The notes under the pieces were generated by a model that was given only the letters and a program-made list of their open reading frames with translations, had not been told where the DNA came from and did no database searches. Below, piece by piece: positions 1 to 62,129 of a stretch of DNA of 62,129 bases. A program made the translations under genes and the position numbers. This DNA comes from Robiginitomaculum sp. (GTDB lineage: Bacteria; Pseudomonadota; Alphaproteobacteria; Caulobacterales; Maricaulaceae). The stretch is taken from contig JAESQN010000014.1 of NCBI GenBank assembly GCA_016765135.1, positions 1 to 62,129 of the forward strand, written 5' to 3'. Each line of letters begins with the position of its first letter. Positions within the stretch are counted from its first letter, which is position 1.

Positions 1-40
1 CTGAGGTGCTCCCCAATAATTGGACAGTTTTCGACCTTTT

Positions 41-925
41 TTAAGCTACACTTTGTATCATCTGGTCGGTTTCCATTTCTTGTCTGTTCTGCCAATAGGC
101 ATTGTCCGGTGTCAAGCCCTTATGGGCGGTGTGCGGACGCTTAAGATTATAAAAACCCATCCACTGGCCGATGCCGGCTTTGGCCTCCCGGCCACCTTCC
201 CACACATGCAGGTAGACACTCTCATATTTGAGTGAGCGCCAAAGCCGTTCGATAAAGATGTTATCCATGACCCGGCCTTTGCCATCCATAGAGATTTTGA
301 CCTTTGCTTTGCTGAGCGTATCAATCCACTTAAATCCCGTAGACTGGCTACCCTGATCGGTATTAAATATCTTAGGCGGGCCAAAGCGCAATATGGCTTC
401 GTTCAAAGCTTCCACACAGAAGTCGGCCTCCAATGTGTTGGATAATCTCCACGACAGAACACGCCGACTCGCCCAGTCCATGATCGCCACCAGATACAAA
501 AAGCCCTTGCGCATCGGGATATAGGTAATATCTGCGCACCAAACGTGATTGGCTTTTGTGATATTCAGCTTGCCCAGTAGATAGGGATAAATCTTGTGTG
601 CCTTGTTTGGCCTGCTCGTATTGGGCTTTTGGTAGATGGGCATCAAGCCCATGAGCCGCATGAGGCGGCGAATACGCTTTTTATTGACCTTGTAACCTTG
701 CGCCTTCAGGTGCCATGTCATCTGGCGAACACCGTAAAAAGGCGTCTCCAGAAACTGCTTGTACAAGAGGCAGGCTTCGCACTCAATCAGCGTCATCAGT
801 TCCAGATTATAGGGACTTTCACCCTTGCGCTTGTAATAAAGCGAAGAACGGGGCAGCGATAGAGCCCGGCATTGTGAACTGATGGACAGAGCCGCATTAT
901 CCCTGTCGACCATGGCTCGCTTCAT
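41..925 (-). CDS. IS3-family transposase OrfB (DDE catalytic subunit)
   Basis: This 294-residue frame carries the HTH_21 and rve integrase-core domains of IS3 transposases. Visible motifs are YGVRQMTWHLKAQGYKVNKK near residue 65, the first catalytic Asp in VWCADITYIPM, the second in FNTDQGSQ, and the catalytic Glu in FIERLWRSLKYE. The C-terminus has the usual YNLKRPHTAHKGLTPDNAYW block. Its ATG overlaps the orfA stop by four bases, but in IS3 elements the active enzyme is normally the OrfAB fusion made by -1 frameshifting, and a matching slippery site lies just upstream. No internal stop or deletion is visible. Confidence 0.95.
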   Translation of the reverse strand: MKRAMVDRDNAALSISSQCRALSLPRSSLYYKRKGESPYNLELMTLIECEACLLYKQFLETPFYGVRQMTWHLKAQGYKVNKKRIRRLMRLMGLMPIYQKPNTSRPNKAHKIYPYLLGKLNITKANHVWCADITYIPMRKGFLYLVAIMDWASRRVLSWRLSNTLEADFCVEALNEAILRFGPPKIFNTDQGSQSTGFKWIDTLSKAKVKISMDGKGRVMDNIFIERLWRSLKYESVYLHVWEGGREAKAGIGQWMGFYNLKRPHTAHKGLTPDNAYWQNRQEMETDQMIQSVA

Positions 926-1215
926 GACAGGCCCCAGGGTTTGAGCTTTTTTGATAAGAAATCACGTTCCACGGTTAGCTCACCGATCTTGGCATGTAGG
1001 TCTTTGATCCGCTCGGGGTCGACTTCGGGTACAGACCTACGGCCACGCTCAAAAACCTCTGGTCCGCCGTCGAGCAGCGCCTTCTTCCATTGATGGATTT
1101 GCGTCGGGTGAACACCGTATTGGCTGGCCAGTTCGGCTACCGTTCGTTCGCCCTTGATGGCTTCCAATGCAACTCGCGCCTTGAAAGCTGGTTTATGATT
1201 CTTACGTTTCGACAT
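922..1215 (-). CDS. IS3-family transposase OrfA (HTH DNA-binding)
   Basis: The frame is open from 1275, but the start chosen here is the ATG at 1215 (MSKRKNHKP), which has a GAGGAG ribosome-binding site a few bases upstream. The 97-residue product is a transposase_8 helix-turn-helix protein: the FKARVALEAIKGERTVAELA and YGVHPTQIHQWK segments are typical of IS3 OrfA, followed by a short leucine-zipper-like tail. The frame ends in FLSKKLKPWGLS, and the slippery run lies under the KK codons. Confidence 0.92.
   Translation of the reverse strand: MSKRKNHKPAFKARVALEAIKGERTVAELASQYGVHPTQIHQWKKALLDGGPEVFERGRRSVPEVDPERIKDLHAKIGELTVERDFLSKKLKPWGLS
946..952 (-). other. Programmed -1 ribosomal frameshift site (A AAA AAG)
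   Basis: On the minus strand the orfA frame reads TCA AAA AAG, which places a canonical A-AAA-AAG slippery heptamer in the correct phase about 24 bases before the orfA stop. A -1 slip carries ribosomes into the orfB frame through KKAQTLGPVMKRAM and yields OrfAB. The site is read directly from sequence; its use is inferred from the IS3 family. Confidence 0.8.
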
Positions 1216-1471
1216 TCTGATCTCCTCTTTGTCGAGACCAGACAACACAAAATAGTAGCTTAAGTCACTGTCCAATTATTGGGGAGCACCTCAGAGTGCT
1301 AATATGGTGCCAACTCAAAACTATAAGGCACAAGCTGTTTTATCTAATAATAACAATATCTTATACAGGTTCTAGCCCACTAGCATCAGGTGTGTACAAA
1401 TAATACCAACTCTCCATAAAAAATAACATCAGCATTCGGAGGCTAAATTTCAGGGTTTTTCAGGTTAATTA

Positions 1472-1496
1472 CCGCCAAACAAGGCGGAATTTTCTT
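1472..1496 (+). terminator. Hairpin followed by T-rich run in the 1295-1649 gap
   Basis: CCGCC (1472-1476) and GGCGG (1483-1487) form a short GC stem, extended by AATT on both sides, and are followed by TTTTCTTTT. It resembles an intrinsic terminator on the plus strand. A looser inverted repeat, TGCCGAT/ATCGGCA at about 1610-1645, lies directly after the ABC exporter stop. No gene is seen between the insertion sequence (ends 1294) and the exporter stop (1650). Confidence 0.4.
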
Positions 1497-1649
1497 TTGC
1501 TTGCTTCTCCTGGTTTTGGCGATTTCGGCCAGAACTAAAGGCTTTAATTAGGGGTTTATATAATAAAGGCATTAGAAGTTGATTGAGCGAAGCTACTTGA
1601 AATTACTGCCGATGTTATTTGAGTATTCTACAATTAATCGGCACTTTTG

Positions 1650-3860
1650 CTATCCCGCCAAGAACTTACCGTCCTTCCAAACTGCATCAATGGTCTGCTG
1701 GTCGCCTTGTTTTATATTACCTTGCGGTGCCGTATTAGAAGCCTTGTCAATTTCTTGCACCTTACCGTTCTCAACATGGAAAATACGGTTACAGTTTTCT
1801 ATGGCGGCGGCTCTGTGCGCCACAGTGATTTGTGTGACGGGAAGCCTGGTTAACAAGTTCAGCACACTGCGCTCGGTTTGCGGATCAAGATTAGCCGTAC
1901 CTTCATCAAGGAATAGTATTTTTGGGTTATGGTATAATGCCCGTGCCAATAAAACGCGCTGTTTCTGCCCGCCGGATAGAATTGATCCCATATCGCCAAT
2001 CAGGCTTTGGAAGCCCATAGGCATATCCATTATGTCCTTGTAAACATAAGCGGCCTTGGCACACATTTCTACGCGTTCCCCATCCATTTCAGGATCAAAA
2101 AAACTGATATTATCGTATAAAGACCCAGACAAAAGCCGGTCATCTTGCATGACCACGCCGATTTGGTGACGAATAGCGCGCACGCCTGTTGTCGATAATG
2201 AACGACCATCATAGAGGATGTCGCCTTCATTTGGTGTATGCAGGCCAATCAGCAGCTTGAGAAGCGTCGTTTTTCCCTCGCCGGACGGGCCGACAAGGCC
2301 AATACGGTCTTTTGGATGAACGGTCAGGTTTACACCATCAAGCACCCAAGGTTCATTGTCCCCATACCGGAATTTGAGATTTTTGACCTCGATCTTGCCG
2401 GACAGATTTTTGCCCACCAATAGTGGTGCATCTATGCCAACTTCCGGGTCTGCGTGGATTATATCTGCCAACCGTTCCAAGTGTAGCCCCACGGTACGAA
2501 ATGAGAAATACAAACCGATAAGTGATCCAACTCGTCCGGAAAACTGCCCCCTATATGATTGAAAGGCAAAGAACATGCCGAGGGTCAATTCTCCGTTGAT
2601 CACCAACTTACCGCCCAGATAAAACATGCCGAGTTCAAGCAGGCCAAAAACAATACCGCTGGCCGTGCCGGACATGATCCCAAAGCGTTGCAATCGCAAA
2701 CCGATATTCATATTATCCGCATAGGCATTTTGCCAAAGCCCGTGGCGTTCTTGTTCCCGGCCAAATATCTTGATAGCCCGCGCCCCGCGTATTGTTTCAA
2801 GTAAAATAGTTTGTAAATCCGCACTTTTCTGGATCTGCTCCTCGTTCATCCGCAGTACATAGGGGAAGGTGGCAAGCTGTGTGAGAAATGACAAAAAGAT
2901 AATCCCGACCACCAAGCCCGCTAACATGGGAGAATACAAAAACATGATAAAAAATGTGACCACTGCCATAATCCCGTCGAGCAGGATGGAGATAAAGGCG
3001 GAGGTAAACAAATTCTGCACGGGCTGTAATGACCCCATGCGCGACAACACATCGCCCACATGCCGCTTTTCAAAAAACTCGGCGGGCAGACGCATAACGT
3101 GGCGCAGCATATTTGAACGCATTTGAAAGTTCAACATAGTGCCAAAATACATACCGACATAGGAACGCAATACGCCAATCGCCGTTTGCACAAAGAGCAG
3201 CATGGCAAAACCCATTATGATAACTTTGAGAAAATTTATATCCCCCTTGGCGATGGCTTCGTCCACCACCAGTTGATTGACCAGCGGCGACAGCACAGCA
3301 AACACTTGTAGAACAACGGTAATGATAATGATTTGAATAATGGTCGGGATAAACCCGGTCATCTTTGACCATAAATCCCAAATCTTGACTTTATCTTTCT
3401 CGGCCTTTTTCTCGAAATTTGGCGTCGGTGTCAATTCCAGCGCAATGCCCGTGAAATGTTTGGACACATCATCAAGCCGCATTGTGCGCTTGCCTTTGGC
3501 GGGGTCGTGAATGACAATAGTTTTGCGCTTGACCTTTTTAAGCACGACAAAATGGTTAAGTCCCCAATGCAAAACGGCGGGCGTCTTGATCTGTTTCAAG
3601 TCCTCAATATCAAGCCGAAGCGCCCGCCCGGACATACCAATTTGGTCAGCGGCAATAGACAGAGATTTAAGATTAACGCCCTTGAGAGAGACGGTGAATT
3701 TACGCCGCATTTCCACCAGGCTAACGTTATAGCCGTGAAACCCGGCCACCATAGCCAAACAGGCCATCCCACATTCCGCCGCTTCGGCTTGCAGGATAAC
3801 TGGCAGTTTATTCCATTTAAACAGGTGAAGCTTTTCCGTCCCCGGAGGTAGTTTTCCCAA
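1650..3860 (-). CDS. C39-peptidase-containing ABC exporter (CvaB/PCAT type)
   Basis: This 736-residue inner-membrane exporter would remove double-glycine leaders and export the mature peptides. The N-terminal C39 peptidase has the expected Gln24 and catalytic Cys30 (QAEAAECGMAC), His103 (LNHFVVL) and Asp119 (IHDPAKG). A membrane domain with several long hydrophobic helices spans about residues 165-450. The C-terminal ATPase has Walker A GPSGEGKTT at 524-532, signature LSGGQ at about 628, Walker B ILFLDEG at about 648 and an H-loop VAHR. All catalytic elements are present and the length suits the family. It is divergent from the first GG-leader peptide gene, with a 182-base intergenic region, and is the obvious processor for the six leader peptides downstream. 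No TolC-like outer-membrane channel is in the window. Confidence 0.95.
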   Translation of the reverse strand: MGKLPPGTEKLHLFKWNKLPVILQAEAAECGMACLAMVAGFHGYNVSLVEMRRKFTVSLKGVNLKSLSIAADQIGMSGRALRLDIEDLKQIKTPAVLHWGLNHFVVLKKVKRKTIVIHDPAKGKRTMRLDDVSKHFTGIALELTPTPNFEKKAEKDKVKIWDLWSKMTGFIPTIIQIIIITVVLQVFAVLSPLVNQLVVDEAIAKGDINFLKVIIMGFAMLLFVQTAIGVLRSYVGMYFGTMLNFQMRSNMLRHVMRLPAEFFEKRHVGDVLSRMGSLQPVQNLFTSAFISILLDGIMAVVTFFIMFLYSPMLAGLVVGIIFLSFLTQLATFPYVLRMNEEQIQKSADLQTILLETIRGARAIKIFGREQERHGLWQNAYADNMNIGLRLQRFGIMSGTASGIVFGLLELGMFYLGGKLVINGELTLGMFFAFQSYRGQFSGRVGSLIGLYFSFRTVGLHLERLADIIHADPEVGIDAPLLVGKNLSGKIEVKNLKFRYGDNEPWVLDGVNLTVHPKDRIGLVGPSGEGKTTLLKLLIGLHTPNEGDILYDGRSLSTTGVRAIRHQIGVVMQDDRLLSGSLYDNISFFDPEMDGERVEMCAKAAYVYKDIMDMPMGFQSLIGDMGSILSGGQKQRVLLARALYHNPKILFLDEGTANLDPQTERSVLNLLTRLPVTQITVAHRAAAIENCNRIFHVENGKVQEIDKASNTAPQGNIKQGDQQTIDAVWKDGKFLAG

Positions 3861-4042
3861 TGTGTTGACCCTTTTTTGTTATCCTCACCCCGTATGTAGT
3901 TAATAGATTACTCCCTGTGTTGGCAAGCTAAAATCGTGTAAACAATATTTAATATCTTTAGGGTTGCGTGCAAGTTAAGGGCTTGTTAACCATGATTCAA
4001 AGTTGATATTTATCAGCAATTGGGATTGTACGGGATGTTATT

Positions 4043-4366
4043 ATGATGCGAGAGATGAAAGACCATGAGTTGGAGCTGGTCACGGGTGGTCGTGATGGTC
4101 TCTCCGGTGGTGATGATGTTGAGGCCGTAGTGCCTGTAATGCCTGGGGCTTCAAAACTAAAGACGGAAAAATATTTAAACGGTGTTGCGAAGGCAGCGCC
4201 TTTTTTATTGGGTCAACCAAAATTATTGCCTCTTTCCGGGCTTGGCACAGGGAACAGCCCCCAAAACACTTTCGCCCAGCCACCACGAAACTTGCCGGGC
4301 GCACCAAAGAGGCAAACCCGCAAAGGCGGCCCCTTCACTTTCAAGTCCCCCTATTTGAATAGATGA
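4043..4366 (+). CDS. Double-glycine leader peptide A1 (putative microcin-like precursor)
   Basis: The 107-residue precursor begins with MMREMKDHELELVTGG, a 16-residue leader ending in GG, suited to cleavage by the C39 exporter. The ATG at 4043 is preferred over 4046 because it aligns the leader residue for residue with the MLRE-type leaders in the locus; a GGGA lies about 8 bases upstream. The predicted core is about 91 residues. It begins RDGLSGGDDVEAVV and ends in a proline- and basic-rich tail (PRNLPGAPKRQTRKGGPF), with no cysteine. The function is not known; an exported antibacterial or signalling peptide is inferred from leader and context. The A2 gene at 9029 is a near-identical paralogue. 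Confidence 0.82.
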   Translation: MMREMKDHELELVTGGRDGLSGGDDVEAVVPVMPGASKLKTEKYLNGVAKAAPFLLGQPKLLPLSGLGTGNSPQNTFAQPPRNLPGAPKRQTRKGGPFTFKSPYLNR

Positions 4367-4427
4367 GCAGTATGAACAAAAAGAATTGGGCAATAATGCC
4401 TGATATGCGAATCATCTCATGGCGAGG

Positions 4428-4548
4428 TGATCCAAATCGGAGAGACGTACATTGTCCGTTACAAGATAAGTGCACGCCCCTCCACCCAAACAGGGCCAAG
4501 ACAATATAGCTATTGTCTGGCCCGATGGCAACCAAAAGGAGATATGCC
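4428..4548 (+). promoter_or_regulatory. Structured 5' UTR element, copy E1 (before peptide B1)
   Basis: The first of four related elements that each end at the ATG of an MLRE-leader peptide. Visible structure: an outer helix pairing GGAGAGACG (4439-4447) with CGCCCCTCC (4475-4483), with A-C mismatches; a small inner hairpin TTGT/ACAA; and a strong stem-loop, GGGCC plus AGACAATA (4493-4506, one bulged A) with TATTGTCTGGCCC (4511-4523) and a TAGC loop. GGCA (about 4527-4530) can also pair with TGCC (about 4545-4548) around the AGGAG ribosome-binding site, which could hide it. No T-run follows, so it is not an intrinsic terminator. I could not match it to a known riboswitch class. Confidence 0.75.
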
Positions 4549-4950
4549 ATGTTAAGAGAACTAAATGAAAATGAAATGATGATGGTTAGTGGGGGAACTG
4601 ACATTGATGAGATCATTGTAGTTGGTCAGAGAAGCCCAAGGATCGATCGGAATATGTTAAGAAACTCGCTAAGCGGAGGTATAGGCCGCCTGGTTGGGGG
4701 TATTAACCTGGACTTTATTTCTCAGGGATTCAATCCATTTGGCGGTGGAGGTGCGTCTGCGCAGACGCAGGAAACCATTGACAGGTTAGAAGCAAGAATT
4801 GTCGCACTCGAGAACCCACCGGAAGATCAGGTTGTTGACGATCCGGTAACAAACTCGGACGCCATAATAAATGCTATTGCTTGCGGGATTTCTCGCGGGT
4901 TATCTCGAGACGCGTGCGACAACAGAACGCCTGGAGAACAACGCCGTTAG
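4549..4950 (+). CDS. Double-glycine leader peptide B1 with Ton-box-like mature N-terminus
   Basis: The ATG at 4549 is chosen because it follows AGGAG at good spacing and gives the leader MLRELNENEMMMVSGG shared across the locus; the frame is open further upstream, but that extension lies in the UTR element. The 133-residue precursor would release a core of about 117 residues starting TDIDEIIVVGQRSPR. Its DEIIVVGQR segment resembles Ton-box motifs. The core then has a glycine-rich segment (GGINLDFISQGFNPFGGGG), a short helical stretch (QETIDRLEARIVALE) and two cysteines near the end. Its role is unknown; export by the C39 system is inferred. The next gene encodes a ClpP-like protease. Confidence 0.8.
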   Translation: MLRELNENEMMMVSGGTDIDEIIVVGQRSPRIDRNMLRNSLSGGIGRLVGGINLDFISQGFNPFGGGGASAQTQETIDRLEARIVALENPPEDQVVDDPVTNSDAIINAIACGISRGLSRDACDNRTPGEQRR

Positions 4951-4967
4951 CAATGGATTAATATCCG

Positions 4968-4992
4968 CCAGCCGCTCAACATGAGCGGCTGG
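4968..4992 (+). promoter_or_regulatory. Intercistronic hairpin after peptide B1
   Basis: CCAGCCGCTCA (4968-4978) and TGAGCGGCTGG (4982-4992) form a perfect 11-base-pair stem with a 3-base loop, followed only by TTTC. It sits between peptide B1 and its companion gene at 5018. It may be a weak terminator or an mRNA-stabilising element that sets a high ratio of peptide to companion. A similar hairpin follows peptide B3. Confidence 0.6.
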
Positions 4993-5017
4993 TTTCAATA
5001 GGAACTCAATTAGACAG

Positions 5018-5791
5018 ATGGCAAGACGTTTTTTATTTTTGGTGACTGTGTTCTTACTGGCCGTATTTCTGACTAAATGTGTGCGAGCCGTAAAAGGTGA
5101 GGCATCATTTAACGGTCGATTGCGTGGCGACAAGGTGGTACGTGTCTTAAACAATATGAACGATTTTGGGCGCTTGAGAATATCTTCGCGTGGTGGTCTC
5201 ACAAGTACATCCTTACAAGCCGCTCAAATCATTCAATTAAAGAAGATAAACATTGTCATTAAGAAGTATTGTATATCTGGATGCGCTGAAAAAATCTTGC
5301 CAGCTGCCAGCAAGGTCAGTTTTATAGACGATCCAATCATCGGGTTTCATCAAAATATTTTATCATCAAGATATGCCGTAAAATCTTACGCGGGAGACTA
5401 TAATAAATATTGCAATTGGCTTTATGCCAGAGAAACAGAACAGTTGTATTCATCATCGGGACATAATGTTCTCTTCTGGCAAGAAACTATGAAACGATTA
5501 AAACCAGAATTTTCATTCGATTATGCCCCCAAGAAATGTCCTAAAACAAAGTATGTTTTTGAAAACCAATTGTGGCTTCCTGCCTCTGACCAATTAAGTG
5601 AATTGCTTGGTTTGAAGTTCTCAGGTTCCGTCTGTGCTGATGATTTTGAAAAATGCAAAAAGAAAGTAGATCGCAGCTGGGGTGTAGGAACGCGCATCGT
5701 TATCGGGGATGAAATTTATATTTCCAAAGGTCATTGGACGGACAAAGTTGTTGTTTTTCTGATAGCGGGGTTGTCTGGTGGTTATAAGTAG
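5018..5791 (+). CDS. Membrane-anchored ClpP-like (COG3904-type) serine protease, companion of B1
   Basis: The 257-residue product has one N-terminal hydrophobic segment (residues 4-18), suggesting a signal anchor and an extracytoplasmic domain. The region after residue 50 follows the ClpP/crotonase pattern of periplasmic COG3904-like proteins: a glycine-rich strand (LRISSRGGLTSTSLQAAQII), a hydrophobic strand, then CISGCAE with the candidate nucleophile Ser, and GFHQ with the candidate catalytic His. The C-terminal 100 residues are unassigned and contain several Cys. It lies 67 bases after peptide B1 on the same strand. It could process, degrade or give immunity to the peptide. Base composition is AT-rich compared with the core genes. 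Confidence 0.6.
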   Translation: MARRFLFLVTVFLLAVFLTKCVRAVKGEASFNGRLRGDKVVRVLNNMNDFGRLRISSRGGLTSTSLQAAQIIQLKKINIVIKKYCISGCAEKILPAASKVSFIDDPIIGFHQNILSSRYAVKSYAGDYNKYCNWLYARETEQLYSSSGHNVLFWQETMKRLKPEFSFDYAPKKCPKTKYVFENQLWLPASDQLSELLGLKFSGSVCADDFEKCKKKVDRSWGVGTRIVIGDEIYISKGHWTDKVVVFLIAGLSGGYK

Positions 5792-5807
5792 CCTTGATAG
5801 AAGGGCT

Positions 5808-5928
5808 TGATCCAAATCGGAGAGACGTACATTGTCCGTTACAAGATAAGTGCACGCCCCTCCACCCAAACAGGGCCAAGACAATATAACCATTGTCCGG
5901 CCCTATGGCAACCAAAAGGAGATATGCC
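5808..5928 (+). promoter_or_regulatory. Structured 5' UTR element, copy E2 (before peptide B2)
   Basis: Almost identical to E1 from TGATCCAAATCGG to the ATG. Differences fall in or near the loop of the main hairpin (ATAACC instead of TATAGC) and leave the GACAAT/ATTGTC stem and the GGGCC/GGCCC base intact. The sequence upstream of TGATCC is unrelated to E1, which fixes the left boundary of the element. It starts 17 bases after the protease gene stop. Confidence 0.75.
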
Positions 5929-6342
5929 ATGTTAAGAGAACTATCAACAAAAGAAATGGAAATGGTCAGCGGGGGATTTGCGGGGCTTGCAGCTTTTCCG
6001 ATTGGCCCGATTCTCCCACCTTTAATAAGTGTAATAGTGCCGCCATTAATTGACGCACTTACTCCTAGTGCACCGCCGCCGCCTGTTCAAACGGGACCAT
6101 CAACCGAAATAGATTCAGGTAATGGTAATGATACCAATATACCCATTACTATCATTTGTAATGCAAATTCTCCGGCAGGATGTGGGCAAGTTACTATAAA
6201 TTTCGGCGTCGGCGGCCTGACTGATGGCGATACAGGCGGTATTGGTCGCGGCGGCCCTCCTGTTGCTGGAGGGAGCGGGGGCGGTAGCAGAATTAAAGAT
6301 GACAAACCAAATTACGGAGGAACTGTAACAATCCAGGATTAG
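5929..6342 (+). CDS. Double-glycine leader peptide B2, proline/glycine-rich core
   Basis: The start at 5929 has the AGGAG site of element E2 and gives the leader MLRELSTKEMEMVSGG. The 137-residue precursor releases a core of about 121 residues. It begins with a hydrophobic, proline-rich stretch (FAGLAAFPIGPILPPLISVI) able to insert in a membrane, followed by a PSAPPPPVQTGP linker, two Cys (ICNANSPAGC) that could form a small disulfide loop, and a glycine-rich tail. No homologue is recognised. Hydrophobic plus glycine-rich segments recall class II microcins, but this is only an analogy. The downstream companion is an alpha/beta hydrolase. Confidence 0.8.
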   Translation: MLRELSTKEMEMVSGGFAGLAAFPIGPILPPLISVIVPPLIDALTPSAPPPPVQTGPSTEIDSGNGNDTNIPITIICNANSPAGCGQVTINFGVGGLTDGDTGGIGRGGPPVAGGSGGGSRIKDDKPNYGGTVTIQD

Positions 6343-6467
6343 AGAAACATAAAACAACCACCCTTAATTCTAAAATTATGGCGTGGGTTTAACAGAACTC
6401 AAAATAGATATTAGTTTTGTATTGTTGAATGTTAATCATGTTTCGAGTATATAAGCTAAAATTGAAT

Positions 6468-6490
6468 GGCCGCGCCTTAACGGCGCGGTC
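6468..6490 (+). promoter_or_regulatory. GC-rich hairpin in the B2-to-hydrolase gap
   Basis: GGCCGCGCC (6468-6476) and GGCGCGGTC (6482-6490) form a 9-base-pair stem with a TTAAC loop in an otherwise AT-rich 275-base gap (6343-6617). The following sequence is A-rich, not T-rich, so termination of plus-strand transcripts is doubtful. No other gene or repeat is seen in the gap. Confidence 0.5.
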
Positions 6491-6617
6491 AATATAAAAA
6501 ACTCAATATATCACCACTGATAACAGGTGTGGGTTCACTAATTGGACAATATGGTCGTGACATACTGTAATCTCCAACTCCAACACTGTAGGCCTTCGAA
6601 AAAGAATAAATGATTAA

Positions 6618-8036
6618 ATGAAAAAACTGCGACTTATATTCATTAAAACACTCATCATGTTTTTTTTAACAATCCCTGCAAATGCACAAACCGTTCAGGT
6701 TAATCACACCGCAGAAAAACCCAATGAAATATCGTTGAACATTGAAGGTTTACAAGTCGGAGAAAAATATAATCTTATTTTGGTGTATAAAATAGGCGAA
6801 CAGTATTTTACGGGCAAGATCGAAATATTCTCAAATGACAGCCGCATATCAAGCGGGGCTATGAGCTTTAACAGATATGAGACACTACAACTGTTCTGGG
6901 GTGCAAAGCCAATAAAGTTTGAAGACATCCCCATAGCGATCAGAACAGTAATTTCAGAAGAAAATGCGGATGAACAGCCATCGAAAAATAAAAATATATT
7001 CTTTGGATTGTGGGCGAAAGACGAAGAATTTGTTTCTATAAATGCCGCCTATGGGAACGTTACTTCAGATTGGATTGGTATCGTAGGTGATGACTTAGCG
7101 GCTAGTCTTTATAAATCTCCCTATGAAACCTCAAACGCAAAACTACCGTTTATAATAGTATTGGGGGGGAGCGAGGGCGGCTTTGCAAATCCTCATTTTT
7201 CAGTGAATTTATCCTATGAGCATTACATAGTTATTTCTGTCGCTTATTTTGGCATTAAGGGCACACCTGATTGTCTCATGAATATTAACATAGATGCACT
7301 GAAACCGTTGGTAAACTATCTGAAGTCGCATCCATTAAACGATGGTACGCCTATATCTTTGATAGGGGTTTCACGGGGTGCGGATTATGTCACGCATTAT
7401 GCCAAAGAAAACCCGGACGATATAGGAAGTCTTATTCTTGTTGCACCCGATACATACATGTATGGCAGGGCGCGTTGCACTAAAACATTATTGAGTAATT
7501 CTTCTTTTCTAATCGATGGCGAAGTTATTCCATATATTCCCTATGTTTCTTTAAATTGGTGGCAAAGGGCGATGGTAAGAATACAAAATAATAAGACAGG
7601 TGCTTCAGACCTCAGATATAGAAAAAAACTTTGGCTAAATAATCTCTCAAATAAAACCAAACTAATGGCAAGGTTGCCATTGCGAGATATAGATATTCCT
7701 GTTTTAATTTTAAAAGGCGGTGACGATAGATTATCGGAATTTGATGAAAAAACAATTGAACTCAAACGCTCTCAAAACGTACTCATCAAACGCTATGAAA
7801 ACGCAGGGCATAAAATATTCGGTAGTATCTTTTCTCCTATGTATCAATCGAAACAGCTTACTGATAAAAAAGGTAATATCAGACTCCGCGGCGGCACAGA
7901 CGAAGCCAATGCCGAAGCTCGGTATCAAGTGTGGATATCCATTCTCGATTTCCTCGAAGACCAATATGGCCCCTATGATGAGACATTAGCAAGGCGGCAC
8001 AAAACATCATGCCCGATAACCCGGATCAAGCCATGA
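6618..8036 (+). CDS. Secreted alpha/beta hydrolase (BAAT/acyl-CoA thioesterase-like), companion of B2
   Basis: The 472-residue protein has a clear signal peptide (hydrophobic core about residues 8-22, ANAQ cleavage region) and so is likely periplasmic. The N-terminal 130 residues look like the beta-sandwich domain of the acyl-CoA thioesterase / bile-acid-CoA amino acid N-acyltransferase family. The C-terminal domain shows an oxyanion-region LGGSEGGF, a nucleophile elbow GVSRGAD, an acidic residue in GGDDRLSEF and the histidine in ENAGHKIFG, making a full Ser-Asp-His triad. Such proteins are usually stand-alone enzymes, so its place between two leader-peptide cassettes is notable. The substrate is unknown. 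It is strongly AT-rich, which fits foreign origin. Confidence 0.75.
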   Translation: MKKLRLIFIKTLIMFFLTIPANAQTVQVNHTAEKPNEISLNIEGLQVGEKYNLILVYKIGEQYFTGKIEIFSNDSRISSGAMSFNRYETLQLFWGAKPIKFEDIPIAIRTVISEENADEQPSKNKNIFFGLWAKDEEFVSINAAYGNVTSDWIGIVGDDLAASLYKSPYETSNAKLPFIIVLGGSEGGFANPHFSVNLSYEHYIVISVAYFGIKGTPDCLMNINIDALKPLVNYLKSHPLNDGTPISLIGVSRGADYVTHYAKENPDDIGSLILVAPDTYMYGRARCTKTLLSNSSFLIDGEVIPYIPYVSLNWWQRAMVRIQNNKTGASDLRYRKKLWLNNLSNKTKLMARLPLRDIDIPVLILKGGDDRLSEFDEKTIELKRSQNVLIKRYENAGHKIFGSIFSPMYQSKQLTDKKGNIRLRGGTDEANAEARYQVWISILDFLEDQYGPYDETLARRHKTSCPITRIKP

Positions 8037-8041
8037 GGGTT

Positions 8042-8166
8042 TGATCTTTAAATCGGAGAGACGCGCTTTAATGATTGTTGAAGTCAGAGCACGTCCCTCC
8101 ACCCATAAAGAGCGAGAGTACTATACGCAGTGTCCCGTTCTTTGGCAATCTTAGAAAGGACATGTC
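8042..8166 (+). promoter_or_regulatory. Structured 5' UTR element, diverged copy E3 (before peptide C)
   Basis: This copy keeps the constant parts (AATCGGAGAGACG, CACG-CCCTCCACCC, TGGCAA, an RBS and ATGTTAAGAGAA) but has different sequence in between. The outer helix improves to GGAGAGACG/CGTCCCTCC. The inner hairpin becomes CTTTAA/TTGAAG. The main stem becomes AAAGAGCG (8107-8114) with CGTTCTTT (8136-8143), replacing the GGGCC-based stem of the other copies. Same architecture with different bases is what conservation of RNA structure predicts. It begins 5 bases after the hydrolase stop. Confidence 0.7.
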
Positions 8167-8478
8167 ATGTTAAGAGAAATATCAACAAATGAAATGAATA
8201 TTCTTCCCGGGGTATTTTACGATGCCATGGTTTCGATGGAACCACTTTGTTCTGACAATGTGAAATCTCCAAAAGTGATTAAATTCAAGTATTCTCTCTG
8301 GATACCTTCAAAACAGTATCTAATCGATATGGGGGTAAATTATAATGGATATTGGCCAGAAAATGCAAAGCAAGCGCAACAAAGTCTCAAAGGGAAAATG
8401 AAAGACGGGGTTTCGTGGTTTTACGGCTACAATGTCACAGCCTACAAAGACCAAAAAAACGTTAAGTGGGCTTGCTAA
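8167..8478 (+). CDS. Leader-like peptide C with degenerate cleavage site
   Basis: The 103-residue protein starts MLREISTNEMNILPGV. It matches the locus leader up to NEM but has Pro-Gly-Val where the others have Ser-Gly-Gly. The GG cleavage site is therefore lost or altered, and processing by the C39 exporter is doubtful. The rest (FYDAMVSMEPLCSDNVK, then a Lys- and aromatic-rich segment ending VKWAC) resembles no other core here and has one Cys near the middle of the N-terminal half and one at the C-terminus. It could be a decayed peptide, or a product using the leader only for translation control. A small membrane protein gene follows directly. Confidence 0.68.
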   Translation: MLREISTNEMNILPGVFYDAMVSMEPLCSDNVKSPKVIKFKYSLWIPSKQYLIDMGVNYNGYWPENAKQAQQSLKGKMKDGVSWFYGYNVTAYKDQKNVKWAC

Positions 8479-8495
8479 CAAATGTGGGGATTAGC

Positions 8496-8819
8496 ATGGA
8501 TATAATAATTTCATATTTCTGGGTTAGCTTCATATATTGGTCGCTCGCATTTCTGGCAAAAATCGCCTTTAAACTCAAAATATCAAACGAAAGCTGGTTG
8601 TTCTTTTGGCTGGCCTACGGCGCTGTACTAATAAAAGCGACCCTTAAAGGCACATTCTATGACGATATTTCATATGCCATTGTGGGCGGTATTTGTTTTA
8701 CTTTAAGCATACATTTCATGGATAAGATGCAGCCCAAGTTTCAGGGTAAAAATATTATGAGGGTGTTCATCCTCGTGGGAATAATTGTTTTCATTTTTGA
8801 ACCCCGGATAAGGAGCTGA
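8496..8819 (+). CDS. Small multi-spanning membrane protein, candidate immunity protein
   Basis: The frame is open from a GTG at 8466 that overlaps peptide C. The ATG at 8496 is preferred because a GGGGA lies 7-11 bases upstream, giving 107 residues starting MDIIISYFWV. Three to four hydrophobic segments are visible (about residues 3-22, 32-50, 60-72 and 86-102), with no soluble domain. Small membrane proteins encoded just after microcin or bacteriocin genes are often immunity proteins; that role is inferred here from size, topology and position. No family was recognised. Confidence 0.6.
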   Translation: MDIIISYFWVSFIYWSLAFLAKIAFKLKISNESWLFFWLAYGAVLIKATLKGTFYDDISYAIVGGICFTLSIHFMDKMQPKFQGKNIMRVFILVGIIVFIFEPRIRS

Positions 8820-9028
8820 CACCATATCATCCCCTAGCGGCACTGTGCCCGCAATTGTGTTTTGTTATCCTCACCCCGTATGTAGTTAATAGATTACGCC
8901 CTGTGCTGGCAAGCTATAATCGTGTAAACAATATTTAATATCTTTAGGGTTGCGCGCAAATTAAAGGTTTGTTAACCATGATTCAAAGTTGACATTTATC
9001 AGCAATTGGGATTGTACGGGATGCTATT

Positions 9029-9361
9029 ATGATGCGAGAGATGAAAGACCATGAGTTGGAGTTGGTCACGGGTGGACGTGATGGTCTCTCCGGTGGTGAT
9101 GATGTTGAGGTCGTAGTGCCTGTAATGCCTCTAACGCCTGTGGCTTCCACACTGAAGACGGAAAAATATTTGAACGGTGTTGCGAAAGCAGCGCCTTTTT
9201 TATTGGGTCAACCACAATTGTTGCCACTTTCCGGGCTTGGCACAGGCTACAGCCCAAAAAACACTTTCGCCCAGCCACCACGCAACTTGCCGGGCGCACC
9301 AAAGAGGCAAACCCGTAAAGGCGGCCCCTTCACTTTTAAATCTCCGTATTTGAACAGGTGA
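9029..9361 (+). CDS. Double-glycine leader peptide A2 (paralogue of A1)
   Basis: The 110-residue precursor has the same leader as A1 (MMREMKDHELELVTGG) and a core that differs by a three-residue insertion (MPLTPVAST in place of MPGASK) and a handful of substitutions (A to V, K to Q, N to Y, Q to K). The tail PRNLPGAPKRQTRKGG is identical. The reading frame is intact and the changes are mostly conservative, so both copies appear to have been kept under selection. Start choice and likely export are as for A1. A1 and A2 lack the E-type UTR element; their own upstream region (about 170 bases) is conserved between the two copies instead. Confidence 0.82.
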   Translation: MMREMKDHELELVTGGRDGLSGGDDVEVVVPVMPLTPVASTLKTEKYLNGVAKAAPFLLGQPQLLPLSGLGTGYSPKNTFAQPPRNLPGAPKRQTRKGGPFTFKSPYLNR

Positions 9362-9425
9362 GCAATATAAGGAACAAAAAGAATTGGGCAATAATGCCTG
9401 ATATGCGAATCATCTCATGGCGAGG

Positions 9426-9546
9426 TGATCCAAATCGGAGAGACGTACATTGTCAGTTACAAGATAAGTGCACGCCCCTCCACCCAAACAGGGCCAAGAC
9501 AATATAGCTATTGTCTGGCTCTATGGCAACCAAAAGGAGATATGCC
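9426..9546 (+). promoter_or_regulatory. Structured 5' UTR element, copy E4 (before peptide B3)
   Basis: Near-identical to E1. The main hairpin base changes from GGGCC/GGCCC to GGGCC/GGCTC, where the substitution turns a G-C pair into G-U and keeps the stem. The inner loop has CAG where E1 has CCG. It ends at the AGGAG ribosome-binding site and ATG of peptide B3. Confidence 0.75.
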
Positions 9547-9966
9547 ATGTTAAGAGAACTAAATGAAGTTGAGATGCAAATGGTCAGCGGGGGTCTAGAC
9601 GAAGTTGTATCTAATGGTCAAAGGACAGGTCAAACCAGAGAGCAGGTAGAGTCCATAAGGGACCAAATTAACGGCGGCGGAGGTGGCGGTGGAAACTCAG
9701 GTGGTGGCGGTTTTGGTGGTGGTGGTTTTAGTATATCCCCCGAACTCTTGGCACATGTTGGAAGTTTAGTATTGCCTGAGGGTGTCAGTGTTGGAACAAT
9801 TACATTGCCAGATCCGGCACCAACTATTGATCCGCAAGACCCAACCGCGTCGCAAACCACTACGCTTACAGGGCTAACATTTGATCTTGGAAACGGTACC
9901 AGTGTGACCGCTGGTGCAAATTCATCGGGAACGGTTGGCGGGAATATTACGGTTCGCTTCCCCTAA
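9547..9966 (+). CDS. Double-glycine leader peptide B3, glycine-rich core
   Basis: The ATG at 9547, with AGGAG upstream, gives leader MLRELNEVEMQMVSGG in a 139-residue precursor. The core begins LDEVVSNGQRTGQ, echoing the DEIIVVGQR start of B1. It then has a run of glycines with few interruptions (about residues 53-73), a hydrophobic segment (SPELLAHVGSLVLPEGVSVG) and a Thr/Gly/Asn-rich C-terminal third. There is no Cys. No family is recognised. It is followed by an 11-base-pair hairpin and then an aspartyl protease gene. Confidence 0.8.
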   Translation: MLRELNEVEMQMVSGGLDEVVSNGQRTGQTREQVESIRDQINGGGGGGGNSGGGGFGGGGFSISPELLAHVGSLVLPEGVSVGTITLPDPAPTIDPQDPTASQTTTLTGLTFDLGNGTSVTAGANSSGTVGGNITVRFP

Positions 9967-9983
9967 CCCAATTGGCAACAAAA

Positions 9984-10009
9984 TGGCCTCAAGATTGTTC
10001 TTGGGGCCA
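9984..10009 (+). promoter_or_regulatory. Intercistronic hairpin after peptide B3
   Basis: TGGCCTCAAGA (9984-9994) pairs with TCTTGGGGCCA (9999-10009) through 11 base pairs, one of them G-U, with a TTGT loop. It lies between B3 and the companion protease, in the same relative place as the hairpin after B1, but shares no sequence with it. No T-run follows, so partial termination or mRNA-end protection are both possible. Confidence 0.6.
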
Positions 10010-10029
10010 CATATATTAAGGATGTTCAA

Positions 10030-11310
10030 ATGAAAACTCTATTAGCCAGGTTCGTTATAATTTTCACTATAGTTTTTTTGATAGTGCTAGGGACGTGTAG
10101 TCTGGCTAAGCCAGCTTCCACTGCCGCTAGCGATTATGTTACGCATCATATAGCATTAGTTGAGGTGGAAAGGTTTCCTGTGGTTAATGTGTCAATCAAT
10201 GGCGGCAATAAGTTAAAATTTATTATTGATACGGGTGCGCAAAGAACCATCTTAGCCCCAAAAACTCGCCATTCCCTTAACTTGGCTGGTAATCGAAACG
10301 ATAAAACAGTAATGTCAGGATTAACGGGTGCAATAGACAGTTTTACGCTAGCTGAAACCAAAATACAGCTCGGAAACAGTAGCTTAAAATGTCCGGTGAT
10401 AATGCTCTCATATTCAGATAAAACTGTAGAGCAAAATGATGTTTATAAAGAAATTTTTGCTAAATATGATGGTATATTGGGTATGGATTATTTCTATGGT
10501 GCCAAGCTATCTATAGATGGCCAGAACCGATCAGTGGCGGTAACAATAAAAAAAGGTAATGGTAAAACCGTTTGTGGGTTAACTTTTAAACGCATGGACG
10601 AACATAAAATAGATAATATGTTACGCAACGCAGTATTATCGGTCGAACTTGAGGATATGAAGTTTGATATATTGGCTGACACTGGGTTGGCTGATAACAA
10701 AGTTATTATGTTTTTGCCTAATAATAAAACACGCGCTTTATGGGGTAAGGCAAGTCAAAATTATACCATGGCAAATGTTCCCTTGTTTGGAAATCTACCA
10801 TTGAAGCAAACTTTGTTTCCAAACGTAAAAATATCAGGGAAAACATCTGAAAACATGATGGTGCTTTTACCCTCGCCATGGGACGATAGGTATACGGACA
10901 AAAGCACTATTGACGGTTTCATAGGGTGGAAATATCTAAGGTATGGTGTATTGGATGTTGACTATTCCTCAAACGATAACAATTACGCAAGTTTTCATTT
11001 TCATGAAAATTGGGACAACCGGCAAAATCTATCTGGCATGCGCGAAGGTTTAGCAATGACCCCGAAGGGAGAAATTGTATTCAACAAAGTTGACAAAAAT
11101 TCTCCGGCAGATGTTGCTGGGATACAAAAAGACGATAAAATAATTAAACTTGATGGTGCGCGGTTTTCAATGGAAAACCCAGAAGGTTTTTTCGATGCAT
11201 TAGCAGGAAAAAAGGGAAACGTCTCGGTTCAATTGTTACGGAATGGTGCCATAATAGACACAGAACTTATTTTTAACGACTACCTTTTGCAGAATTCTAT
11301 CAATAAATGA
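10030..11310 (+). CDS. Secreted aspartyl protease-like protein (two DTG motifs) with C-terminal PDZ, companion of B3
   Basis: The 426-residue protein has an N-terminal hydrophobic segment (residues 6-24), a signal peptide or anchor. Two retropepsin-like lobes follow: the first has FIIDTGAQRTIL near residue 64 and ILGMDYF near 154; the second has ILADTGLADNKV near 216 and FIGWKYLRYGVLDVDY near 297. Residues 340-420 form a PDZ domain (SPADVAGIQKDDKIIKLDG). This architecture matches bacterial aspartyl protease family proteins with PDZ. The stop overlaps the start of the HlyD adaptor by four bases (ATGA), so the two are co-transcribed, tying the protease to the export system. Peptide trimming or immunity are possible roles. 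AT-rich. Confidence 0.8.
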   Translation: MKTLLARFVIIFTIVFLIVLGTCSLAKPASTAASDYVTHHIALVEVERFPVVNVSINGGNKLKFIIDTGAQRTILAPKTRHSLNLAGNRNDKTVMSGLTGAIDSFTLAETKIQLGNSSLKCPVIMLSYSDKTVEQNDVYKEIFAKYDGILGMDYFYGAKLSIDGQNRSVAVTIKKGNGKTVCGLTFKRMDEHKIDNMLRNAVLSVELEDMKFDILADTGLADNKVIMFLPNNKTRALWGKASQNYTMANVPLFGNLPLKQTLFPNVKISGKTSENMMVLLPSPWDDRYTDKSTIDGFIGWKYLRYGVLDVDYSSNDNNYASFHFHENWDNRQNLSGMREGLAMTPKGEIVFNKVDKNSPADVAGIQKDDKIIKLDGARFSMENPEGFFDALAGKKGNVSVQLLRNGAIIDTELIFNDYLLQNSINK

Positions 11311-12542
11311 CCCTATTCCGCCCTGAAGCTCTTGAACATAAACGCCGCAAACTGCACGGTGAGGTGATTATCGTACAGCCTGTTAGTTTCTTCGTTTTGA
11401 CGGCGGTATTTTTTGTCGTGACTGCCGTTATCGTCGCATTTCTAGCCAGTGGGGAGTATAAGCGCAAAGAAACCGTTATAGGTTATATCGCGCCCGAACG
11501 GGGGCTGTCGGTTATTCGCGCTGACCAGGGTGGGCGGTTGACGCAGGTGTTTGTTAGTGAGGGGGATGTGGTGCCTGCGGGAACGCCCTTATTTGCGGCG
11601 CGGCTGGGTATGGAGACCGAGGGTGGCCGTGTCGGGGAACGGCGTCTTAAAAGCACAGATGTCAGGCTGTCTGAATTGCGTGAGCAAGAAGCGGGTATCA
11701 AGGCGCGGTTTCGCGGTGAACGGGCGCGCCTGAACGCACAAAAATCCAGCTTCATGGCTGAGATTTCCGGTCTTAGGAAGCGGCGTGTTTTGCAAACCAA
11801 ATCCGTTGAAATCGCCGCATCGCAACTCAAACGGTATGCCCGCCTGTCCGCAGACGGCACAACCTCGCAGCTGGAGCTTGATCAGGCTAAATCAGGCGAC
11901 ATTAACCAACGCCTAAATCTTGCCAGTGTAGACCAGCAAATCATAGCCAGGCAGGCGGCGCTGGCCGAAAACAAGTTTGCGCAAAAAGCATTGGTCGGGA
12001 ATGAGGAGCGGGAATTGTCGGGCCTGCGCATTCAAATCAGCCAGTTGGAGCAAAGCCGTGTGGAGCTTGAAGCATCAGATTGGTATATTGTCCGTAGTCC
12101 CATTGGCGGAACCATAGCGGCCTTGCAAGGAACCGTTGGGCAAAGCATCTCGCCCAATGCGCCCGTGGTTATGATCATTCCAGAAGACACTGATATGGTG
12201 GCTACGCTTTTGACGTCCTCAAAATCTGTCGCATTTTTGGAAGCTGGCCAGGACGTGAATTTGTTGATCGACGCATTCCCGTATCAAAAATTTGGCGTAC
12301 AGAAAGGCGTTATCAAGGACATATCAAAAACACCGTATAAGCCAGGAGAACTTGATGCACCTATACCCTATGAGCAATCCGTATACCGCGTCGTTGTCAC
12401 CCTCAACAAACAAACGGTGACAGCATACGGCAAAGAAGTCCCGATCAAAACAGGTATGACCCTGCAAGGTGATTTAATCGTGGATAGTCGCACACTCTTA
12501 CAATGGATGATGGAACCACTACTGACCATGAAGCGGAGTTAA
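11307..12542 (+). CDS. HlyD-family membrane fusion protein of peptide exporter (CvaA type)
   Basis: The 411-residue adaptor would link the C39 ABC exporter to an outer-membrane channel. The N-terminus is cytoplasmic and basic (RPEALEHKRRKLHG), followed by one transmembrane helix (about 26-48). Next come the lipoyl-like half GYIAPERGLSVIRADQGGRL, a long coiled-coil hairpin (about 110-250), the second half with SPIGGTIAALQGTVGQS, and a beta-barrel domain ending in VPIKTGMTLQGDLI. The order and the short cytoplasmic stretch match colicin V secretion protein CvaA. It closes the peptide locus at the opposite end from the exporter and is less AT-rich than the companion genes. Confidence 0.92.
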   Translation: MTLFRPEALEHKRRKLHGEVIIVQPVSFFVLTAVFFVVTAVIVAFLASGEYKRKETVIGYIAPERGLSVIRADQGGRLTQVFVSEGDVVPAGTPLFAARLGMETEGGRVGERRLKSTDVRLSELREQEAGIKARFRGERARLNAQKSSFMAEISGLRKRRVLQTKSVEIAASQLKRYARLSADGTTSQLELDQAKSGDINQRLNLASVDQQIIARQAALAENKFAQKALVGNEERELSGLRIQISQLEQSRVELEASDWYIVRSPIGGTIAALQGTVGQSISPNAPVVMIIPEDTDMVATLLTSSKSVAFLEAGQDVNLLIDAFPYQKFGVQKGVIKDISKTPYKPGELDAPIPYEQSVYRVVVTLNKQTVTAYGKEVPIKTGMTLQGDLIVDSRTLLQWMMEPLLTMKRS

Positions 12543-12552
12543 ACGCTAGCAG

Positions 12553-12696
12553 CTAACACAACAACTCCACAGCCTCCGCCTTATGTCCAGCTGACAGATG
12601 CGCATAACGCAAAGTCATATCATAGGTCGAGTGGCCTAGTAAACCGCCGTAGAACATTATTAAGCCGGGCGCAGATGACCACCAATTCTTCCTCGG
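12553..12696 (-). pseudogene. C-terminal fragment of a phage-type tyrosine recombinase
   Basis: In an open minus-strand frame shared with the trbE fragment, the last part reads FYGGLLGHSTYDMTLRYAHL followed by SAGHKAEAVELLC. This is the end of an XerC/phage integrase domain, with the LLGHS motif and the catalytic Tyr in LRYAHL. The rest of the gene, including the Arg-carrying parts, is missing, so it is a fossil. It suggests that an integrase-bearing element once ended here. Confidence 0.75.
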
Positions 12697-12846
12697 TGGG
12701 CTTTCCAGATCAGGCCCGCGAAATTCCGCCGTTCGTTGAAAACTGCCGTCTTTGTTCAGAACAATACCCGGCGCTATCAGGCAGGCCCAAGGCAGATAAC
12801 TTGCCAAAGCACTGGGGCGCTTGCGGTATTCAGACAGGTTTAACAT
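12697..12846 (-). pseudogene. trbE: N-terminal fragment of conjugation ATPase TrbE
   Basis: The first 50 residues (MLNLSEYRKRPSALASYLPW, then LIAPGIVLNKDGSFQRTAEF and RGPDLES) match the conserved start of TrbE/VirB4-type conjugation ATPases. The Walker motifs and the other roughly 750 residues are absent; the frame runs straight into the tail of a tyrosine recombinase, which marks a deletion junction near 12690. It points to a lost Trb-type conjugative element. Confidence 0.75.
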
Positions 12847-12925
12847 GCAAGATAGCCTTTGTGGCGAATATGTCTGGCCAAAACGTCCATGAATTTAGGA
12901 TCGCGTTTGGCCAGTGTCTGACGTC
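12840..12925 (-). pseudogene. trbD: C-terminal fragment of TrbD-like conjugation protein
   Basis: Minus-strand translation of 12925-12840 gives QTLAKRDPKFMDVLARHIRH then KGYLAC and a stop that overlaps the trbE-like ATG. The ending resembles TrbD proteins, and the trbD-trbE order and overlap are as in Trb operons. Only about 26 residues remain; upstream the sequence switches to an IS3 relic. Confidence 0.5.
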
Positions 12926-12944
12926 AGCGCCTATGCAAAGAAGC

Positions 12945-13149
12945 CCGTGAGCTTAAAGAAGTTGTGGCCGAGCAGACACTAAGGTTGCGCCTACTTACGG
13001 AGTTCCCTTTAGGGTGAAAAAAGCATGATCCGGGATGGGGGCGAAGACGTATGAGGTATCCAGCATCAGAGAAGCTAGAGATTATCCGTATCGTTGAACG
13101 CTCACACCTTCCCGCCAAGCAAACCTTGGTTAAGAGGTATTTGACTTAG
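12945..13149 (+). pseudogene. Degraded IS3-family transposase (orfA end and orfB start)
   Basis: Plus-strand fragments read EARELKEVVAEQTLRLRLLT (about 12950-13010), then after a frame change GEKSMIRDGGEDV and stop. An overlapping ATG at 13051 begins MRYPASEKLEIIRIVERSHL, continues PAKQTLVKRYLT and stops at 13149. These are the end of OrfA and the beginning of OrfB of an IS3 element different from the one at 1-1294. The rest is missing. The gap 12543-13179 thus holds only relics. Confidence 0.7.
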
Positions 13150-13179
13150 TTATCTAGGCTCAGGCCCAAACCAAAATCG

Positions 13180-15402
13180 CTAGAAGAAACTGCCTATGGA
13201 GAAATAAAGTGATGTATTACCTTCATCATTATAGCCAATACCGACAAATACCGGGCCTAAGGGCGATTTCATGCCCGCAAAGATACTGCTGGCATAAATG
13301 GCGTCCCCGAGGTTGATTGTATCAAAGGATTGGTAAACATTGCCCGCCTCTAAAGACCCGCCAATATAGAGCGGAAAATCAAACAAAGTCGCTTGCCGGT
13401 TGAGCCGGTAGTAATACGTGCCAAAAGCCATGGCTGCATATTGGCCAGATAATTCGTCTTGGCTAAATCCGGACAGTGCCAAGAATCCGCCCAAATTTGA
13501 TGTCCCGATCAAATTTGCATCCCGCCCCTCTGCGCCCGACAAGCGTGTTCCAACACCAAAAGTATGCCGCCCTTTTGTGAATGGTTTGAACGCATTTATA
13601 GTTGTTTGATTAAACTGGGTATCACCTCCCAAAAATGTATCATGCACCTGATATTCGGCAATGATCAAACTACCACTGGTCGGAAATGCCAGGCTGTCAA
13701 GCGTGTCCACGCTTGCGCGGGCCATGAGGAAACTATCGTCCACTGTAAGCGCATCAATCCCAAGCGTATCGTCTGTAAAACTGAGTTTGATTTTCGACCT
13801 GGAAAGCCCGCCGCGCAATTCCCCCCAACGTCCAAATAACATACCGCCTTGTATAGAACCACCCACACTCAGAATTTTCAAATCGCCGCGCCGTCTATCC
13901 AAATCATCAAAAAAAATGCTTTTTTGTCGTTGTAAAGACAAGGACGGCTCAATGAAAAACCGTTGCTTCGTGCCTATGGGTTGATAAAATTCGGTGACGC
14001 CTTCAAGTGTATCCCAGATATTAAGTTCGGTGCGCCATTCGCCGCCCCACTTATTGACCAAGGGTTTGGTGTAGGAAACCCCCAGAATAAATGAGGAGGT
14101 GTCCTCTAGATTAGAATCAAGCGATACGCCAAATTTGAAATACCCGTCCGCGCTTTCTTTCACCTTGGCGTTTATATGTAGCACGGTTTTGTCTTTTGTT
14201 TCGTCTACTTCATATGTGATGCGGTCATAAATGCCATTGCCGTAGAGCCTGTCTATATCCTTGTTGAGCCAATCTGGGGAAAAAACATCGCCAGGCCGGA
14301 TTGAAATACCAGCCCGTAATATCTCGTCTGACAATTTCGAATTTTGGAGCACCTGTATCTCGTCAATAACCGGTCGTTTTTGCGGCACTGCCAATCTGGC
14401 CATCAAATGGTTTTGCCAGTCCTGGTCATTTAACCTAAATGCCGCAAGTTTTGGCAATATGGTTTGCACCGACGTCCTGCCCATTTCGGCCAAGGTGCTG
14501 GCCTGGTCGAAACTTGCAGCACTAAATCCCTCCAGTTTCGGTTCGATTAAAACATCCCCTTGTTTTAGAGATTTAATTTGCGCTTCGGTGTTTTCTTTTG
14601 TCAGAATAATTTGTGTTTGGCGTAAGACTTCTATGAAATTACTAATCTCGGATACGGGCTTTGGGTCAGTACCAACATTGACCACAATGACAATATCCGC
14701 GCCAAGTTCCCTAGCCAAATCTACCGGAAGATTATTCACCAATCCGCCGTCAATCAGATAAACTCCCTCGCGCTCAACGGGTGGGATCAAACCTGGTATG
14801 GCCATAGACGCGAATACGGCCGAGGCCAAATCCCCGTCTTTCATAACGACGGCCTTACCTGTGCTCAGATCCGTCGCCACGAGCCTGAACGGTATGGGCA
14901 AGGCCTCAAATTTTCCAATAGAGCGGGTTTCAGACAACAGGCTGGAGAGTTCCAAAAACAGGTTTTGGCCCTGAATTATCCCTTGCGGCAATACAAGCCT
15001 CCTGTTTTTAAACGTAATTTTATAGTCCGTCAAAAACCCAAATTCGTCGGTCTTGCGGCGGAATGTCGAGCGACCACGGGACGTTTTGTCATTAAATAAT
15101 TCGTGCCAATCAAGTTCATTTGTGATGTTGATAAGCTCGTCCGCACTATAACCAGACGCATAGAGCGCCCCGACAATCGCCCCCATAGATGTACCCGCAA
15201 TCACATCAACCGGGATTTGGTTGTCCTCAAGTGCTTTGATCACCCCCACATGGGCCAACCCCTTGGCACCGCCACCACCCAGAACAAGCCCTATTGTCGG
15301 GCGGTCTTTTTGGGATGGTGCCTGAGCGGATGTCTGGGCAAAAACGCTGACGCTCATGCACGTAAACAACATTAGGAATATCAGTAGAAGTGTGCGCATC
15401 AT
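13180..15402 (-). CDS. Patatin-like phospholipase with outer-membrane beta-barrel (PlpD / type Vd autotransporter)
   Basis: The start is placed at the ATG pair 15402/15399 because it opens directly onto a signal peptide (MMRTLLLIFLMLF... VFAQ); the longer frame has no such logic. The product is about 740 residues. The patatin domain has the oxyanion loop GGGGAKGLAHVGVIKALE, nucleophile motif GTSMG, and the catalytic Asp in LIDGGLVNNLP. A POTRA-like stretch follows (about residues 400-470), then a predicted 16-strand barrel ending in SLYFSIGSFF with the C-terminal aromatic expected for BamA recognition. The family members are secreted or surface lipases. It is divergent from the U32 gene and lies just outside the island relics. 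Confidence 0.85.
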   Translation of the reverse strand: MMRTLLLIFLMLFTCMSVSVFAQTSAQAPSQKDRPTIGLVLGGGGAKGLAHVGVIKALEDNQIPVDVIAGTSMGAIVGALYASGYSADELINITNELDWHELFNDKTSRGRSTFRRKTDEFGFLTDYKITFKNRRLVLPQGIIQGQNLFLELSSLLSETRSIGKFEALPIPFRLVATDLSTGKAVVMKDGDLASAVFASMAIPGLIPPVEREGVYLIDGGLVNNLPVDLARELGADIVIVVNVGTDPKPVSEISNFIEVLRQTQIILTKENTEAQIKSLKQGDVLIEPKLEGFSAASFDQASTLAEMGRTSVQTILPKLAAFRLNDQDWQNHLMARLAVPQKRPVIDEIQVLQNSKLSDEILRAGISIRPGDVFSPDWLNKDIDRLYGNGIYDRITYEVDETKDKTVLHINAKVKESADGYFKFGVSLDSNLEDTSSFILGVSYTKPLVNKWGGEWRTELNIWDTLEGVTEFYQPIGTKQRFFIEPSLSLQRQKSIFFDDLDRRRGDLKILSVGGSIQGGMLFGRWGELRGGLSRSKIKLSFTDDTLGIDALTVDDSFLMARASVDTLDSLAFPTSGSLIIAEYQVHDTFLGGDTQFNQTTINAFKPFTKGRHTFGVGTRLSGAEGRDANLIGTSNLGGFLALSGFSQDELSGQYAAMAFGTYYYRLNRQATLFDFPLYIGGSLEAGNVYQSFDTINLGDAIYASSIFAGMKSPLGPVFVGIGYNDEGNTSLYFSIGSFF

Positions 15403-15505
15403 AGTCAGCTTGGTTACAAATTTCCTGCACCATAAGAAACTGAGGTTAACGCAGTGTTGCAAAATTGTATTGTGGAGACCCCCTAAATATGACAAGAGGC
15501 GCGCC

Positions 15506-17197
15506 ATGACCATATTAAAATCAGAATTATTGATGCCTGCGGGTAATCTGGACAAATTAAAAACGGCTGTGCTTTACGGTGCGGACGCTATTTATCTTGG
15601 TACGCCGGATATGTCCCTGCGCACCAAAGCCGAGTTTACCCTAGAGCAAATCCGCGAAGGGATTGAATTCGCCCACGCACGCGGCAAGCGTATCTATCTG
15701 ACGCTGAATTTATTTTCCCACAATAAAGACGTCCCCAAGCTGGAAGAATATGTGGAGACCATCAAAGAACTAAAGCCCGACGGTGTTATCATCGCCGACC
15801 CCGGCGTATTTCAATACGTGAAAACCCACGCGCCTGATGTGCCTTTGCATGTCTCGACCCAGGCCAATGTTTGTTCCTGGATGTCGGTGAAATTTTGGGA
15901 GGATATGGGCGCGGATTTATGTGTGCTGGCGCGGGAAGTATCCTTTGCCGAGCTTACCGAAATCCGCGAAAAATGCCCAAATATCAAACTGGAAGCTTTC
16001 GTCCACGGGGCCATGTGCATGACTTATTCCGGGCGTTGTTTGTTGTCCAATTTCATGTCGGAGCGCGGGGCCAACCAAGGCAATTGCGCCAATTCTTGCC
16101 GCTGGGGTTATAAAATGCATTTGCGCCTCAAAGACGGTACGGTCGAGGAATTAGAAATCACCGAAGACAACAAAGACATGTTCGAATTCTTGCTGGAAGA
16201 AGGTCATCGCCCCGGTGATTTCATGCCTATCGAAGAGAGCAAAGACGCCGCTTATATCTTAAATTCCAAAGACTTATGCCTAATGCCTAAACTGGATGAA
16301 TATTTGGCGCTCGGTGTGGATAGCCTGAAAGTCGAAGGCCGGGGCAAGTCGGTTTATTATGTGGCCGTGGTCGCCCGCGCCTACCGCGCCGCCATGGATG
16401 ATTGGGCCAAAGACCCTGAAAATTTCAACCCCAAGCCCTATATGAACGAGTTGATGAATGTCTCGAACCGGGGTTTCACCCTGGCCTTTCATGATGGCCG
16501 CCTGACCAATTATGCTCATAATTACGAGCAAACCCAGACCCTGGGCGCATGGGAATTTGCCGGCTCTATTATCGAAGTTGACGACGAAGCGTTTTATCTC
16601 GGCGTCAAAAACCGTTTGCTGGCTGGTGATGTCATGGAATTCCTCACCCCGGACGGCGGAGACACGGTTCTGTTGCGCTTGTACGAGTTTGACAATGTCG
16701 CTAGCCGAGACGGCGTTATCAACAAAGACTATCCGGGGGTTAAAACTGATATTGTTCACGCAGGTATCAAACCCGTCATCCGCATCCCGTTTAGCCTGTT
16801 TGACAAAGAAAACCTGGACAGCCTAATCGCCCGCATCCCTGTCGGCACCGTCGTGCGCAAAGAAACCTTGCTCACCGAAGCTCAATGGAACCGGGTTAAG
16901 CTGGATAAAGTCGCGCAACGTCTGGAGGTTTCAGGCCGTACTGACGACCCCCAAAACCCGCTCTATGTCCGCCGCCGCGATGCCCTAAAAACATCCGTGG
17001 CCGCTGCCAATAAAGACCGCAAGCCAAAGGTAAATCCAAAGCTAGGCCTGGACGGGTGTTGCGGACGCGGCTGTAATGGCTGCCTAATGTTCTGGAACGA
17101 CCCGGCCTACGCCAAAGCCCGGGATTTAATGGCGAGTAAGAAACAGGGCCAGTTGTTGGATAAAGATATGCGCGAAGATGTCAGCGCGGCAGAATAG
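15506..17197 (+). CDS. U32-family protein, TrhP/YegQ-like tRNA hydroxylation factor
   Basis: The ATG at 15506 is preferred because the protein then starts MTILKSELLMPAGNLDKLKT, the usual N-terminus of YegQ/TrhP; the frame upstream overlaps the neighbouring gene. U32 signatures are clear: YGADAIYLGTPDMSLRTKAE, HVSTQANVCSW, and the cluster-ligand region MTYSGRCLLSNFMSERGANQ followed by GNCANSCRW. In E. coli TrhP takes part in prephenate-dependent 5-hydroxyuridine formation in tRNA. At 563 residues this is about 110 longer than E. coli TrhP. The added C-terminal end contains a Cys-rich block (GCCGRGCNGCLMFWND) that could bind iron-sulfur or zinc. Confidence 0.8.
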   Translation: MTILKSELLMPAGNLDKLKTAVLYGADAIYLGTPDMSLRTKAEFTLEQIREGIEFAHARGKRIYLTLNLFSHNKDVPKLEEYVETIKELKPDGVIIADPGVFQYVKTHAPDVPLHVSTQANVCSWMSVKFWEDMGADLCVLAREVSFAELTEIREKCPNIKLEAFVHGAMCMTYSGRCLLSNFMSERGANQGNCANSCRWGYKMHLRLKDGTVEELEITEDNKDMFEFLLEEGHRPGDFMPIEESKDAAYILNSKDLCLMPKLDEYLALGVDSLKVEGRGKSVYYVAVVARAYRAAMDDWAKDPENFNPKPYMNELMNVSNRGFTLAFHDGRLTNYAHNYEQTQTLGAWEFAGSIIEVDDEAFYLGVKNRLLAGDVMEFLTPDGGDTVLLRLYEFDNVASRDGVINKDYPGVKTDIVHAGIKPVIRIPFSLFDKENLDSLIARIPVGTVVRKETLLTEAQWNRVKLDKVAQRLEVSGRTDDPQNPLYVRRRDALKTSVAAANKDRKPKVNPKLGLDGCCGRGCNGCLMFWNDPAYAKARDLMASKKQGQLLDKDMREDVSAAE

Positions 17198-17201
17198 TAA
17201 A

Positions 17202-17355
17202 TTTCCTCTCCTTGGGGAGAGGCCGCGTTCGCTCTTGCGAACTGCGGGTGAGGGGAAATACTGCAAGCTAGTGAGTTAAACTCTAAACTTGATGTTTGGC
17301 TAAACATATATCCCCTCACCTAAATCCTCTCCCCTTCTTGCATTAAAAATGGGAA
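17202..17355 (+). repeat. Paired palindromic dispersed repeat, copy 1
   Basis: The left half (17202-17260) contains CCTCTCCTTGGGGAGAGG and GCGGGTGAGGGGAAAT. The right half (about 17309-17355) is its degraded inverse (TCCCCTCACC...CTCTCCCC). Together they make a roughly 150-base MITE-like palindrome, also seen at 19763 and 20309. It fills the gap between the convergent U32 and pccA genes and could act as a bidirectional terminator. Confidence 0.8.
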
Positions 17356-17361
17356 AGGACT

Positions 17362-19383
17362 TCACCCAAACTCCATAATCACCGCATCAACCGCCAGATT
17401 ATCTCCTGCCGCCGCGTTGATTTTCGACACGACCGCTTTCTTCTCGGCGCGCAATGTGTTCTCCATTTTCATAGCCTCCACTACCGCCAAAGCTTGGCCG
17501 TCCTGTACTTCGTCGCCCTCCTCTACCAGTACGGAGACGATAACGCCGGGCATGGGGCATAGAAGCAAATTCGATGTATCCGGCTCTATTTTTTCGGGCA
17601 TGAGTTTGGCCAGTTCGGCGTGGGCCGGGGTGCGAACATTGACCTCGACCGTACTGCCCCGGTAATAGACCATATAGCCTTGGGGGATGGGTCGGGCGGC
17701 GAATGTGAAATCTTTATTATCGACGAGCGCTTTGACCAGTGGTTGCCCCGGTGTCCAGCCTGAAGATATTTCCAGCTCGACCGCCGCCTTGTCGGAACCG
17801 TCTTCGCTACTGGTCACAAGATAAAATCCATTGGTTTTCTCGGTGCTAATATCATAAGTCCGTTCGCCAACATCGACGATAACATGGGTCGGAACGCGCC
17901 GCGCATGGCCGGGCAAAATACCGGGCGCGGCGGCGGCGCGGGTCGCGACAAATTGCGCCATGAGTGTGCAACACGACGCAATGGCGCGGGCGTGGCCGGG
18001 GTTGAGCGGATGGCCCGCGAAACCGTCCGGGAATTCCTCGGCGATATAATTGGTGGTCAGGTCGCCGCGCATGAACCGGTCATGCTCCATAACGGCGGAC
18101 AGGAACGGGATGTTATGCCCAACCCCGGTGATCTCGAAATTATCGAGCGCACATTTCATGGCTTCGGTGGCCATGCCGCGATCCTCGCCCCAAGTACACA
18201 ATTTAGCGATCATCGGGTCGTAATACATGGAAATCTCGCCGCCCTCATAAACGCCTGTGTCGTTGCGGACTATGGCTCCGTCTTCGGTTTTGCCTTCTGT
18301 GGGCGGACGGTAACGGGTCAAACGGCCAATGCTAGGCAGGAAATTTCGGTACGGGTCTTCGGCGTATATCCGGCTTTCAATGGCCCAACCTGTAAGCTTG
18401 ATATCTTTTTGCTTAAGCTTCAGTTTCTCGCCGTCCGCCACGCGGATCATCTGTTCAACCAGATCAACCCCGGTGATCAATTCTGTGACCGGATGCTCCA
18501 CTTGCAAGCGCGTATTCATCTCAAGAAAATAGAAATTCTTGTCCATATCGACGATAAATTCCACCGTCCCGGCACTGTCATAATTAACAATGGCCGCAAG
18601 TGCGATAGCTTCCGCGCCCATTTTCGCCCGCGTAGCCTCGTCCAGAAACGGCGACGGGGCTTCCTCTATGACTTTCTGATTTCGGCGCTGGATCGAGCAT
18701 TCCCGCTCCCCCAGATGGATGATATGTCCGTGCTTGTCGCCCAGTACCTGAATTTCAATATGGCGCGGACTTTCGATAAATTTCTCAATAAATATCCGGT
18801 CGTCCCCAAATGCAGATTTGGCTTCGTTCTTGGAAGATGCGAACCCTTCGCGGGCCTCGGTGTCATCATAGGCAACCCGCATCCCCTTGCCGCCCCCGCC
18901 CGCAGACGCCTTTATCATCACAGGATAGCCAACTTTATTGGCAATCTTCACGGCCTCGTCCGCATCCTCAATCAACCCCATATGCCCCGGCACGGTACTA
19001 ACCCCGGCCTCAAGCGCCAATTTCTTGGACGCAATCTTGTCCCCCATAGCCTCGATGGCAACAACATTAGGCCCAATAAAAACAATGTTTTCAGATTGAA
19101 GTTTAAGCGCAAACGCCTTGTTTTCACTAAGAAAACCATACCCAGGATGCACAGCATCCGCCCCGGTGGATTTGATGGCCCCAAGTATCTTATCCATATC
19201 AAGATAACTCTCAGAAGCAGGCGACCCCCCAATATGCACCCCCTCATCCGCCATGGAAACATGCAGCGCATTCTTATCCGCATCAGAGTAAACGGCAACG
19301 GTCTCGATGCCCATAAGCTTGGCGGTCTTGATGACGCGGCAGGCTATTTCACCGCGATTGGCAATTAGTATTTTTTTTATCAT
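17362..19383 (-). CDS. pccA: Propionyl-CoA carboxylase, alpha (biotin carboxylase/BCCP) subunit
   Basis: The 673-residue subunit carboxylates biotin with ATP and bicarbonate for the conversion of propionyl-CoA to methylmalonyl-CoA. The biotin carboxylase N-domain starts KKILIANRGEIACRVIKTAK. The ATP-grasp has MIKASAGGGGKGMRVAY, and ERECSIQRRNQKVIEEAPSP and EMNTRLQVEHPVTE follow. The C-terminus carries the biotin site in EAMKMENTLRAEKK. A PccA-type BT domain between the two is consistent with the length. Its ATG overlaps the stop of the small upstream gene (19380). The beta subunit lies about 1.1 kb upstream on the same strand, separated by repeats and two small genes. Confidence 0.95.
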   Translation of the reverse strand: MIKKILIANRGEIACRVIKTAKLMGIETVAVYSDADKNALHVSMADEGVHIGGSPASESYLDMDKILGAIKSTGADAVHPGYGFLSENKAFALKLQSENIVFIGPNVVAIEAMGDKIASKKLALEAGVSTVPGHMGLIEDADEAVKIANKVGYPVMIKASAGGGGKGMRVAYDDTEAREGFASSKNEAKSAFGDDRIFIEKFIESPRHIEIQVLGDKHGHIIHLGERECSIQRRNQKVIEEAPSPFLDEATRAKMGAEAIALAAIVNYDSAGTVEFIVDMDKNFYFLEMNTRLQVEHPVTELITGVDLVEQMIRVADGEKLKLKQKDIKLTGWAIESRIYAEDPYRNFLPSIGRLTRYRPPTEGKTEDGAIVRNDTGVYEGGEISMYYDPMIAKLCTWGEDRGMATEAMKCALDNFEITGVGHNIPFLSAVMEHDRFMRGDLTTNYIAEEFPDGFAGHPLNPGHARAIASCCTLMAQFVATRAAAAPGILPGHARRVPTHVIVDVGERTYDISTEKTNGFYLVTSSEDGSDKAAVELEISSGWTPGQPLVKALVDNKDFTFAARPIPQGYMVYYRGSTVEVNVRTPAHAELAKLMPEKIEPDTSNLLLCPMPGVIVSVLVEEGDEVQDGQALAVVEAMKMENTLRAEKKAVVSKINAAAGDNLAVDAVIMEFG

Positions 19384-19745
19384 TTATTTTCCATTCTTAG
19401 TCGGATTATTTCTCTTTCAAGTTTTTTCCACCAACCACGTTCCCCCATAATGCCGCGAAATGTATTTACAGGTGAGCCAAAACTATTTTTATTTAAGACA
19501 CGTTTGGTAATCCAATCACGTGGAAAGCCTCCCCATTCACCAGCAATATCCAATAAATTAAATTTGAACGCAGGAAACGCTTCATTCCAAAATATTGCCT
19601 CTAAATTTTCGATAGAATATTTTGATTCTGCGCAAATCCTTGCAGTTTTCGAAAACCTAATATTTGCGTCAGTATCCAACCAGAATATCTCCATTGCTTC
19701 CCACACATCCAGCCTGTCACATATGTCCACCTCAGGCAACTTCAC
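19380..19745 (-). CDS. Small DUF7079-like protein of unknown function
   Basis: The 121-residue product has the features I associate with the DUF7079 family: RLDVWEAMEIFWLDTD, ARICAESKYSIENLEAI, and FNLLDIAGEWGGFPRDWI. It is soluble and Trp-rich, with no signal peptide. Its TGA overlaps the pccA ATG by four bases, so translation is probably coupled. It may be incidental cargo placed next to pccA with the repeats. Confidence 0.6.
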   Translation of the reverse strand: MKLPEVDICDRLDVWEAMEIFWLDTDANIRFSKTARICAESKYSIENLEAIFWNEAFPAFKFNLLDIAGEWGGFPRDWITKRVLNKNSFGSPVNTFRGIMGERGWWKKLEREIIRLRMENK

Positions 19746-19762
19746 TCAACCCTCCACCCTAA

Positions 19763-19915
19763 CTCCTCTCCCTCGGGAGAGGTCGCGGGCGCTCTTGCGC
19801 CCTGCGGGTGAGGGGAAATGATGTTGGCTGGTGCGTTGAGCGCAATTGTTGAGTTATGTATTATCATTATATCCCCTCACCCTCGCTTCGCTCGACCTCT
19901 CCCCAAGGAGAGGTA
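19763..19915 (+). repeat. Paired palindromic dispersed repeat, copy 2
   Basis: The left half (19763-19819) reads CCTCTCCCTCGGGAGAGGTC to GCGGGTGAGGGGAAAT. The right half (19871-19915) reads ATCCCCTCACCCTCGCTTCG to CTCCCCAAGGAGAGG. The halves are mutually inverted around a 50-base centre. The copy separates the DUF559 gene from the DUF7079-like gene. Confidence 0.85.
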
Positions 19916-19950
19916 AGAAAACTACGTTTTCTTTGGCCAACAAGCACACC

Positions 19951-20307
19951 CTATTTATCACATTTTCTCTCCGCCCGCGCATCTCCGACCAGACGACTCA
20001 ATTCTTCGAAAACACGGTCTAAGCCTTCATACAAATCTTCGTTCCAGTACCTGACCACGCGGTAGCCGTGGTTTTCCAGCACTCTGGTTCGTTCTTCGTC
20101 GTATTCTTCGTTGTCGTCATGTTGGTCACCGTCCAGTTCTATGATGAGTTTTTCTTGTTCGCAAACGAAATCGGCTATGTATTTACCTATGGGGACTTGG
20201 CGGCGGAATTTCAGTCCCAAGAACAGGCGGTTGCGGACTTCGCGCCAGAATATGTCTTCGGCGCGAGTTTGGTTTTTACGGAGTTTTCTGGCGAATTTGA
20301 CACTCAT
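19951..20307 (-). CDS. DUF559 (VSR-like endonuclease fold) protein
   Basis: The 118-residue protein has the DUF559 pattern: an N-terminal ARKLRKNQTRAEDIFWREVR, then LKFRRQVPIGKYIADFVC, LIIELDGDQHD and YRVVRYWNEDLYEGLD. The IADFVC and ELDGDQH acidic residues match the PD-(D/E)XK active-site spacing seen in very-short-patch-repair-like nucleases. Function is unproven for the family. It is flanked on both sides by the same paired palindromic repeats (19763 and 20309), a layout that suggests they moved or are recognised together. It interrupts the pccB-pccA neighbourhood. Confidence 0.85.
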   Translation of the reverse strand: MSVKFARKLRKNQTRAEDIFWREVRNRLFLGLKFRRQVPIGKYIADFVCEQEKLIIELDGDQHDDNEEYDEERTRVLENHGYRVVRYWNEDLYEGLDRVFEELSRLVGDARAERKCDK

Positions 20308-20308
20308 A

Positions 20309-20462
20309 TTTCCTCTCCTTGGGGAGAGGTCGCGCAGGCTCTTGCCTGCTGCGGGTGAGGGGAAATAATGTAAGGCTTTAAGGCACCCACAATTGTCAAC
20401 TTATATATCATCACAATCTCCCCTCACCCGGGCTTCGCCCGACCTCTCCCCAAGGAGAGGTG
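20309..20462 (+). repeat. Paired palindromic dispersed repeat, copy 3
   Basis: The left half (20309-20367) contains TCCTCTCCTTGGGGAGAGGT and ends GCGGGTGAGGGGAAAT. The right half (20419-20462) runs from TCCCCTCACCCGGGCTTCGC to CTCCCCAAGGAGAGG. It is the most regular of the three copies and sits between DUF559 and the end of pccB. Confidence 0.88.
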
Positions 20463-20489
20463 ATGAAAACAAGTTTTCATTGGAGAAAA

Positions 20490-22022
20490 TCACAACGGTA
20501 AATTTCCGTGCTTTTTCCATGGGTTTTTCAGGTCTTTGTCTTTTAGCATTGAGAATGCCCTACACACCCGTTTCCTCGTACTGTGCGGCATGATTACGTC
20601 GTCTATATAGCCTTTTTCGGCGGCTTTGAACGGGTTGGCGAAGTTTTTTTCGTAGTCTGCTACATGAGCGGCGATTTTGTCCGGGTCGCCCAGGTCTTTG
20701 CGGTACAATATCTCTACCGCGCCCTTTGCGCCCATGACGGCGATTTGTGCGGACGGCCATGCGTAATTTAGGTCGCCGCGCAGGTGTTTGGGGGCCATAA
20801 CGTCGTAGGCGCCGCCGTAGGCTTTACGGGTAATCACCGTGACTTTCGGCACTGTGGCTTCGCCGTAAGCGTAGAGCAATTTTGCGCCGTGTTTGATGAT
20901 GCCGCCGTGCTCTTGCGCGGTGCCGGGCAGGAAGCCGGGGACGTCCACCAGGGTCAGAATCGGGATTGAAAACGCATCACAGAACCGCACAAACCGGGCC
21001 GCTTTGCGCGAGCTGTCACTGTCCAGACACCCGGCCAGCACCATGGGCTGGTTGGCGACCACACCGACCGTGCTGCCGTCCAGACGGATAAACCCGGTCA
21101 GGATATTTTTGGCAAAGTCTTTCTGGATTTCGTAAAAATCGCCCTCGTCGGCGACTTTGGTGATCACTTCGTGCATGTCGTAAGGCAGGTTCGGGTTGTC
21201 CGGCACCAGTGTATCAAGGCTTTTCTCCAGCCTGTCAGGCGCATCAAACACCTCACGCACAGGCGGTTTTTCGCGGTTGTTGAGCGGCAGAAAGTCGAAC
21301 AGACGGCGGATTTCGGCTAGAGCCTCCATGTCGTTATCAAAGGCTCCGTCGGCCACGCTGGATTTGGTGGTGTGGGTCTTGGCACCACCTAGCTCCTCGG
21401 CGGTCACAATCTCATTAGTCACGGTCTTGACCACGTCCGGCCCGGTGACAAACATATAGCTGGTGCCCTTCACCATGAAGATAAAATCGGTGAGAGCTGG
21501 TGAGTACACCGCCCCGCCGGCACACGGCCCCATGATGACGCTGATTTGAGGGATAACGCCGGACGCCAAAATGTTGTTTTGAAACACATCCGCATAACCG
21601 CCTAAGCTTACCACGCCTTCTTGTATGCGCGCTCCGCCGCTATCGTTCAGACCAATAATCGGCGCGCCGTGCTTGATGGCCATGTCCTGAACTTTGCAGA
21701 TTTTCTTGGCATTGGTTTCGGATAACGAACCGCCAAACACGGTGAAGTCCTGGGCGAATACAAAAGTCTTGCGGCCATTTATAGTCCCCCAGCCCGTAAC
21801 CACACCGTCGCCCGGAAAACCTTTGTCTTCCATGCCGAAGTCGGTGCAGCGGTGGGCGACGAACATGTCAAATTCTTCGAAACTGTCTTCGTCCAATAGC
21901 AAGCCGATTCGTTCCCGTGCGGTCAATTTACCCTTGGCGTGTTGGGTAGCAATCCGCTTTTTCCCGCCGCCAAGCCGTGCCTGTGCGCGGCGCTCTTCCA
22001 ACTGCTGTAATATGTCTTTCAA
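20490..22022 (-). CDS. pccB: Propionyl-CoA carboxylase, beta (carboxyltransferase) subunit
   Basis: The 510-residue carboxyltransferase moves CO2 from biotin to propionyl-CoA. It begins [20 protein letters not shown] and shows the crotonase-fold motifs of the family: [57 protein letters not shown] in the N-domain, and [31 protein letters not shown] and [20 protein letters not shown] in the C-domain. Length is normal. With PccA and the methylmalonyl-CoA mutase at 30772-34442 it covers most of the route from propionyl-CoA to succinyl-CoA; a methylmalonyl-CoA epimerase was not found. Confidence 0.96.
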
Positions 22023-22199
22023 AACAAACCCCTTCTCTGCCTCTTGGCCCTGCCCATAATTATCACGATACTAGCGAAACGAAATGAAAACTAAACCATT
22101 ATTTCGCCATGCAAATTTGAATGGGCGCTAGCCGGTAAAATGGACACTTTTTCAGTTTTAAATACTTGCGATTGAAAAATTACGCCATAGATTACATGT

Positions 22200-23306
22200 A
22201 TGAAAATAAAACGCTCATATTTAATCGCACTTGGCTTGCTCTTACTGATTGCGTTTTGGTTCATAATTGGGAGCCGCGAGAAAAATACGAAAAAACCTGC
22301 ACCAAAGACTGTGACATCAGAACAAACCGCACCCACAGTCGAGATAAAACGCATCAACGCAGAACGCCACGAAAATTATATGGATTTATACGGTCGCACC
22401 GAAGCTGATCGGGAAGTTTCCGTAAAAGCTACGACCGCTGGGCTGGTGGTTCGCACACCAGTGCGTGAAGGCACACGCATCAAGCGCGGCACATTGATCT
22501 GCGCACAAGACGTGGACGCCCGCCAGGCCGTGCTTGACCAAGCCAATGCGCAACTGCGTTCCCGAGAGTTAGAATATCAAGCGGCACAAACTTTGGTCGA
22601 AAAAGGGTTTCGATCTTCTACACAGGCGGCGGGCGCATTGGCCTTGCTTGACGGCGCCAAGGCCCAGGTCAAACAGGCACAAATCGAACTTGGTAATGTG
22701 AAAATGCGTGCCCCCTTTAGCGGCATATTCGAGCAACAAATGGCCGAGATCGGTGACTACCTAGCCCCCGGTCAACCGTGCGGACTTGTGGTTGATTTTG
22801 ACCCGTTGGTGATCACTGGCGAGGTAACGGAGAAACAAGTTGGTTTACTTGGTGTCGGCAAGGAAGCCGTAATTAAGTTGGCCACGGGGGAAACCGTATC
22901 AGGGAAAATCCGTTTTATTGAAACCCGGGCCAACCCGGCCACCCGTACATTTCGCATCGAAATTGCCACACCAAACAAAGACGGCAAACTTAAAGCCGGG
23001 GTAACAGCGGAGATTAAATTATCCGCAGGGCAAACCGATGCCCACCTGATCCCGGCTAGTGTCTTGACCCTTGACGACGGCGGCAGTATCGGCGTGCGCT
23101 ATCTGGACTTTGAAAACAAAGTCCGGTTTTCCAAGGTTACAACGATTGACGAAACCCCGGACGGTATCTGGGTGACGGGTTTGCCAAATCCCGTGAACTT
23201 AATTGTGCGCGGGCAAGATTATGTCTCGGACGGGGTTAAGGTTTTAACCCAATACGACACGGAATCATCTTTAGAATCTACCGATTCCGAGTTTGGGCCT
23301 GATTGA
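22200..23306 (+). CDS. RND efflux periplasmic adaptor (AcrA/MFP family)
   Basis: The 368-residue protein has an N-terminal membrane segment (residues 8-22), then the usual adaptor order: YMDLYGRTEADREVSVKATT strand, lipoyl half VREGTRIKRGTLICAQD, a short helical hairpin (about 100-160), second lipoyl half MRAPFSGIFEQQMAEIGDYL, and a beta-barrel with ANPATRTFRIEIA. It lies directly upstream of an RND permease whose ATG shares one base with this gene's stop (TGATG). Export of toxic compounds is the likely role; the substrate cannot be told. An outer-membrane channel gene is not adjacent. Confidence 0.92.
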   Translation: MKIKRSYLIALGLLLLIAFWFIIGSREKNTKKPAPKTVTSEQTAPTVEIKRINAERHENYMDLYGRTEADREVSVKATTAGLVVRTPVREGTRIKRGTLICAQDVDARQAVLDQANAQLRSRELEYQAAQTLVEKGFRSSTQAAGALALLDGAKAQVKQAQIELGNVKMRAPFSGIFEQQMAEIGDYLAPGQPCGLVVDFDPLVITGEVTEKQVGLLGVGKEAVIKLATGETVSGKIRFIETRANPATRTFRIEIATPNKDGKLKAGVTAEIKLSAGQTDAHLIPASVLTLDDGGSIGVRYLDFENKVRFSKVTTIDETPDGIWVTGLPNPVNLIVRGQDYVSDGVKVLTQYDTESSLESTDSEFGPD

Positions 23307-26300
23307 TGACCGGTATTGTTGATTTTGCCATTCGCCAATGGCGTATGACCTTGGCAATTTTGTTTTTCTCCATTGTTGGCGGTGTTTTATCCATGTTTAC
23401 GGTAGCGCTAGACGCGGAACCGGACGTGGCTATTCCGTGGGTCACGGTTCAAGTGATTTTACCGGGCGTCTCGCCAGAGGATAGTGAACGCCTGCTGGTC
23501 AAGCCACTAGAAGCAGAGCTAAAATCTCTCGATGGTGTCAAGCAAATGGACGGCATTGCCCGCACATCTGTTGGTACGATCGTTCTGGAGTTTAATGCCA
23601 ATTTCGATCAAAACGCAGCCGTTGATGACGTGATCGAGGCCGTTAATAAAGCTCGCGGTGAACTGCCCGACGAATCCAAGGAGCCATTAGTTGAAGAACT
23701 AAATACACAAACGCTGCCTATTATCGTGGTCAATTTATTTGGCGATGCACCCGATAGAAAATTACAAAAATTGGCGAAAGATTTACAGACCGCGCTGGAA
23801 GCAAATTCAAAAATCCTCGAAGCCGTTATTCAGGGTGAACGAGAGCAATTGCTTGAAGCCGTGATCGACCCGGCCTTGATGGAAAGCTACGGCTTAACTT
23901 TTGACGAATTGGCGGCAGCTATCTCCCGCAACAACACCCTGGTGACAGCAGGTACATTGGAAACGGATAGCGGAAAATTTTCAGTTAAACTTCCAGGCTT
24001 GATTGAGAAAGCTTCTGATCTTGCTGGCATTGTCATTCGTACATCAACAGACGGATCAATTGTTCGGGTGAGCGACATCGCCGAGGTGCGGCGAAATTAT
24101 AAAGACCGCGAAAGCTACGCCTTATATCAGAACCGTCCATCTGTTTCCCTGGAAATCTCCAAACGCAATGGCGAGAACATCATTGATACAATTGACATCG
24201 TTAAGGAAATTGTTGCGGATGTAACGAAAAGTTGGCCAGAGACGGTGAATGTAGAATTGTCACAAAACCAGACAGTCCAAATTATGGATATGATAAAATC
24301 TTTGATCTCCAGCATCGTCAATGCTGTGGTTCTGGTTATCATTGTTTGTATCGCAGCTCTTGGTTTGCGGTCGGCATTGATGGTCGGTTTTGCTATTCCT
24401 GCCAGCTTTCTGATGACCTTGTTGATGTTCAAAATTCAAGGGGCAAGTGTCAATATGATGGTGATGTTTGGCATGATCCTGTCGGTCGGGATTTTGGTAG
24501 ATAGCGCCATTGTTATTATTGAATATGCCGACAGGAAATTGGCCGAAGGGCTGGATCGTCGCGACGCTTACGCTTTGGCCGGCAAGCGGATGTTTTGGCC
24601 CATTATTTCCAGTACGGTGACCACATTGGCCGCATTCTTACCTCTCTTGTTTTGGAATACTTTACCAGGACAATTTATGTCCTATTTCCCAAAGACACTG
24701 ATCTATATATTAGGCGCTTCCATGTTGATGGCCTTGATATTTTTGCCCACACTTGGCGCACTTTTGGGGCCAAAGAAGCGCCAGGGCGCACGCGCAAGCT
24801 TAAAAGCTTTGTCAGGTGCCGAGGGCGATCCATTGTCAATTCAGGGTTTTACTGGATCCTATGCCCGCACGATTAACCGCCTGGCCCGCCACCCTCTGAA
24901 AGTCTTTCTGGCGATATTTTTGTTAGTCGCTTCCATATTCTTTGCATTCGGCGCAACTGGAGACGGTAGACGTGTCGAGTTTTTCACGGCGGACGGCGGA
25001 CAGGAAATTTACGTCTATGCCCGAGCGCGTGGCAATACTGCGACAATTGATGAATACAAGATTGCCAAAGAAATCGAAGCACGGCTGCACGGCATAGAGG
25101 GCGTCCAGTCAATCTTCACAATTGCTGGCGCCGGGGCCACGACTGTCGGGTTTAACGGGCCAAGTTCGGTGCCCCTTGATACGGTTTCGCGCACATTTTT
25201 GGAACTTAAACCCTTTGATGAAAGGCGGAGCACACAAGAGATCGAGGTCGATGTACGAGCCGCTGTTAAGAACATGCCGGGGCTTTTGGTTGAAGTGGAA
25301 ATCTTGTCAGAAGGGCCACCGACCGGAAAAGATGTAAGTGTTGAATTAACGTCAGATAATCTTGGCCACCTCAATGCGGCGGCCCAGAGCCTTACTGCTT
25401 ATATGGAAAACCACGAAGCCCTGATCGAGATCGAAAACACCATGCCCCTGCCCGGCATTGAATGGCAGTTAGATATTAACCGCGAAGAAGCCGGACGGCT
25501 TGGGTTGGACGTCAACACGATTGGCGCAGCGGTTCAGTTTGTCACCGAAGGATCATTGGTCGGTTTTTTCCGACCTATTGATAGCGACGAGGAAGTTGAT
25601 ATTCGTATCCGTTTCCCAAAAAACTCAAGGGATTTATCCGAGCTTGATAATTTGCGCATCCAAACAAGCGAAGGCGCCCTGCCCCTGTCATCAGTTGTAA
25701 CACGCACAGCCAAGCCCCGTCAGGACAGCATCCAGCGCCGCAACCAGTTGCGGGTTTACGAGGTCAAAGGCAATACGGCTCAAGGCTTTACAACGAACCA
25801 GACCGTTACAGAGGTTAAAGAATGGATTGAAAACGAAGCTAATTTTGACGGCGACGTCGCCTACAAATTTCTGGGGCAAGACGAGGAAAACAAGGCTGCT
25901 CAGGAATTTTTTACCATGGCTGGTATCGCGACCCTGTTCATGATGGGCGTGATATTACTGTGGCAATTTAATAGCTTTTGGCATGTGGTCTTGACGCTTT
26001 CGGCCGTTGTAGTTTCTATTGCCGGGGTTTTGCTTGGCTTGATTTTCTATCCCTATGTCAGTATATTATTGGGCGGTACGGGGGTGTTGGCTTTGGCCGG
26101 TATTGTGGTGAACAATAATATTGTGCTTATTGACACCTTCCAATATCTCAAGCGCGAAGGCTACAGCACCCATGAAGCCGTGGTGCGCACGGCAGCCCAG
26201 CGCTTACGGCCCGTTCTCTTGACCACCATCACCACAATCGTCGGGCTTATGCCTATGGTTTTGGCCGTTCAGGCGGATTTGTTTACGGGAGAATTTTCTA

Positions 26301-26527
26301 CCAGAGGCACCGCTACATCCGCCATATGGGCGCCAATTTCTTATGTGCTGGTTTGTGGTCTTGCGTTTTCAACCATATTGACCTTGATCTTGACGCCCGT
26401 TCTTCTGGCTGGCCCAGGCATATGGTGGGCAAATTTGAAAGCTATGTTTGCACAACTCTCCCGCCGCTCGTCCGAGGACAATAATAATGAAGATGAAGAT
26501 TGGGAAGAGGAAGAGACCAGAGCCTAG
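23306..26527 (+). CDS. RND-family efflux permease (AcrB/MexF-like)
   Basis: The ATG at 23306 is taken as the start (a TTG lies one codon earlier). The 1073-residue inner-membrane proton antiporter has the RND layout: TM1 near residues 14-32, a porter domain with SVGTIVLEFNAN, a first TM bundle with MMVMFGMILSVGILVDSAIV (motif A with the Asp) near 390-410, a second large loop, and a final TM bundle containing LALAGIVVNNNIVLIDTF. The C-terminus is acidic (SSEDNNNEDEDWEEEETRA). It forms an operon with the adaptor and overlaps the convergent gene at 26524 by four bases. Confidence 0.95.
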   Translation: MTGIVDFAIRQWRMTLAILFFSIVGGVLSMFTVALDAEPDVAIPWVTVQVILPGVSPEDSERLLVKPLEAELKSLDGVKQMDGIARTSVGTIVLEFNANFDQNAAVDDVIEAVNKARGELPDESKEPLVEELNTQTLPIIVVNLFGDAPDRKLQKLAKDLQTALEANSKILEAVIQGEREQLLEAVIDPALMESYGLTFDELAAAISRNNTLVTAGTLETDSGKFSVKLPGLIEKASDLAGIVIRTSTDGSIVRVSDIAEVRRNYKDRESYALYQNRPSVSLEISKRNGENIIDTIDIVKEIVADVTKSWPETVNVELSQNQTVQIMDMIKSLISSIVNAVVLVIIVCIAALGLRSALMVGFAIPASFLMTLLMFKIQGASVNMMVMFGMILSVGILVDSAIVIIEYADRKLAEGLDRRDAYALAGKRMFWPIISSTVTTLAAFLPLLFWNTLPGQFMSYFPKTLIYILGASMLMALIFLPTLGALLGPKKRQGARASLKALSGAEGDPLSIQGFTGSYARTINRLARHPLKVFLAIFLLVASIFFAFGATGDGRRVEFFTADGGQEIYVYARARGNTATIDEYKIAKEIEARLHGIEGVQSIFTIAGAGATTVGFNGPSSVPLDTVSRTFLELKPFDERRSTQEIEVDVRAAVKNMPGLLVEVEILSEGPPTGKDVSVELTSDNLGHLNAAAQSLTAYMENHEALIEIENTMPLPGIEWQLDINREEAGRLGLDVNTIGAAVQFVTEGSLVGFFRPIDSDEEVDIRIRFPKNSRDLSELDNLRIQTSEGALPLSSVVTRTAKPRQDSIQRRNQLRVYEVKGNTAQGFTTNQTVTEVKEWIENEANFDGDVAYKFLGQDEENKAAQEFFTMAGIATLFMMGVILLWQFNSFWHVVLTLSAVVVSIAGVLLGLIFYPYVSILLGGTGVLALAGIVVNNNIVLIDTFQYLKREGYSTHEAVVRTAAQRLRPVLLTTITTIVGLMPMVLAVQADLFTGEFSTRGTATSAIWAPISYVLVCGLAFSTILTLILTPVLLAGPGIWWANLKAMFAQLSRRSSEDNNNEDEDWEEEETRA

Positions 26528-27507
26528 TTTTCCGTAAGTGCTTCTGGCGCGTAAACTACGGAATATTGATAACCGCCGCCAAACAATGCCCGACCAATTT
26601 GTATCCGATCATCCAAGGATTGCACCAATATTTTTGGGCTGTTCTCAAGTTCAAACAAGGGCCGCATTCGCGCAAATGGTAAGGTTAGACGCGAGGCAGA
26701 TGTTTCATCAACAACCAATTCAGCACTGATTTTATACTCGCCAAGCGGCATAATATTACCAAAGATCAGGCTCCAGCGTCCATCACTGTCAACATAACTT
26801 TCGCCGACCAAATTATCTCCTGCATATATCCGAACTTTACCGTGACGGTTTGCGCTACCAGAAAATATAACGCCACCGGAATTGTCATAATCAATCACTT
26901 CAATTGAAAACCCGTCCTCTTGTGGCAAACCATCATAAGGTGTTTGCAGCACACGAGAGTTTGCCCCAGGTGCGGTCAGCAACAGCAAAGCTTTTCTAGC
27001 GTCACTGCCGTCACTACTCATTATGGTATCCTCTTCAGCCGTGGACAACGCGTGTGGATTGGGAATAATGAATAGTGACTGGTCTGATCTGATTTGATGA
27101 CCATCGGGTGTTACCATCAATACATCCAGGGCACTTGGTTCATTTTGTAAATCATAGCTAAAACCAAGTTGCCATTCACCACTTGCGTTAACTTTGGTAC
27201 GAGCAATTTCATTCCTTTTTGATTGCAAGCTAATCCCGGCACCGGAAACGCCTGTCCCCATAAGCAAAAACTGCAAACCGGTTTGCGTCGCCGATAATAT
27301 ACCTGCTGGCGAATGGTCGAACTGACCAGCAATCGGTGCAGGTATTGTTGAATTATCTGTCGGCGCTTCGGTGCCAGAACCAATGCCAGATCCAGATCCA
27401 GTGTCTAGGCCCGACGCCCTTTTTTGTAGATACTGAACCCCCGCCCACAACACAAATGCAAGCACCAGCCCCGTCAATACCATAAATAATGTTCTACTTT
27501 TAAACAT
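26524..27507 (-). CDS. Ig-like/LysM-type envelope protein, apparently truncated at the LysM domain
   Basis: The 327-residue product has an N-terminal membrane anchor (residues 7-27), a Ser/Gly/Thr-rich linker, and repeated beta-rich segments of the type found in alphaproteobacterial LysM peptidoglycan-binding proteins (ISLQSKRNEIARTKVNASGE; VRIYAGDNLVGESYVDSDGR followed by WSL). The end, IQIGRALFGGGYQYSVVYAP, looks like the first half of a LysM domain (normally followed by a NRDQIRDPDLIYPGQ-like second half), and stops at ALTEN. The stop lies inside the convergent RND gene. The LysM domain may therefore be cut off or naturally short. Confidence 0.6.
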   Translation of the reverse strand: MFKSRTLFMVLTGLVLAFVLWAGVQYLQKRASGLDTGSGSGIGSGTEAPTDNSTIPAPIAGQFDHSPAGILSATQTGLQFLLMGTGVSGAGISLQSKRNEIARTKVNASGEWQLGFSYDLQNEPSALDVLMVTPDGHQIRSDQSLFIIPNPHALSTAEEDTIMSSDGSDARKALLLLTAPGANSRVLQTPYDGLPQEDGFSIEVIDYDNSGGVIFSGSANRHGKVRIYAGDNLVGESYVDSDGRWSLIFGNIMPLGEYKISAELVVDETSASRLTLPFARMRPLFELENSPKILVQSLDDRIQIGRALFGGGYQYSVVYAPEALTEN

Positions 27508-27613
27508 TGATTACCTTTTGCGCCCTAACCATGTTACCAGAAAACAACTTACGTTGGAAATTTCAAGCTGACAACCGTCAATTAACAAATCATGATATAC
27601 ACAGAGGTCTAAA

Positions 27614-28231
27614 TTGAACACGACACCCCCACCCACTTCCAAGAGTATATGCGTTTTTTGTGGTGCTTCACAAGTTGTAGCACCCAAATATTTCAAACTG
27701 GCCGAAGACTGCGGCACAACGATTGCAAACGCAGGCTACCGTTTGGTTTACGGCGGCGGAGGTGTCGGACTAATGGGGCGCACGGCTATGGCCGCCTATG
27801 ATGCGGGCGGCACTGTGTTGGGCGTCATCCCCCAATTCCTGACGGATATAGAGGAAGTTCTGGATGTAATCGAACACCGGATTGTGCCAGATATGCGAAC
27901 GCGCAAGCAATTGATGTATGAAGAATCCGATGCTTTCATAGTCTTGCCAGGCGGTGTTGGTACGCTGGAAGAGGCCATAGAAATCCTGTCCTGGATGCGG
28001 CTGCATCTTCATGCCAAACCGATGGTGTTCGTAGATACGGACGGGTATTGGGCGCCGCTGATGCAGCTCCTGCACCACACTATAAAAACCAATTTCAGCC
28101 CGGCCTGGGTCGAAAAACACTTGTTATACGAAAACTCTCCAGAAGCAGCACTGAGCCTAATCCAGTCCCAATGGAAAAACCCGCCCGCCAAAGGTGAAAT
28201 CCAAATCAGCCGAAAGTTGGAGCAGTTGTAA
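27614..28231 (+). CDS. LOG family protein (TIGR00730 Rossmann-fold nucleotide hydrolase)
   Basis: The 205-residue cytosolic protein starts at a TTG (27614), giving MNTTPPPTSKSICVFCGASQ. It has the family motifs YGGGGVGLMG, RKQLMYEESDAFIVLPGGVG and TLEEAIEIL, where PGGxGTxxE binds the ribose-phosphate. Relatives cleave nucleoside 5'-monophosphates or cytokinin riboside phosphates. Length is normal. A short degraded copy of its 3' end lies at about 29325-29375. Confidence 0.9.
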   Translation: MNTTPPPTSKSICVFCGASQVVAPKYFKLAEDCGTTIANAGYRLVYGGGGVGLMGRTAMAAYDAGGTVLGVIPQFLTDIEEVLDVIEHRIVPDMRTRKQLMYEESDAFIVLPGGVGTLEEAIEILSWMRLHLHAKPMVFVDTDGYWAPLMQLLHHTIKTNFSPAWVEKHLLYENSPEAALSLIQSQWKNPPAKGEIQISRKLEQL

Positions 28232-28293
28232 ATATCTTACAAATGAAGGTCGCTAGTAATCCATTTGTGGCCTTGGCTAAATATCCACAAACC

Positions 28294-29190
28294 CTAAAAT
28301 TTGTGAACGAAAGATGCAGAAACTGTATTGGTTGTACCGCCGTCTAAACCAGAAACTAATTGATACCGCGTGTAATCCAGCCGTAAAGCATTGCGTGGCC
28401 CCGTTGCGAGTTCCATACCTACACCATATGCAACACCGTCATATTTGAAGTTCTCGCTAAAACTGTCCGTTACAATTCCGTTTTCAATCAACTCACCGCT
28501 CACACCTAAATTCGTTACGTGGTAACCCCCTCGGGCTAGAAGAGAGAAACTCTTGCTAACTGGTACACGCGCAACAGCGAATGCCCCAAAGGAACTATTT
28601 ACACCAATATCCTCTGAGACCGAGACCGCACCCGCACTCACATCTAATACATTTTGGTCTATCAGACCAATTGATGCCTCTGCTTCCACTCCAAAATTCT
28701 GGTTAAAATTATAACCTGCTCGCCCCTGAATTCCGTAAAGGCTATCGCCAACATCATAGGCGACACCACCAATACTCACATAACCTCCGCTGTTTTTTTC
28801 AGGGCGGGCTGTATGATAATAAGCGGCATTATTATTTACCGCACGGCCGTAAGGCGCGCTTCCACGAAGCATTGTGCCTTGGTCATAAGTATTGTAATAT
28901 GCTGGCGAAGAACCGCGAAGACCGCTTGCAGCCACGGGGTAAGCATTATTCGCCCCTAAACATTCGGGTGCATTGCTCATATAGACTGGCTGCGTTAACG
29001 CTGCTTGAGCCCCCATGAAGCAATTTGCATTATACTGGTTATAACCTTGGTGGCTGTTTCCATATGCCTGGCTGTTTCCATATGCATATGAATTGCTATC
29101 CATTGTCGTCCCCAGGTTACTACCAGTACATCCCGATAGAGATGTGGATGACAACAATATTACGGCTAGTGTACAGATAGAAAAACGCAT
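28294..29190 (-). CDS. Outer-membrane beta-barrel lipoprotein (porin-like)
   Basis: The 298-residue protein has a lipoprotein signal with lipobox LSGC (Cys20). Residues 25-130 form a low-complexity Asn/Tyr/Gly/Ala-rich region (SYAYGNSQAYGNSHQGYNQY). Residues 137-298 look like a small 8-stranded barrel of the OmpA/Omp25 porin family: YVSIGGVAYDVGDSLYGIQG, FGVEAEASIGLIDQ, FAVARVPVSKSFSLLARGGY, and a final LRLDYTRYQL ... VSASFVHKF ending in Phe. The lipid anchor plus barrel combination is unusual. It is convergent with the LOG gene. Confidence 0.75.
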   Translation of the reverse strand: MRFSICTLAVILLSSTSLSGCTGSNLGTTMDSNSYAYGNSQAYGNSHQGYNQYNANCFMGAQAALTQPVYMSNAPECLGANNAYPVAASGLRGSSPAYYNTYDQGTMLRGSAPYGRAVNNNAAYYHTARPEKNSGGYVSIGGVAYDVGDSLYGIQGRAGYNFNQNFGVEAEASIGLIDQNVLDVSAGAVSVSEDIGVNSSFGAFAVARVPVSKSFSLLARGGYHVTNLGVSGELIENGIVTDSFSENFKYDGVAYGVGMELATGPRNALRLDYTRYQLVSGLDGGTTNTVSASFVHKF

Positions 29191-29324
29191 TTTAAAATCC
29201 CCCTCACAGATTTTTATATTTCAAGAACTTTATGGCATGACAACCTTAATTTGGGGTTGCAAAACGTAGTTAATCAAGCATTGTTTTTTTAGCAACAAGT
29301 TGACCAGCTACAGATCTGGTAAAC

Positions 29325-29375
29325 GAAAACTCTCCAGAAACAGCACTGAACTTAATCCAGTTCCAATGGCCACCT
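29325..29375 (+). repeat. Fragmentary copy of the LOG gene 3' end
   Basis: The sequence GAAAACTCTCCAGAA(A)CAGCACTGA and the following CTTAATCCAGTTCCAATGG nearly match the LOG coding sequence around 28130-28180, with several substitutions. It has no open frame of its own. It lies in the 308-base gap 29191-29498 together with a cyclase fragment. Confidence 0.6.
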
Positions 29376-29379
29376 TCCC

Positions 29380-29468
29380 GCCGAAACTTTATACTGCTTG
29401 GTCAAACCTTCAATACGCGGCGCCAGATTTGCCGCATCCCCGATCATAGAATAGGAAACAGGGTTACT
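29380..29468 (-). pseudogene. Fragment of a class III adenylate/guanylate cyclase
   Basis: Minus-strand translation of 29468-29380 reads SNPVSYSMIGDAANLAPRIE then GLTKQYKVS. This matches the cyclase catalytic segment normally written as S-V-IGD-VN-A-RLE-L-K-YG. Nothing of the N-terminal sensor or of the rest of the catalytic domain remains. It is a relic of a deleted gene. Confidence 0.65.
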
Positions 29469-29498
29469 CCCTCAAACCAAGTTATTTTAGTGACTGAT

Positions 29499-30653
29499 TT
29501 AAGCCGCGAGCGCGTCCAGTTTATCCATTAGATAATCTGTATCCGTCTCTGAAAATGTGATCGGCAAACTTAGAACCCGTTCCAGCATAATGGTTTGAAA
29601 TGCCCGTTTGCTGTTCATTTTCCCCGCACTTTCCCAGTTTGTGCGTTCCCAGTTTGTGCGTTCCAAGTCCCGGTAGATGACAATACTGGCCCGTAATATG
29701 GCTGCATCGCGCCCATAAAGCCCGGCTTGTGTACACAGAGCCTTCAGCCCAAACGGGCCGCTATCATGGATCATCAAAGCTGCTTTGTTGAGGCCTACAC
29801 CGGATTTTTGTGCCAATGCTTGCTCGCAAAACCGCATTTGCCCACAGCAGGCGGCGCGAACAATAAGCGAATTGGTCAGTCTGTCCTCTGCGTCCAGGCG
29901 TTCAATAAGTGATTTCAAATCCCGACTGATCCAACTTTGGGCAATAAAATCGACGCTTGCCCGTTCTCGTGATCTATTGGCCAAATTCACGGCAATATCT
30001 AACGGTACTTCGTGGTTTTCATAAAGCCGCCGCGCCGCTTCCGCGCTGACGATAGTCAAGAGCTTTTCTATAACCAAAGGCGGTAAATCCCGCCTTGCGA
30101 TAAAGCTGTCCTTGATCAGATCATCATCTCGATAAATGTCCAGCATTTTAGCACCAAGCTCGGCCCCGATTTCAGCCCCGTCATTGGCGGCCACCGATGC
30201 CACAACCCGGCTATCACCATAACGGATTATGGCCTTGACCAGATCACCACCCAAATGTGCCCGTTTGCTCACGGCCATTAGCTTTGCAGCCGCCTTGGAT
30301 TTTAAGACTTCAAGCAAATCCTCATCGTTCAGCACGGGTGAGTGCGCCAATATCGGCACTGCAATAGAATCCACATCGCGGATGAGTTTACGGGCAATCT
30401 CTTGGGGCAAATTTAGTGAATTTTTTAGCGTAACGGCCAAGGCGCGCCGCACCATCGCGGCAGTATCGCGGGCAATGAGCCACAAAATTTGTTTTACAAC
30501 TTCGCCCTCATACTCCGAAAGCTCCAGTGTTTTGGTGTCGAGGGTTTTTATCTCGCGACAAACTTTTTGCGCAAGTACGGCCCGAACATCCCGGTCAGGG
30601 TGGGAAACCAGGCGTTTCACATCCTGTGAGCTGATTTTTAACTGCGCGACCAT
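29499..30653 (-). CDS. DUF2336 domain-containing protein
   Basis: The 384-residue protein is helical, with HEAT-like repeats, as in alphaproteobacterial DUF2336 proteins: ISSQDVKRLVSHPDRDVRAV near the N-terminus, LARDTAAMVRRALAVTLKNS-type repeats, and SVAANDGAEIGAELGAKMLD. No catalytic motif or membrane segment is present. Near residues 331-342 there is a tandem ERTNWERTNW from a 15-base duplication, perhaps recent. Function is unknown; some relatives are linked to signalling. Confidence 0.85.
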   Translation of the reverse strand: MVAQLKISSQDVKRLVSHPDRDVRAVLAQKVCREIKTLDTKTLELSEYEGEVVKQILWLIARDTAAMVRRALAVTLKNSLNLPQEIARKLIRDVDSIAVPILAHSPVLNDEDLLEVLKSKAAAKLMAVSKRAHLGGDLVKAIIRYGDSRVVASVAANDGAEIGAELGAKMLDIYRDDDLIKDSFIARRDLPPLVIEKLLTIVSAEAARRLYENHEVPLDIAVNLANRSRERASVDFIAQSWISRDLKSLIERLDAEDRLTNSLIVRAACCGQMRFCEQALAQKSGVGLNKAALMIHDSGPFGLKALCTQAGLYGRDAAILRASIVIYRDLERTNWERTNWESAGKMNSKRAFQTIMLERVLSLPITFSETDTDYLMDKLDALAA

Positions 30654-30771
30654 ATATATCTTCCGCCGTATATTCTTCGCCTAATATCTAGGCCCGACAT
30701 CTAGTCAAGTATGGTAAACGTCTGGTTTAGAAGCATGGTGAACCAAAGGTTAATCGCGAGACATTAAGTCA

Positions 30772-32940
30772 TCAGGGCTTGGCCAGATCACTCCCCTGCG
30801 ACAAGCGTGCATTGACGATGTCCAGCACCTTTAGCACGGCATCCGGAATTGACGTACCGGGCGGGAAGACGGCTTTTGCGCCCATTTCTTCCAGTGTAGC
30901 CACGTCTTCGGGCGGGATTACGCCGCCGACTATGATCATTATATCGTTGCGGGTTTTTGCGGCCAGAGCGCCACGTAATTCCGGCACCAAAGTCAAATGC
31001 CCGGCGGCCAGAGACGATGCGGCGATGACGTCCACATCCTCGGCTATGCCCAGAGCGGCGGTTTCTGCGGGCGTTTGGAATAACGGCCCGATGACCACAT
31101 CAAAACCTATATCGCTGAAGCCTGTGGCAACAACTTTCTGGCCCCGGTCATGGCCGTCCTGGCCCATTTTCGCGATCAGGATTTTTGGTTTGCGGCCTTC
31201 CATTTCCACAAAAGCCTCTATACGGTTTTTAGCCTCGCGCAGATCAGGATTACTATCGTCCCATGCGTCTTCATACACACCGCTCACGCCCTCGGGCACG
31301 GCTTCATACCTTGTGAAGACTTTGGCCAGGGCAGAGCTGATTTCCCCAACCGTGGCCTTGGCGCGGGCCGCGTCTATGGATAAAGCCAGAAGATTGCCGT
31401 CTCCGCTGTTTGCAGCATTGGTAAGTGCATTTAATTTTTCCCGTAAATCGTTGTTATTTCTATCTTTTTTAAGTTGCGTGAGCCGTGCTACTTGGCCAGC
31501 CCTTACCTTGGCATTATCGACCTTTAAAAGCGGAATATCGTCCTTGTCATTGGTGCGGTATTTATTGATGCCGACCACGGTTTGCGCACCACTGTCAATC
31601 ATGCTTTGGATACGGGCGGCGCTTTCCTCGATACGCAGTTTCGGAATACCGCTCTCCAGGGCATTTGACATGCCGCCAAGTTTTTCGACTTCCTCAATAT
31701 GCTCCCAGGCGCGGGCAGCCAGATCGTGTGTCAGACGTTCGACAAAGTGGGAGCCACCCCACGGATCAATGGCACTGCAATGACCGCCCTCACCCGCCAA
31801 AAACACTTGCGTGTTACGGGCTATTCGGGCCGAAAAATCCGTGGGCAGGGCCAAGGCTTCGTCCAGGGAATTGGTGTGCAGGGATTGGGTATGGCCGTCC
31901 ACCGCTGCCATGGCTTCGATCATAGTGCGCCCAACATTGTTAAACACATCTTGCGCGGTCAGCGACCAGCCAGAGGTCTGACAATGGGTGCGCAACATGG
32001 AGGATTTGGGGTTGGCGGGATTGAACGGTTTCAAGAGTTTAGCCCATAACATCCGCGCCGCCCGCAGTTTGGCTACTTCCGTAAAATAATTCATGCCAAT
32101 GCCCCAAAAGAACGACAAGCGCGGCGCGAACTGGTCAACACCCATACCCGCCGCCAACCCGGTGCGGATATATTCGACCCCGTCGGCCAAAGTATAGGCC
32201 AGTTCAAGGTCGGCGCTGGCTCCGGCTTCTTGCATATGATACCCCGAAATGGAAATGGAATTAAAACGCGGCATGTGCTTGGCGGTATGGGCGAAAATAT
32301 CCGAGACAATTCGCATACTGGGGCGCGGCGGATAAATATAGGTGTTGCGCACCATAAACTCTTTGAGGATGTCGTTTTGGATTGTGCCGGTCAATTTATC
32401 GGTGGAAACACCCTGCTCCTCGGCGGCGACGATATACATGGCCAGCACTGGCAAAACCGCACCGTTCATAGTCATGGAAACGCTCATTTTATCGAGCGGT
32501 ATCTGGTCAAACAAAACCCGCATATCGTAAATACTGTCAATGGCGACACCGGCCATACCCACATCACCGACCACACGCGGATGGTCGCTGTCATAGCCCC
32601 GGTGGGTGGCCAAATCAAAGGCGACCGAAAGCCCTTTCTGGCCCGCAGCCAGCCCGCGCCGGTAAAACGCATTGCTGTCCTCGGCGGTGGAAAAACCTGC
32701 ATATTGGCGGATTGTCCAGGGCCTCTGGGTGAACATGGTCGGATAAGGGCCGCGCACATAAGGGGCAAAGCCAGGATAGGTGTTGGTGAAATCCAACGGA
32801 TTGCTATCCATTTCACTATAGGCAGATTTGATGTCTATGCTTTCGGGGGTGTGCCAAATATTGCCGCCAGCTGTAGCGGGGTTGGGGGAATTTTCCGGGG
32901 GCGGCGCGAACGGGATTTTGGTAAAATCGGGACGGGTCAT
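30772..32940 (-). CDS. Methylmalonyl-CoA mutase, large (B12-binding) subunit
   Basis: The 722-residue enzyme converts (R)-methylmalonyl-CoA to succinyl-CoA with adenosylcobalamin. The barrel domain contains [20 protein letters not shown] and [20 protein letters not shown]. The C-terminal cobalamin domain has [20 protein letters not shown] with the DxHxxG axial histidine, and [20 protein letters not shown]. Length is standard. It overlaps the small-subunit gene by four bases (ATGA), showing an operon. It works downstream of PccAB. Confidence 0.97.
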
Positions 32941-34442
32941 TGTGCGTCCCCCGCTTCGAACGGTTCGGACAGGCGGACGGATTTAAACAATCCCTCCGGT
33001 ATATTTTCAGGTAATATCCGCCCGTCTTGAGCCTGGTTTATAGCGGCGACAAAATCATCCGTATCAATGGCACCTGTATCAGTAATTGGGCTGGATTTCG
33101 GTTTAATCTTCGGGCGCGGCAATACTTTTGCTTCGCGCACATCTGGCTTGGCAAATTGGTTGATCCCGACCAGTTTAATTTCGCCGCTCTTGATGCGTTC
33201 ATCCCGACGTTTGGCAGCCACGCTCATCTGTTTCGCAAACCAGTGATTGGCCTTTGTCCAGCCACCGCGCCGCTCTATGTCTTGAAACAAACCCCATGCC
33301 GCATCGGCGATTTTACGGCTCAAAGTCTCGTGGGTATAGCTACCTGCCGCCGGGTCTGTGACCTGCCCGAGACGGCTCTCCTCCATGAACAATATTTGGG
33401 TGTTTCGCGCAATACGCCTTGCGAAAGGTGTAGCCAGCCCGAGGGGTTCGGTAAACGGCAATGTGGTGATATAATCCGCGCCGCCGCAAATGCCCGCAAA
33501 ACTGGCCCCGCCGAGGCGCAACATATTTGACCACGGGTCAAGCTTGGACAACATGCGCCGCGATGTGGTGGCATGGATGGTACAAGTTGTCTCCGCCGCG
33601 CCGTAGCTGTCTGCCATGCGCGTCCATAACATGCGGGCGGCGCGGAGTTTACAAATATCCCAATGCCCGTCCCCAGCTACGGCCAAATGCACATCCATGA
33701 GCGGCAATATTTCGTCTATTTCAAAGCCACCGTCCAAAAGAGCATTGATGTTAGCCACGGCGCTCGCGAGCATGTAGGCCAATTCCTGGGCGGTTGTTGC
33801 TCCGGCCTCGTGGGTTCTCGCGGCGTTGACGCTAAAGGCTTTCCAGTGGGGCGCATGGGCGCGCACCCATGTTGCCAGGCTGACAGACTTGTCCATACTG
33901 TCCGGTTCGGGGGTATAACCAAGACCCAGATGGATATTATTCAAATCCCCATGGCCCTTATAAAGCCCGGCCAGAACGGCGGCGGCTTCAAAATTATTGA
34001 AAGACGGCGATAAATGAATGGGCACCAAACCCACATATACGCCCGACAGCAATCTTTGCATATCAACCCTTGTGCGCACGGCAATGCCAGCCTTGCCGCT
34101 TGGGTCGATCTTCAAACGCAAAGCACTGGCACCGCCCTCAAGGTCGGCCAGTATATCGCGGTTGGCATGGTCTATATCCGGGTGGTCAATCACAGGCGCA
34201 ATATGCCATGCCCGTCCGGCTAAATGCGGAACATTGACTTTGCGCAAACATGTAGTTTCAGGTGTATCCGTAAACCCCGGCGCTTTTGTGAACAATGGCC
34301 CGCGTTTAATTCCGTCCTCACTACGGCGCACCAATGTTTCGCCGAAGTCCGCACCGCGCAAGGCCTTCTCGCTCAAAGCCCGCCACTGCGCCTCATCACC
34401 CGTTTCAAATCCGTCCGCCAAATCCAGTACATAGTCATTCAT
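32937..34442 (-). CDS. Methylmalonyl-CoA mutase, small subunit
   Basis: The 501-residue subunit has the mutase barrel fold ([73 protein letters not shown]). It ends without a B12-binding domain, as in heterodimeric mutases where this chain is structural. It is somewhat shorter than the roughly 620-residue small subunits of other bacteria that keep a vestigial domain. The C-terminal linker ([20 protein letters not shown]) is probably disordered. Confidence 0.92.
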
Positions 34443-34560
34443 ACTTTAAACTTATCAGAGATTTCCTATATGACTATTGGTTTTATGAAATTATTCCATT
34501 ATAGCCAAGCCAGCCTGATTGAAAAGAAAAGGTGACTGAATTTAAAGCTAATAATTTCCC

Positions 34561-34615
34561 ACCCGCTCATACCCGACTCCGATCGGGTATCCAGTCAAGC
34601 TGGGTATGAGCGGGT
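34561..34615 (+). promoter_or_regulatory. 14-base inverted repeat upstream of the ferredoxin-NADP reductase gene
   Basis: ACCCGCTCATACCC (34561-34574) is repeated as a perfect inverse GGGTATGAGCGGGT (34602-34615) around a 27-base centre that itself contains CCGATCGG. It lies in the 216-base region between the divergent mutase operon and the reductase gene, 44 bases before the reductase ATG. It could be an operator or a 5' leader hairpin; no T-run follows. Confidence 0.6.
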
Positions 34616-34658
34616 AGTTGGGGTGAATGACAATAACAGGAACGAAAAAGGTACAATC

Positions 34659-35465
34659 ATGGCTGATGCAAAAAAGGTAAACTCTAATGCACCAACTTCC
34701 GAGGAAGTTCTGGCGGTCAAGCATTTCACGGACAAAACATTTTCGTTTTCTATTACCCGTCCGGCCAGTTTCCGGTTTCGCTCCGGCGAGTTCATCATGA
34801 TCGGCCTGATGGGTGAGGTAAAAGGCAAAATTAAACCGATATTGCGGGCCTATTCCGTCGCCAGCCCGTCCTGGGACGACAAGCTGGATTTTTATTCTAT
34901 CAAAGTGGATGATGGGCCTTTGACCTCGAAACTACAACATATCAAAGCTGGGGATAAAGTATTGCTGGGGCGCAAACCCGTAGGCACATTGGTGTGCGAC
35001 GCGGTTTTGCCGGGTAAGCGTCTGTTTATGTTTGCCACCGGAACCGGAATTGCACCATTTGCTAGCTTAATTCGCGACCCGGAAGTGTATGAAAAATATG
35101 ACCAGGTCATATTGACCCACACATGCAGGGACGTGGCGGAGCTGGCTTACGGCTTTGAGCAGATAGAAGCCGCCCGGAAAGATCCGTTGGTGGGTGAAAT
35201 TATTAGTAACCGACTGCTTCATATCGCCAGCGTTACACAAGAAGATTATAAGCTTAAAGGTCGCATCACCGACCTGTTGACTAGCGGGGAGTTGTTCAAC
35301 CATGTACCAGGCGGCGCGATTGACCCCAAACATGACCGCGCCATGATCTGCGGGTCTATGGACATGACTATGGACACCAAAGCCATTATGGAAAATTTTG
35401 GCTTAAACGAAGGTTCAAACGCCAAGCCCGGCGACTTTGTGATTGAAAAAGCTTTCGTGGGCTGA
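34659..35465 (+). CDS. fpr: Ferredoxin-NADP+ reductase
   Basis: The ATG at 34659 (MADAKKVNSN) is chosen over an upstream GTG at 34623 because AAAGGT precedes it closely and family proteins begin near here. The 268-residue flavoprotein has the FAD-binding RAYSVASPSWDDKLDFYSIK segment, the NADP-binding FMFATGTGIAPFASLIRDPE, the helix-strand RDVAELAYG, and a C-terminal CGSMDMTMDTKAIMENFGL. It exchanges electrons between NADPH and ferredoxin or flavodoxin, often in oxidative-stress defence. Confidence 0.93.
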   Translation: MADAKKVNSNAPTSEEVLAVKHFTDKTFSFSITRPASFRFRSGEFIMIGLMGEVKGKIKPILRAYSVASPSWDDKLDFYSIKVDDGPLTSKLQHIKAGDKVLLGRKPVGTLVCDAVLPGKRLFMFATGTGIAPFASLIRDPEVYEKYDQVILTHTCRDVAELAYGFEQIEAARKDPLVGEIISNRLLHIASVTQEDYKLKGRITDLLTSGELFNHVPGGAIDPKHDRAMICGSMDMTMDTKAIMENFGLNEGSNAKPGDFVIEKAFVG

Positions 35466-35631
35466 ACCAGTTAAAATACCGGGTAGAGAAACACCGAAAC
35501 CTGTGGGGTGGATACAGCCTTGGCGGCAGGTCGTGGCGATTACCCCTTGGGGGTTTCGGGCAAACCCGGAGTTTTACCACCTTTTCCAAAAATCTAATCC
35601 ACGGTTCTTCGGGGGCGGATATGGTGTTTCC

Positions 35632-36405
35632 ATGAAACTTGATTTAATTGCTATTGAGAAACTTTGCCCGACCGGGCTTACGCCTTTGGCGGATTTGCGG
35701 GCGTTGATTTCCTTGTTGGTCGCGGTAATGAAACTTGGCATGAGCAGTCCTCTGGACATGCGCAATTATGCCCATATGTTGGTGCAGCACAGGAATATCC
35801 TGGGTGAACGGGCACGGCATAATCACAGCCTCAAGGTCAAAGCCTGGGTGAAGCAATGCCCCGAACGGACGGCCTGGGTACGATCGGTGATCGGCGAAAC
35901 TGCCATACGAAACTGGGTCGCTCGGCTCCGGGCCGCCTATGTGTCGGGTGATTTGCAGGGAGATCGACAAAAGAAGAAACCTTACGCAAAAGCCGGGCAC
36001 AAACACAAGCCGCGCCCATACAAGCTTCGTACGGGCAAACCCTTTGCTCTGGTTAGGTTGTCGGAGGTTGAAAAACTGCTTCCGTGCCGGCCGTGCTGGC
36101 CGCGCAAAACCCACCGGGTTATACAAGAGGCAGGCTACGCACTTTCTACTGGCACCGGGAATTTACGACATACGGCGCGTTTAGCCTGTCCTGACAATGC
36201 GGAAAAACCGCACCAGGCACGCCCCGTGCACTCCCAGAAACCCGTCAGGTTTTTCCCTTCAGAGCTGGGCGTAAAAATCCGGGAACTGGAAGTCGAACAG
36301 ACGGCACAAAAAGATGGTGAAGACCCGCCCACTAAAAGAGCCAGGCCGGATAAGCCAGACAAACAAGGCACCCGCCCAAAACCCAGATCAGAAAAACCAC
36401 CCTAG
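35632..36405 (+). CDS. Basic hypothetical protein
   Basis: The frame is open from 35443, but that start is a TTG inside the reductase gene; the ATG at 35632 gives 257 residues. The first half is helical with hydrophobic stretches (DLRALISLLVAVMKLGMSSP; VIGETAIRNWVARLRAAYVS). The second half is very basic and proline-rich (KKPYAKAGHKHKPRPYKLRT; TKRARPDKPDKQGTRPKPRS), typical of a disordered or nucleic-acid-binding tail, with a CRPCWPRK motif. No family was recognised. It ends 15 bases before the convergent cckA stop. The start remains uncertain. Confidence 0.5.
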   Translation: MKLDLIAIEKLCPTGLTPLADLRALISLLVAVMKLGMSSPLDMRNYAHMLVQHRNILGERARHNHSLKVKAWVKQCPERTAWVRSVIGETAIRNWVARLRAAYVSGDLQGDRQKKKPYAKAGHKHKPRPYKLRTGKPFALVRLSEVEKLLPCRPCWPRKTHRVIQEAGYALSTGTGNLRHTARLACPDNAEKPHQARPVHSQKPVRFFPSELGVKIRELEVEQTAQKDGEDPPTKRARPDKPDKQGTRPKPRSEKPP

Positions 36406-36419
36406 GTGCAGAGTACCAC

Positions 36420-38945
36420 TTAGTCCTCATCACCGAGTATGGATTTTACTTTCCTTGCCAAATCGATCATGCCGAACGGTTTTTGCATAAAGATAACGTC
36501 CGGTTCTTCAGCCAATAAATCCGAAAAATGGTCTTCGGCAAAACCGGAGATAAATACAATATGTGTTCCCTCTAAAATATCACGCGCCTTTTTGAGTAAG
36601 GTCGGGCCGTCCATGTCGGGCATAACCACATCAGAAATCATTAGATCAAAATCATGCTCGCCCGTCTGTAATATGTCATATGCCTCGCGGCCATTTTCTG
36701 CTTCGATTACCGTATAGCCTCGTTTGCGCAAGGTCTTTGCGGCAACGATGCGTATGGCCACTTCATCTTCTACAAACAAGATACTGCCTTGCCCCGCCAA
36801 ATCAGAAGGTTTTTGACGTGCCGCAGCAATGGCCGGTTTTGGTTTGATCGGCACCTGGAATTTACCCGTTGCGGTGGGCATATAGATGCTGAATGTGGTG
36901 CCAGTGCCAAGCACGCTATCGACGCGTAAATGTCCGCCGGATTGCTGGATAATGCCGTAAACCGTAGCAAGCCCAAGCCCCGTGCCTTTGCCTTGGGGTT
37001 TGGTGGTAAAAAACGGTTCAAAGATTTTTTCCTGGGTCGCTTTATCCATACCGGTTCCGGTATCAATAACATCAAAGCGCACATAACCTCCGTCCTGTCG
37101 CAGTTCAATGTTTTGTGCGCGTAACTCATCATCACTCACCTTGGCCGATTTCAATGTGATCATGCCGCCGCCCTGATCCAGCATAGCATCCCGAGCATTA
37201 ACGCACAGGTTTATCAAGACGGTCTCAAACTGTCCTTTATCAGCCTGGATAGGCAGAAGACCACGGCCATGAATGACCTCCAATTTAACCCGATCAACCA
37301 ACACATCTTGCAACAAAAATGTAAGTTCGGACAAAGTATCTGTCACATCAAGAACCACGGTTTGCAAGGTTTGCTGGCGTGAAAATGCCAGCAATTTACG
37401 CACAAGACCCGTGGCCCGCGAGACGACCTGATTGATTTGTTGCAGTTCTTGATAAGACGGATCACCAACCGGGTGGCGCTCAAGTAGAATATCCGCATTT
37501 CCCCGGATCGCCGTCAGGAGGTTGTTGAAATCATGGGCAATACCTCCAGCCAGCTGTCCAATGATTTGCATTTTTTGTGACTGACCCAGCTTGTCTTCCA
37601 AAGCTTTTCTTGTGCTTACATCGACGATATAAGCAACACATCCGTTGTCGTCCAGCGCACTAAAATACACGTCTACCGGACGTTCTTGAACGCCATTTAA
37701 ATGCACACCCACAGGCCCGTTTTTTGCATTGACACCCGCTGTGATAAAGGCTGAACTTTCTGGGTTGTCAACAAACAGTGCTTTAAACAAACTGCCCGCA
37801 ACCACCTCTTGCCCTTGCATATCAGCCATAGCCACATTGGCCGTACTAATGATGGCATTATCCAAATCCGTACTGTCTAGTTTCACGACACCAAATGGCG
37901 CACCTACCATGCTTGTTTCGTCGCCGGACGGGTCATTACCGGGTATAGATGTATCGGCTAGGGCTTCATCTTGCCCAGCGGGCAGCTCAGCAATATCTGC
38001 CGTATGAGCGCCCAAGCCAGAATGGCCGTAAACTGCGACGCTGGCGTAAACATCACCGGAATCCATTTCGTGCCACCCCCCCATCATGACGACCGGAGAC
38101 ACGACACCTTTTTGCGTGATAAGCCGCGTATCGGCACGCACAGTGCGCCCAGGTGTTTGCAGGCTATCCAACAAAGCTTCGGGGCTTTCTATAAACTCTT
38201 GCATATTGACAGGTTCGGCCCCAGTTTCAAAACCAAGCCAACCGCGCAAAACCGTATTGGTCTTGATGATGGTGCCGTCAGTAGCCACAGAAAACAGACC
38301 TATAGGTGCTTCTGAAAGCAGCGTTAAATCTCCGGCGCCACTGTCTTTGGTTTTGTCTACGACCTGCCAAAGCTGACCATCCTCAATTGATGAAACCTGA
38401 ACCGTAAAAGCGCGGTACTTTCCGTCCGCACCCAATGTTCTGATGGTCTCTTCCCCCATATCATTAGCGGATGTTGTGTGGTGTAATCTAAAAATTGCCG
38501 CTGATGCGGCTCTATCTTTCTTGGCAAACAAGCGCTCTACGGACGGAGGGGCTTCACCGATTACATCAACACCAAGCTCTGTTGCCAAAACCTGGTAAGC
38601 CGCGTTGGCGAAAATTGGCTTGCCGTGTTTAACGATTAAGCTTGGTGTCTGTTGAGCGTTAAAGGACGACAACAAGCTATGATGTTCCGCGCTTCCTTGC
38701 TCAGGCTCGCTTTGTGATGTTTGACGGTTTAAAAGAAGTGTAACCACAGCCAGCACAGACACAACGGCAATACCGAAAAACAAAATCAAAGCCGGCAATC
38801 CCAAAGCCATACCTTGCCAATATGCCATTACAACAGCCCCCACAGCCAAGGCAGAGAAAAACCAAAAGCGCAAAACGCCCTGCTTTCGCTGCGCGTCATA
38901 CCGCTCCTTACTTATTGATTTTGGCTCTCGAACTAACGTCTCCAT
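36420..38945 (-). CDS. cckA: Cell-cycle hybrid histidine kinase CckA
   Basis: The 841-residue inner-membrane kinase has two TM segments (about residues 27-45 and 50-72), PAS-like sensor regions (about 85-440), a DHp domain with [20 protein letters not shown] (phospho-acceptor His), a HATPase with [14 protein letters not shown] and [20 protein letters not shown] and [11 protein letters not shown], and a C-terminal receiver domain with acceptor Asp in [14 protein letters not shown]. CckA feeds the ChpT-CtrA relay in Alphaproteobacteria. It is longer than the Caulobacter protein (about 690), mainly in the PAS region. Confidence 0.9.
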
Positions 38946-39051
38946 AATATCAACCTACGCTCAAACAAATAAATAGACTAGAGCCTTTTCAGTATATCAT
39001 GGGCCAATATTTACGGGAAACAATTATTTAGGGTTTGCCCGCGTTTCAAGT

Positions 39052-40353
39052 TTACTTCTTTGGCGAAGGCTCGTCTTTCACAAGTTGCAACTTGGGCGCA
39101 ACCCTGGACTTGGCTGAAGTTTTTGCTGAAGACTTTGTACGGGTTTTGGTACGGTTCCCCGTATCGAAGAAGCTTTGACCAACGGCAACACCGCTGATTG
39201 ATGAATACTCTTCAAGCTTCTGGGATTGTTGCTTATGTTCACCGCGAAGCGCCTCCATATCAGACAGCAATGTCAAATACTTCACATTAAGCAAATCGTA
39301 ATTTGCCTTGGCACGAGACAAAGCTGCATGGCCTTCCTCTTGTTCTTTGGCACGCGCTTCCAGTCGGCCTTTAAGCTCTTTGACCTGACGGCTTTCGTGT
39401 TCAGCTTCCGCTTTCAACTTTGCCTTTTCCTGCTCGTCATAACGCGACATATCCTCGTTGATTTTATGTTGCGCCTTCAGCCCGTCAATCGCAGATGTTA
39501 GGGCAAAAATTCTATCTTCGCTACGTTGGCGAAAATCGGATAAAGCCTGTTCATTCGCATGTGCACTATGGCGAGCCTTATCAAGCTTGGACAACGTCTC
39601 TACATGGCCGGACTTCAGCTCCGAAAAATCGAGACGCAAAGCCTTCAAGTCCGTTTGCGCAACCTCACGTTCACGGCGTACATCCACGATCTTGGCATCA
39701 AGCAGTTCAGCCTTTTTAATCAGCTCGGTTTTGTGACGCGATAGAGCAGTTTCGCTCTCAGACAATCGGGATATTTTCCCCTGCAACATTTGATTTTCTG
39801 CTTTCAAATCGTCGATCATCCCGCACAACTCTCTGCGTTCTTCCTGAATTTTATCGAGCGCTCCACTTGCACCCACGCGTAGTGTGCGTTCATCAATAAT
39901 TCTCTCATCCAAATCCGCCAAACGGGTCTGGCTACTTTCCAATTCTTCGTGGGTTTCCTCGAACCTGGCCTTGTAAGCCAAAGATTTGCTTTCCAACTCG
40001 CTGGCCCACAATTGTTTCTTTGCGAGTTCGTTGCGAACGGATTCCAGTTTTGCCTTCAGCTCGACATTTTCAGGCTGCAACCGCTCAAGGCTCATAGTGT
40101 TGATCTCGGCAATTTTTAGAAAGTTGGCGAACTTCTCAATTTCGCCAACGGAGTTCTGACTGAGCCGCATACTTTCGCGAAGCGCCGTACCCATTTTGCT
40201 TAAATCCTGCTGAAGCGCGGTAATGTCGCGTATGCGTTCCGATGAGGACACATCCGCTTTTTCTTCTTGCGCCTCTTTAATGGTCTCTGCGGCTGCATTG
40301 TTGATAAATACGCTGTCTGTAAGTTTAATATCTTGTATATTTATATCTGACAT
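39052..40353 (-). CDS. Long coiled-coil protein of unknown function
   Basis: The ATG at 40353 (MSDINIQDIKLTDSVFINNA) is preferred to the frame start at 40422, giving 433 residues. From about residue 35 to 385 the protein is a nearly continuous coiled coil rich in Glu, Lys, Leu, Ala and Arg, with heptads such as LQPENVELKAKLESVRNELA. A basic Thr/Ser/Lys tail follows (NRTKTRTKSSAKTSAKSRVA). There is no TM segment or enzyme motif. Such a rod is compatible with a cytoskeletal or scaffold role, like crescentin, but no sequence match to crescentin was seen. It is divergent from xerC. Confidence 0.75.
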   Translation of the reverse strand: MSDINIQDIKLTDSVFINNAAAETIKEAQEEKADVSSSERIRDITALQQDLSKMGTALRESMRLSQNSVGEIEKFANFLKIAEINTMSLERLQPENVELKAKLESVRNELAKKQLWASELESKSLAYKARFEETHEELESSQTRLADLDERIIDERTLRVGASGALDKIQEERRELCGMIDDLKAENQMLQGKISRLSESETALSRHKTELIKKAELLDAKIVDVRREREVAQTDLKALRLDFSELKSGHVETLSKLDKARHSAHANEQALSDFRQRSEDRIFALTSAIDGLKAQHKINEDMSRYDEQEKAKLKAEAEHESRQVKELKGRLEARAKEQEEGHAALSRAKANYDLLNVKYLTLLSDMEALRGEHKQQSQKLEEYSSISGVAVGQSFFDTGNRTKTRTKSSAKTSAKSRVAPKLQLVKDEPSPKK

Positions 40354-40543
40354 TGTTGATTTCCGTCCACGTTTGTTAAAAAAACCCACATTATGCTCCC
40401 GATTATAGTTCCAATAAATCACTTTCCATTCCCCACGAATTGAAAGCTGTTTTGACCATCCCCCCAGGGACGAATCATCATTTGTTAACCAAAGTAAAAA
40501 AACACTAATTCTTCCTTAACATTCGCAACTGTATCAATGAATT

Positions 40544-41494
40544 ATGTGCAAAACCGACAAAAAACCTGACAAAACTACCATAGAAGTGGCTTTCAATAAA
40601 TTTATCCAACATTTGTGCGCAGAGCGTAGACTGTCCGACCACACAACAAAAGCCTATCGGCGGGACGTCATTATGTTTATAAATTTTATCACGGAGCATG
40701 TTGGTAGGCCCATTGGGCTACCCGATTTAGCCGGACTTAGCATTAGAGACTTTCGAAGTTATTTAGCCTTTAGGCGGCGCGGCAAGACCGGAATTTCCGC
40801 TGCATCTTTAGCCAGAAACCTGTCTGCATTACGAGCCTTTTTTCGGTATATTGAACGTAATTGGGACTTTAAGAACGATGCCATCAGCTTAATACAAGGC
40901 CCAAAACCTCATAAGCCCCTACCCAGGCCACTCAGTATCGAAGCCAGCCGCCAGCTCATTGACGCCAGCGGCAGCACCCTCAACTCTAGCCCTAGGCAAT
41001 GGGTCGTAGCCCGTGATCAGGCGCTTGTTTTACTGATGTACGGGGCTGGCCTACGCATTTCAGAAACCCTGTCTCTAAAAGGCGGCGACCTGCCACTTGG
41101 GGACAGCATAGCGATTACGGGCAAAGGTAACAAGGCGCGCATGGTTCCCCTGCTTCCCATCATCGGGGATGCTGTATCTGCGTATGTGCAGCTTTGCCCA
41201 TACGCCTTAAAACCCGATGGCCCCTTGTTTTTTGGTGTGCGCGGCGGCCCCCTCGGCCCGCGCAATATCCAGAAAACCATGCAGAGCCTGCGTACTGCAC
41301 TGGGGCTTCCCAGAACAACTACGCCCCATGCCTTGCGGCACTCCTTCGCGACCCATTTGTTGGCTGGTGGCGGCGATCTGCGGACGATCCAGGAGCTACT
41401 TGGTCATGCCAGTTTGAAAAGCACCCAAGTCTATACGGATGTGGATGCGACAGGCTTGATGAAAGTTCATGCAAGCGCACACCCCCGCGCCTAA
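40544..41494 (+). CDS. xerC: Tyrosine recombinase XerC
   Basis: The 316-residue recombinase resolves chromosome dimers at dif with XerD. The N-terminal SAM-like domain (KFIQHLCAERRLSDHTTKAY RR) binds the core site. The catalytic domain shows Arg in LLMYGAGLRISETLSLKGGD, Lys in ITGKGNKARMVP, H-R in PHALRHSFATHLLAGGGDLR, LLGHASLKSTQ and the nucleophile Tyr in VYTDVDA. The length and motif spacing fit XerC rather than a phage integrase. Confidence 0.92.
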   Translation: MCKTDKKPDKTTIEVAFNKFIQHLCAERRLSDHTTKAYRRDVIMFINFITEHVGRPIGLPDLAGLSIRDFRSYLAFRRRGKTGISAASLARNLSALRAFFRYIERNWDFKNDAISLIQGPKPHKPLPRPLSIEASRQLIDASGSTLNSSPRQWVVARDQALVLLMYGAGLRISETLSLKGGDLPLGDSIAITGKGNKARMVPLLPIIGDAVSAYVQLCPYALKPDGPLFFGVRGGPLGPRNIQKTMQSLRTALGLPRTTTPHALRHSFATHLLAGGGDLRTIQELLGHASLKSTQVYTDVDATGLMKVHASAHPRA

Positions 41495-41495
41495 C

Positions 41496-42767
41496 TTAGG
41501 GCTCCATAAAGTATTCGACGTTTTCAATATTTCCGTCCGTTTTTGCCGGGTCAATGCCGAGAATTTTTGCGATAATTCCGTAAACCTCAACATTCTCGAA
41601 TGGTTCGGCGACAACGCTTTTTTTGAAATTTGGGCCTGCGGCAATAAAGCTGGCACCCATATCTTTCTCGAAGCGGTCATACCCATGCATGCCCTTGGCT
41701 GCATATCTATACACGGATTTTAAAGAGCGCGCAAAAATCATACCGCCAATATCGGCGACAACGAATATATCCCCGGTTCTGTCCGGATGGTTTAAATGCC
41801 AATTGGCGGGAATATCAGCACGTTTATAGACCTTTATACCCTTATGAGCGCCCTTTAATTTATTATAGACCGCATCAATTTTCGCGCTGTCTTTCACATA
41901 AATATGCACAAATGGGTCACTATAAGGCCCCGCTTTGGAATGAAGCGAGGGGACATATACATTCTCAATGTCTATATAATCATCAAGATACACGTTAAAT
42001 TCGGGGTCAATAGCGACCATGCCGTGGTCCGCGACAACGATGATATTGACCCGGTCTGTCAAACCCAATTGCTCGATCCCTGCCCGTAAGTCCGCCAAGC
42101 TGTTATCAACCTTTAGAATCGCATTGCCCACTTCAGGCGTTTTTGGGCCGTATCTATGGCCAGCCGAGTCGACATCTGAAAAGTACATGGTCAGGAAACG
42201 AGGGCGTTTGCTTTCTGGTAAAGCCAGCCATTCCAGCACCTGGTCCACCCGTTCTTTATGGGGCTTATAATGGTCGTAAGGCATCCAGTTGGTTGGTCGT
42301 TTGCCGTTGATTTTTGCCTCGGAGCCAAGCCAGAACATGGCGGCGGTGCGAACACCCTGTTTTTCCGCCGTTACCCAAATCGGCTCCCCACCCCACCAAC
42401 GGGTTTCACCGTGTAAATCACGAGCCATGATTTCCCCATATTCTTTTGAATAGGGTATGTTGTCGGTTATGCCCGTACTGTCGGCATAAAGCCCGGTTGC
42501 CAGCGAATAAAAATTCACAAAGGTCTTGGTCGGCATTGTCGGGATCATGGATTTCGCCCGTACCCCCTGCTGCGCCAAAGCTTGCAAGGTCGGCGCCGGG
42601 TGGCGGTCTATAGCGTCCCAGCTTAACCCGTCAATTCCCACCATGATGACAATTGGTTCTTGTGAAATTTTCTGGGGCACAGGCTTTTCTGCATCCACCG
42701 AACTACACCCACCCAAGACAAATCCGAGAGTAAAAACTGAAAATATGATAAGCAAAAACTGTTTCAT
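41496..42767 (-). CDS. Lipoprotein type I phosphodiesterase/nucleotide pyrophosphatase
   Basis: The 423-residue protein has a lipoprotein signal with LGGC (Cys21) and an alkaline-phosphatase-superfamily fold of the ectonucleotide pyrophosphatase type. Metal and catalytic motifs visible are IVIMVGIDGLSWDAI (first Asp), nucleophile Thr in MPTMPTKTFVNFYSLATGLY, FSDVDSAGHRYGPKTPEV (Asp/His) and IVVADHGM (Asp/His). It would hydrolyse nucleotide or other phosphodiesters in the periplasm. It lies just after rodA on the same strand and is convergent with xerC. Confidence 0.88.
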   Translation of the reverse strand: MKQFLLIIFSVFTLGFVLGGCSSVDAEKPVPQKISQEPIVIMVGIDGLSWDAIDRHPAPTLQALAQQGVRAKSMIPTMPTKTFVNFYSLATGLYADSTGITDNIPYSKEYGEIMARDLHGETRWWGGEPIWVTAEKQGVRTAAMFWLGSEAKINGKRPTNWMPYDHYKPHKERVDQVLEWLALPESKRPRFLTMYFSDVDSAGHRYGPKTPEVGNAILKVDNSLADLRAGIEQLGLTDRVNIIVVADHGMVAIDPEFNVYLDDYIDIENVYVPSLHSKAGPYSDPFVHIYVKDSAKIDAVYNKLKGAHKGIKVYKRADIPANWHLNHPDRTGDIFVVADIGGMIFARSLKSVYRYAAKGMHGYDRFEKDMGASFIAAGPNFKKSVVAEPFENVEVYGIIAKILGIDPAKTDGNIENVEYFMEP

Positions 42768-42776
42768 TTTCTTCCT

Positions 42777-43916
42777 TTATAATAACAAGCCAGAACCACG
42801 CGGCAATTCGACGTCCCGGTGTATATGGGCCGAGAGTATCATGCCAAATCCTGCCAACACCGTCATCATGACCGTACCACCGTAAGATATCAAGGGCAAG
42901 GGCACACCAACCACGGGGGCCAACCCCATAATCATGGCCAGATTGATCAACACATACAGAGCAAATGTCATGGTCAAACCCAAAATCAGCAAATGTGAAA
43001 AAGCTTGCTTGACCTGGCTGGCCAGCCAGAAGCAAACTGAAATGATAAGAATATACAAAATCATGGTGCTAAGACCACCGATCAAACCAAACTCCTCGCC
43101 TATAACTGTAAAGATAAAATCCGTCCGGTTTTCCGGTACATATTTCAATGATGCCTGGGTGCCCTCCATGAAGCCTTTACCGCTTACCCCACCGCTCCCC
43201 AAAGCGATCTTTGATTGAATAATATGATAGCTGGCACCAGTGGGATCATGCGCGGGGTCAAGGAACGTCAATATGCGCGCTCTTTGATAATCTTTAAGCC
43301 CGTACATGAAAAACAGCGGAATGGCTATCACCGCCAATATTGAGGAACTGGTGATAACCCGCCAATTTATTCCGGCTAAAAACATCATGGTGACACCCGT
43401 TACCGCCAACATAATGCCTGTTCCCAAATCGGGCTGATTTAAAATCAAAAACAGCGGGGCCATAATTATAAACAGAGCACCTAACATCCCAACAGGTTTT
43501 GACACCCGCCATACGGGCAGGTCATGATAAAATCGTGCCAAGGCCAGAACCGCTGCAAGCTTCATCAACTCTGAAGGCTGGATACGCATAACCCCCAAAT
43601 CAAGCCAGCGTTGGGCTCCATTGACTGTGACACCAAAAAACTCAACGCCTATGAGCAAGGCGAGCGCAAAAATAAACCCAGGATAGGCTATAGCAAACCA
43701 GACCCTGATGTCTGTCATAGCAATAGCAAGCATAAAAATTACACCCAGCATCAAGCGGGTCAAATGTTGGCTGGCACCACTATTCCATTTGCCGCCCGTC
43801 GCCGAATAAATTGCCACAACTCCGATCGCCCCGACCATCATAATCAAAACCGGTAACAACCAATTAAGCTCGTTTAACTTGGCAATAAGTGATCCTGGTG
43901 AACGAGAACTCGACAT
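42777..43916 (-). CDS. rodA: Rod-shape peptidoglycan glycosyltransferase RodA
   Basis: The start at 43916 (MSSSRSPGSLIAKLNELNWL) overlaps the mrdA stop by one base (TGATG), giving 379 residues. It is a SEDS-family polytopic protein with about ten TM helices. The conserved blocks are LNQPDLGTGIMLAVTG, IIQSKIALGSGGVSGKGFME, DFIFTVIGEEFGLIGG and GVPLPLISYGGTVMM. RodA polymerises lipid II with PBP2 in the elongasome. Confidence 0.96.
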   Translation of the reverse strand: MSSSRSPGSLIAKLNELNWLLPVLIMMVGAIGVVAIYSATGGKWNSGASQHLTRLMLGVIFMLAIAMTDIRVWFAIAYPGFIFALALLIGVEFFGVTVNGAQRWLDLGVMRIQPSELMKLAAVLALARFYHDLPVWRVSKPVGMLGALFIIMAPLFLILNQPDLGTGIMLAVTGVTMMFLAGINWRVITSSSILAVIAIPLFFMYGLKDYQRARILTFLDPAHDPTGASYHIIQSKIALGSGGVSGKGFMEGTQASLKYVPENRTDFIFTVIGEEFGLIGGLSTMILYILIISVCFWLASQVKQAFSHLLILGLTMTFALYVLINLAMIMGLAPVVGVPLPLISYGGTVMMTVLAGFGMILSAHIHRDVELPRGSGLLL

Positions 43917-45763
43917 CAATTTTCCCCAACTACATTCTCTTCGGGGCCAATACCGTCTCTCATCAAAGCCTTGGCAAGGATTTTGCGACATATATTCGCA
44001 GCCAGTTTTGCACCGGAGCCACCATGCTCAACCAAAACGCCTGCTGCGAAACGCGGGTTTTCAAAAGGCGCATAGCCTACAAAAACAGAATGGTCTCTTA
44101 ATTTCCAAGGCAGCTCTTTATTATCGCGCACACCCGAAAGACGCTCAGCCACAGATATCCCCCGGACTTGACCGGTTCCGGTCTTCCCGGCCAGTTCAAT
44201 ACCGCTTAGCCCCAACCCACCAGGCATATAAGCCGTGCCGCCCGGTTCTTCACAGACGGCCCGCATGGCATTTTGCACGATAGCCATATGTGCGGGGTTT
44301 ATATCCAGCGGCGGAGCTTTGGCAATTTCGTCGCCGACCACAAGCAACGGCGATACGGCAGATGTTCCGTTGGCGAGCCGAGCCGCCATTACGGTAAGCT
44401 GCAATGGCGTGGCCAAAACAAACCCCTGCCCAATGGCAGCATTCAACGAGTCGCCTGTTCGCCAGCCCGTACCAAGCCTATCACGCTTCCACTGTGCATC
44501 AGGAACGATGCCGCGTATCTGTCCACCCAGACCAAGACTAAACACTTGCCCCAAACCCAGTTTCTCCGCAAACACCTTGACCTTATTCATGCCAAGCCTT
44601 TGGATGATTTCATAAAAATAAACATCACAAGACTGCTTTAAGGCTTCGTGCATATTTACAAGGCCGTGACCTTTTCGCTTCCAGCAATGGAAATCCCGGT
44701 TGCCGATAAAGGTCTTTCCCGTACAGAATATTTTATCTTCAGGATCCACAACATTGTTGGCCAGTGCCGCTAACATCACGGCCATTTTAAATGTAGAGGC
44801 TGGCGGATAACCGCCGCCCATCACCTTGTTAAACTGCGGACGTCTCGGGTCTGTATCAAGTTCCTTGAACTGCGCGTTCGACAGGCCCGAGACAAATAGA
44901 TTATTGTCAAATGTGGGCATAGACAAGAGTGTGCGCAACTCCCCCGTCTCTATATCCATAACGGCAACGCCGCCGCTTTCCTCTTGGAACAATTCCGCCG
45001 CATAGCTTTGTAGCTTGCTGTCTATGGTCAACCATACATCTGTTCCCGCTGCGGCAGGGATTTTGTCATCATCCCATTCGCGCACCGTGCGGCCAATTGC
45101 ATTGACTTCTATTTTTTTTCGCCCGGCTTTTCCCCGTAATACCTTGTCATAAGATTGTTCAATCCCGGTTTTGCCCATGCGGAATGTTGGTTGGCGCAAT
45201 AATGTATCTTTGTCTTCTTTGAGAGCCTCAGGGTTAGGCTTCCCGACATATCCGAGCACATGGGCAAATGTGCCGTGGTGCGGGTAATTGCGCGCCTTCC
45301 CTTCGATAGGTATGACGCCTGGTAAATCCGGCATATTTATATTCAGCCTGGAAAATATTGGCCAGTCGATTTGCTCACCTACCAGAACCGGAATAAACTT
45401 GGCTTTGCTCTTAATATCCCGCTTGATGCGCCTGCGTGTCGATTGAGCAAGCGGTAAAATACTATTTATCCGCTCCAATGTCCGATCAACATCGCTCACA
45501 CGTTCAGGAACAAGTACGAGGCGAAAGTCCTGCTTATTGGTTGCCAAGGCAACGCCATTTCTGTCTAAAATTTGGCCACGCTCTGGTAGAACCGTGTTGA
45601 AATTAAAGCGGTTTTTGTCCGACAGAACCTTATAATCTTCGGCCCGCACCACTTGTAGATAATACAAACGAGCTGCCAGTACCGAGAATGCGCCCAAGCC
45701 TCCAATACCGAGCAAGGCCGAGCGGCGGGTAATCGTGTGGGTGTTGTCGTCTTGTGTGCTCAT
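43916..45763 (-). CDS. mrdA: Penicillin-binding protein 2 (MrdA)
   Basis: The start at 45763 (MSTQDDNTHTITRRSALLGI) overlaps the mreD stop as ATGA, giving 615 residues. A single N-terminal TM (about 14-32) anchors a periplasmic transpeptidase. The PBP dimerisation domain is followed by the active-site SxxK in GGYPPASTFKMAVM, an SxD-type motif in LKQSCDVYFYE, and KTG in AGKTGTGQVRG. It cross-links new peptidoglycan in side-wall growth and pairs with RodA. Confidence 0.96.
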   Translation of the reverse strand: MSTQDDNTHTITRRSALLGIGGLGAFSVLAARLYYLQVVRAEDYKVLSDKNRFNFNTVLPERGQILDRNGVALATNKQDFRLVLVPERVSDVDRTLERINSILPLAQSTRRRIKRDIKSKAKFIPVLVGEQIDWPIFSRLNINMPDLPGVIPIEGKARNYPHHGTFAHVLGYVGKPNPEALKEDKDTLLRQPTFRMGKTGIEQSYDKVLRGKAGRKKIEVNAIGRTVREWDDDKIPAAAGTDVWLTIDSKLQSYAAELFQEESGGVAVMDIETGELRTLLSMPTFDNNLFVSGLSNAQFKELDTDPRRPQFNKVMGGGYPPASTFKMAVMLAALANNVVDPEDKIFCTGKTFIGNRDFHCWKRKGHGLVNMHEALKQSCDVYFYEIIQRLGMNKVKVFAEKLGLGQVFSLGLGGQIRGIVPDAQWKRDRLGTGWRTGDSLNAAIGQGFVLATPLQLTVMAARLANGTSAVSPLLVVGDEIAKAPPLDINPAHMAIVQNAMRAVCEEPGGTAYMPGGLGLSGIELAGKTGTGQVRGISVAERLSGVRDNKELPWKLRDHSVFVGYAPFENPRFAAGVLVEHGGSGAKLAANICRKILAKALMRDGIGPEENVVGEN

Positions 45764-46290
45764 TCTCTTTGTCCAGCTAATTCTGGCGTTCCTCTCATCA
45801 TTACAATCAAGCTGCGCACCCAATACAAAACCGGGAAAACGGCTATTGCGACGAGGGCATTCATCAACAAAAGGTACAATTGTGGCCAGTGACCCGTTGA
45901 TAACCGCCCAAACATTGCCACAAGTACAAACACGAATATTACACACATAGCATACCCGATCAAATTATAGAGCAAGCTATTTTTAACCGTGATGCGCCCA
46001 CCGAGAACTATATACAAAATCAAAAACGAAAGTGTCCAAATACCAAGTGGCCCCGCACTCACCATATCATAAAAAAGGCCATAAATAAAGATCGCCAGCA
46101 AAGACCATGAATATGAAGCCCTGGCCGGCCAATAATAGATTGCCGTTACGGGCAAAAAACTCAAACCAAAATGCAAGCCGGGCAAGTCAACGCTTAACAT
46201 AGCTGGGAAGATCAAGAGAACGCCCAATCCCAAGCCCTGTAAAGAGTATGAAAACGTCAACAAAGCATTTGTGCGTTCCTCTTCAATCAT
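45760..46290 (-). CDS. mreD: Rod-shape-determining protein MreD
   Basis: The 176-residue protein has five to six TM helices (for example LGLGVLLIFPAMLSV and GIWTLSFLILYIVLGG) and the short YDMVSAGPLGIWTLSFLILY segment typical of MreD. It sits between mreC and mrdA with ATGA overlaps on both sides, so translation is coupled. Its identification rests on operon position as well as on topology. Confidence 0.9.
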   Translation of the reverse strand: MIEEERTNALLTFSYSLQGLGLGVLLIFPAMLSVDLPGLHFGLSFLPVTAIYYWPARASYSWSLLAIFIYGLFYDMVSAGPLGIWTLSFLILYIVLGGRITVKNSLLYNLIGYAMCVIFVFVLVAMFGRLSTGHWPQLYLLLMNALVAIAVFPVLYWVRSLIVMMRGTPELAGQRE

Positions 46291-47213
46291 TGGGGCGTAC
46301 TCGTATTTGGTGTTTCCGTATTTCTTATATTCTCACCTATGGCAGTTTCACTATTTTCCTTCTCAGGGACATCGTCTTCGGGTATCGGGATAGGCGCATA
46401 GGGATAAACCCAAACCCAATCGACTGGCTTTTGCAAATAAAACAAGTCTACTGCAAATCCGCCAGACTTGTCCGCTACAACAGCACCAATTGCAAGGCCA
46501 CGAGGCAACACCCCCCCATCACCAGAAGTAATCACACGATCACCGATTTTCCAGTCCGCAGATAAAGCAACATATTCAAGCTTGGGATGGTTTGTATTAC
46601 CGCCCACCATAATCGCCCGGCTTTGGGAGCGCTGATCCATAACGGAAATCCGGCTATTGATATCATTTAGCAGCAAAACTCTTGCTGACACGGATCCTGA
46701 ACGAACGATATGACCATAAAGCCCGTCCGTCGTCATAACCGCATACCCGGTTTTGACACCCTTATTTTTGCCCGCATTGATCAACGCAGAATGCACGAAC
46801 AAGCCTTTGCTTTCACTGACCGCTCTGGCAATAATTCGGCCCTGGGATAAGTCGCTGGAGCTATCAAAAGACAGCATATCTTCGAAACGACGTACCCGCA
46901 TTTCCATATCCAGAACTCTGTTTTCATATCCGCGAAGACGCTCAACTTCGGTGCGCAAAGCGGCAGCGTTATCAAAAGCATTGGTGCGTGCTTCTGCACC
47001 CGCCAATAGTGCTTCAATACCACGAACAGGGGTTGCGATAAACCCCATGATTTTTGAACTAAAATCGTCGGCAGTTAAACGCCCGGATGCCAGCATGGAT
47101 TTTTGTTGCCGGTCTGCGAGCATAATTATGATACTGGCAAGAACAAAGAAAGCGGCTAGCCCGCGCCTTGTATTCCGGCGGCGTTGCGGACGATTATACC
47201 CGCTTATATCCAT
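46287..47213 (-). CDS. mreC: Rod-shape-determining protein MreC
   Basis: The 308-residue protein has an N-terminal TM (about 17-36), a coiled coil (about 65-105) and the MreC beta-domain: GRIIARAVSESKGLFVHSAL, NAGKNKGVKTGYAVMTTDGL and ITSGDGGVLPRGLAIGAV. It links MreB to PBP2 in the periplasm. The C-terminal 40 residues are Pro- and Glu-rich and probably disordered. Confidence 0.95.
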   Translation of the reverse strand: MDISGYNRPQRRRNTRRGLAAFFVLASIIIMLADRQQKSMLASGRLTADDFSSKIMGFIATPVRGIEALLAGAEARTNAFDNAAALRTEVERLRGYENRVLDMEMRVRRFEDMLSFDSSSDLSQGRIIARAVSESKGLFVHSALINAGKNKGVKTGYAVMTTDGLYGHIVRSGSVSARVLLLNDINSRISVMDQRSQSRAIMVGGNTNHPKLEYVALSADWKIGDRVITSGDGGVLPRGLAIGAVVADKSGGFAVDLFYLQKPVDWVWVYPYAPIPIPEDDVPEKENSETAIGENIRNTETPNTSTPQ

Positions 47214-47268
47214 ATCTTCTTCCCGACATTACGCGAAAGCGTTCCGGCCCTCTTTACGGGCCAATGCT

Positions 47269-48336
<1,068 letters not shown>

Positions 48337-48461
48337 CTAAAACATATGTGCAATTGAATATATCGCTGGTTGTGAGAGGACACACAAAATAAAATTTGAT
48401 TCTGACAGTTAATGGGCGGACTAGATACAAAAAGCAAGGCATGTGGATGAAAAAAACCCAG

Positions 48462-49181
48462 CTAATTGTTTGTTTTATCCTCAATTGCCGTCTTGTTCTC
48501 GGTGTCCAAGTCCATTTTACGTTTGAGGCGCGAGCCTGCGATATAAATAACCCCCATCCAGACAACAGCAATGCCCACGACTACGGCAATATAGAGCGGC
48601 CCTTTTCCCGTGACAGTCCCCTTCACGCCTTCACTAACCGAAGCGACCAAAGCTATTTTCGGGATTATACCAACCCCTGTACCCAGGAAAAAACTGGAAA
48701 ACTTCATGCGGGTCACGCCAGCCGCCAAATTGACCACAACGAATGGCCCCGTCGGTACAATGCGCACGATCAAACTGGCCAAAAATCCATTGTCCTTAAT
48801 CAGGTGCATGAATTTAGCCAATACACCGCCGCTCATCTTGTCAATGCGTTCCGCACCCAAACGACGCCCAAGCCAGAAATCAAAGCTGGCCGAAACCATA
48901 GTTGCCACCCAAGCAATGACACTTCCTGTAAATGGCCCAAATGTTAAAATCACGCCCCCGTGCAACATCCATTGGGGCGCATTGACAAATGCTGCGAGTG
49001 TATAAATGCCAATGATTGCCGGTACGGCAAAAGGTGAATTGGCAAATGCGCCAAACCAGCCAGCAACAGCTTCCGGTTTGAAATCCACCGAAAGTGTAAT
49101 GATTGAAAACACGAATATCTGCACCATAACGATCCAGAAAAACACACTGCGTTTTTTTATGAATTTGCGTAGAGCTTTCAA
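48462..49181 (-). CDS. TVP38/TMEM64-family (VTT domain) membrane protein
   Basis: The 239-residue protein has about five TM segments. Family motifs are visible in the centre: LTFGPFTGSVIAWVATMVSA followed by SFDFWLGRRLG, then FLASLIVRIVPTGPFVVVNL and AAGVTRMKFSSFFLGTGVGI IP. These correspond to the VTT domain's G-F/Y...R..P and FLGT...P blocks. Relatives act in lipid transport or scrambling. The C-terminus is charged and cytoplasmic. Confidence 0.88.
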   Translation of the reverse strand: MKALRKFIKKRSVFFWIVMVQIFVFSIITLSVDFKPEAVAGWFGAFANSPFAVPAIIGIYTLAAFVNAPQWMLHGGVILTFGPFTGSVIAWVATMVSASFDFWLGRRLGAERIDKMSGGVLAKFMHLIKDNGFLASLIVRIVPTGPFVVVNLAAGVTRMKFSSFFLGTGVGIIPKIALVASVSEGVKGTVTGKGPLYIAVVVGIAVVWMGVIYIAGSRLKRKMDLDTENKTAIEDKTNN

Positions 49182-49326
49182 AATACATCCGGTTCTATAA
49201 GCGCAGGATTACGCAAGGCCATAACCATAGCAGGCACATAGCAAGCCCATAGGCGAACCCCCGGAAATATCAAATGAAATATTCGCAAGTCCGTTCGCAA
49301 GCTCAATAGATTTACGCAGTATGTCT

Positions 49327-50694
49327 TTACTCCGCGCTTGGCTCCACGGGCAACAATTCGGCTCTAAACTCCTGATCTTTTTTTCTATGGCCAGAATGCA
49401 GTTTGACAATATTACGTGCTTTAATTTTCTGGGAGTATTGAATAGGTTTTGCGGTGTTTTTCTGGACACAATCAAGAGCGTAAATATCCGATACGATCCG
49501 CTCTTGAATATTGGAGACAAATTTAAATACGCTTTTGCGTGCATCCATAGGGCTCAACTTGTAAGCCCCCAATATTTTGCGACTTTGCTCGCCAATTCTG
49601 GTTGCGGTTTTCGCATTTACTTGAGCAAATCTCACCATCAAGACAGACATAGCCAGCGCCCAGGGATCATCAATCCGGCTGTGAAAGCTTTGCCGCTGTG
49701 GGTATTTTAGAAAATTTGTTCGCAAGCTTTCACGGTGGTGGGCGTAAAATGCTTCCTTAAATGCATGCCCTCTTGCGGCCTCCAGTAAGTTTCCGTATTG
49801 GCGCGCAAACCAAATACTACCGAACACAGACAGAAACAACAAAACGACAATCAGGGTGTTCCCCGTCCACACCGGGAGTTGAAATGTTTGAGAGGGTATG
49901 ACGCCTCTATTTGTATTTACCTGTATCACCAAATTTTGTGAGCTTCGCAGTCGTGGAGGGACGCGCACAAGACTCGCTGGTAGCTTAATACCCAGCCTGG
50001 TCAAGGCAAACGGTTTTGGTAGTTTTTGACCTTGAATTTGCAAGGCGAGACTTTCCTCGTTCCTATCAATTATTTCTGCGTTTTCTGGTCGCGCCGCCGG
50101 GTCTACCGACGCTTTAGCCATAGGGTTCGGGGCAGGCAAAGAAATGGCCGCCGGGTCTGGTTTAACCGAGTTTTTCAAACCCGGTTTGGTGTTTCCCACT
50201 TTGATTTCTGCCGTGGTTTTGCGCTTAGTTCGCGTGCCGTATTTTCGCCAATAGGCCGCTTTTTCTAAATCTTTTTTGACCCCTAAGCCATTTTCATACA
50301 TCAAAGCCAGGTTCATTTGAGCGTCTTTATTGCCTGTGCGCGCTGCACTTAAATACCAGTTGTGGGCCTTGGTGTAATTCTGCTCCACCCCTTCGCCAAC
50401 AAAATATAAATACCCCAAATTTATCCGGGCATCGTTATTGCCAAGTCCGGCAGATTTTAAATAAATGAAACGAGCCTTTCGGAGGTCTTTGGTTACATTG
50501 ATACCGTCATGAAAGGCTTTAGCCTGCAAAAACAGCCGTTTAGCCTCAAGACTGCTCGAACTAACTGTTGTCGCACGCGCACTTTTTTTTGTGTCGAGCA
50601 CCTGCCCACTGGCAGGTGTGACCAAGCCAATGCTCAATACAAAAACAAGTACCAAGCCCAGCCCTAAACTACAATATTTCCCAAAATTGAACAT
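49327..50694 (-). CDS. Sel1-repeat (TPR-like) exported protein
   Basis: The 455-residue protein has a signal peptide (about residues 1-31, ASGQ). Two clear Sel1 repeats follow (GNNDARINLGYLYFVGEGVE, GNKDAQMNLALMYENGLGVK), preceded by a weaker one at residues 55-85. A Pro/Lys-rich linker leads to a single TM helix (TLIVVLLFLSVFGSIWF, about residues 281-297) and a charged, probably cytoplasmic domain of about 150 residues. Sel1 proteins mediate protein-protein contacts. The gap to the TVP38 gene (49182-49326) contains nothing recognisable. Confidence 0.78.
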   Translation of the reverse strand: MFNFGKYCSLGLGLVLVFVLSIGLVTPASGQVLDTKKSARATTVSSSSLEAKRLFLQAKAFHDGINVTKDLRKARFIYLKSAGLGNNDARINLGYLYFVGEGVEQNYTKAHNWYLSAARTGNKDAQMNLALMYENGLGVKKDLEKAAYWRKYGTRTKRKTTAEIKVGNTKPGLKNSVKPDPAAISLPAPNPMAKASVDPAARPENAEIIDRNEESLALQIQGQKLPKPFALTRLGIKLPASLVRVPPRLRSSQNLVIQVNTNRGVIPSQTFQLPVWTGNTLIVVLLFLSVFGSIWFARQYGNLLEAARGHAFKEAFYAHHRESLRTNFLKYPQRQSFHSRIDDPWALAMSVLMVRFAQVNAKTATRIGEQSRKILGAYKLSPMDARKSVFKFVSNIQERIVSDIYALDCVQKNTAKPIQYSQKIKARNIVKLHSGHRKKDQEFRAELLPVEPSAE

Positions 50695-50778
50695 TTTTCT
50701 TCTATCTCTACACCGAGCAGAGGTATGTGCAATAATTGCGCCAGTTTGAACTGAAACTGAGTGAAAGCATGTGGACGT

Positions 50779-51651
50779 TTACAATTCCGGTTTTTCCCAA
50801 TCCTGCATTTGGCTTCGTAGCCATGTGTATTGCCGCTTGGCAAAGCGGCGGGTTTGGCGTTTGGCTTGCTCTATAGCTTCGTCCAGGCTGATTTCGCCGT
50901 CCAAATATGCGTCTAATTCGCGTAAGCCTATGGCTTTCATTGCGGGTAGGTTTCCGTCCAGATTAAGCTGGCGCAAAGTGCGGGCTTCGGCCAAACCGCC
51001 TTCATTGATCATATCAGCAAAACGGCTATTAATCCGGTCATAAAGAGTTTGGCGCTCCGGTAACAAGACAATGCCTTTCCAACTCCCCCCCGGCAGTACA
51101 GGACGTGTATCCCTTTGCCAGACACTAAGCGGCTTGTCCGTGCCTTGGGCTACACCAACAATGCGTAATAACCTCTGGGGGTCATTGCCCAGCACTTTGG
51201 CTGAGGCAGTCGGGTCAAGCTTTTCAGCCAATATGCGTAAAGCCTCTATCCCTTCCCCGTCCAACACGGCTTGCGCTTGTTCTATAACCTGGTCGGATAA
51301 TGGCGGGATTTGTGCCAATCCCTGGGTCAGAGCTTTGAAATACAGCCCCGTACCGCCCACCAATACGGGCGTCTTGCCCCGCGCTAGAATATCAATGATC
51401 AGCGGGTCAACTTCCCTGAGCCAATGCCCGGTCGAATACCGGGTGCGCGGATGGATATGGCCGAATAAATGGTGCGGAATGCCTGCCATTTCCCCGGTCG
51501 TCGGGCGGGCTGAAAGTACTTGCAAATGGCTATAGACCTGCAAGGCATCAGCATTGACAATTTCACCGTCAAGTTTTTCAGCCAATTTAACCGCATACGC
51601 GCTCTTGCCGCTCGCCGTCGGGCCTGCAATACAGTGAATAGTTTTCATCAT
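50779..51651 (-). CDS. miaA: tRNA dimethylallyltransferase MiaA
   Basis: The 290-residue enzyme adds a dimethylallyl group to A37 of tRNAs reading UNN codons. The P-loop GPTASGKSAYAVKLAEKL, NADALQVYSHLQVLSARPT, PHHLFGHIHP, VLVGGTGLYFKALTQGLA and the C-terminal KRQTRRFAKRQYTWLRSQ motifs are all present. Length is normal. It is divergent from serB with only 14 bases between the start codons. Confidence 0.96.
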   Translation of the reverse strand: MMKTIHCIAGPTASGKSAYAVKLAEKLDGEIVNADALQVYSHLQVLSARPTTGEMAGIPHHLFGHIHPRTRYSTGHWLREVDPLIIDILARGKTPVLVGGTGLYFKALTQGLAQIPPLSDQVIEQAQAVLDGEGIEALRILAEKLDPTASAKVLGNDPQRLLRIVGVAQGTDKPLSVWQRDTRPVLPGGSWKGIVLLPERQTLYDRINSRFADMINEGGLAEARTLRQLNLDGNLPAMKAIGLRELDAYLDGEISLDEAIEQAKRQTRRFAKRQYTWLRSQMQDWEKPEL

Positions 51652-51665
51652 AAGGCCTTTTAGTC

Positions 51666-52577
51666 ATGTCCAACAAAAATATCCAGTGTCTAACCTTTGT
51701 TTTGCAGCGCAAGAATGCGGAAGACTTTAAAACTCTGGCCAAGTTTTGCACGCAAACACCGGATGTAAACATAGACAGCGTAGCCGTATTGTCGCCGGAC
51801 AAAGCCGTAGATGTTTTTATTACAGATGCTCCGGACAATCTGCGCACCCGTATTGCCAAAGCCTTGGAAGGCAAGAAAATCAAGGCGGATTTTTGTTTGC
51901 AGCCGGCACAAAACCGCAAGAAAAAACTGCTCATATGCGACATGGACAGCACGTTGATCGGGCAAGAATGCATTGACGAGTTGGCGGATTTCGCCGGGGT
52001 TAAAGATCGGGTCTCGGATATTACCGAGCGGGCCATGCGTGGTGAATTGAATTTCGAAGCGGCACTGAAACAGCGTGTGGGGCTTTTAAAAGGACTTCCA
52101 CTTCAAGCCCTAAGCGACTGTTATCATGAAAGAATTACGCTAAACCCCGGCGCAAAAACTCTTGCAAAGACTATGAAGGTAAATGGGGCCAAAACCGTTA
52201 TTGTTTCAGGTGGATTTACTTTTTTCACCGGTCGCATTGCCGAACAGGCCGGGTTTGCCCATCATCACGCCAACACTTTGCTGGACGACGGCCAGGTACT
52301 AACTGGCAAGGTCGCCATGCCCATATTGGGCCAAGACGCCAAGAAACAAAGTTTGCAAGATTACAGCGCCGATATAGGCGGCCCCGGCTCTGCCCTGGCC
52401 ATAGGAGATGGTGCCAACGACCTGGCCATGATCACCGCGTCTGGCCTGGGCATAGCCTACCGCGCCAAACCCATAGTCGCCAAAGCCGCCCACTGCGCTA
52501 TAAACCACACGGATTTAACAACGGCTTTGTATTTTCAAGGGTATAAAGAGAGTGAATTTATACATAATAAATTGTAG
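51666..52577 (+). CDS. serB: Phosphoserine phosphatase SerB
   Basis: The 303-residue HAD-family enzyme carries out the last step of serine synthesis. The N-terminal 85 residues are ACT-like, and the catalytic domain begins LLICDMDSTLIGQECIDELA (nucleophile Asp in DMDST). The cap region GELNFEAALKQRVGLLKGLP, motif II VIVSGGFTFFTGRIAEQAGF, and motif III/IV AIGDGANDLAMITASGLGIA follow. All catalytic residues are present. Confidence 0.96.
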   Translation: MSNKNIQCLTFVLQRKNAEDFKTLAKFCTQTPDVNIDSVAVLSPDKAVDVFITDAPDNLRTRIAKALEGKKIKADFCLQPAQNRKKKLLICDMDSTLIGQECIDELADFAGVKDRVSDITERAMRGELNFEAALKQRVGLLKGLPLQALSDCYHERITLNPGAKTLAKTMKVNGAKTVIVSGGFTFFTGRIAEQAGFAHHHANTLLDDGQVLTGKVAMPILGQDAKKQSLQDYSADIGGPGSALAIGDGANDLAMITASGLGIAYRAKPIVAKAAHCAINHTDLTTALYFQGYKESEFIHNKL

Positions 52578-52677
52578 GGTGGATTAGCGTTTCTTGCGCG
52601 TAATCCACCTTTGGTGTGTGCCGATGGTGGATTACGCTAAGTACCCAAAGGGCATGCCAAGGCTAATCCACCCTACA
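52574..52677 (+). repeat. Nested inverted repeat between serB and degQ-like gene
   Basis: TGTAGGGTGGATTAGC (52574-52589) is perfectly inverted as GCTAATCCACCCTACA (52662-52677). Inside, GCGTAATCCACC and GGTGGATTACGC form a second inverted pair. The GTAGGGTGGATTAGC/GTAATCCACC theme resembles widely dispersed bacterial REP/MITE sequences. It lies in the gap between the two convergent genes and may serve as a bidirectional terminator. Confidence 0.8.
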
Positions 52678-52700
52678 GGATTTTCAGTTGCGGCGAACCC

Positions 52701-54158
52701 CTAAGCCTCCGGCTCCAAAGAATAAAACACTGGAGCGCCGTTTCTGTGGATGAGAAGCAAGATCGCGTCTTCATTTTCCTTGGCGGCTTTCATTTTCTCT
52801 ATGAAATCGGCGGTGTCTTCAACCTGCTCCTGGGCCACTTCCATAATGATATCGCCCTTGTGTAATTTTCCTTGAGCAATTGACTTAATGCTGATCTTTG
52901 TGACGCGAACGCCCATGACATCATCACCCAATCCCATACGCGAGCGTATTTTTTCAGACAATTCTTCTACAATTATACCCATGACGCTACCAGTTGCGAT
53001 GTCTTGATCGCTTGAAGTTTTTTTACGGCCCAACTTCTCTACTTTTTCTTCCAACCGCTCAATCAGGACTTCGACAGTTTTACGCTTTTTACGGCGGATA
53101 TATTCAACCGTCAAATTAGCATCAATTTCAGCTTCGGCAATTATTCTGGCCAATTTTCCAGAGTTTTCCAACTTAACCCCGCCCAGTGTCGTGATCAAAT
53201 CACCGCGTTTAAGTCCAGCTTTTGCGGCAGGGCCATCCTTGGTAACGGAGCGCACCAAAGCCCCGTGCGGGTCTTTTAATTTATAGGATTTGGCAATGGC
53301 TTTGGTGACAGGTTGCACGCGCACACCCAGAAACCCCCGGCGGGTCTCGCCGTACTCGCGTAACTGGTCAACAACATAACTGGCTAAATCTGCCGGGATG
53401 GAAAAACTAAGACCCACACTAAACCCTGTCGGAGAGACAATAGCCGTGTTCACCCCGACCACATCACCGTCCATATTAAATAACGGCCCGCCGGAATTAC
53501 CTTTGTTAATGGCCACATCGGTTTGGATAAAATCATCATAATTGGTCATAGATATTTGGCGGTGACGGGCCGAAACGACCCCGACCGCAACCGAAGATGA
53601 ATACCCAAGCGGGTTGCCAATGGCGAGCACCCATTCCCCGACCTTGGCCGAATCCTGTCCGGCGAAATCAACGAACGGTATGTCTTTTCCGGCCTCGATT
53701 TTCAAAAGCGCAATATCCGTTGACGGGTCGCGCCCAACAAGCTGGGCCTCATAGGTATCACCATTTGGGAACGCGACTTCAATTTCGTCTGCGCCCTCTA
53801 TGACGTGGTTATTGGTGACAATGTAGCCGTCTTTATCAATGACAAAGCCTGAGCCAAGCGAGCGGGCTATACGATTTTGATCGCCGCCATCACCAAAGAA
53901 GTCATTGAACTTTTCTAACGGCGACCCTTTGGGGAAAGCCCGGTTGGCCGTTATTTCTATGGTTTGGGCCGTGGAAATATTGACCACGGCTGGCGACAAC
54001 CGCTCGGATAATTCCACGAAATCTCGTGGTCTGTCCGTCAACCTGTCTTGAGAAAAACTGATCACTGACAATGTTAATGTCAACATTGCAAATACACTCA
54101 TGGCAAAAATTATACGCAAAATCATACTGGTCTCCGTTATTTTGTCACGATAGCGCAA
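52701..54158 (-). CDS. DegQ/DegP-type periplasmic serine endoprotease
   Basis: The 485-residue protease has an N-terminal signal sequence (hydrophobic about residues 12-28), and the trypsin-like triad is clear: His in IVTNNHVIEGADE, Asp in DPSTDIALLKIEAG and Ser in AINKGNSGGPLFNMDGDVVG. Two PDZ domains follow (RRGFLGVRVQPVTKAIAKSY; and a C-terminal IIVEELSEKIRSRMGLGDDV). It degrades misfolded envelope proteins. It lies downstream of hflK, hflC and DUF2065 on the same strand, a cluster seen in many Alphaproteobacteria. Confidence 0.93.
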   Translation of the reverse strand: MRYRDKITETSMILRIIFAMSVFAMLTLTLSVISFSQDRLTDRPRDFVELSERLSPAVVNISTAQTIEITANRAFPKGSPLEKFNDFFGDGGDQNRIARSLGSGFVIDKDGYIVTNNHVIEGADEIEVAFPNGDTYEAQLVGRDPSTDIALLKIEAGKDIPFVDFAGQDSAKVGEWVLAIGNPLGYSSSVAVGVVSARHRQISMTNYDDFIQTDVAINKGNSGGPLFNMDGDVVGVNTAIVSPTGFSVGLSFSIPADLASYVVDQLREYGETRRGFLGVRVQPVTKAIAKSYKLKDPHGALVRSVTKDGPAAKAGLKRGDLITTLGGVKLENSGKLARIIAEAEIDANLTVEYIRRKKRKTVEVLIERLEEKVEKLGRKKTSSDQDIATGSVMGIIVEELSEKIRSRMGLGDDVMGVRVTKISIKSIAQGKLHKGDIIMEVAQEQVEDTADFIEKMKAAKENEDAILLLIHRNGAPVFYSLEPEA

Positions 54159-54201
54159 AACCTTTACAAATAAAGCTTAAATAATGCTCATATTCCAGCA
54201 T

Positions 54202-54405
54202 TTACACTTTAGACAACAGGAAATAAATCAACGCCAGACCAATCCCGGCCACCACCAGGCCAGAAATACGCAATTGCCCTTCAGGCATATCCATCATCTC
54301 GCGCATAGCCCGCTTCATGCCGCCCGGAAACAGGGCATAAGCTGCGCCCTCCAGCAGCATGGCACCACCAACGGCAATGACGAGTACCGTTACCCAAGAC
54401 GGCAT
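54202..54405 (-). CDS. DUF2065 small membrane protein
   Basis: The 67-residue protein has two hydrophobic segments (TVLVIAVGGAMLLEGAAYAL and LRISGLVVAGIGLALIYFLL) joined by a basic loop with FPGGMKRAMREMMDMPEGQL, the DUF2065 pattern. It starts two bases after the hflC stop and is co-directional with the protease. Its function is unknown; the position between hflC and degQ is typical. Confidence 0.85.
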   Translation of the reverse strand: MPSWVTVLVIAVGGAMLLEGAAYALFPGGMKRAMREMMDMPEGQLRISGLVVAGIGLALIYFLLSKV

Positions 54406-54407
54406 AT

Positions 54408-55313
54408 TTAACGCCGTCTGCCACCATTTTGGTTATCAAGATAGCTTAGGAAATCACTGTCTGGAGACAATACATAAGTCGTCTTTTTGCCAAGGCCTTT
54501 TTCATAGGCTTGCATGGATAAATAGAACTTTGCAAATTCTGGGTCAAGATTATAGGCATCGGCATAAGTTTTGTTACGCTCGGCATCGCCCAAGCCCTTG
54601 ATTTTTTCGCCCGTTTCTTGCGCTTCAGCTACGGTTACAACCGCCGTTTTATCGGCTGTGGCACGGATTTCCCGCGAACGCTTTTCGCCTTCCGCACGGA
54701 TTTGTGCCGCCCGCTGGTTTCGTTCAGTGATCATACGCGCAAATACGCGCTCCGCATTGGCGGGGGGTAAATCCGCCCGCTTGATACGAACGTCAATGAT
54801 TTCCACACCAAAATCATTTTCCGGTGCATTGGCCGTTGCATTAGTAACGGATTGTATTTCTGCCATTAGCTCCGCCCGTTTACCGGAAATGATATCCGCC
54901 GTGTCCACACGGCCCAGAACATCACGTAATGTCGAATCCATAATGGATTGCAGTTTTTGCTGGGCGCCGATTTCGTTACGCAAAGATTCGTAAAATTTGA
55001 CCCCGTCAACGATCCGGTAACGGACAAAAGCATCCACCACCATACGTTCCTGGTCTGCGGCAAGCAATTCCACAGGTAGCAGGTCAATTTCCAGATTACG
55101 GCGGTCAAGAATGATCACCTTTTCCAGCATAGGCGTCGGCAGTTTGAATTTCAGCCCAGCATCAGGCTCAGATCCCCATGCATTTAAGACACGGTCAGCC
55201 TTACCAAAGCGCAGCACCAATGCTTGTTCCCATTGTTTGACTGTGAACGTGCTGGACAAAAGCACCACCACTGCCAAAATGGCAATTACAATTAAGGTTG
55301 GTAGGTTTTTCAT
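54408..55313 (-). CDS. hflC: HflC, SPFH-domain modulator of FtsH
   Basis: The 301-residue protein has an N-terminal TM (about 7-23) and an SPFH/band-7 domain starting QWEQALVLRFGKADRVLNAW. It then has KFKLPTPMLEKVIILDRRNL, the ALR-rich coiled coil with RADLPPANAERVFARMITER, and the C-terminal FYLSMQAYEKGLGKKTTYVL. It forms the HflKC vault around FtsH. Its ATG overlaps the hflK stop by four bases. Confidence 0.95.
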   Translation of the reverse strand: MKNLPTLIVIAILAVVVLLSSTFTVKQWEQALVLRFGKADRVLNAWGSEPDAGLKFKLPTPMLEKVIILDRRNLEIDLLPVELLAADQERMVVDAFVRYRIVDGVKFYESLRNEIGAQQKLQSIMDSTLRDVLGRVDTADIISGKRAELMAEIQSVTNATANAPENDFGVEIIDVRIKRADLPPANAERVFARMITERNQRAAQIRAEGEKRSREIRATADKTAVVTVAEAQETGEKIKGLGDAERNKTYADAYNLDPEFAKFYLSMQAYEKGLGKKTTYVLSPDSDFLSYLDNQNGGRRR

Positions 55314-56410
55314 TGGTTTGCTCCTGATTTGCGTTTAAGTTCATCAAGGGACAGATAAGGGACGACGCCGCTATTTTTACTATCCATGATCAACTTCTCT
55401 GCATCTTCATACACGGCTTCCATAGTTTCCAGATACATGCGCTGACGTGTGACCAGCGGAGCGGCTTTGTACTCTTTATACACCAACTTAAACCGTTCGG
55501 CTTCACCCTTGGCTTCGGCCACTTCCTTGCCTCGGTAGGCTTCTGCTTCCTGGATGATTTTCAGGGCCGTACCTTCTGCTTCCGGTATCACCTGATTGCT
55601 ATATTGTGTGGCTTCATTGATGACGCTTTCAGCGTCCTGGGCTGCATTGACAACATCGCGAAACGCCCCGACCACAGCCGGGGGCGGGTCGGCTTTTTGT
55701 AATTGTACTTCCACAATCTGAATACCGATTTGGTATTCGTCCAGGGTTGCTTGCATTAAGGCTTTTACATCCGTTGTCACCTTCAACCGTTCAGTTGTGA
55801 TTATGCCTTCCAGGTCATTTTCGCCGATCACCTCGCGCATAGCGCTTTCGGCTACGGCCCGTGTTGCAACTTCCGGTGCATCTACATTAAACAAATAATC
55901 TTCCAAATCATTAATGCGCCAAAGCACAGAAAAATTAATGTCAACTATATTTTCATCCCCGGTGAGCATTTCACTTTGCGAAACAGAACCACCAACGTCG
56001 ATTTTCTTAACTTCACGGGTTTTTTCTTTGTGCACGGTCTCAATCGGTGACGGTAGCTTGAAATTCAAACCCGAAGATGCGGTACGTTGGTATTCGCCAA
56101 AACGCAAGACAACGGCCTCTTCTTGCTGATCAACCGTATAAAAACTGGTTGAGCCGATCAATAAAACCACGCCAAGCGCTACCAGCATTGGGAAGCTTTT
56201 GGGAACTGGAGCACCTTGTTGACCGCCACCGCCGCCGCCGAATTTATCTTTAAAACCTTGAATTACATTATCCAAATCAGCGGGCTGTTGTGGTTTGCGA
56301 GGCGGTTTGTTACCGCCGCCGCCGCCGCCCCAAGGGTTGTTACCGCGACCACCATTATTACCGCCAGAACTTCCTCCAGCACTACCCCAAGGACTTTTTC
56401 CTTCAGACAT
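55310..56410 (-). CDS. hflK: HflK, SPFH-domain modulator of FtsH
   Basis: The 366-residue partner of HflC has a Gly/Asn/Pro-rich cytoplasmic N-terminus (MSEGKSPWGSAGGSSGGNNG) that includes the DLDNVIQGFKDKFGGGGGG signature, a TM (about 75-92), and the SPFH core AVVLRFGEYQRTASSGLNFK, NIVDINFSVLWRINDLEDYL and RAVAESAMREVIGENDLE. A coiled coil rich in Ala and Glu ends the domain. Complete. Confidence 0.95.
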   Translation of the reverse strand: MSEGKSPWGSAGGSSGGNNGGRGNNPWGGGGGGNKPPRKPQQPADLDNVIQGFKDKFGGGGGGQQGAPVPKSFPMLVALGVVLLIGSTSFYTVDQQEEAVVLRFGEYQRTASSGLNFKLPSPIETVHKEKTREVKKIDVGGSVSQSEMLTGDENIVDINFSVLWRINDLEDYLFNVDAPEVATRAVAESAMREVIGENDLEGIITTERLKVTTDVKALMQATLDEYQIGIQIVEVQLQKADPPPAVVGAFRDVVNAAQDAESVINEATQYSNQVIPEAEGTALKIIQEAEAYRGKEVAEAKGEAERFKLVYKEYKAAPLVTRQRMYLETMEAVYEDAEKLIMDSKNSGVVPYLSLDELKRKSGANQ

Positions 56411-56501
56411 ATCGTCTCCATTTCTATATTTGCCCTATATGTGGCGGTAATGGCGCAAGATTTCAAGCATTATCGGTGCTGTTATATACAGTTATCTACG
56501 T

Positions 56502-57017
56502 TTATCTTCGTTCATAGACTTTAACAATGAACGGATAATCATCTTTTGGCCCTTTTGGGTGTGGCATTTCCGATATTTGCCGCCAATCCGCCGCTTGTAT
56601 CGCCGGAAAATGGGCATCGCCTTCGATCATCACATCAACCTCGGTGATATACATGCGTGTCACATATTGCGTACACTCCGCATACAGCTTCGCCCCACCG
56701 ATGAGCATAACCTCGCCCGTGCCAGACGCGCCAGCCAGCTCAAACCCGCGTCCGATCATATCGTGCAAATCGTGAAACACCTCTGCGCCCTTGGCTTTAT
56801 AGTCCCGGTCACGGGTCAACACCAGGTTGGGCCGCCCCGGCAGCGGAAATGGCAAGCTTTCCCAAGTCACCCGCCCCATCAGCACGGGTTTTCCTAATGT
56901 TATACTTTTGAAATATTTGAGATCCGACGATAAACGCCAAGGCAAGTCCCCATCAACGCCGATTACCCCGTTTCGGGACTTGGCGACAATCAAACTAAAA
57001 ATCGGACTTGTGGACAT
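56502..57017 (-). CDS. folA: Dihydrofolate reductase
   Basis: The 171-residue enzyme shows the DHFR signature: IVAKSRNGVIGVDGDLPWRL, the FKSITLGKPVLMGRVTWESL NADPH motif, GRPNLVLTRD and EVMLIGGAKLY. It regenerates tetrahydrofolate and supplies thymidylate synthase, encoded close by at 57585. The start is beside the divergent start of the VUT-like gene (28 bases apart). Confidence 0.96.
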   Translation of the reverse strand: MSTSPIFSLIVAKSRNGVIGVDGDLPWRLSSDLKYFKSITLGKPVLMGRVTWESLPFPLPGRPNLVLTRDRDYKAKGAEVFHDLHDMIGRGFELAGASGTGEVMLIGGAKLYAECTQYVTRMYITEVDVMIEGDAHFPAIQAADWRQISEMPHPKGPKDDYPFIVKVYERR

Positions 57018-57045
57018 TCGAGTTTTTCCTGCTAATGGAATTCAC

Positions 57046-57588
57046 ATGAGCACTTATAGTAACAATCGGTCGGAGACAACAAGTCTGCGCTATGTTAAAT
57101 ACACAGTATTGTATGTTTTGCTAATTCCACTGATCAATTGGTCATTTACCTGGGCCCCTATGTGGGAATTATTGCCGGGCTGGGCTTTTAATCCGGTGAC
57201 TATCATTACGGGATTGGTGCTGGTGGTGCGGGATTTTGCCCAACGGGAAATCGGTCATGAAGTGCTGATTGCTATGGCGGTCGCTTTGGGCCTTACCGCC
57301 TTGGCCGCCGGGCCGGAACTGGCATTGGCCAGCGGAGCCGCCTTTGCCATTTCCGAAATTGTTGATTGGCTGTTGTTCACATTTTCAAAATATGAACTTT
57401 CGACCCGCGTCTTGCTGTCCAGCGCCCTGGCCGCCCCGCTTGACACCACCATATTTCTCTACGGGGCCGAAATGATCAGGGGCGGCATGTTCACCCTACC
57501 TAATATTGTCATGTCAATACTCGGAAAAATGGTCGGCGCGGTTGTGATCTGGTGGTTTGTCAAGCGTAGAGAAAAGCGTATGGACTAA
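57046..57588 (+). CDS. VUT/YhhQ-like membrane transporter
   Basis: The ATG at 57046 ([20 protein letters not shown]) is chosen over the longer frame because the latter runs into folA. The 180-residue protein has five to six TM helices. Features shared with VUT (YhhQ) queuosine-precursor transporters are [38 protein letters not shown] and [20 protein letters not shown]. The ligand is not certain. It overlaps the thyA stop by four bases on the opposite strand. Confidence 0.75.
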
Positions 57589-58379
57589 ACAGCCACCTTA
57601 CCTGCAATATGGGGATAAGGCTTATAGCCGGTGATTTTTATATCATCAAAATTGTAATCATACAAAGATTGAACACCGGAGCTTAATGTAAGCTTTGGCA
57701 ACGGGCGTGGCTCTCTGGTCAATTGTAATTTTACCTGTTCAAAGTGATTCGCATAAATATGCACATCCCCAAAGCTGTGGACAAAATCCCCGGCTTCAAG
57801 CCCGCAAGCGTCCGCCACCATATGGGTCAGCAGAGCATAGGAAGCTATATTAAACGGTACACCCAGGAACACATCGGCACTGCGCTGGTAAAGCTGGCAG
57901 GATAATTTGCCGTTCGCCACATGAAACTGAAACAGGCAATGACAGGGCGGCAGAGCCATGTCGTCAACTTCCGCCGGGTTCCAGGCCGTAACGATGTGGC
58001 GGCGTGAATAGGGGTTGGTTTTGATGGCCTCTATGACATTGCTCATCTGGTCAATAACACGTCCGTCCGGCGTCTCCCACTTGCGCCATTGTTTACCGTA
58101 AACCGGGCCAAGTTCACCGTTTTCGTCGGCCCAGGCATCCCAAATTTTTACGCCGTTATCTTGTAAATATTTGATATTGGTATCACCCGTTAAAAACCAA
58201 ATCAATTCGTGGACAATGGATTTAAGATGCAATTTCTTGGTGGTCAGCATAGGGAAACCGTCGGCCAAGTTAAACCGCATCTGGTGTCCAAACACGCCCC
58301 GTGTCCCTACCCCCGTGCGGTCAGAGCGGTCAACGCCCTCGCTCATTACGCGGGCCATCAAATCATGATATTGTTTCAT
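57585..58379 (-). CDS. thyA: Thymidylate synthase ThyA
   Basis: The start at 58379 ([20 protein letters not shown]) gives the standard 264 residues; the longer frame is not supported. Present are [36 protein letters not shown], the nucleophile in [40 protein letters not shown] and [20 protein letters not shown]. It makes dTMP from dUMP using methylene-tetrahydrofolate. Confidence 0.98.
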
Positions 58380-58440
58380 AACTATACTATAGATGATTCT
58401 TGTGCTCTCTGGTACACTTAAATAAAAATGGGAGGGTTTT

Positions 58441-58515
58441 ATGTTAAAAGTAATTTGTGTAGCCGCAACCATTACGGCAGGACGGGTGAGTAAAATCAAC
58501 ACTCCAAAGGAATAA
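58441..58515 (+). CDS. Possible 24-residue peptide
   Basis: ATG at 58441 follows GGGAGG at a good distance and opens [20 protein letters not shown] then TPKE and a stop. The N-terminal half is hydrophobic. It lies in the 225-base gap between thyA and the TM2 gene and may be chance; the strong ribosome-binding site is the only support. Confidence 0.25.
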
Positions 58516-58604
58516 GTATTGACGCAAGCGTAGCCGTGTTGCGCCCAAAAAACAAAATACATCAATCAGGGACTATACACCTAGAGAGAAAGTGGAAAAC
58601 AATC

Positions 58605-58943
58605 ATGAACAGACTTTTATACCGCAATGAAATTTTTAATATGGCTAATGCACTGGACGAGGCTGACAGGCAACAATTTTTCAATGAACTTGCGAACGTT
58701 GAGAAAAACCCGGTGGCGCTTTATGGCTGGAATATGTGGTTGGGATGGCTGGGAATAGACCGGTTTGTTGTGGGCGATGTATTATTGGGTTTTCTCAAGC
58801 TGATTACATTAGGTGGGTTTGGCATTTGGCAAATTGTCGATTGTTTTTTAATCGGCAATAGAGCGCGCACCAAAAATTTGCAAAAAGCCTACCGAATTCA
58901 CACCCGTATCAGTGGCTATGCGCCTGCAGAACCATTGGTTTAG
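58605..58943 (+). CDS. TM2-domain membrane protein
   Basis: The ATG at 58605 (MNRLLYRNEIFNMANALDEA) is chosen over the longer frame; the product has 112 residues. The C-terminal half is a TM2 domain: LYGWNMWLGWLGIDRFVVGD, LLGFLKLITLGGFGIWQIVD and CFLIG, with two helices and the conserved G-DRF turn. The N-terminal half is soluble and helical. The family has no assigned function. Confidence 0.82.
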   Translation: MNRLLYRNEIFNMANALDEADRQQFFNELANVEKNPVALYGWNMWLGWLGIDRFVVGDVLLGFLKLITLGGFGIWQIVDCFLIGNRARTKNLQKAYRIHTRISGYAPAEPLV

Positions 58944-58951
58944 GCTCAGAC

Positions 58952-60088
58952 TTATAAATCATCCACCACGGATAACATCGCACCCAATACATCTGCGCCT
59001 AGCCTTATGGATCTCTCTGCTGACCAACCATAATCGGGGTCTGGCAGGTCTGCATTGTCTTTAAACGGCATTTCCAAAGTCATGGACAAGCAAGAATATA
59101 CTTCAGCTATATAATTGGTGGCCATAGTCAAATTGGCCTTGCCCGCAGGGGTGGTGCCATATCCGACCTTGGTCTGAAAATCCGGGCTAAAACGCGTGTA
59201 GGCGTCTTGGAAATCATCTAATAATGCTTGGTCTTTATCCGTAAACCCCGCCACACCTTCTGCGCCTGCAATAAAATTATAGGGCAGCGCTTCATCGCCG
59301 TGAACATCTAGGCAGAAATCCACTCCGGTTTTCGCCATAGCATCCATGACCAGCAACACCTCAGGGCTGCGCTCCAGTGTCGCTACACCCCATTCCCGGT
59401 TGAGATTAGCCCCGCACGCATTCGTGCGTAAATGACCACGTTTGGAACCGTCCGGGTTCATATTGGGCACCACATGAAACACGCATTTCTCGCGGAGCAC
59501 CCGTGCAGTTGGGTCGTCGTCGTCCAACAGACGCGATAAAAAGCCCTCTATCCACCACTCGGCCATGGTTTCACCAGGATGTTGGCGCGCAAACACCCAC
59601 ATCTGTTTTTTGCCTTCACCAGCCTTGCCTGCTGTCTGTCCTATGGTCAAAACATCCATGTCCTGACCGTCCAAAGTCTGCCCCAGGACAGAAGCCCTGA
59701 CATCATCATGCATCTGGGTTTGGGCAATTAAATCCGCGTGGCGCTCCATAGAATAAGGCGCGTAATAAGCATAATAAACCGAACCATATTCCGGCGTATG
59801 CTCTATAATTAATTTGCCGTCCTCGTACCGAGTTGGCACCAAAAACCAGTCTTCGCGGTCATAACTGGCGCGGACTTGATAGTTTTCCCATCCTCCTTCA
59901 AAGGCGGCATCCCTGGCATTTTCGATGCTCATAATACAAGCTTGGTCTTGTACACCGCTTAGGCGGAAATAAAACCATTGGAAAAAATCTGACTTGTTGT
60001 CTTTTCGTATTTCCAGGCGAATACTTTCGGGTTTATCCGCAGATAAAACCACGATATTCCCGCCGTCAAAGTTTTGTGTTATGTGCAT
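58952..60088 (-). CDS. M14-family zinc carboxypeptidase (cytosolic carboxypeptidase-like)
   Basis: The start at 60088 (MHITQNFDGGNIVVLSADKP) gives 378 residues. An N-terminal beta domain (WFYFRLSGVQDQACIMSIEN; YSMERHADLIAQ) is followed by the peptidase: zinc ligands in FARQHPGETMAEWW (His, Glu) and DVHGDEALPYNF (His), and NMNPDGSKRGHLRTNACGAN followed by LNREW. The N-domain plus short catalytic domain is the layout of the M14-type cytosolic carboxypeptidases. The substrate is unknown. The start lies within 30 bases of the upstream gene's stop. Confidence 0.88.
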   Translation of the reverse strand: MHITQNFDGGNIVVLSADKPESIRLEIRKDNKSDFFQWFYFRLSGVQDQACIMSIENARDAAFEGGWENYQVRASYDREDWFLVPTRYEDGKLIIEHTPEYGSVYYAYYAPYSMERHADLIAQTQMHDDVRASVLGQTLDGQDMDVLTIGQTAGKAGEGKKQMWVFARQHPGETMAEWWIEGFLSRLLDDDDPTARVLREKCVFHVVPNMNPDGSKRGHLRTNACGANLNREWGVATLERSPEVLLVMDAMAKTGVDFCLDVHGDEALPYNFIAGAEGVAGFTDKDQALLDDFQDAYTRFSPDFQTKVGYGTTPAGKANLTMATNYIAEVYSCLSMTLEMPFKDNADLPDPDYGWSAERSIRLGADVLGAMLSVVDDL

Positions 60089-60116
60089 AGCCCCCGCTCC
60101 AATCTTATTTTTATTA

Positions 60117-61283
60117 TTATTCAAAATCTTGTGGGGCATTAGCGGCCGCGAGTACGGCACCGGGGATTTCGGGAGCCTCCAGCCCAATCCAAAATACCCG
60201 CCAATCCCCACTCAGTTGCATACCCTCGCACATTTTCATGTACCAATTGTTAAAAGGATTATCATTTTTTGACCGCCAAAAAAATGCAGGCGTCTTTTCC
60301 AAAACAGACTGCCAAATATCAGACCCAATCCCCTCGCCTTGCGCCTCTTGTGTGACCCAAAACTTGCTTAGATATGACAAACCTGCCAGTTCCGTCATGA
60401 TCGCGCCGCCGCGATAATTTTCTTCGAGGCAAATTTGCGTAACAGGCCGCGATAAATAATCCGCACATAACTTACGTCCAAATGAGGTCTCGATAGAACC
60501 AGTTAGTTTTTTCATGTTCATACGCCCATAAGAAGTCGCACACCGTATTTCTGCCCCGCGCCGCAACATAGTGCCTGCCCCGCGCACAGTAAACAACTCG
60601 GACAATAAATTTAGCGGGGATACGATAACATAAGTGCAGTTTCGAGCGTTCCCGCTCATCAAACCTGCAACAACGTTAATGAATTTTTGTTGTCCACCGC
60701 TCAATTGCTCGGCGCTGGGCATTGCCCCCGCCTGATCAACATTGATAGCCACAACACGTTTACCATTGATGCGAAACCCGCCAGATGGCTGTAAGAACAC
60801 CATTTTAGCTGGCTCCAGACGCGCCGCCAACTCCTTGAGGTCAAGCCCGCGCTTTGCATCGGTCATTTCCAGCACAACAATATACCCCGATTGGGCCTTG
60901 CGGCGAACGTCAGGTACAAGTTGGTAAGACGCACAGTCCAGTCTCGCGGTTTTTATTTTTGCCCGGTCTAACTCTTTATATAGGCGTTCCCCCTGGAAGC
61001 GGACACTGGTTTTATCCCGGTCCAATGCGCCGACCAACAAAACCGGCGTTAAATCAAGGTTGGACAGCACTTTTAAATCACTGATCAAAGCGTCCAGTAA
61101 AGGTTTTTCCAGACAGCACGGATCAATGACAATGAGAGCAAATTTCTCCGGGGCCAGGTTTTGGAAAATATCAACATAAAACCCGGCTTCTTGCTCCGAC
61201 CCAATGGCAATCAGGCTGCGCATAACAGTTGTTCGGAGCGAATCGTTTTTTGGCATTTGCATCCTTTTGCCTAAAATAAACAT
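60117..61283 (-). CDS. N-acetylglutamate synthase-like protein with degenerate kinase domain and GNAT domain
   Basis: The 388-residue protein pairs an amino-acid-kinase-like N-terminal domain (about 20-240) with a C-terminal GNAT domain of the vertebrate/Maricaulis NAGS type: GLSYLSKFWVTQEAQGEGIG, PAFFWRSKNDNPFNNWYMKM and WRVFWIGLE. The last three blocks match the NAT domain of bifunctional NAGS/K enzymes (about 440 residues). The kinase part is short and its glycine-rich nucleotide loops are not evident, so synthase activity alone is more likely. In-frame ATGs at 61283, 61262 and 61256 are all possible starts. Confidence 0.75.
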   Translation of the reverse strand: MFILGKRMQMPKNDSLRTTVMRSLIAIGSEQEAGFYVDIFQNLAPEKFALIVIDPCCLEKPLLDALISDLKVLSNLDLTPVLLVGALDRDKTSVRFQGERLYKELDRAKIKTARLDCASYQLVPDVRRKAQSGYIVVLEMTDAKRGLDLKELAARLEPAKMVFLQPSGGFRINGKRVVAINVDQAGAMPSAEQLSGGQQKFINVVAGLMSGNARNCTYVIVSPLNLLSELFTVRGAGTMLRRGAEIRCATSYGRMNMKKLTGSIETSFGRKLCADYLSRPVTQICLEENYRGGAIMTELAGLSYLSKFWVTQEAQGEGIGSDIWQSVLEKTPAFFWRSKNDNPFNNWYMKMCEGMQLSGDWRVFWIGLEAPEIPGAVLAAANAPQDFE

Positions 61284-61480
61284 CCCCCCTTGTGTAAACT
61301 AAGTGAAAAATCCAAAATTTAAAAGCGGAAATTTCCTATACGCTCGAATTCCGTTAAGATTAAGTCATTTAAGGTAGAGATTGCGAAGAGGGACAAAATG
61401 CCACTGTTTTCACATCTTGAACCCAGCCATTAAAACGTTAGACTGCGACTATAAATATTAAAACCAAATGGGAGTTTATT

Positions 61481-61804
61481 ATGGCTAAAGCAGCAGACTA
61501 TATTGACAATGTTCGTAAGTATGACAGTGGGGCTAGTGAAGCGGTTGTGCAAAAAATATGCAATTATCTCGGCATTGCACTCACCAACAAAGACAGTTCA
61601 CTTGTGTCGTGCTCAGACCAAACCGAGATTGATCGCGTGATCAACGGTTTTTGTGCCAAGAAAATGGACATGGATGCAGCAGCAGCAGCAGCATGTTGCA
61701 AAACTGTTTGCGAGACCATGAAAGAAGACCGGATGAAATCCCGCGTCACATTCTATTATCTATGCGCAAAAAATTGCGGCAAGCTGGATGTATTTGGCGG
61801 TTAA
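61481..61804 (+). CDS. DUF2853-family small protein
   Basis: The 107-residue soluble protein starts after GGGAG and reads AKAADYIDNVRKYDSGASEA. The segments GIALTNKDSSLVSCSDQTEI, FCAKKM and RVTFYYLCAKNCGKLDVFGG match DUF2853. It contains an Ala run (AAAAACCKTVC) and several Cys. It is followed by a strong terminator, so it is probably monocistronic. Confidence 0.8.
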   Translation: MAKAADYIDNVRKYDSGASEAVVQKICNYLGIALTNKDSSLVSCSDQTEIDRVINGFCAKKMDMDAAAAAACCKTVCETMKEDRMKSRVTFYYLCAKNCGKLDVFGG

Positions 61805-61830
61805 TTTCCCCAAAAATATCGATATAAAAA

Positions 61831-61857
61831 AAACCTGCCCGTGCGGCAGGTTTTTTT
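61831..61857 (+). terminator. Intrinsic terminator after DUF2853
   Basis: AAACCTGCC (61831-61839) and GGCAGGTTT (61845-61853) form a 9-base-pair stem with a CGTGC loop, followed by a T-run to 61857. This is a textbook Rho-independent terminator that closes the DUF2853 transcript ahead of the tmRNA gene. Confidence 0.93.
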
Positions 61858-61889
61858 ATGGATTTACCTCTTCCTTTTTCAATCTGCGC

Positions 61890-61984
61890 ACCTTATATTA
61901 TCTATGTCGGCTTGCCGACTATGACGATAAACGCGCATGTAATAAGCGGGCTGGACCCGGGGGCGGTACCCGGCGGCTCCACCA
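61890..61984 (+). ncRNA. ssrA: tmRNA acceptor piece (circularly permuted ssrA)
   Basis: The 3' part of the mature two-piece tmRNA is encoded first, as in Alphaproteobacteria. It ends with the T-arm CCCGGGGGCGGTACCCGG, the acceptor strand CGGCTCC (61974-61980), discriminator A and the encoded CCA (61982-61984). CGGCTCC pairs with GGGGCCG at 62033-62039 with one G-U pair. The 5' end of this piece is not fixed; 61890 is an estimate. A spacer (61985-62032) with a small hairpin is probably removed in processing. Confidence 0.85.
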
Positions 61985-62032
61985 CAAGCGGCTCTCCTTT
62001 TATCCTTTATAGGATGCGGGGCCGTTTTTGAT

Positions 62033-62129
62033 GGGGCCGAAATAGTATCGACAGACGTGTAAAAATGTTAGCTTTCGTCCGGATGGGTACCGATAAATGC
62101 CCAATTACAGTAGTTGCTAATGATAACAA
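62033..62129 (+). ncRNA. ssrA: tmRNA coding piece (permuted ssrA), cut by window end
   Basis: This piece starts GGGGCCGAAATAGTATCGAC, the usual 5' end of bacterial tmRNA, and its first seven bases pair with the acceptor piece. At the end of the window GCTAATGATAAC (62116-62127) encodes A-N-D-N, the start of the proteolysis tag typical of Alphaproteobacteria (ANDNFAEE-like). The rest lies outside the window. Confidence 0.88.

What the first reader, a model, noticed from the sequence alone, without database searches (positions are those of the whole stretch)
1650..12542. One exporter, six leader peptides: a cassette-type GG-peptide locus
A C39-peptidase ABC exporter and a CvaA-type adaptor bracket six small genes whose products share a 16-residue leader plan (M-x-R-E-...-E-x-x-x-V-S/T-G-G in five of six; the C peptide is degenerate) but have four unrelated cores plus one duplicated pair. 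The leader is constant and the core changes completely. Each MLRE-type peptide comes as a unit with an upstream element and a downstream companion. I recognise the exporter family but not this arrangement or any core.
Basis: partly seen in the sequence, partly recalled or inferred. Interest (0 to 1): 0.9.

Follow-up and report, generated by a model that had tools for sequence, protein, structure and literature searches.

The report
Swappable secreted-toxin cassettes behind one exporter
A marine bacterium carries a row of exchangeable gene cassettes, each apparently a small exported toxin with its own companion gene, and some of the exported proteins seem to begin with a copy of the docking tag of outer-membrane nutrient receptors, which could be how they enter victims.

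Summary
Mostly right, with one correction. Exporter (1650-3860) and adaptor (11307-12542) bracket five real double-glycine (GG) peptide genes (A1, B1, B2, A2, B3). The sixth, "C" (8167-8478), is a leader fused to the tail of a ClpP-like companion, a deletion remnant.

Each MLRE-type gene is a module: a structured RNA element with covarying hairpins, a leader, its own core, and a downstream companion: ClpP-fold protein, alpha/beta-hydrolase, aspartyl protease with PDZ, or membrane protein. Relatives (Robiginitomaculum, Hellea and others) hold the same locus with one or two GG peptides and other core/companion pairs.

(1) In a congener the ClpP-like companion follows an orphan Rhs toxin tip (48% identity). 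(2) 5 of 8 element-linked GG peptides carry, 1-6 residues after GG, a stretch that scores like the TonB boxes of this genome's own receptors.

Best reading: a polymorphic-toxin/immunity array using a GG leader and type I secretion; TonB-assisted entry is inferred. Rows of GG peptides at one exporter also occur elsewhere (Aquimarina). No experiment supports any function. New variant of a known kind.

The parts
1650..3860 (-). C39-peptidase ABC exporter (736 aa)
   Evidence: Pfam C39, ABC_membrane, ABC_tran; 64-89% identical to seven relatives
4043..4366 (+). A1: GG peptide MMREMKDHELELVTGG, 107 aa, C-terminal FKSPYLNR
   Evidence: C-terminal motif kept in G013 and Hellea A peptides
4434..4552 (+). 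RNA element 1 (three hairpins; start codon of B1 in the last)
4549..4950 (+). B1: GG peptide MLRELNENEMMMVSGG, core starts TDIDEIIVVGQR (TonB-box-like)
5018..5791 (+). Companion of B1: ClpP-fold protein, 257 aa
   Evidence: model pLDDT 90, Foldseek top hits ClpP prob 1.00; invariant S-x-G-G and C-x-S-x-C in 13 of 13
5814..5932 (+). RNA element 2
5929..6342 (+). B2: GG peptide MLRELSTKEMEMVSGG, core without box
6618..8036 (+). Companion of B2: alpha/beta-hydrolase, 472 aa
   Evidence: BAAT_C 1.8e-10 and Hydrolase_4 2.7e-8, both over cut-off
8050..8170 (+). RNA element 3 (diverged copy)
8167..8478 (+). C: leader fused to the tail of a ClpP-like companion; remnant
8496..8819 (+). Hydrophobic companion behind C, 107 aa from the ATG (analysed from 8502)
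   Evidence: no Pfam family over cut-off
9029..9361 (+). A2: duplicate of A1, 110 aa
9432..9550 (+). RNA element 4
9547..9966 (+). B3: GG peptide MLRELNEVEMQMVSGG, core starts LDEVVSNGQR (TonB-box-like, weaker)
10030..11310 (+). Companion of B3: retropepsin-like aspartyl protease with PDZ, 426 aa
   Evidence: Asp_protease_2 3e-10, PDZ 1.7e-6; relative beside a B3-like peptide in G006
11307..12542 (+). CvaA/HlyD-type adaptor, 411 aa
   Evidence: alignment to relatives; the family name is recalled, not searched
3874..4569 (+). Duplicated stretch (other copy about 8862-9567): A upstream region, A gene, element, start of MLRE leader

Best explanation
This is a bacteriocin-like polymorphic-toxin locus that uses a double-glycine leader and type I secretion. 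The constant part of each module is an RNA element plus the 16-residue leader; the variable part is a toxin core with a companion gene. SHOWN by sequence: module structure, shared element and leader, exchanged core/companion pairs in relatives, gain and decay of modules, ClpP fold (model) of one companion type, the same companion type behind an Rhs tip. INFERRED: the C39 domain cuts after GG and exporter plus adaptor (with a TolC that I did not look for) release the core; companions neutralise the cognate toxin in the producer's envelope; in several modules the freed N-terminus acts as a TonB box so that the toxin is pulled into a target's periplasm; the last hairpin, which holds the start codon, regulates translation; homologous recombination at the near-identical element/leader and at the adaptor start swaps or adds modules.
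For: Exporter and leaders. Syntenic loci with other pairs: A + MLRE + 666-aa protein with a weak a/b-hydrolase match (G013), A + MLRE + ClpP-like + 95-aa hydrophobic protein (Hellea), MIRE + 204-aa hydrophobic protein (G130), MRVL + ClpP-like (G146). B3 type and Asp-protease companion occur together again in G006 (47% and 25% identity). ClpP-like companion: GG peptide next to it in 4 of 11 profile-hit loci read outside the window and Hellea, Rhs tip in 1 of 11; that Rhs-linked copy is 48% identical to the window's over 196 aa. RNA element: 7 pairs with changes on both sides vs 2.4 shuffled, 0 of 500; model finds G130 and G115, not used to build it. Box: B1 22.6, G130 26.5, G006 20.4, B3 13.0, G115 10.4 against 2206 unrelated windows with one at 14.1 and the rest under 10. 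Module gain/decay: duplication ending in the leader, adaptor-start stub before the next element in G006, orphan module ending in an adaptor stub in G115.
Against: No toxicity, export or immunity data. No known toxin domain in any core. 6 of 11 ClpP-like loci read have neither GG peptide nor Rhs tip by my reading and pattern search, so the family is not confined to this role. Companions are larger than usual microcin immunity proteins (51-216 aa, PMC10233263 passage). In Hellea a small hydrophobic protein follows the ClpP-like gene and could be the true immunity protein. 3 of 8 element-linked peptides (B2, G013, Hellea) and the A peptides lack the box. B1 and the Rhs tip that share a companion type show no detectable similarity beyond the start motif. 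The regex was made after seeing the peptides; the related sequences are not independent.
Confidence: 0.55

Rival explanations
1. The companions are second-stage maturation or tailoring enzymes: after C39 cleavage each envelope hydrolase trims or modifies its cognate peptide, which is a signal or surface protein and not a toxin.
For: Three of the four companions in the window look like enzymes, catalytic-type residues of the ClpP-like family are invariant in 13 of 13, and each core type keeps its enzyme type (B3-Asp protease in two genomes).
Against: A ClpP-like copy sits behind an Rhs tip, and other modules have only hydrophobic membrane proteins in the same slot.
Confidence: 0.22
2. The GG peptides are glycine-rich matrix, biofilm or adhesion proteins; core diversity is antigenic or phage-driven and companions are unrelated envelope enzymes.
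For: Gly-rich stretches in B3 and G130; GG proteins that act in biofilm formation are known in a cyanobacterium (PMC4997328, abstract start in listing).
Against: Tight core-companion pairing across genomes, Rhs link, TonB-box-like starts.
Confidence: 0.13
3. The upstream element is a small gene (42 codons) that is translated and coupled to the peptide gene, not an RNA structure.
For: Open in B1, B2 and B3 with GTG/TTG starts, and its stop overlaps the peptide ATG.
Against: Among B1/B2/B3 2-4 nonsynonymous vs 0-1 synonymous codon differences (few in all); indels and an early stop in C; the protein is found in 1 of 99 genomes, the window's own; pairs covary.
Confidence: 0.1

Closest known systems
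Class II microcins (microcin V: CvaC, Cvi, CvaB, CvaA)
   Same: GG leader, C39 ABC exporter, adaptor, one neighbour gene per peptide; parts list as in PMC10233263 (passages)
   Different: Cores of about 120 aa without family match; several modules behind one exporter; companions are hydrolase-like and larger; [quoted passage not shown]
Polymorphic toxin systems (Rhs, CDI and others)
   Same: Constant trafficking part, exchangeable toxin part with downstream partner gene, cassettes and remnants; one companion type is shared with an Rhs tip
   Different: The text held of the 2012 survey (PMC3482391, passages) has no occurrence of 'type I secretion' or 'double-glycine'; it calls Imm-ARG the only known enzymatic and Imm65 the only lipoprotein-like immunity protein of its collection; no known toxin domain found here
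Caulobacter Cdz (contact-dependent glycine-zipper bacteriocin)
   Same: Alphaproteobacterial type I secretion with small exported proteins and an immunity gene (PMC5380434, passages)
   Different: Two small proteins (86 and 84 aa) and a three-TM immunity protein; no cassette array, no hydrolase companions
Group B (TonB-dependent) colicins and ColM-type bacteriocins
   Same: TonB box in an N-terminal stretch of the toxin (PMC5821083, PMC11658791, passages)
   Different: Large multidomain proteins, not exported by a GG leader; here the box is only predicted and would be freed by leader cleavage
Nif11/NHLP leader precursors
   Same: Constant leader and hypervariable core after GG (PMC2887384, passages)
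   Different: There long enzyme-related leaders and shared modifying enzymes; here a short bacteriocin-type leader and a separate companion per core

Membership tests
Class II microcin / GG bacteriocin locus | GG leader peptides beside a C39 ABC exporter and adaptor | tested here: met
Class II microcin / GG bacteriocin locus | Match of a core to a curated bacteriocin family over its cut-off | tested here: not met
   only sub-threshold leader matches
Class II microcin / GG bacteriocin locus | Killing activity and a cognate immunity protein | not testable with these tools
   no experiment; position only
Polymorphic toxin system | Constant N-terminal part with exchangeable C-terminal part and downstream partner gene | tested here: met
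Polymorphic toxin system | Partner or toxin module shared with another delivery system | tested here: met
   ClpP-like partner behind an Rhs tip, one genome; toxin parts themselves not shown homologous
Polymorphic toxin system | Recognisable toxin domain | tested here: not met
   no Pfam/NCBIfam domain in the cores scanned
Group B (TonB-dependent) bacteriocin | TonB box near the N-terminus of the mature protein | tested here: inconclusive
   sequence score like own receptors in 5 of 8 element-linked peptides, absent in 3; function untested
Cdz system | Glycine-zipper pair with three-TM immunity protein | not tested
   no zipper search made; gene content differs by reading
ClpP fold (companion 5018-5791) | ClpP-like fold with conserved Ser and GG motif | tested here: met
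   Pfam CLP_protease only at E 0.07 for Hellea's copy
CPBP/PrsW intramembrane protease (hydrophobic companions of G006, G046, G130) | Family match | tested here: not met
   no Pfam match up to E 5; the resemblance was recalled

The most novel reading that the evidence does not exclude
A polymorphic-toxin class delivered by GG leader and type I secretion, in which export cleavage itself frees an N-terminal TonB box that mimics the producer clade's own receptors, so that TonB pulls the toxin into relatives. The same box stands right after the core junction of some Rhs tips, so toxin modules and partners may pass between Rhs and GG delivery. Companions are envelope hydrolases that give enzymatic immunity, and a per-gene RNA element that holds the start codon serves both as regulator and as recombination hinge.
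Probability: 0.3. Interest if true: 0.86.

Novelty: new variant of a known kind. Interest (0 to 1): 0.62.

Why it matters
If right, it links two toxin worlds that are mostly treated apart, diffusible GG microcins and Rhs-type polymorphic toxins, through a shared partner gene and a shared start motif, and gives a sequence-level prediction of how some small secreted toxins cross the outer membrane. It also predicts enzymatic, envelope-placed immunity, which the 2012 survey knew in one case, and makes microcin entry testable by removing one nine-residue stretch.

Tried and rejected
The upstream 42-codon frame as a gene: not preferred. CPBP/PrsW proteases for hydrophobic companions: no Pfam match. 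Homology of B1 with the Rhs tip that shares its companion type: none found. G006's GG core aligns with that Rhs tip over 88 aa at 30%, and without the start motif over 43 aa at 33% (E 3e-6 for a one-pair search): suggestive, not relied on. The start-codon hairpin as special by itself: in 53-nt folds 45 of 196 ordinary genes also have a paired AUG and 5 of 8 element genes do (the G115 row was set one base off and is dropped); in longer minimum-energy folds it forms in B1, B2, B3, C, G013, G130, Hellea and G006 but not in G115. Limits of the RNA model: it was built on five sequences, searched over 86 sources (window plus 85 of the 131 loci then held), gives Hellea only E 0.14, misses G006, and the stricter genome scan of 137 family genomes missed G130, Hellea and G006; of its five genomes with E <= 1, G126 and G031 hit inside other genes and are taken as chance. 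The Rhs-tail count (2 of 22) comes from the 30 best loci of a search whose query contained the motif, so it is not a rate. The 6 of 83 GG cores include two outside this clade (L078, L089), of which L078 scores only 2.0, and leave out G115 by the length rule. Structure of B3: no confidence (pLDDT 38). PDB sequence search of the ClpP-like profile: nothing relevant. Literature: seven searches, seen as listings; seven papers opened, all by passages only; none of what I saw describes GG peptides with a TonB box.
Full report
WHAT IS THERE. The window is all of contig C6 (62,129 bases) of a 2.87-Mb genome. Order: exporter (minus, 1650-3860); A1; element-B1-companion; element-B2-companion; element-C-companion; A2; element-B3-companion; adaptor (11307-12542). 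From the spacing I infer two transcription units, each headed by an A gene; no promoter test was made.

THE SIXTH PEPTIDE. C starts MLREISTNEMNILPG and has no GG. Residues 20-87 are 38% identical to the C-terminal part of Hellea's ClpP-like companion. A profile of four ClpP-like companions without C finds 8218-8439 at E 4e-10 as positions 153-231 of 249. C is a leader joined to the tail of a companion, as a deletion between the two would leave.

THE ELEMENT. By DNA search three near-identical copies lie in the genome, all here; C has a diverged one. B1, B2, B3, C and G013 share three hairpins: 89% of cells pair, seven pairs change on both sides (2.4 by shuffling, 0 of 500 reach it), and sliding the partners drops pairing to 34-47%. 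Only two of the five sequences (C, G013) are well diverged, so this rests on few changes. The model then finds G130 (E 1.5e-7) and G115 (E 3e-8), neither used to build it, each directly before a MIRE/MLRE leader; Hellea reaches E 0.14 and G006 is missed, though G006 keeps the GGAGAG...CCTCCACC ends and a start-codon hairpin. In B1-B3 the last hairpin pairs the A and U of the start codon, with a compensatory change in G013. A start codon in a local stem is not rare (45 of 196 ordinary genes), so its regulatory role is inference.

COMPANIONS. In the window: alpha/beta-hydrolase and retropepsin+PDZ by Pfam, ClpP fold by model and Foldseek (pLDDT 90, probability 1.00, E 2.7e-6) with S-x-G-G and C-x-S-x-C invariant in 13 of 13, and a 107-residue hydrophobic protein. 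A loose lipobox pattern fits 7 of 8 ClpP-like and 1 of 2 Asp-protease companions. In relatives the slot holds a 666-aa protein with a sub-threshold hydrolase match (G013), ClpP-like plus a 95-aa hydrophobic protein (Hellea), a 204-aa hydrophobic protein (G130) or a ClpP-like protein (G146). In G006, same genus, a B3-like peptide (47%) sits with an Asp-protease homologue (25%) and the adaptor. No exporter of this clade was seen in G006. Of 299 order genomes 72 have a ClpP-like profile match at E <= 1e-5; many of the listed matches are short. I read eleven hit loci apart from the window and Hellea, seven of them again with wider stretches, and searched those without an obvious neighbour for GG leaders by pattern: a GG peptide adjoins in 4 (L143, L150/L179, L151/L180, L152/L181; in the last the GG gene comes after it), an Rhs tip in 1 (L144/L178), neither in 6 (L145, L146/L184, L147/L182, L148, L149/L183, L154).

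RHS LINK. In G006 a ClpP-like gene 48% identical to the window's over 196 aa lies right behind a short orphan Rhs tip; a full-length Rhs gene and another orphan tip lie upstream, and 3 of 3 tips start KDEVISTGTRR after the DPTGL junction. The GG core of the same genome starts TEDEPIDEVVSTGTRRT. Among 22 distinct Rhs tails 2 carry the motif (0.06 by shuffling), but the search that brought them used a query with the motif. Among 83 GG-type cores 6 carry it in the first 30 residues (0.27 by shuffling, at most 3 in 500).

TONB BOX. The motif is the TonB-box region of this clade's receptors. From 25 Plug-domain hits of the same genome 21 boxes were taken (for example DEIISTGTR, DEIIVTATK) and turned into a score. 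B1 22.6, B3 13.0, G130 26.5, G006 20.4, G115 10.4, the two Rhs tips 22.0 and 26.6. Of 2206 30-residue windows of other proteins one reaches 14.1 and the rest stay under 10; B2, G013, Hellea and A1 score below zero. So 5 of 8 element-linked GG peptides have it, starting 1-6 residues after GG; two of the five (B3, G115) are weak. A profile of four leader+box starts, run over 385 class genomes (42 with a match at E <= 0.5), found no new peptide with both halves; none of the known relatives appears among its matches, so they were evidently not in that sample. Its box half hit long frames: nine were tested, seven with a clear box have Plug and TonB barrel, two are OMP_b-brl_4 barrels.

EVOLUTION. 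The duplication of A + element ends inside the MLRE leader: a new core was joined at the leader. In G006 an adaptor-start stub stands before the next element, behind a hydrophobic companion. In G115 an orphan module with a frameshifted core and a ClpP-like gene (46% over 217 aa) ends in an adaptor stub; G115 is a MAG with 8% estimated contamination. Both fit insertion or replacement of modules between leader and adaptor. Among orthologous loci read none has more than two GG peptides, but rows of GG-type frames occur at distant exporters of Aquimarina and Pleionea (3-8), so the row as such is not new.

HOW IT PROBABLY WORKS. The exporter cleaves and exports (family knowledge of C39 exporters); companions protect the producer's envelope (position, pairing, Rhs link; inferred); box-bearing cores enter relatives through TonB (box alone; inferred). 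Microcin V enters by a TonB receptor but is not predicted to have its own TonB box (PMC12511343, passage), group B colicins have one (PMC11658791, passages), and a peptidase that cleaves the toxin is a described immunity to microcin C (PMC10233263, passage).

VERDICT. Real and well delimited, one peptide fewer than claimed. It works like a class II microcin locus built as a polymorphic-toxin array; it is not filed as either, because no core matches a known bacteriocin or toxin domain and nothing is tested. The most interesting part, the TonB-box-like start freed by leader cleavage and shared with Rhs tips, rests on sequence alone.

Noticed in passing
window 1-1293: IS3-like element (two overlapping transposase frames, 41-925 and 922-1275, by reading) with near-matching ends at 1-27 and about 1265-1293; it fills the contig start beside the exporter.
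   Followed up: no
L178 / L204 (G006:C32): A full-length Rhs gene followed by two orphan tips with the same DPTGLKDEVISTGTRR junction, each followed by a small gene, with transposases between.
   Followed up: partly
L218 (G019:C5): Another Rhs tail with a TonB-box-like stretch, NDEIIVTGQRP, in a different genus.
   Followed up: no
window 4043-4366 and 9029-9361; L037:15238-15627; L038:15186-15560: The A peptides, next to the exporter, diverge in the middle but keep a C-terminal motif ending (Y/F)(L/I)NR in 4 of 4; its role is unexplained.
   Followed up: partly
G000:C26:43121-45181 and G000:C27:4340-6424: Two further C39-type exporters in the same genome (43-45% identical), the second with two short GG-type frames nearby.
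   Followed up: no
L179:7358-8925 (G154:C30): Two ClpP-like genes in tandem behind one GG peptide, with no exporter in the 12 kb read.
   Followed up: no
L082:4740-5542: Four near-identical GG-type frames in a row, three of them alike in the residues printed, near a Pleionea exporter.
   Followed up: no
window 13180-15555: Patatin-like protein with an outer-membrane-type C-terminus on the minus strand beyond the adaptor; named by reading only.
   Followed up: no
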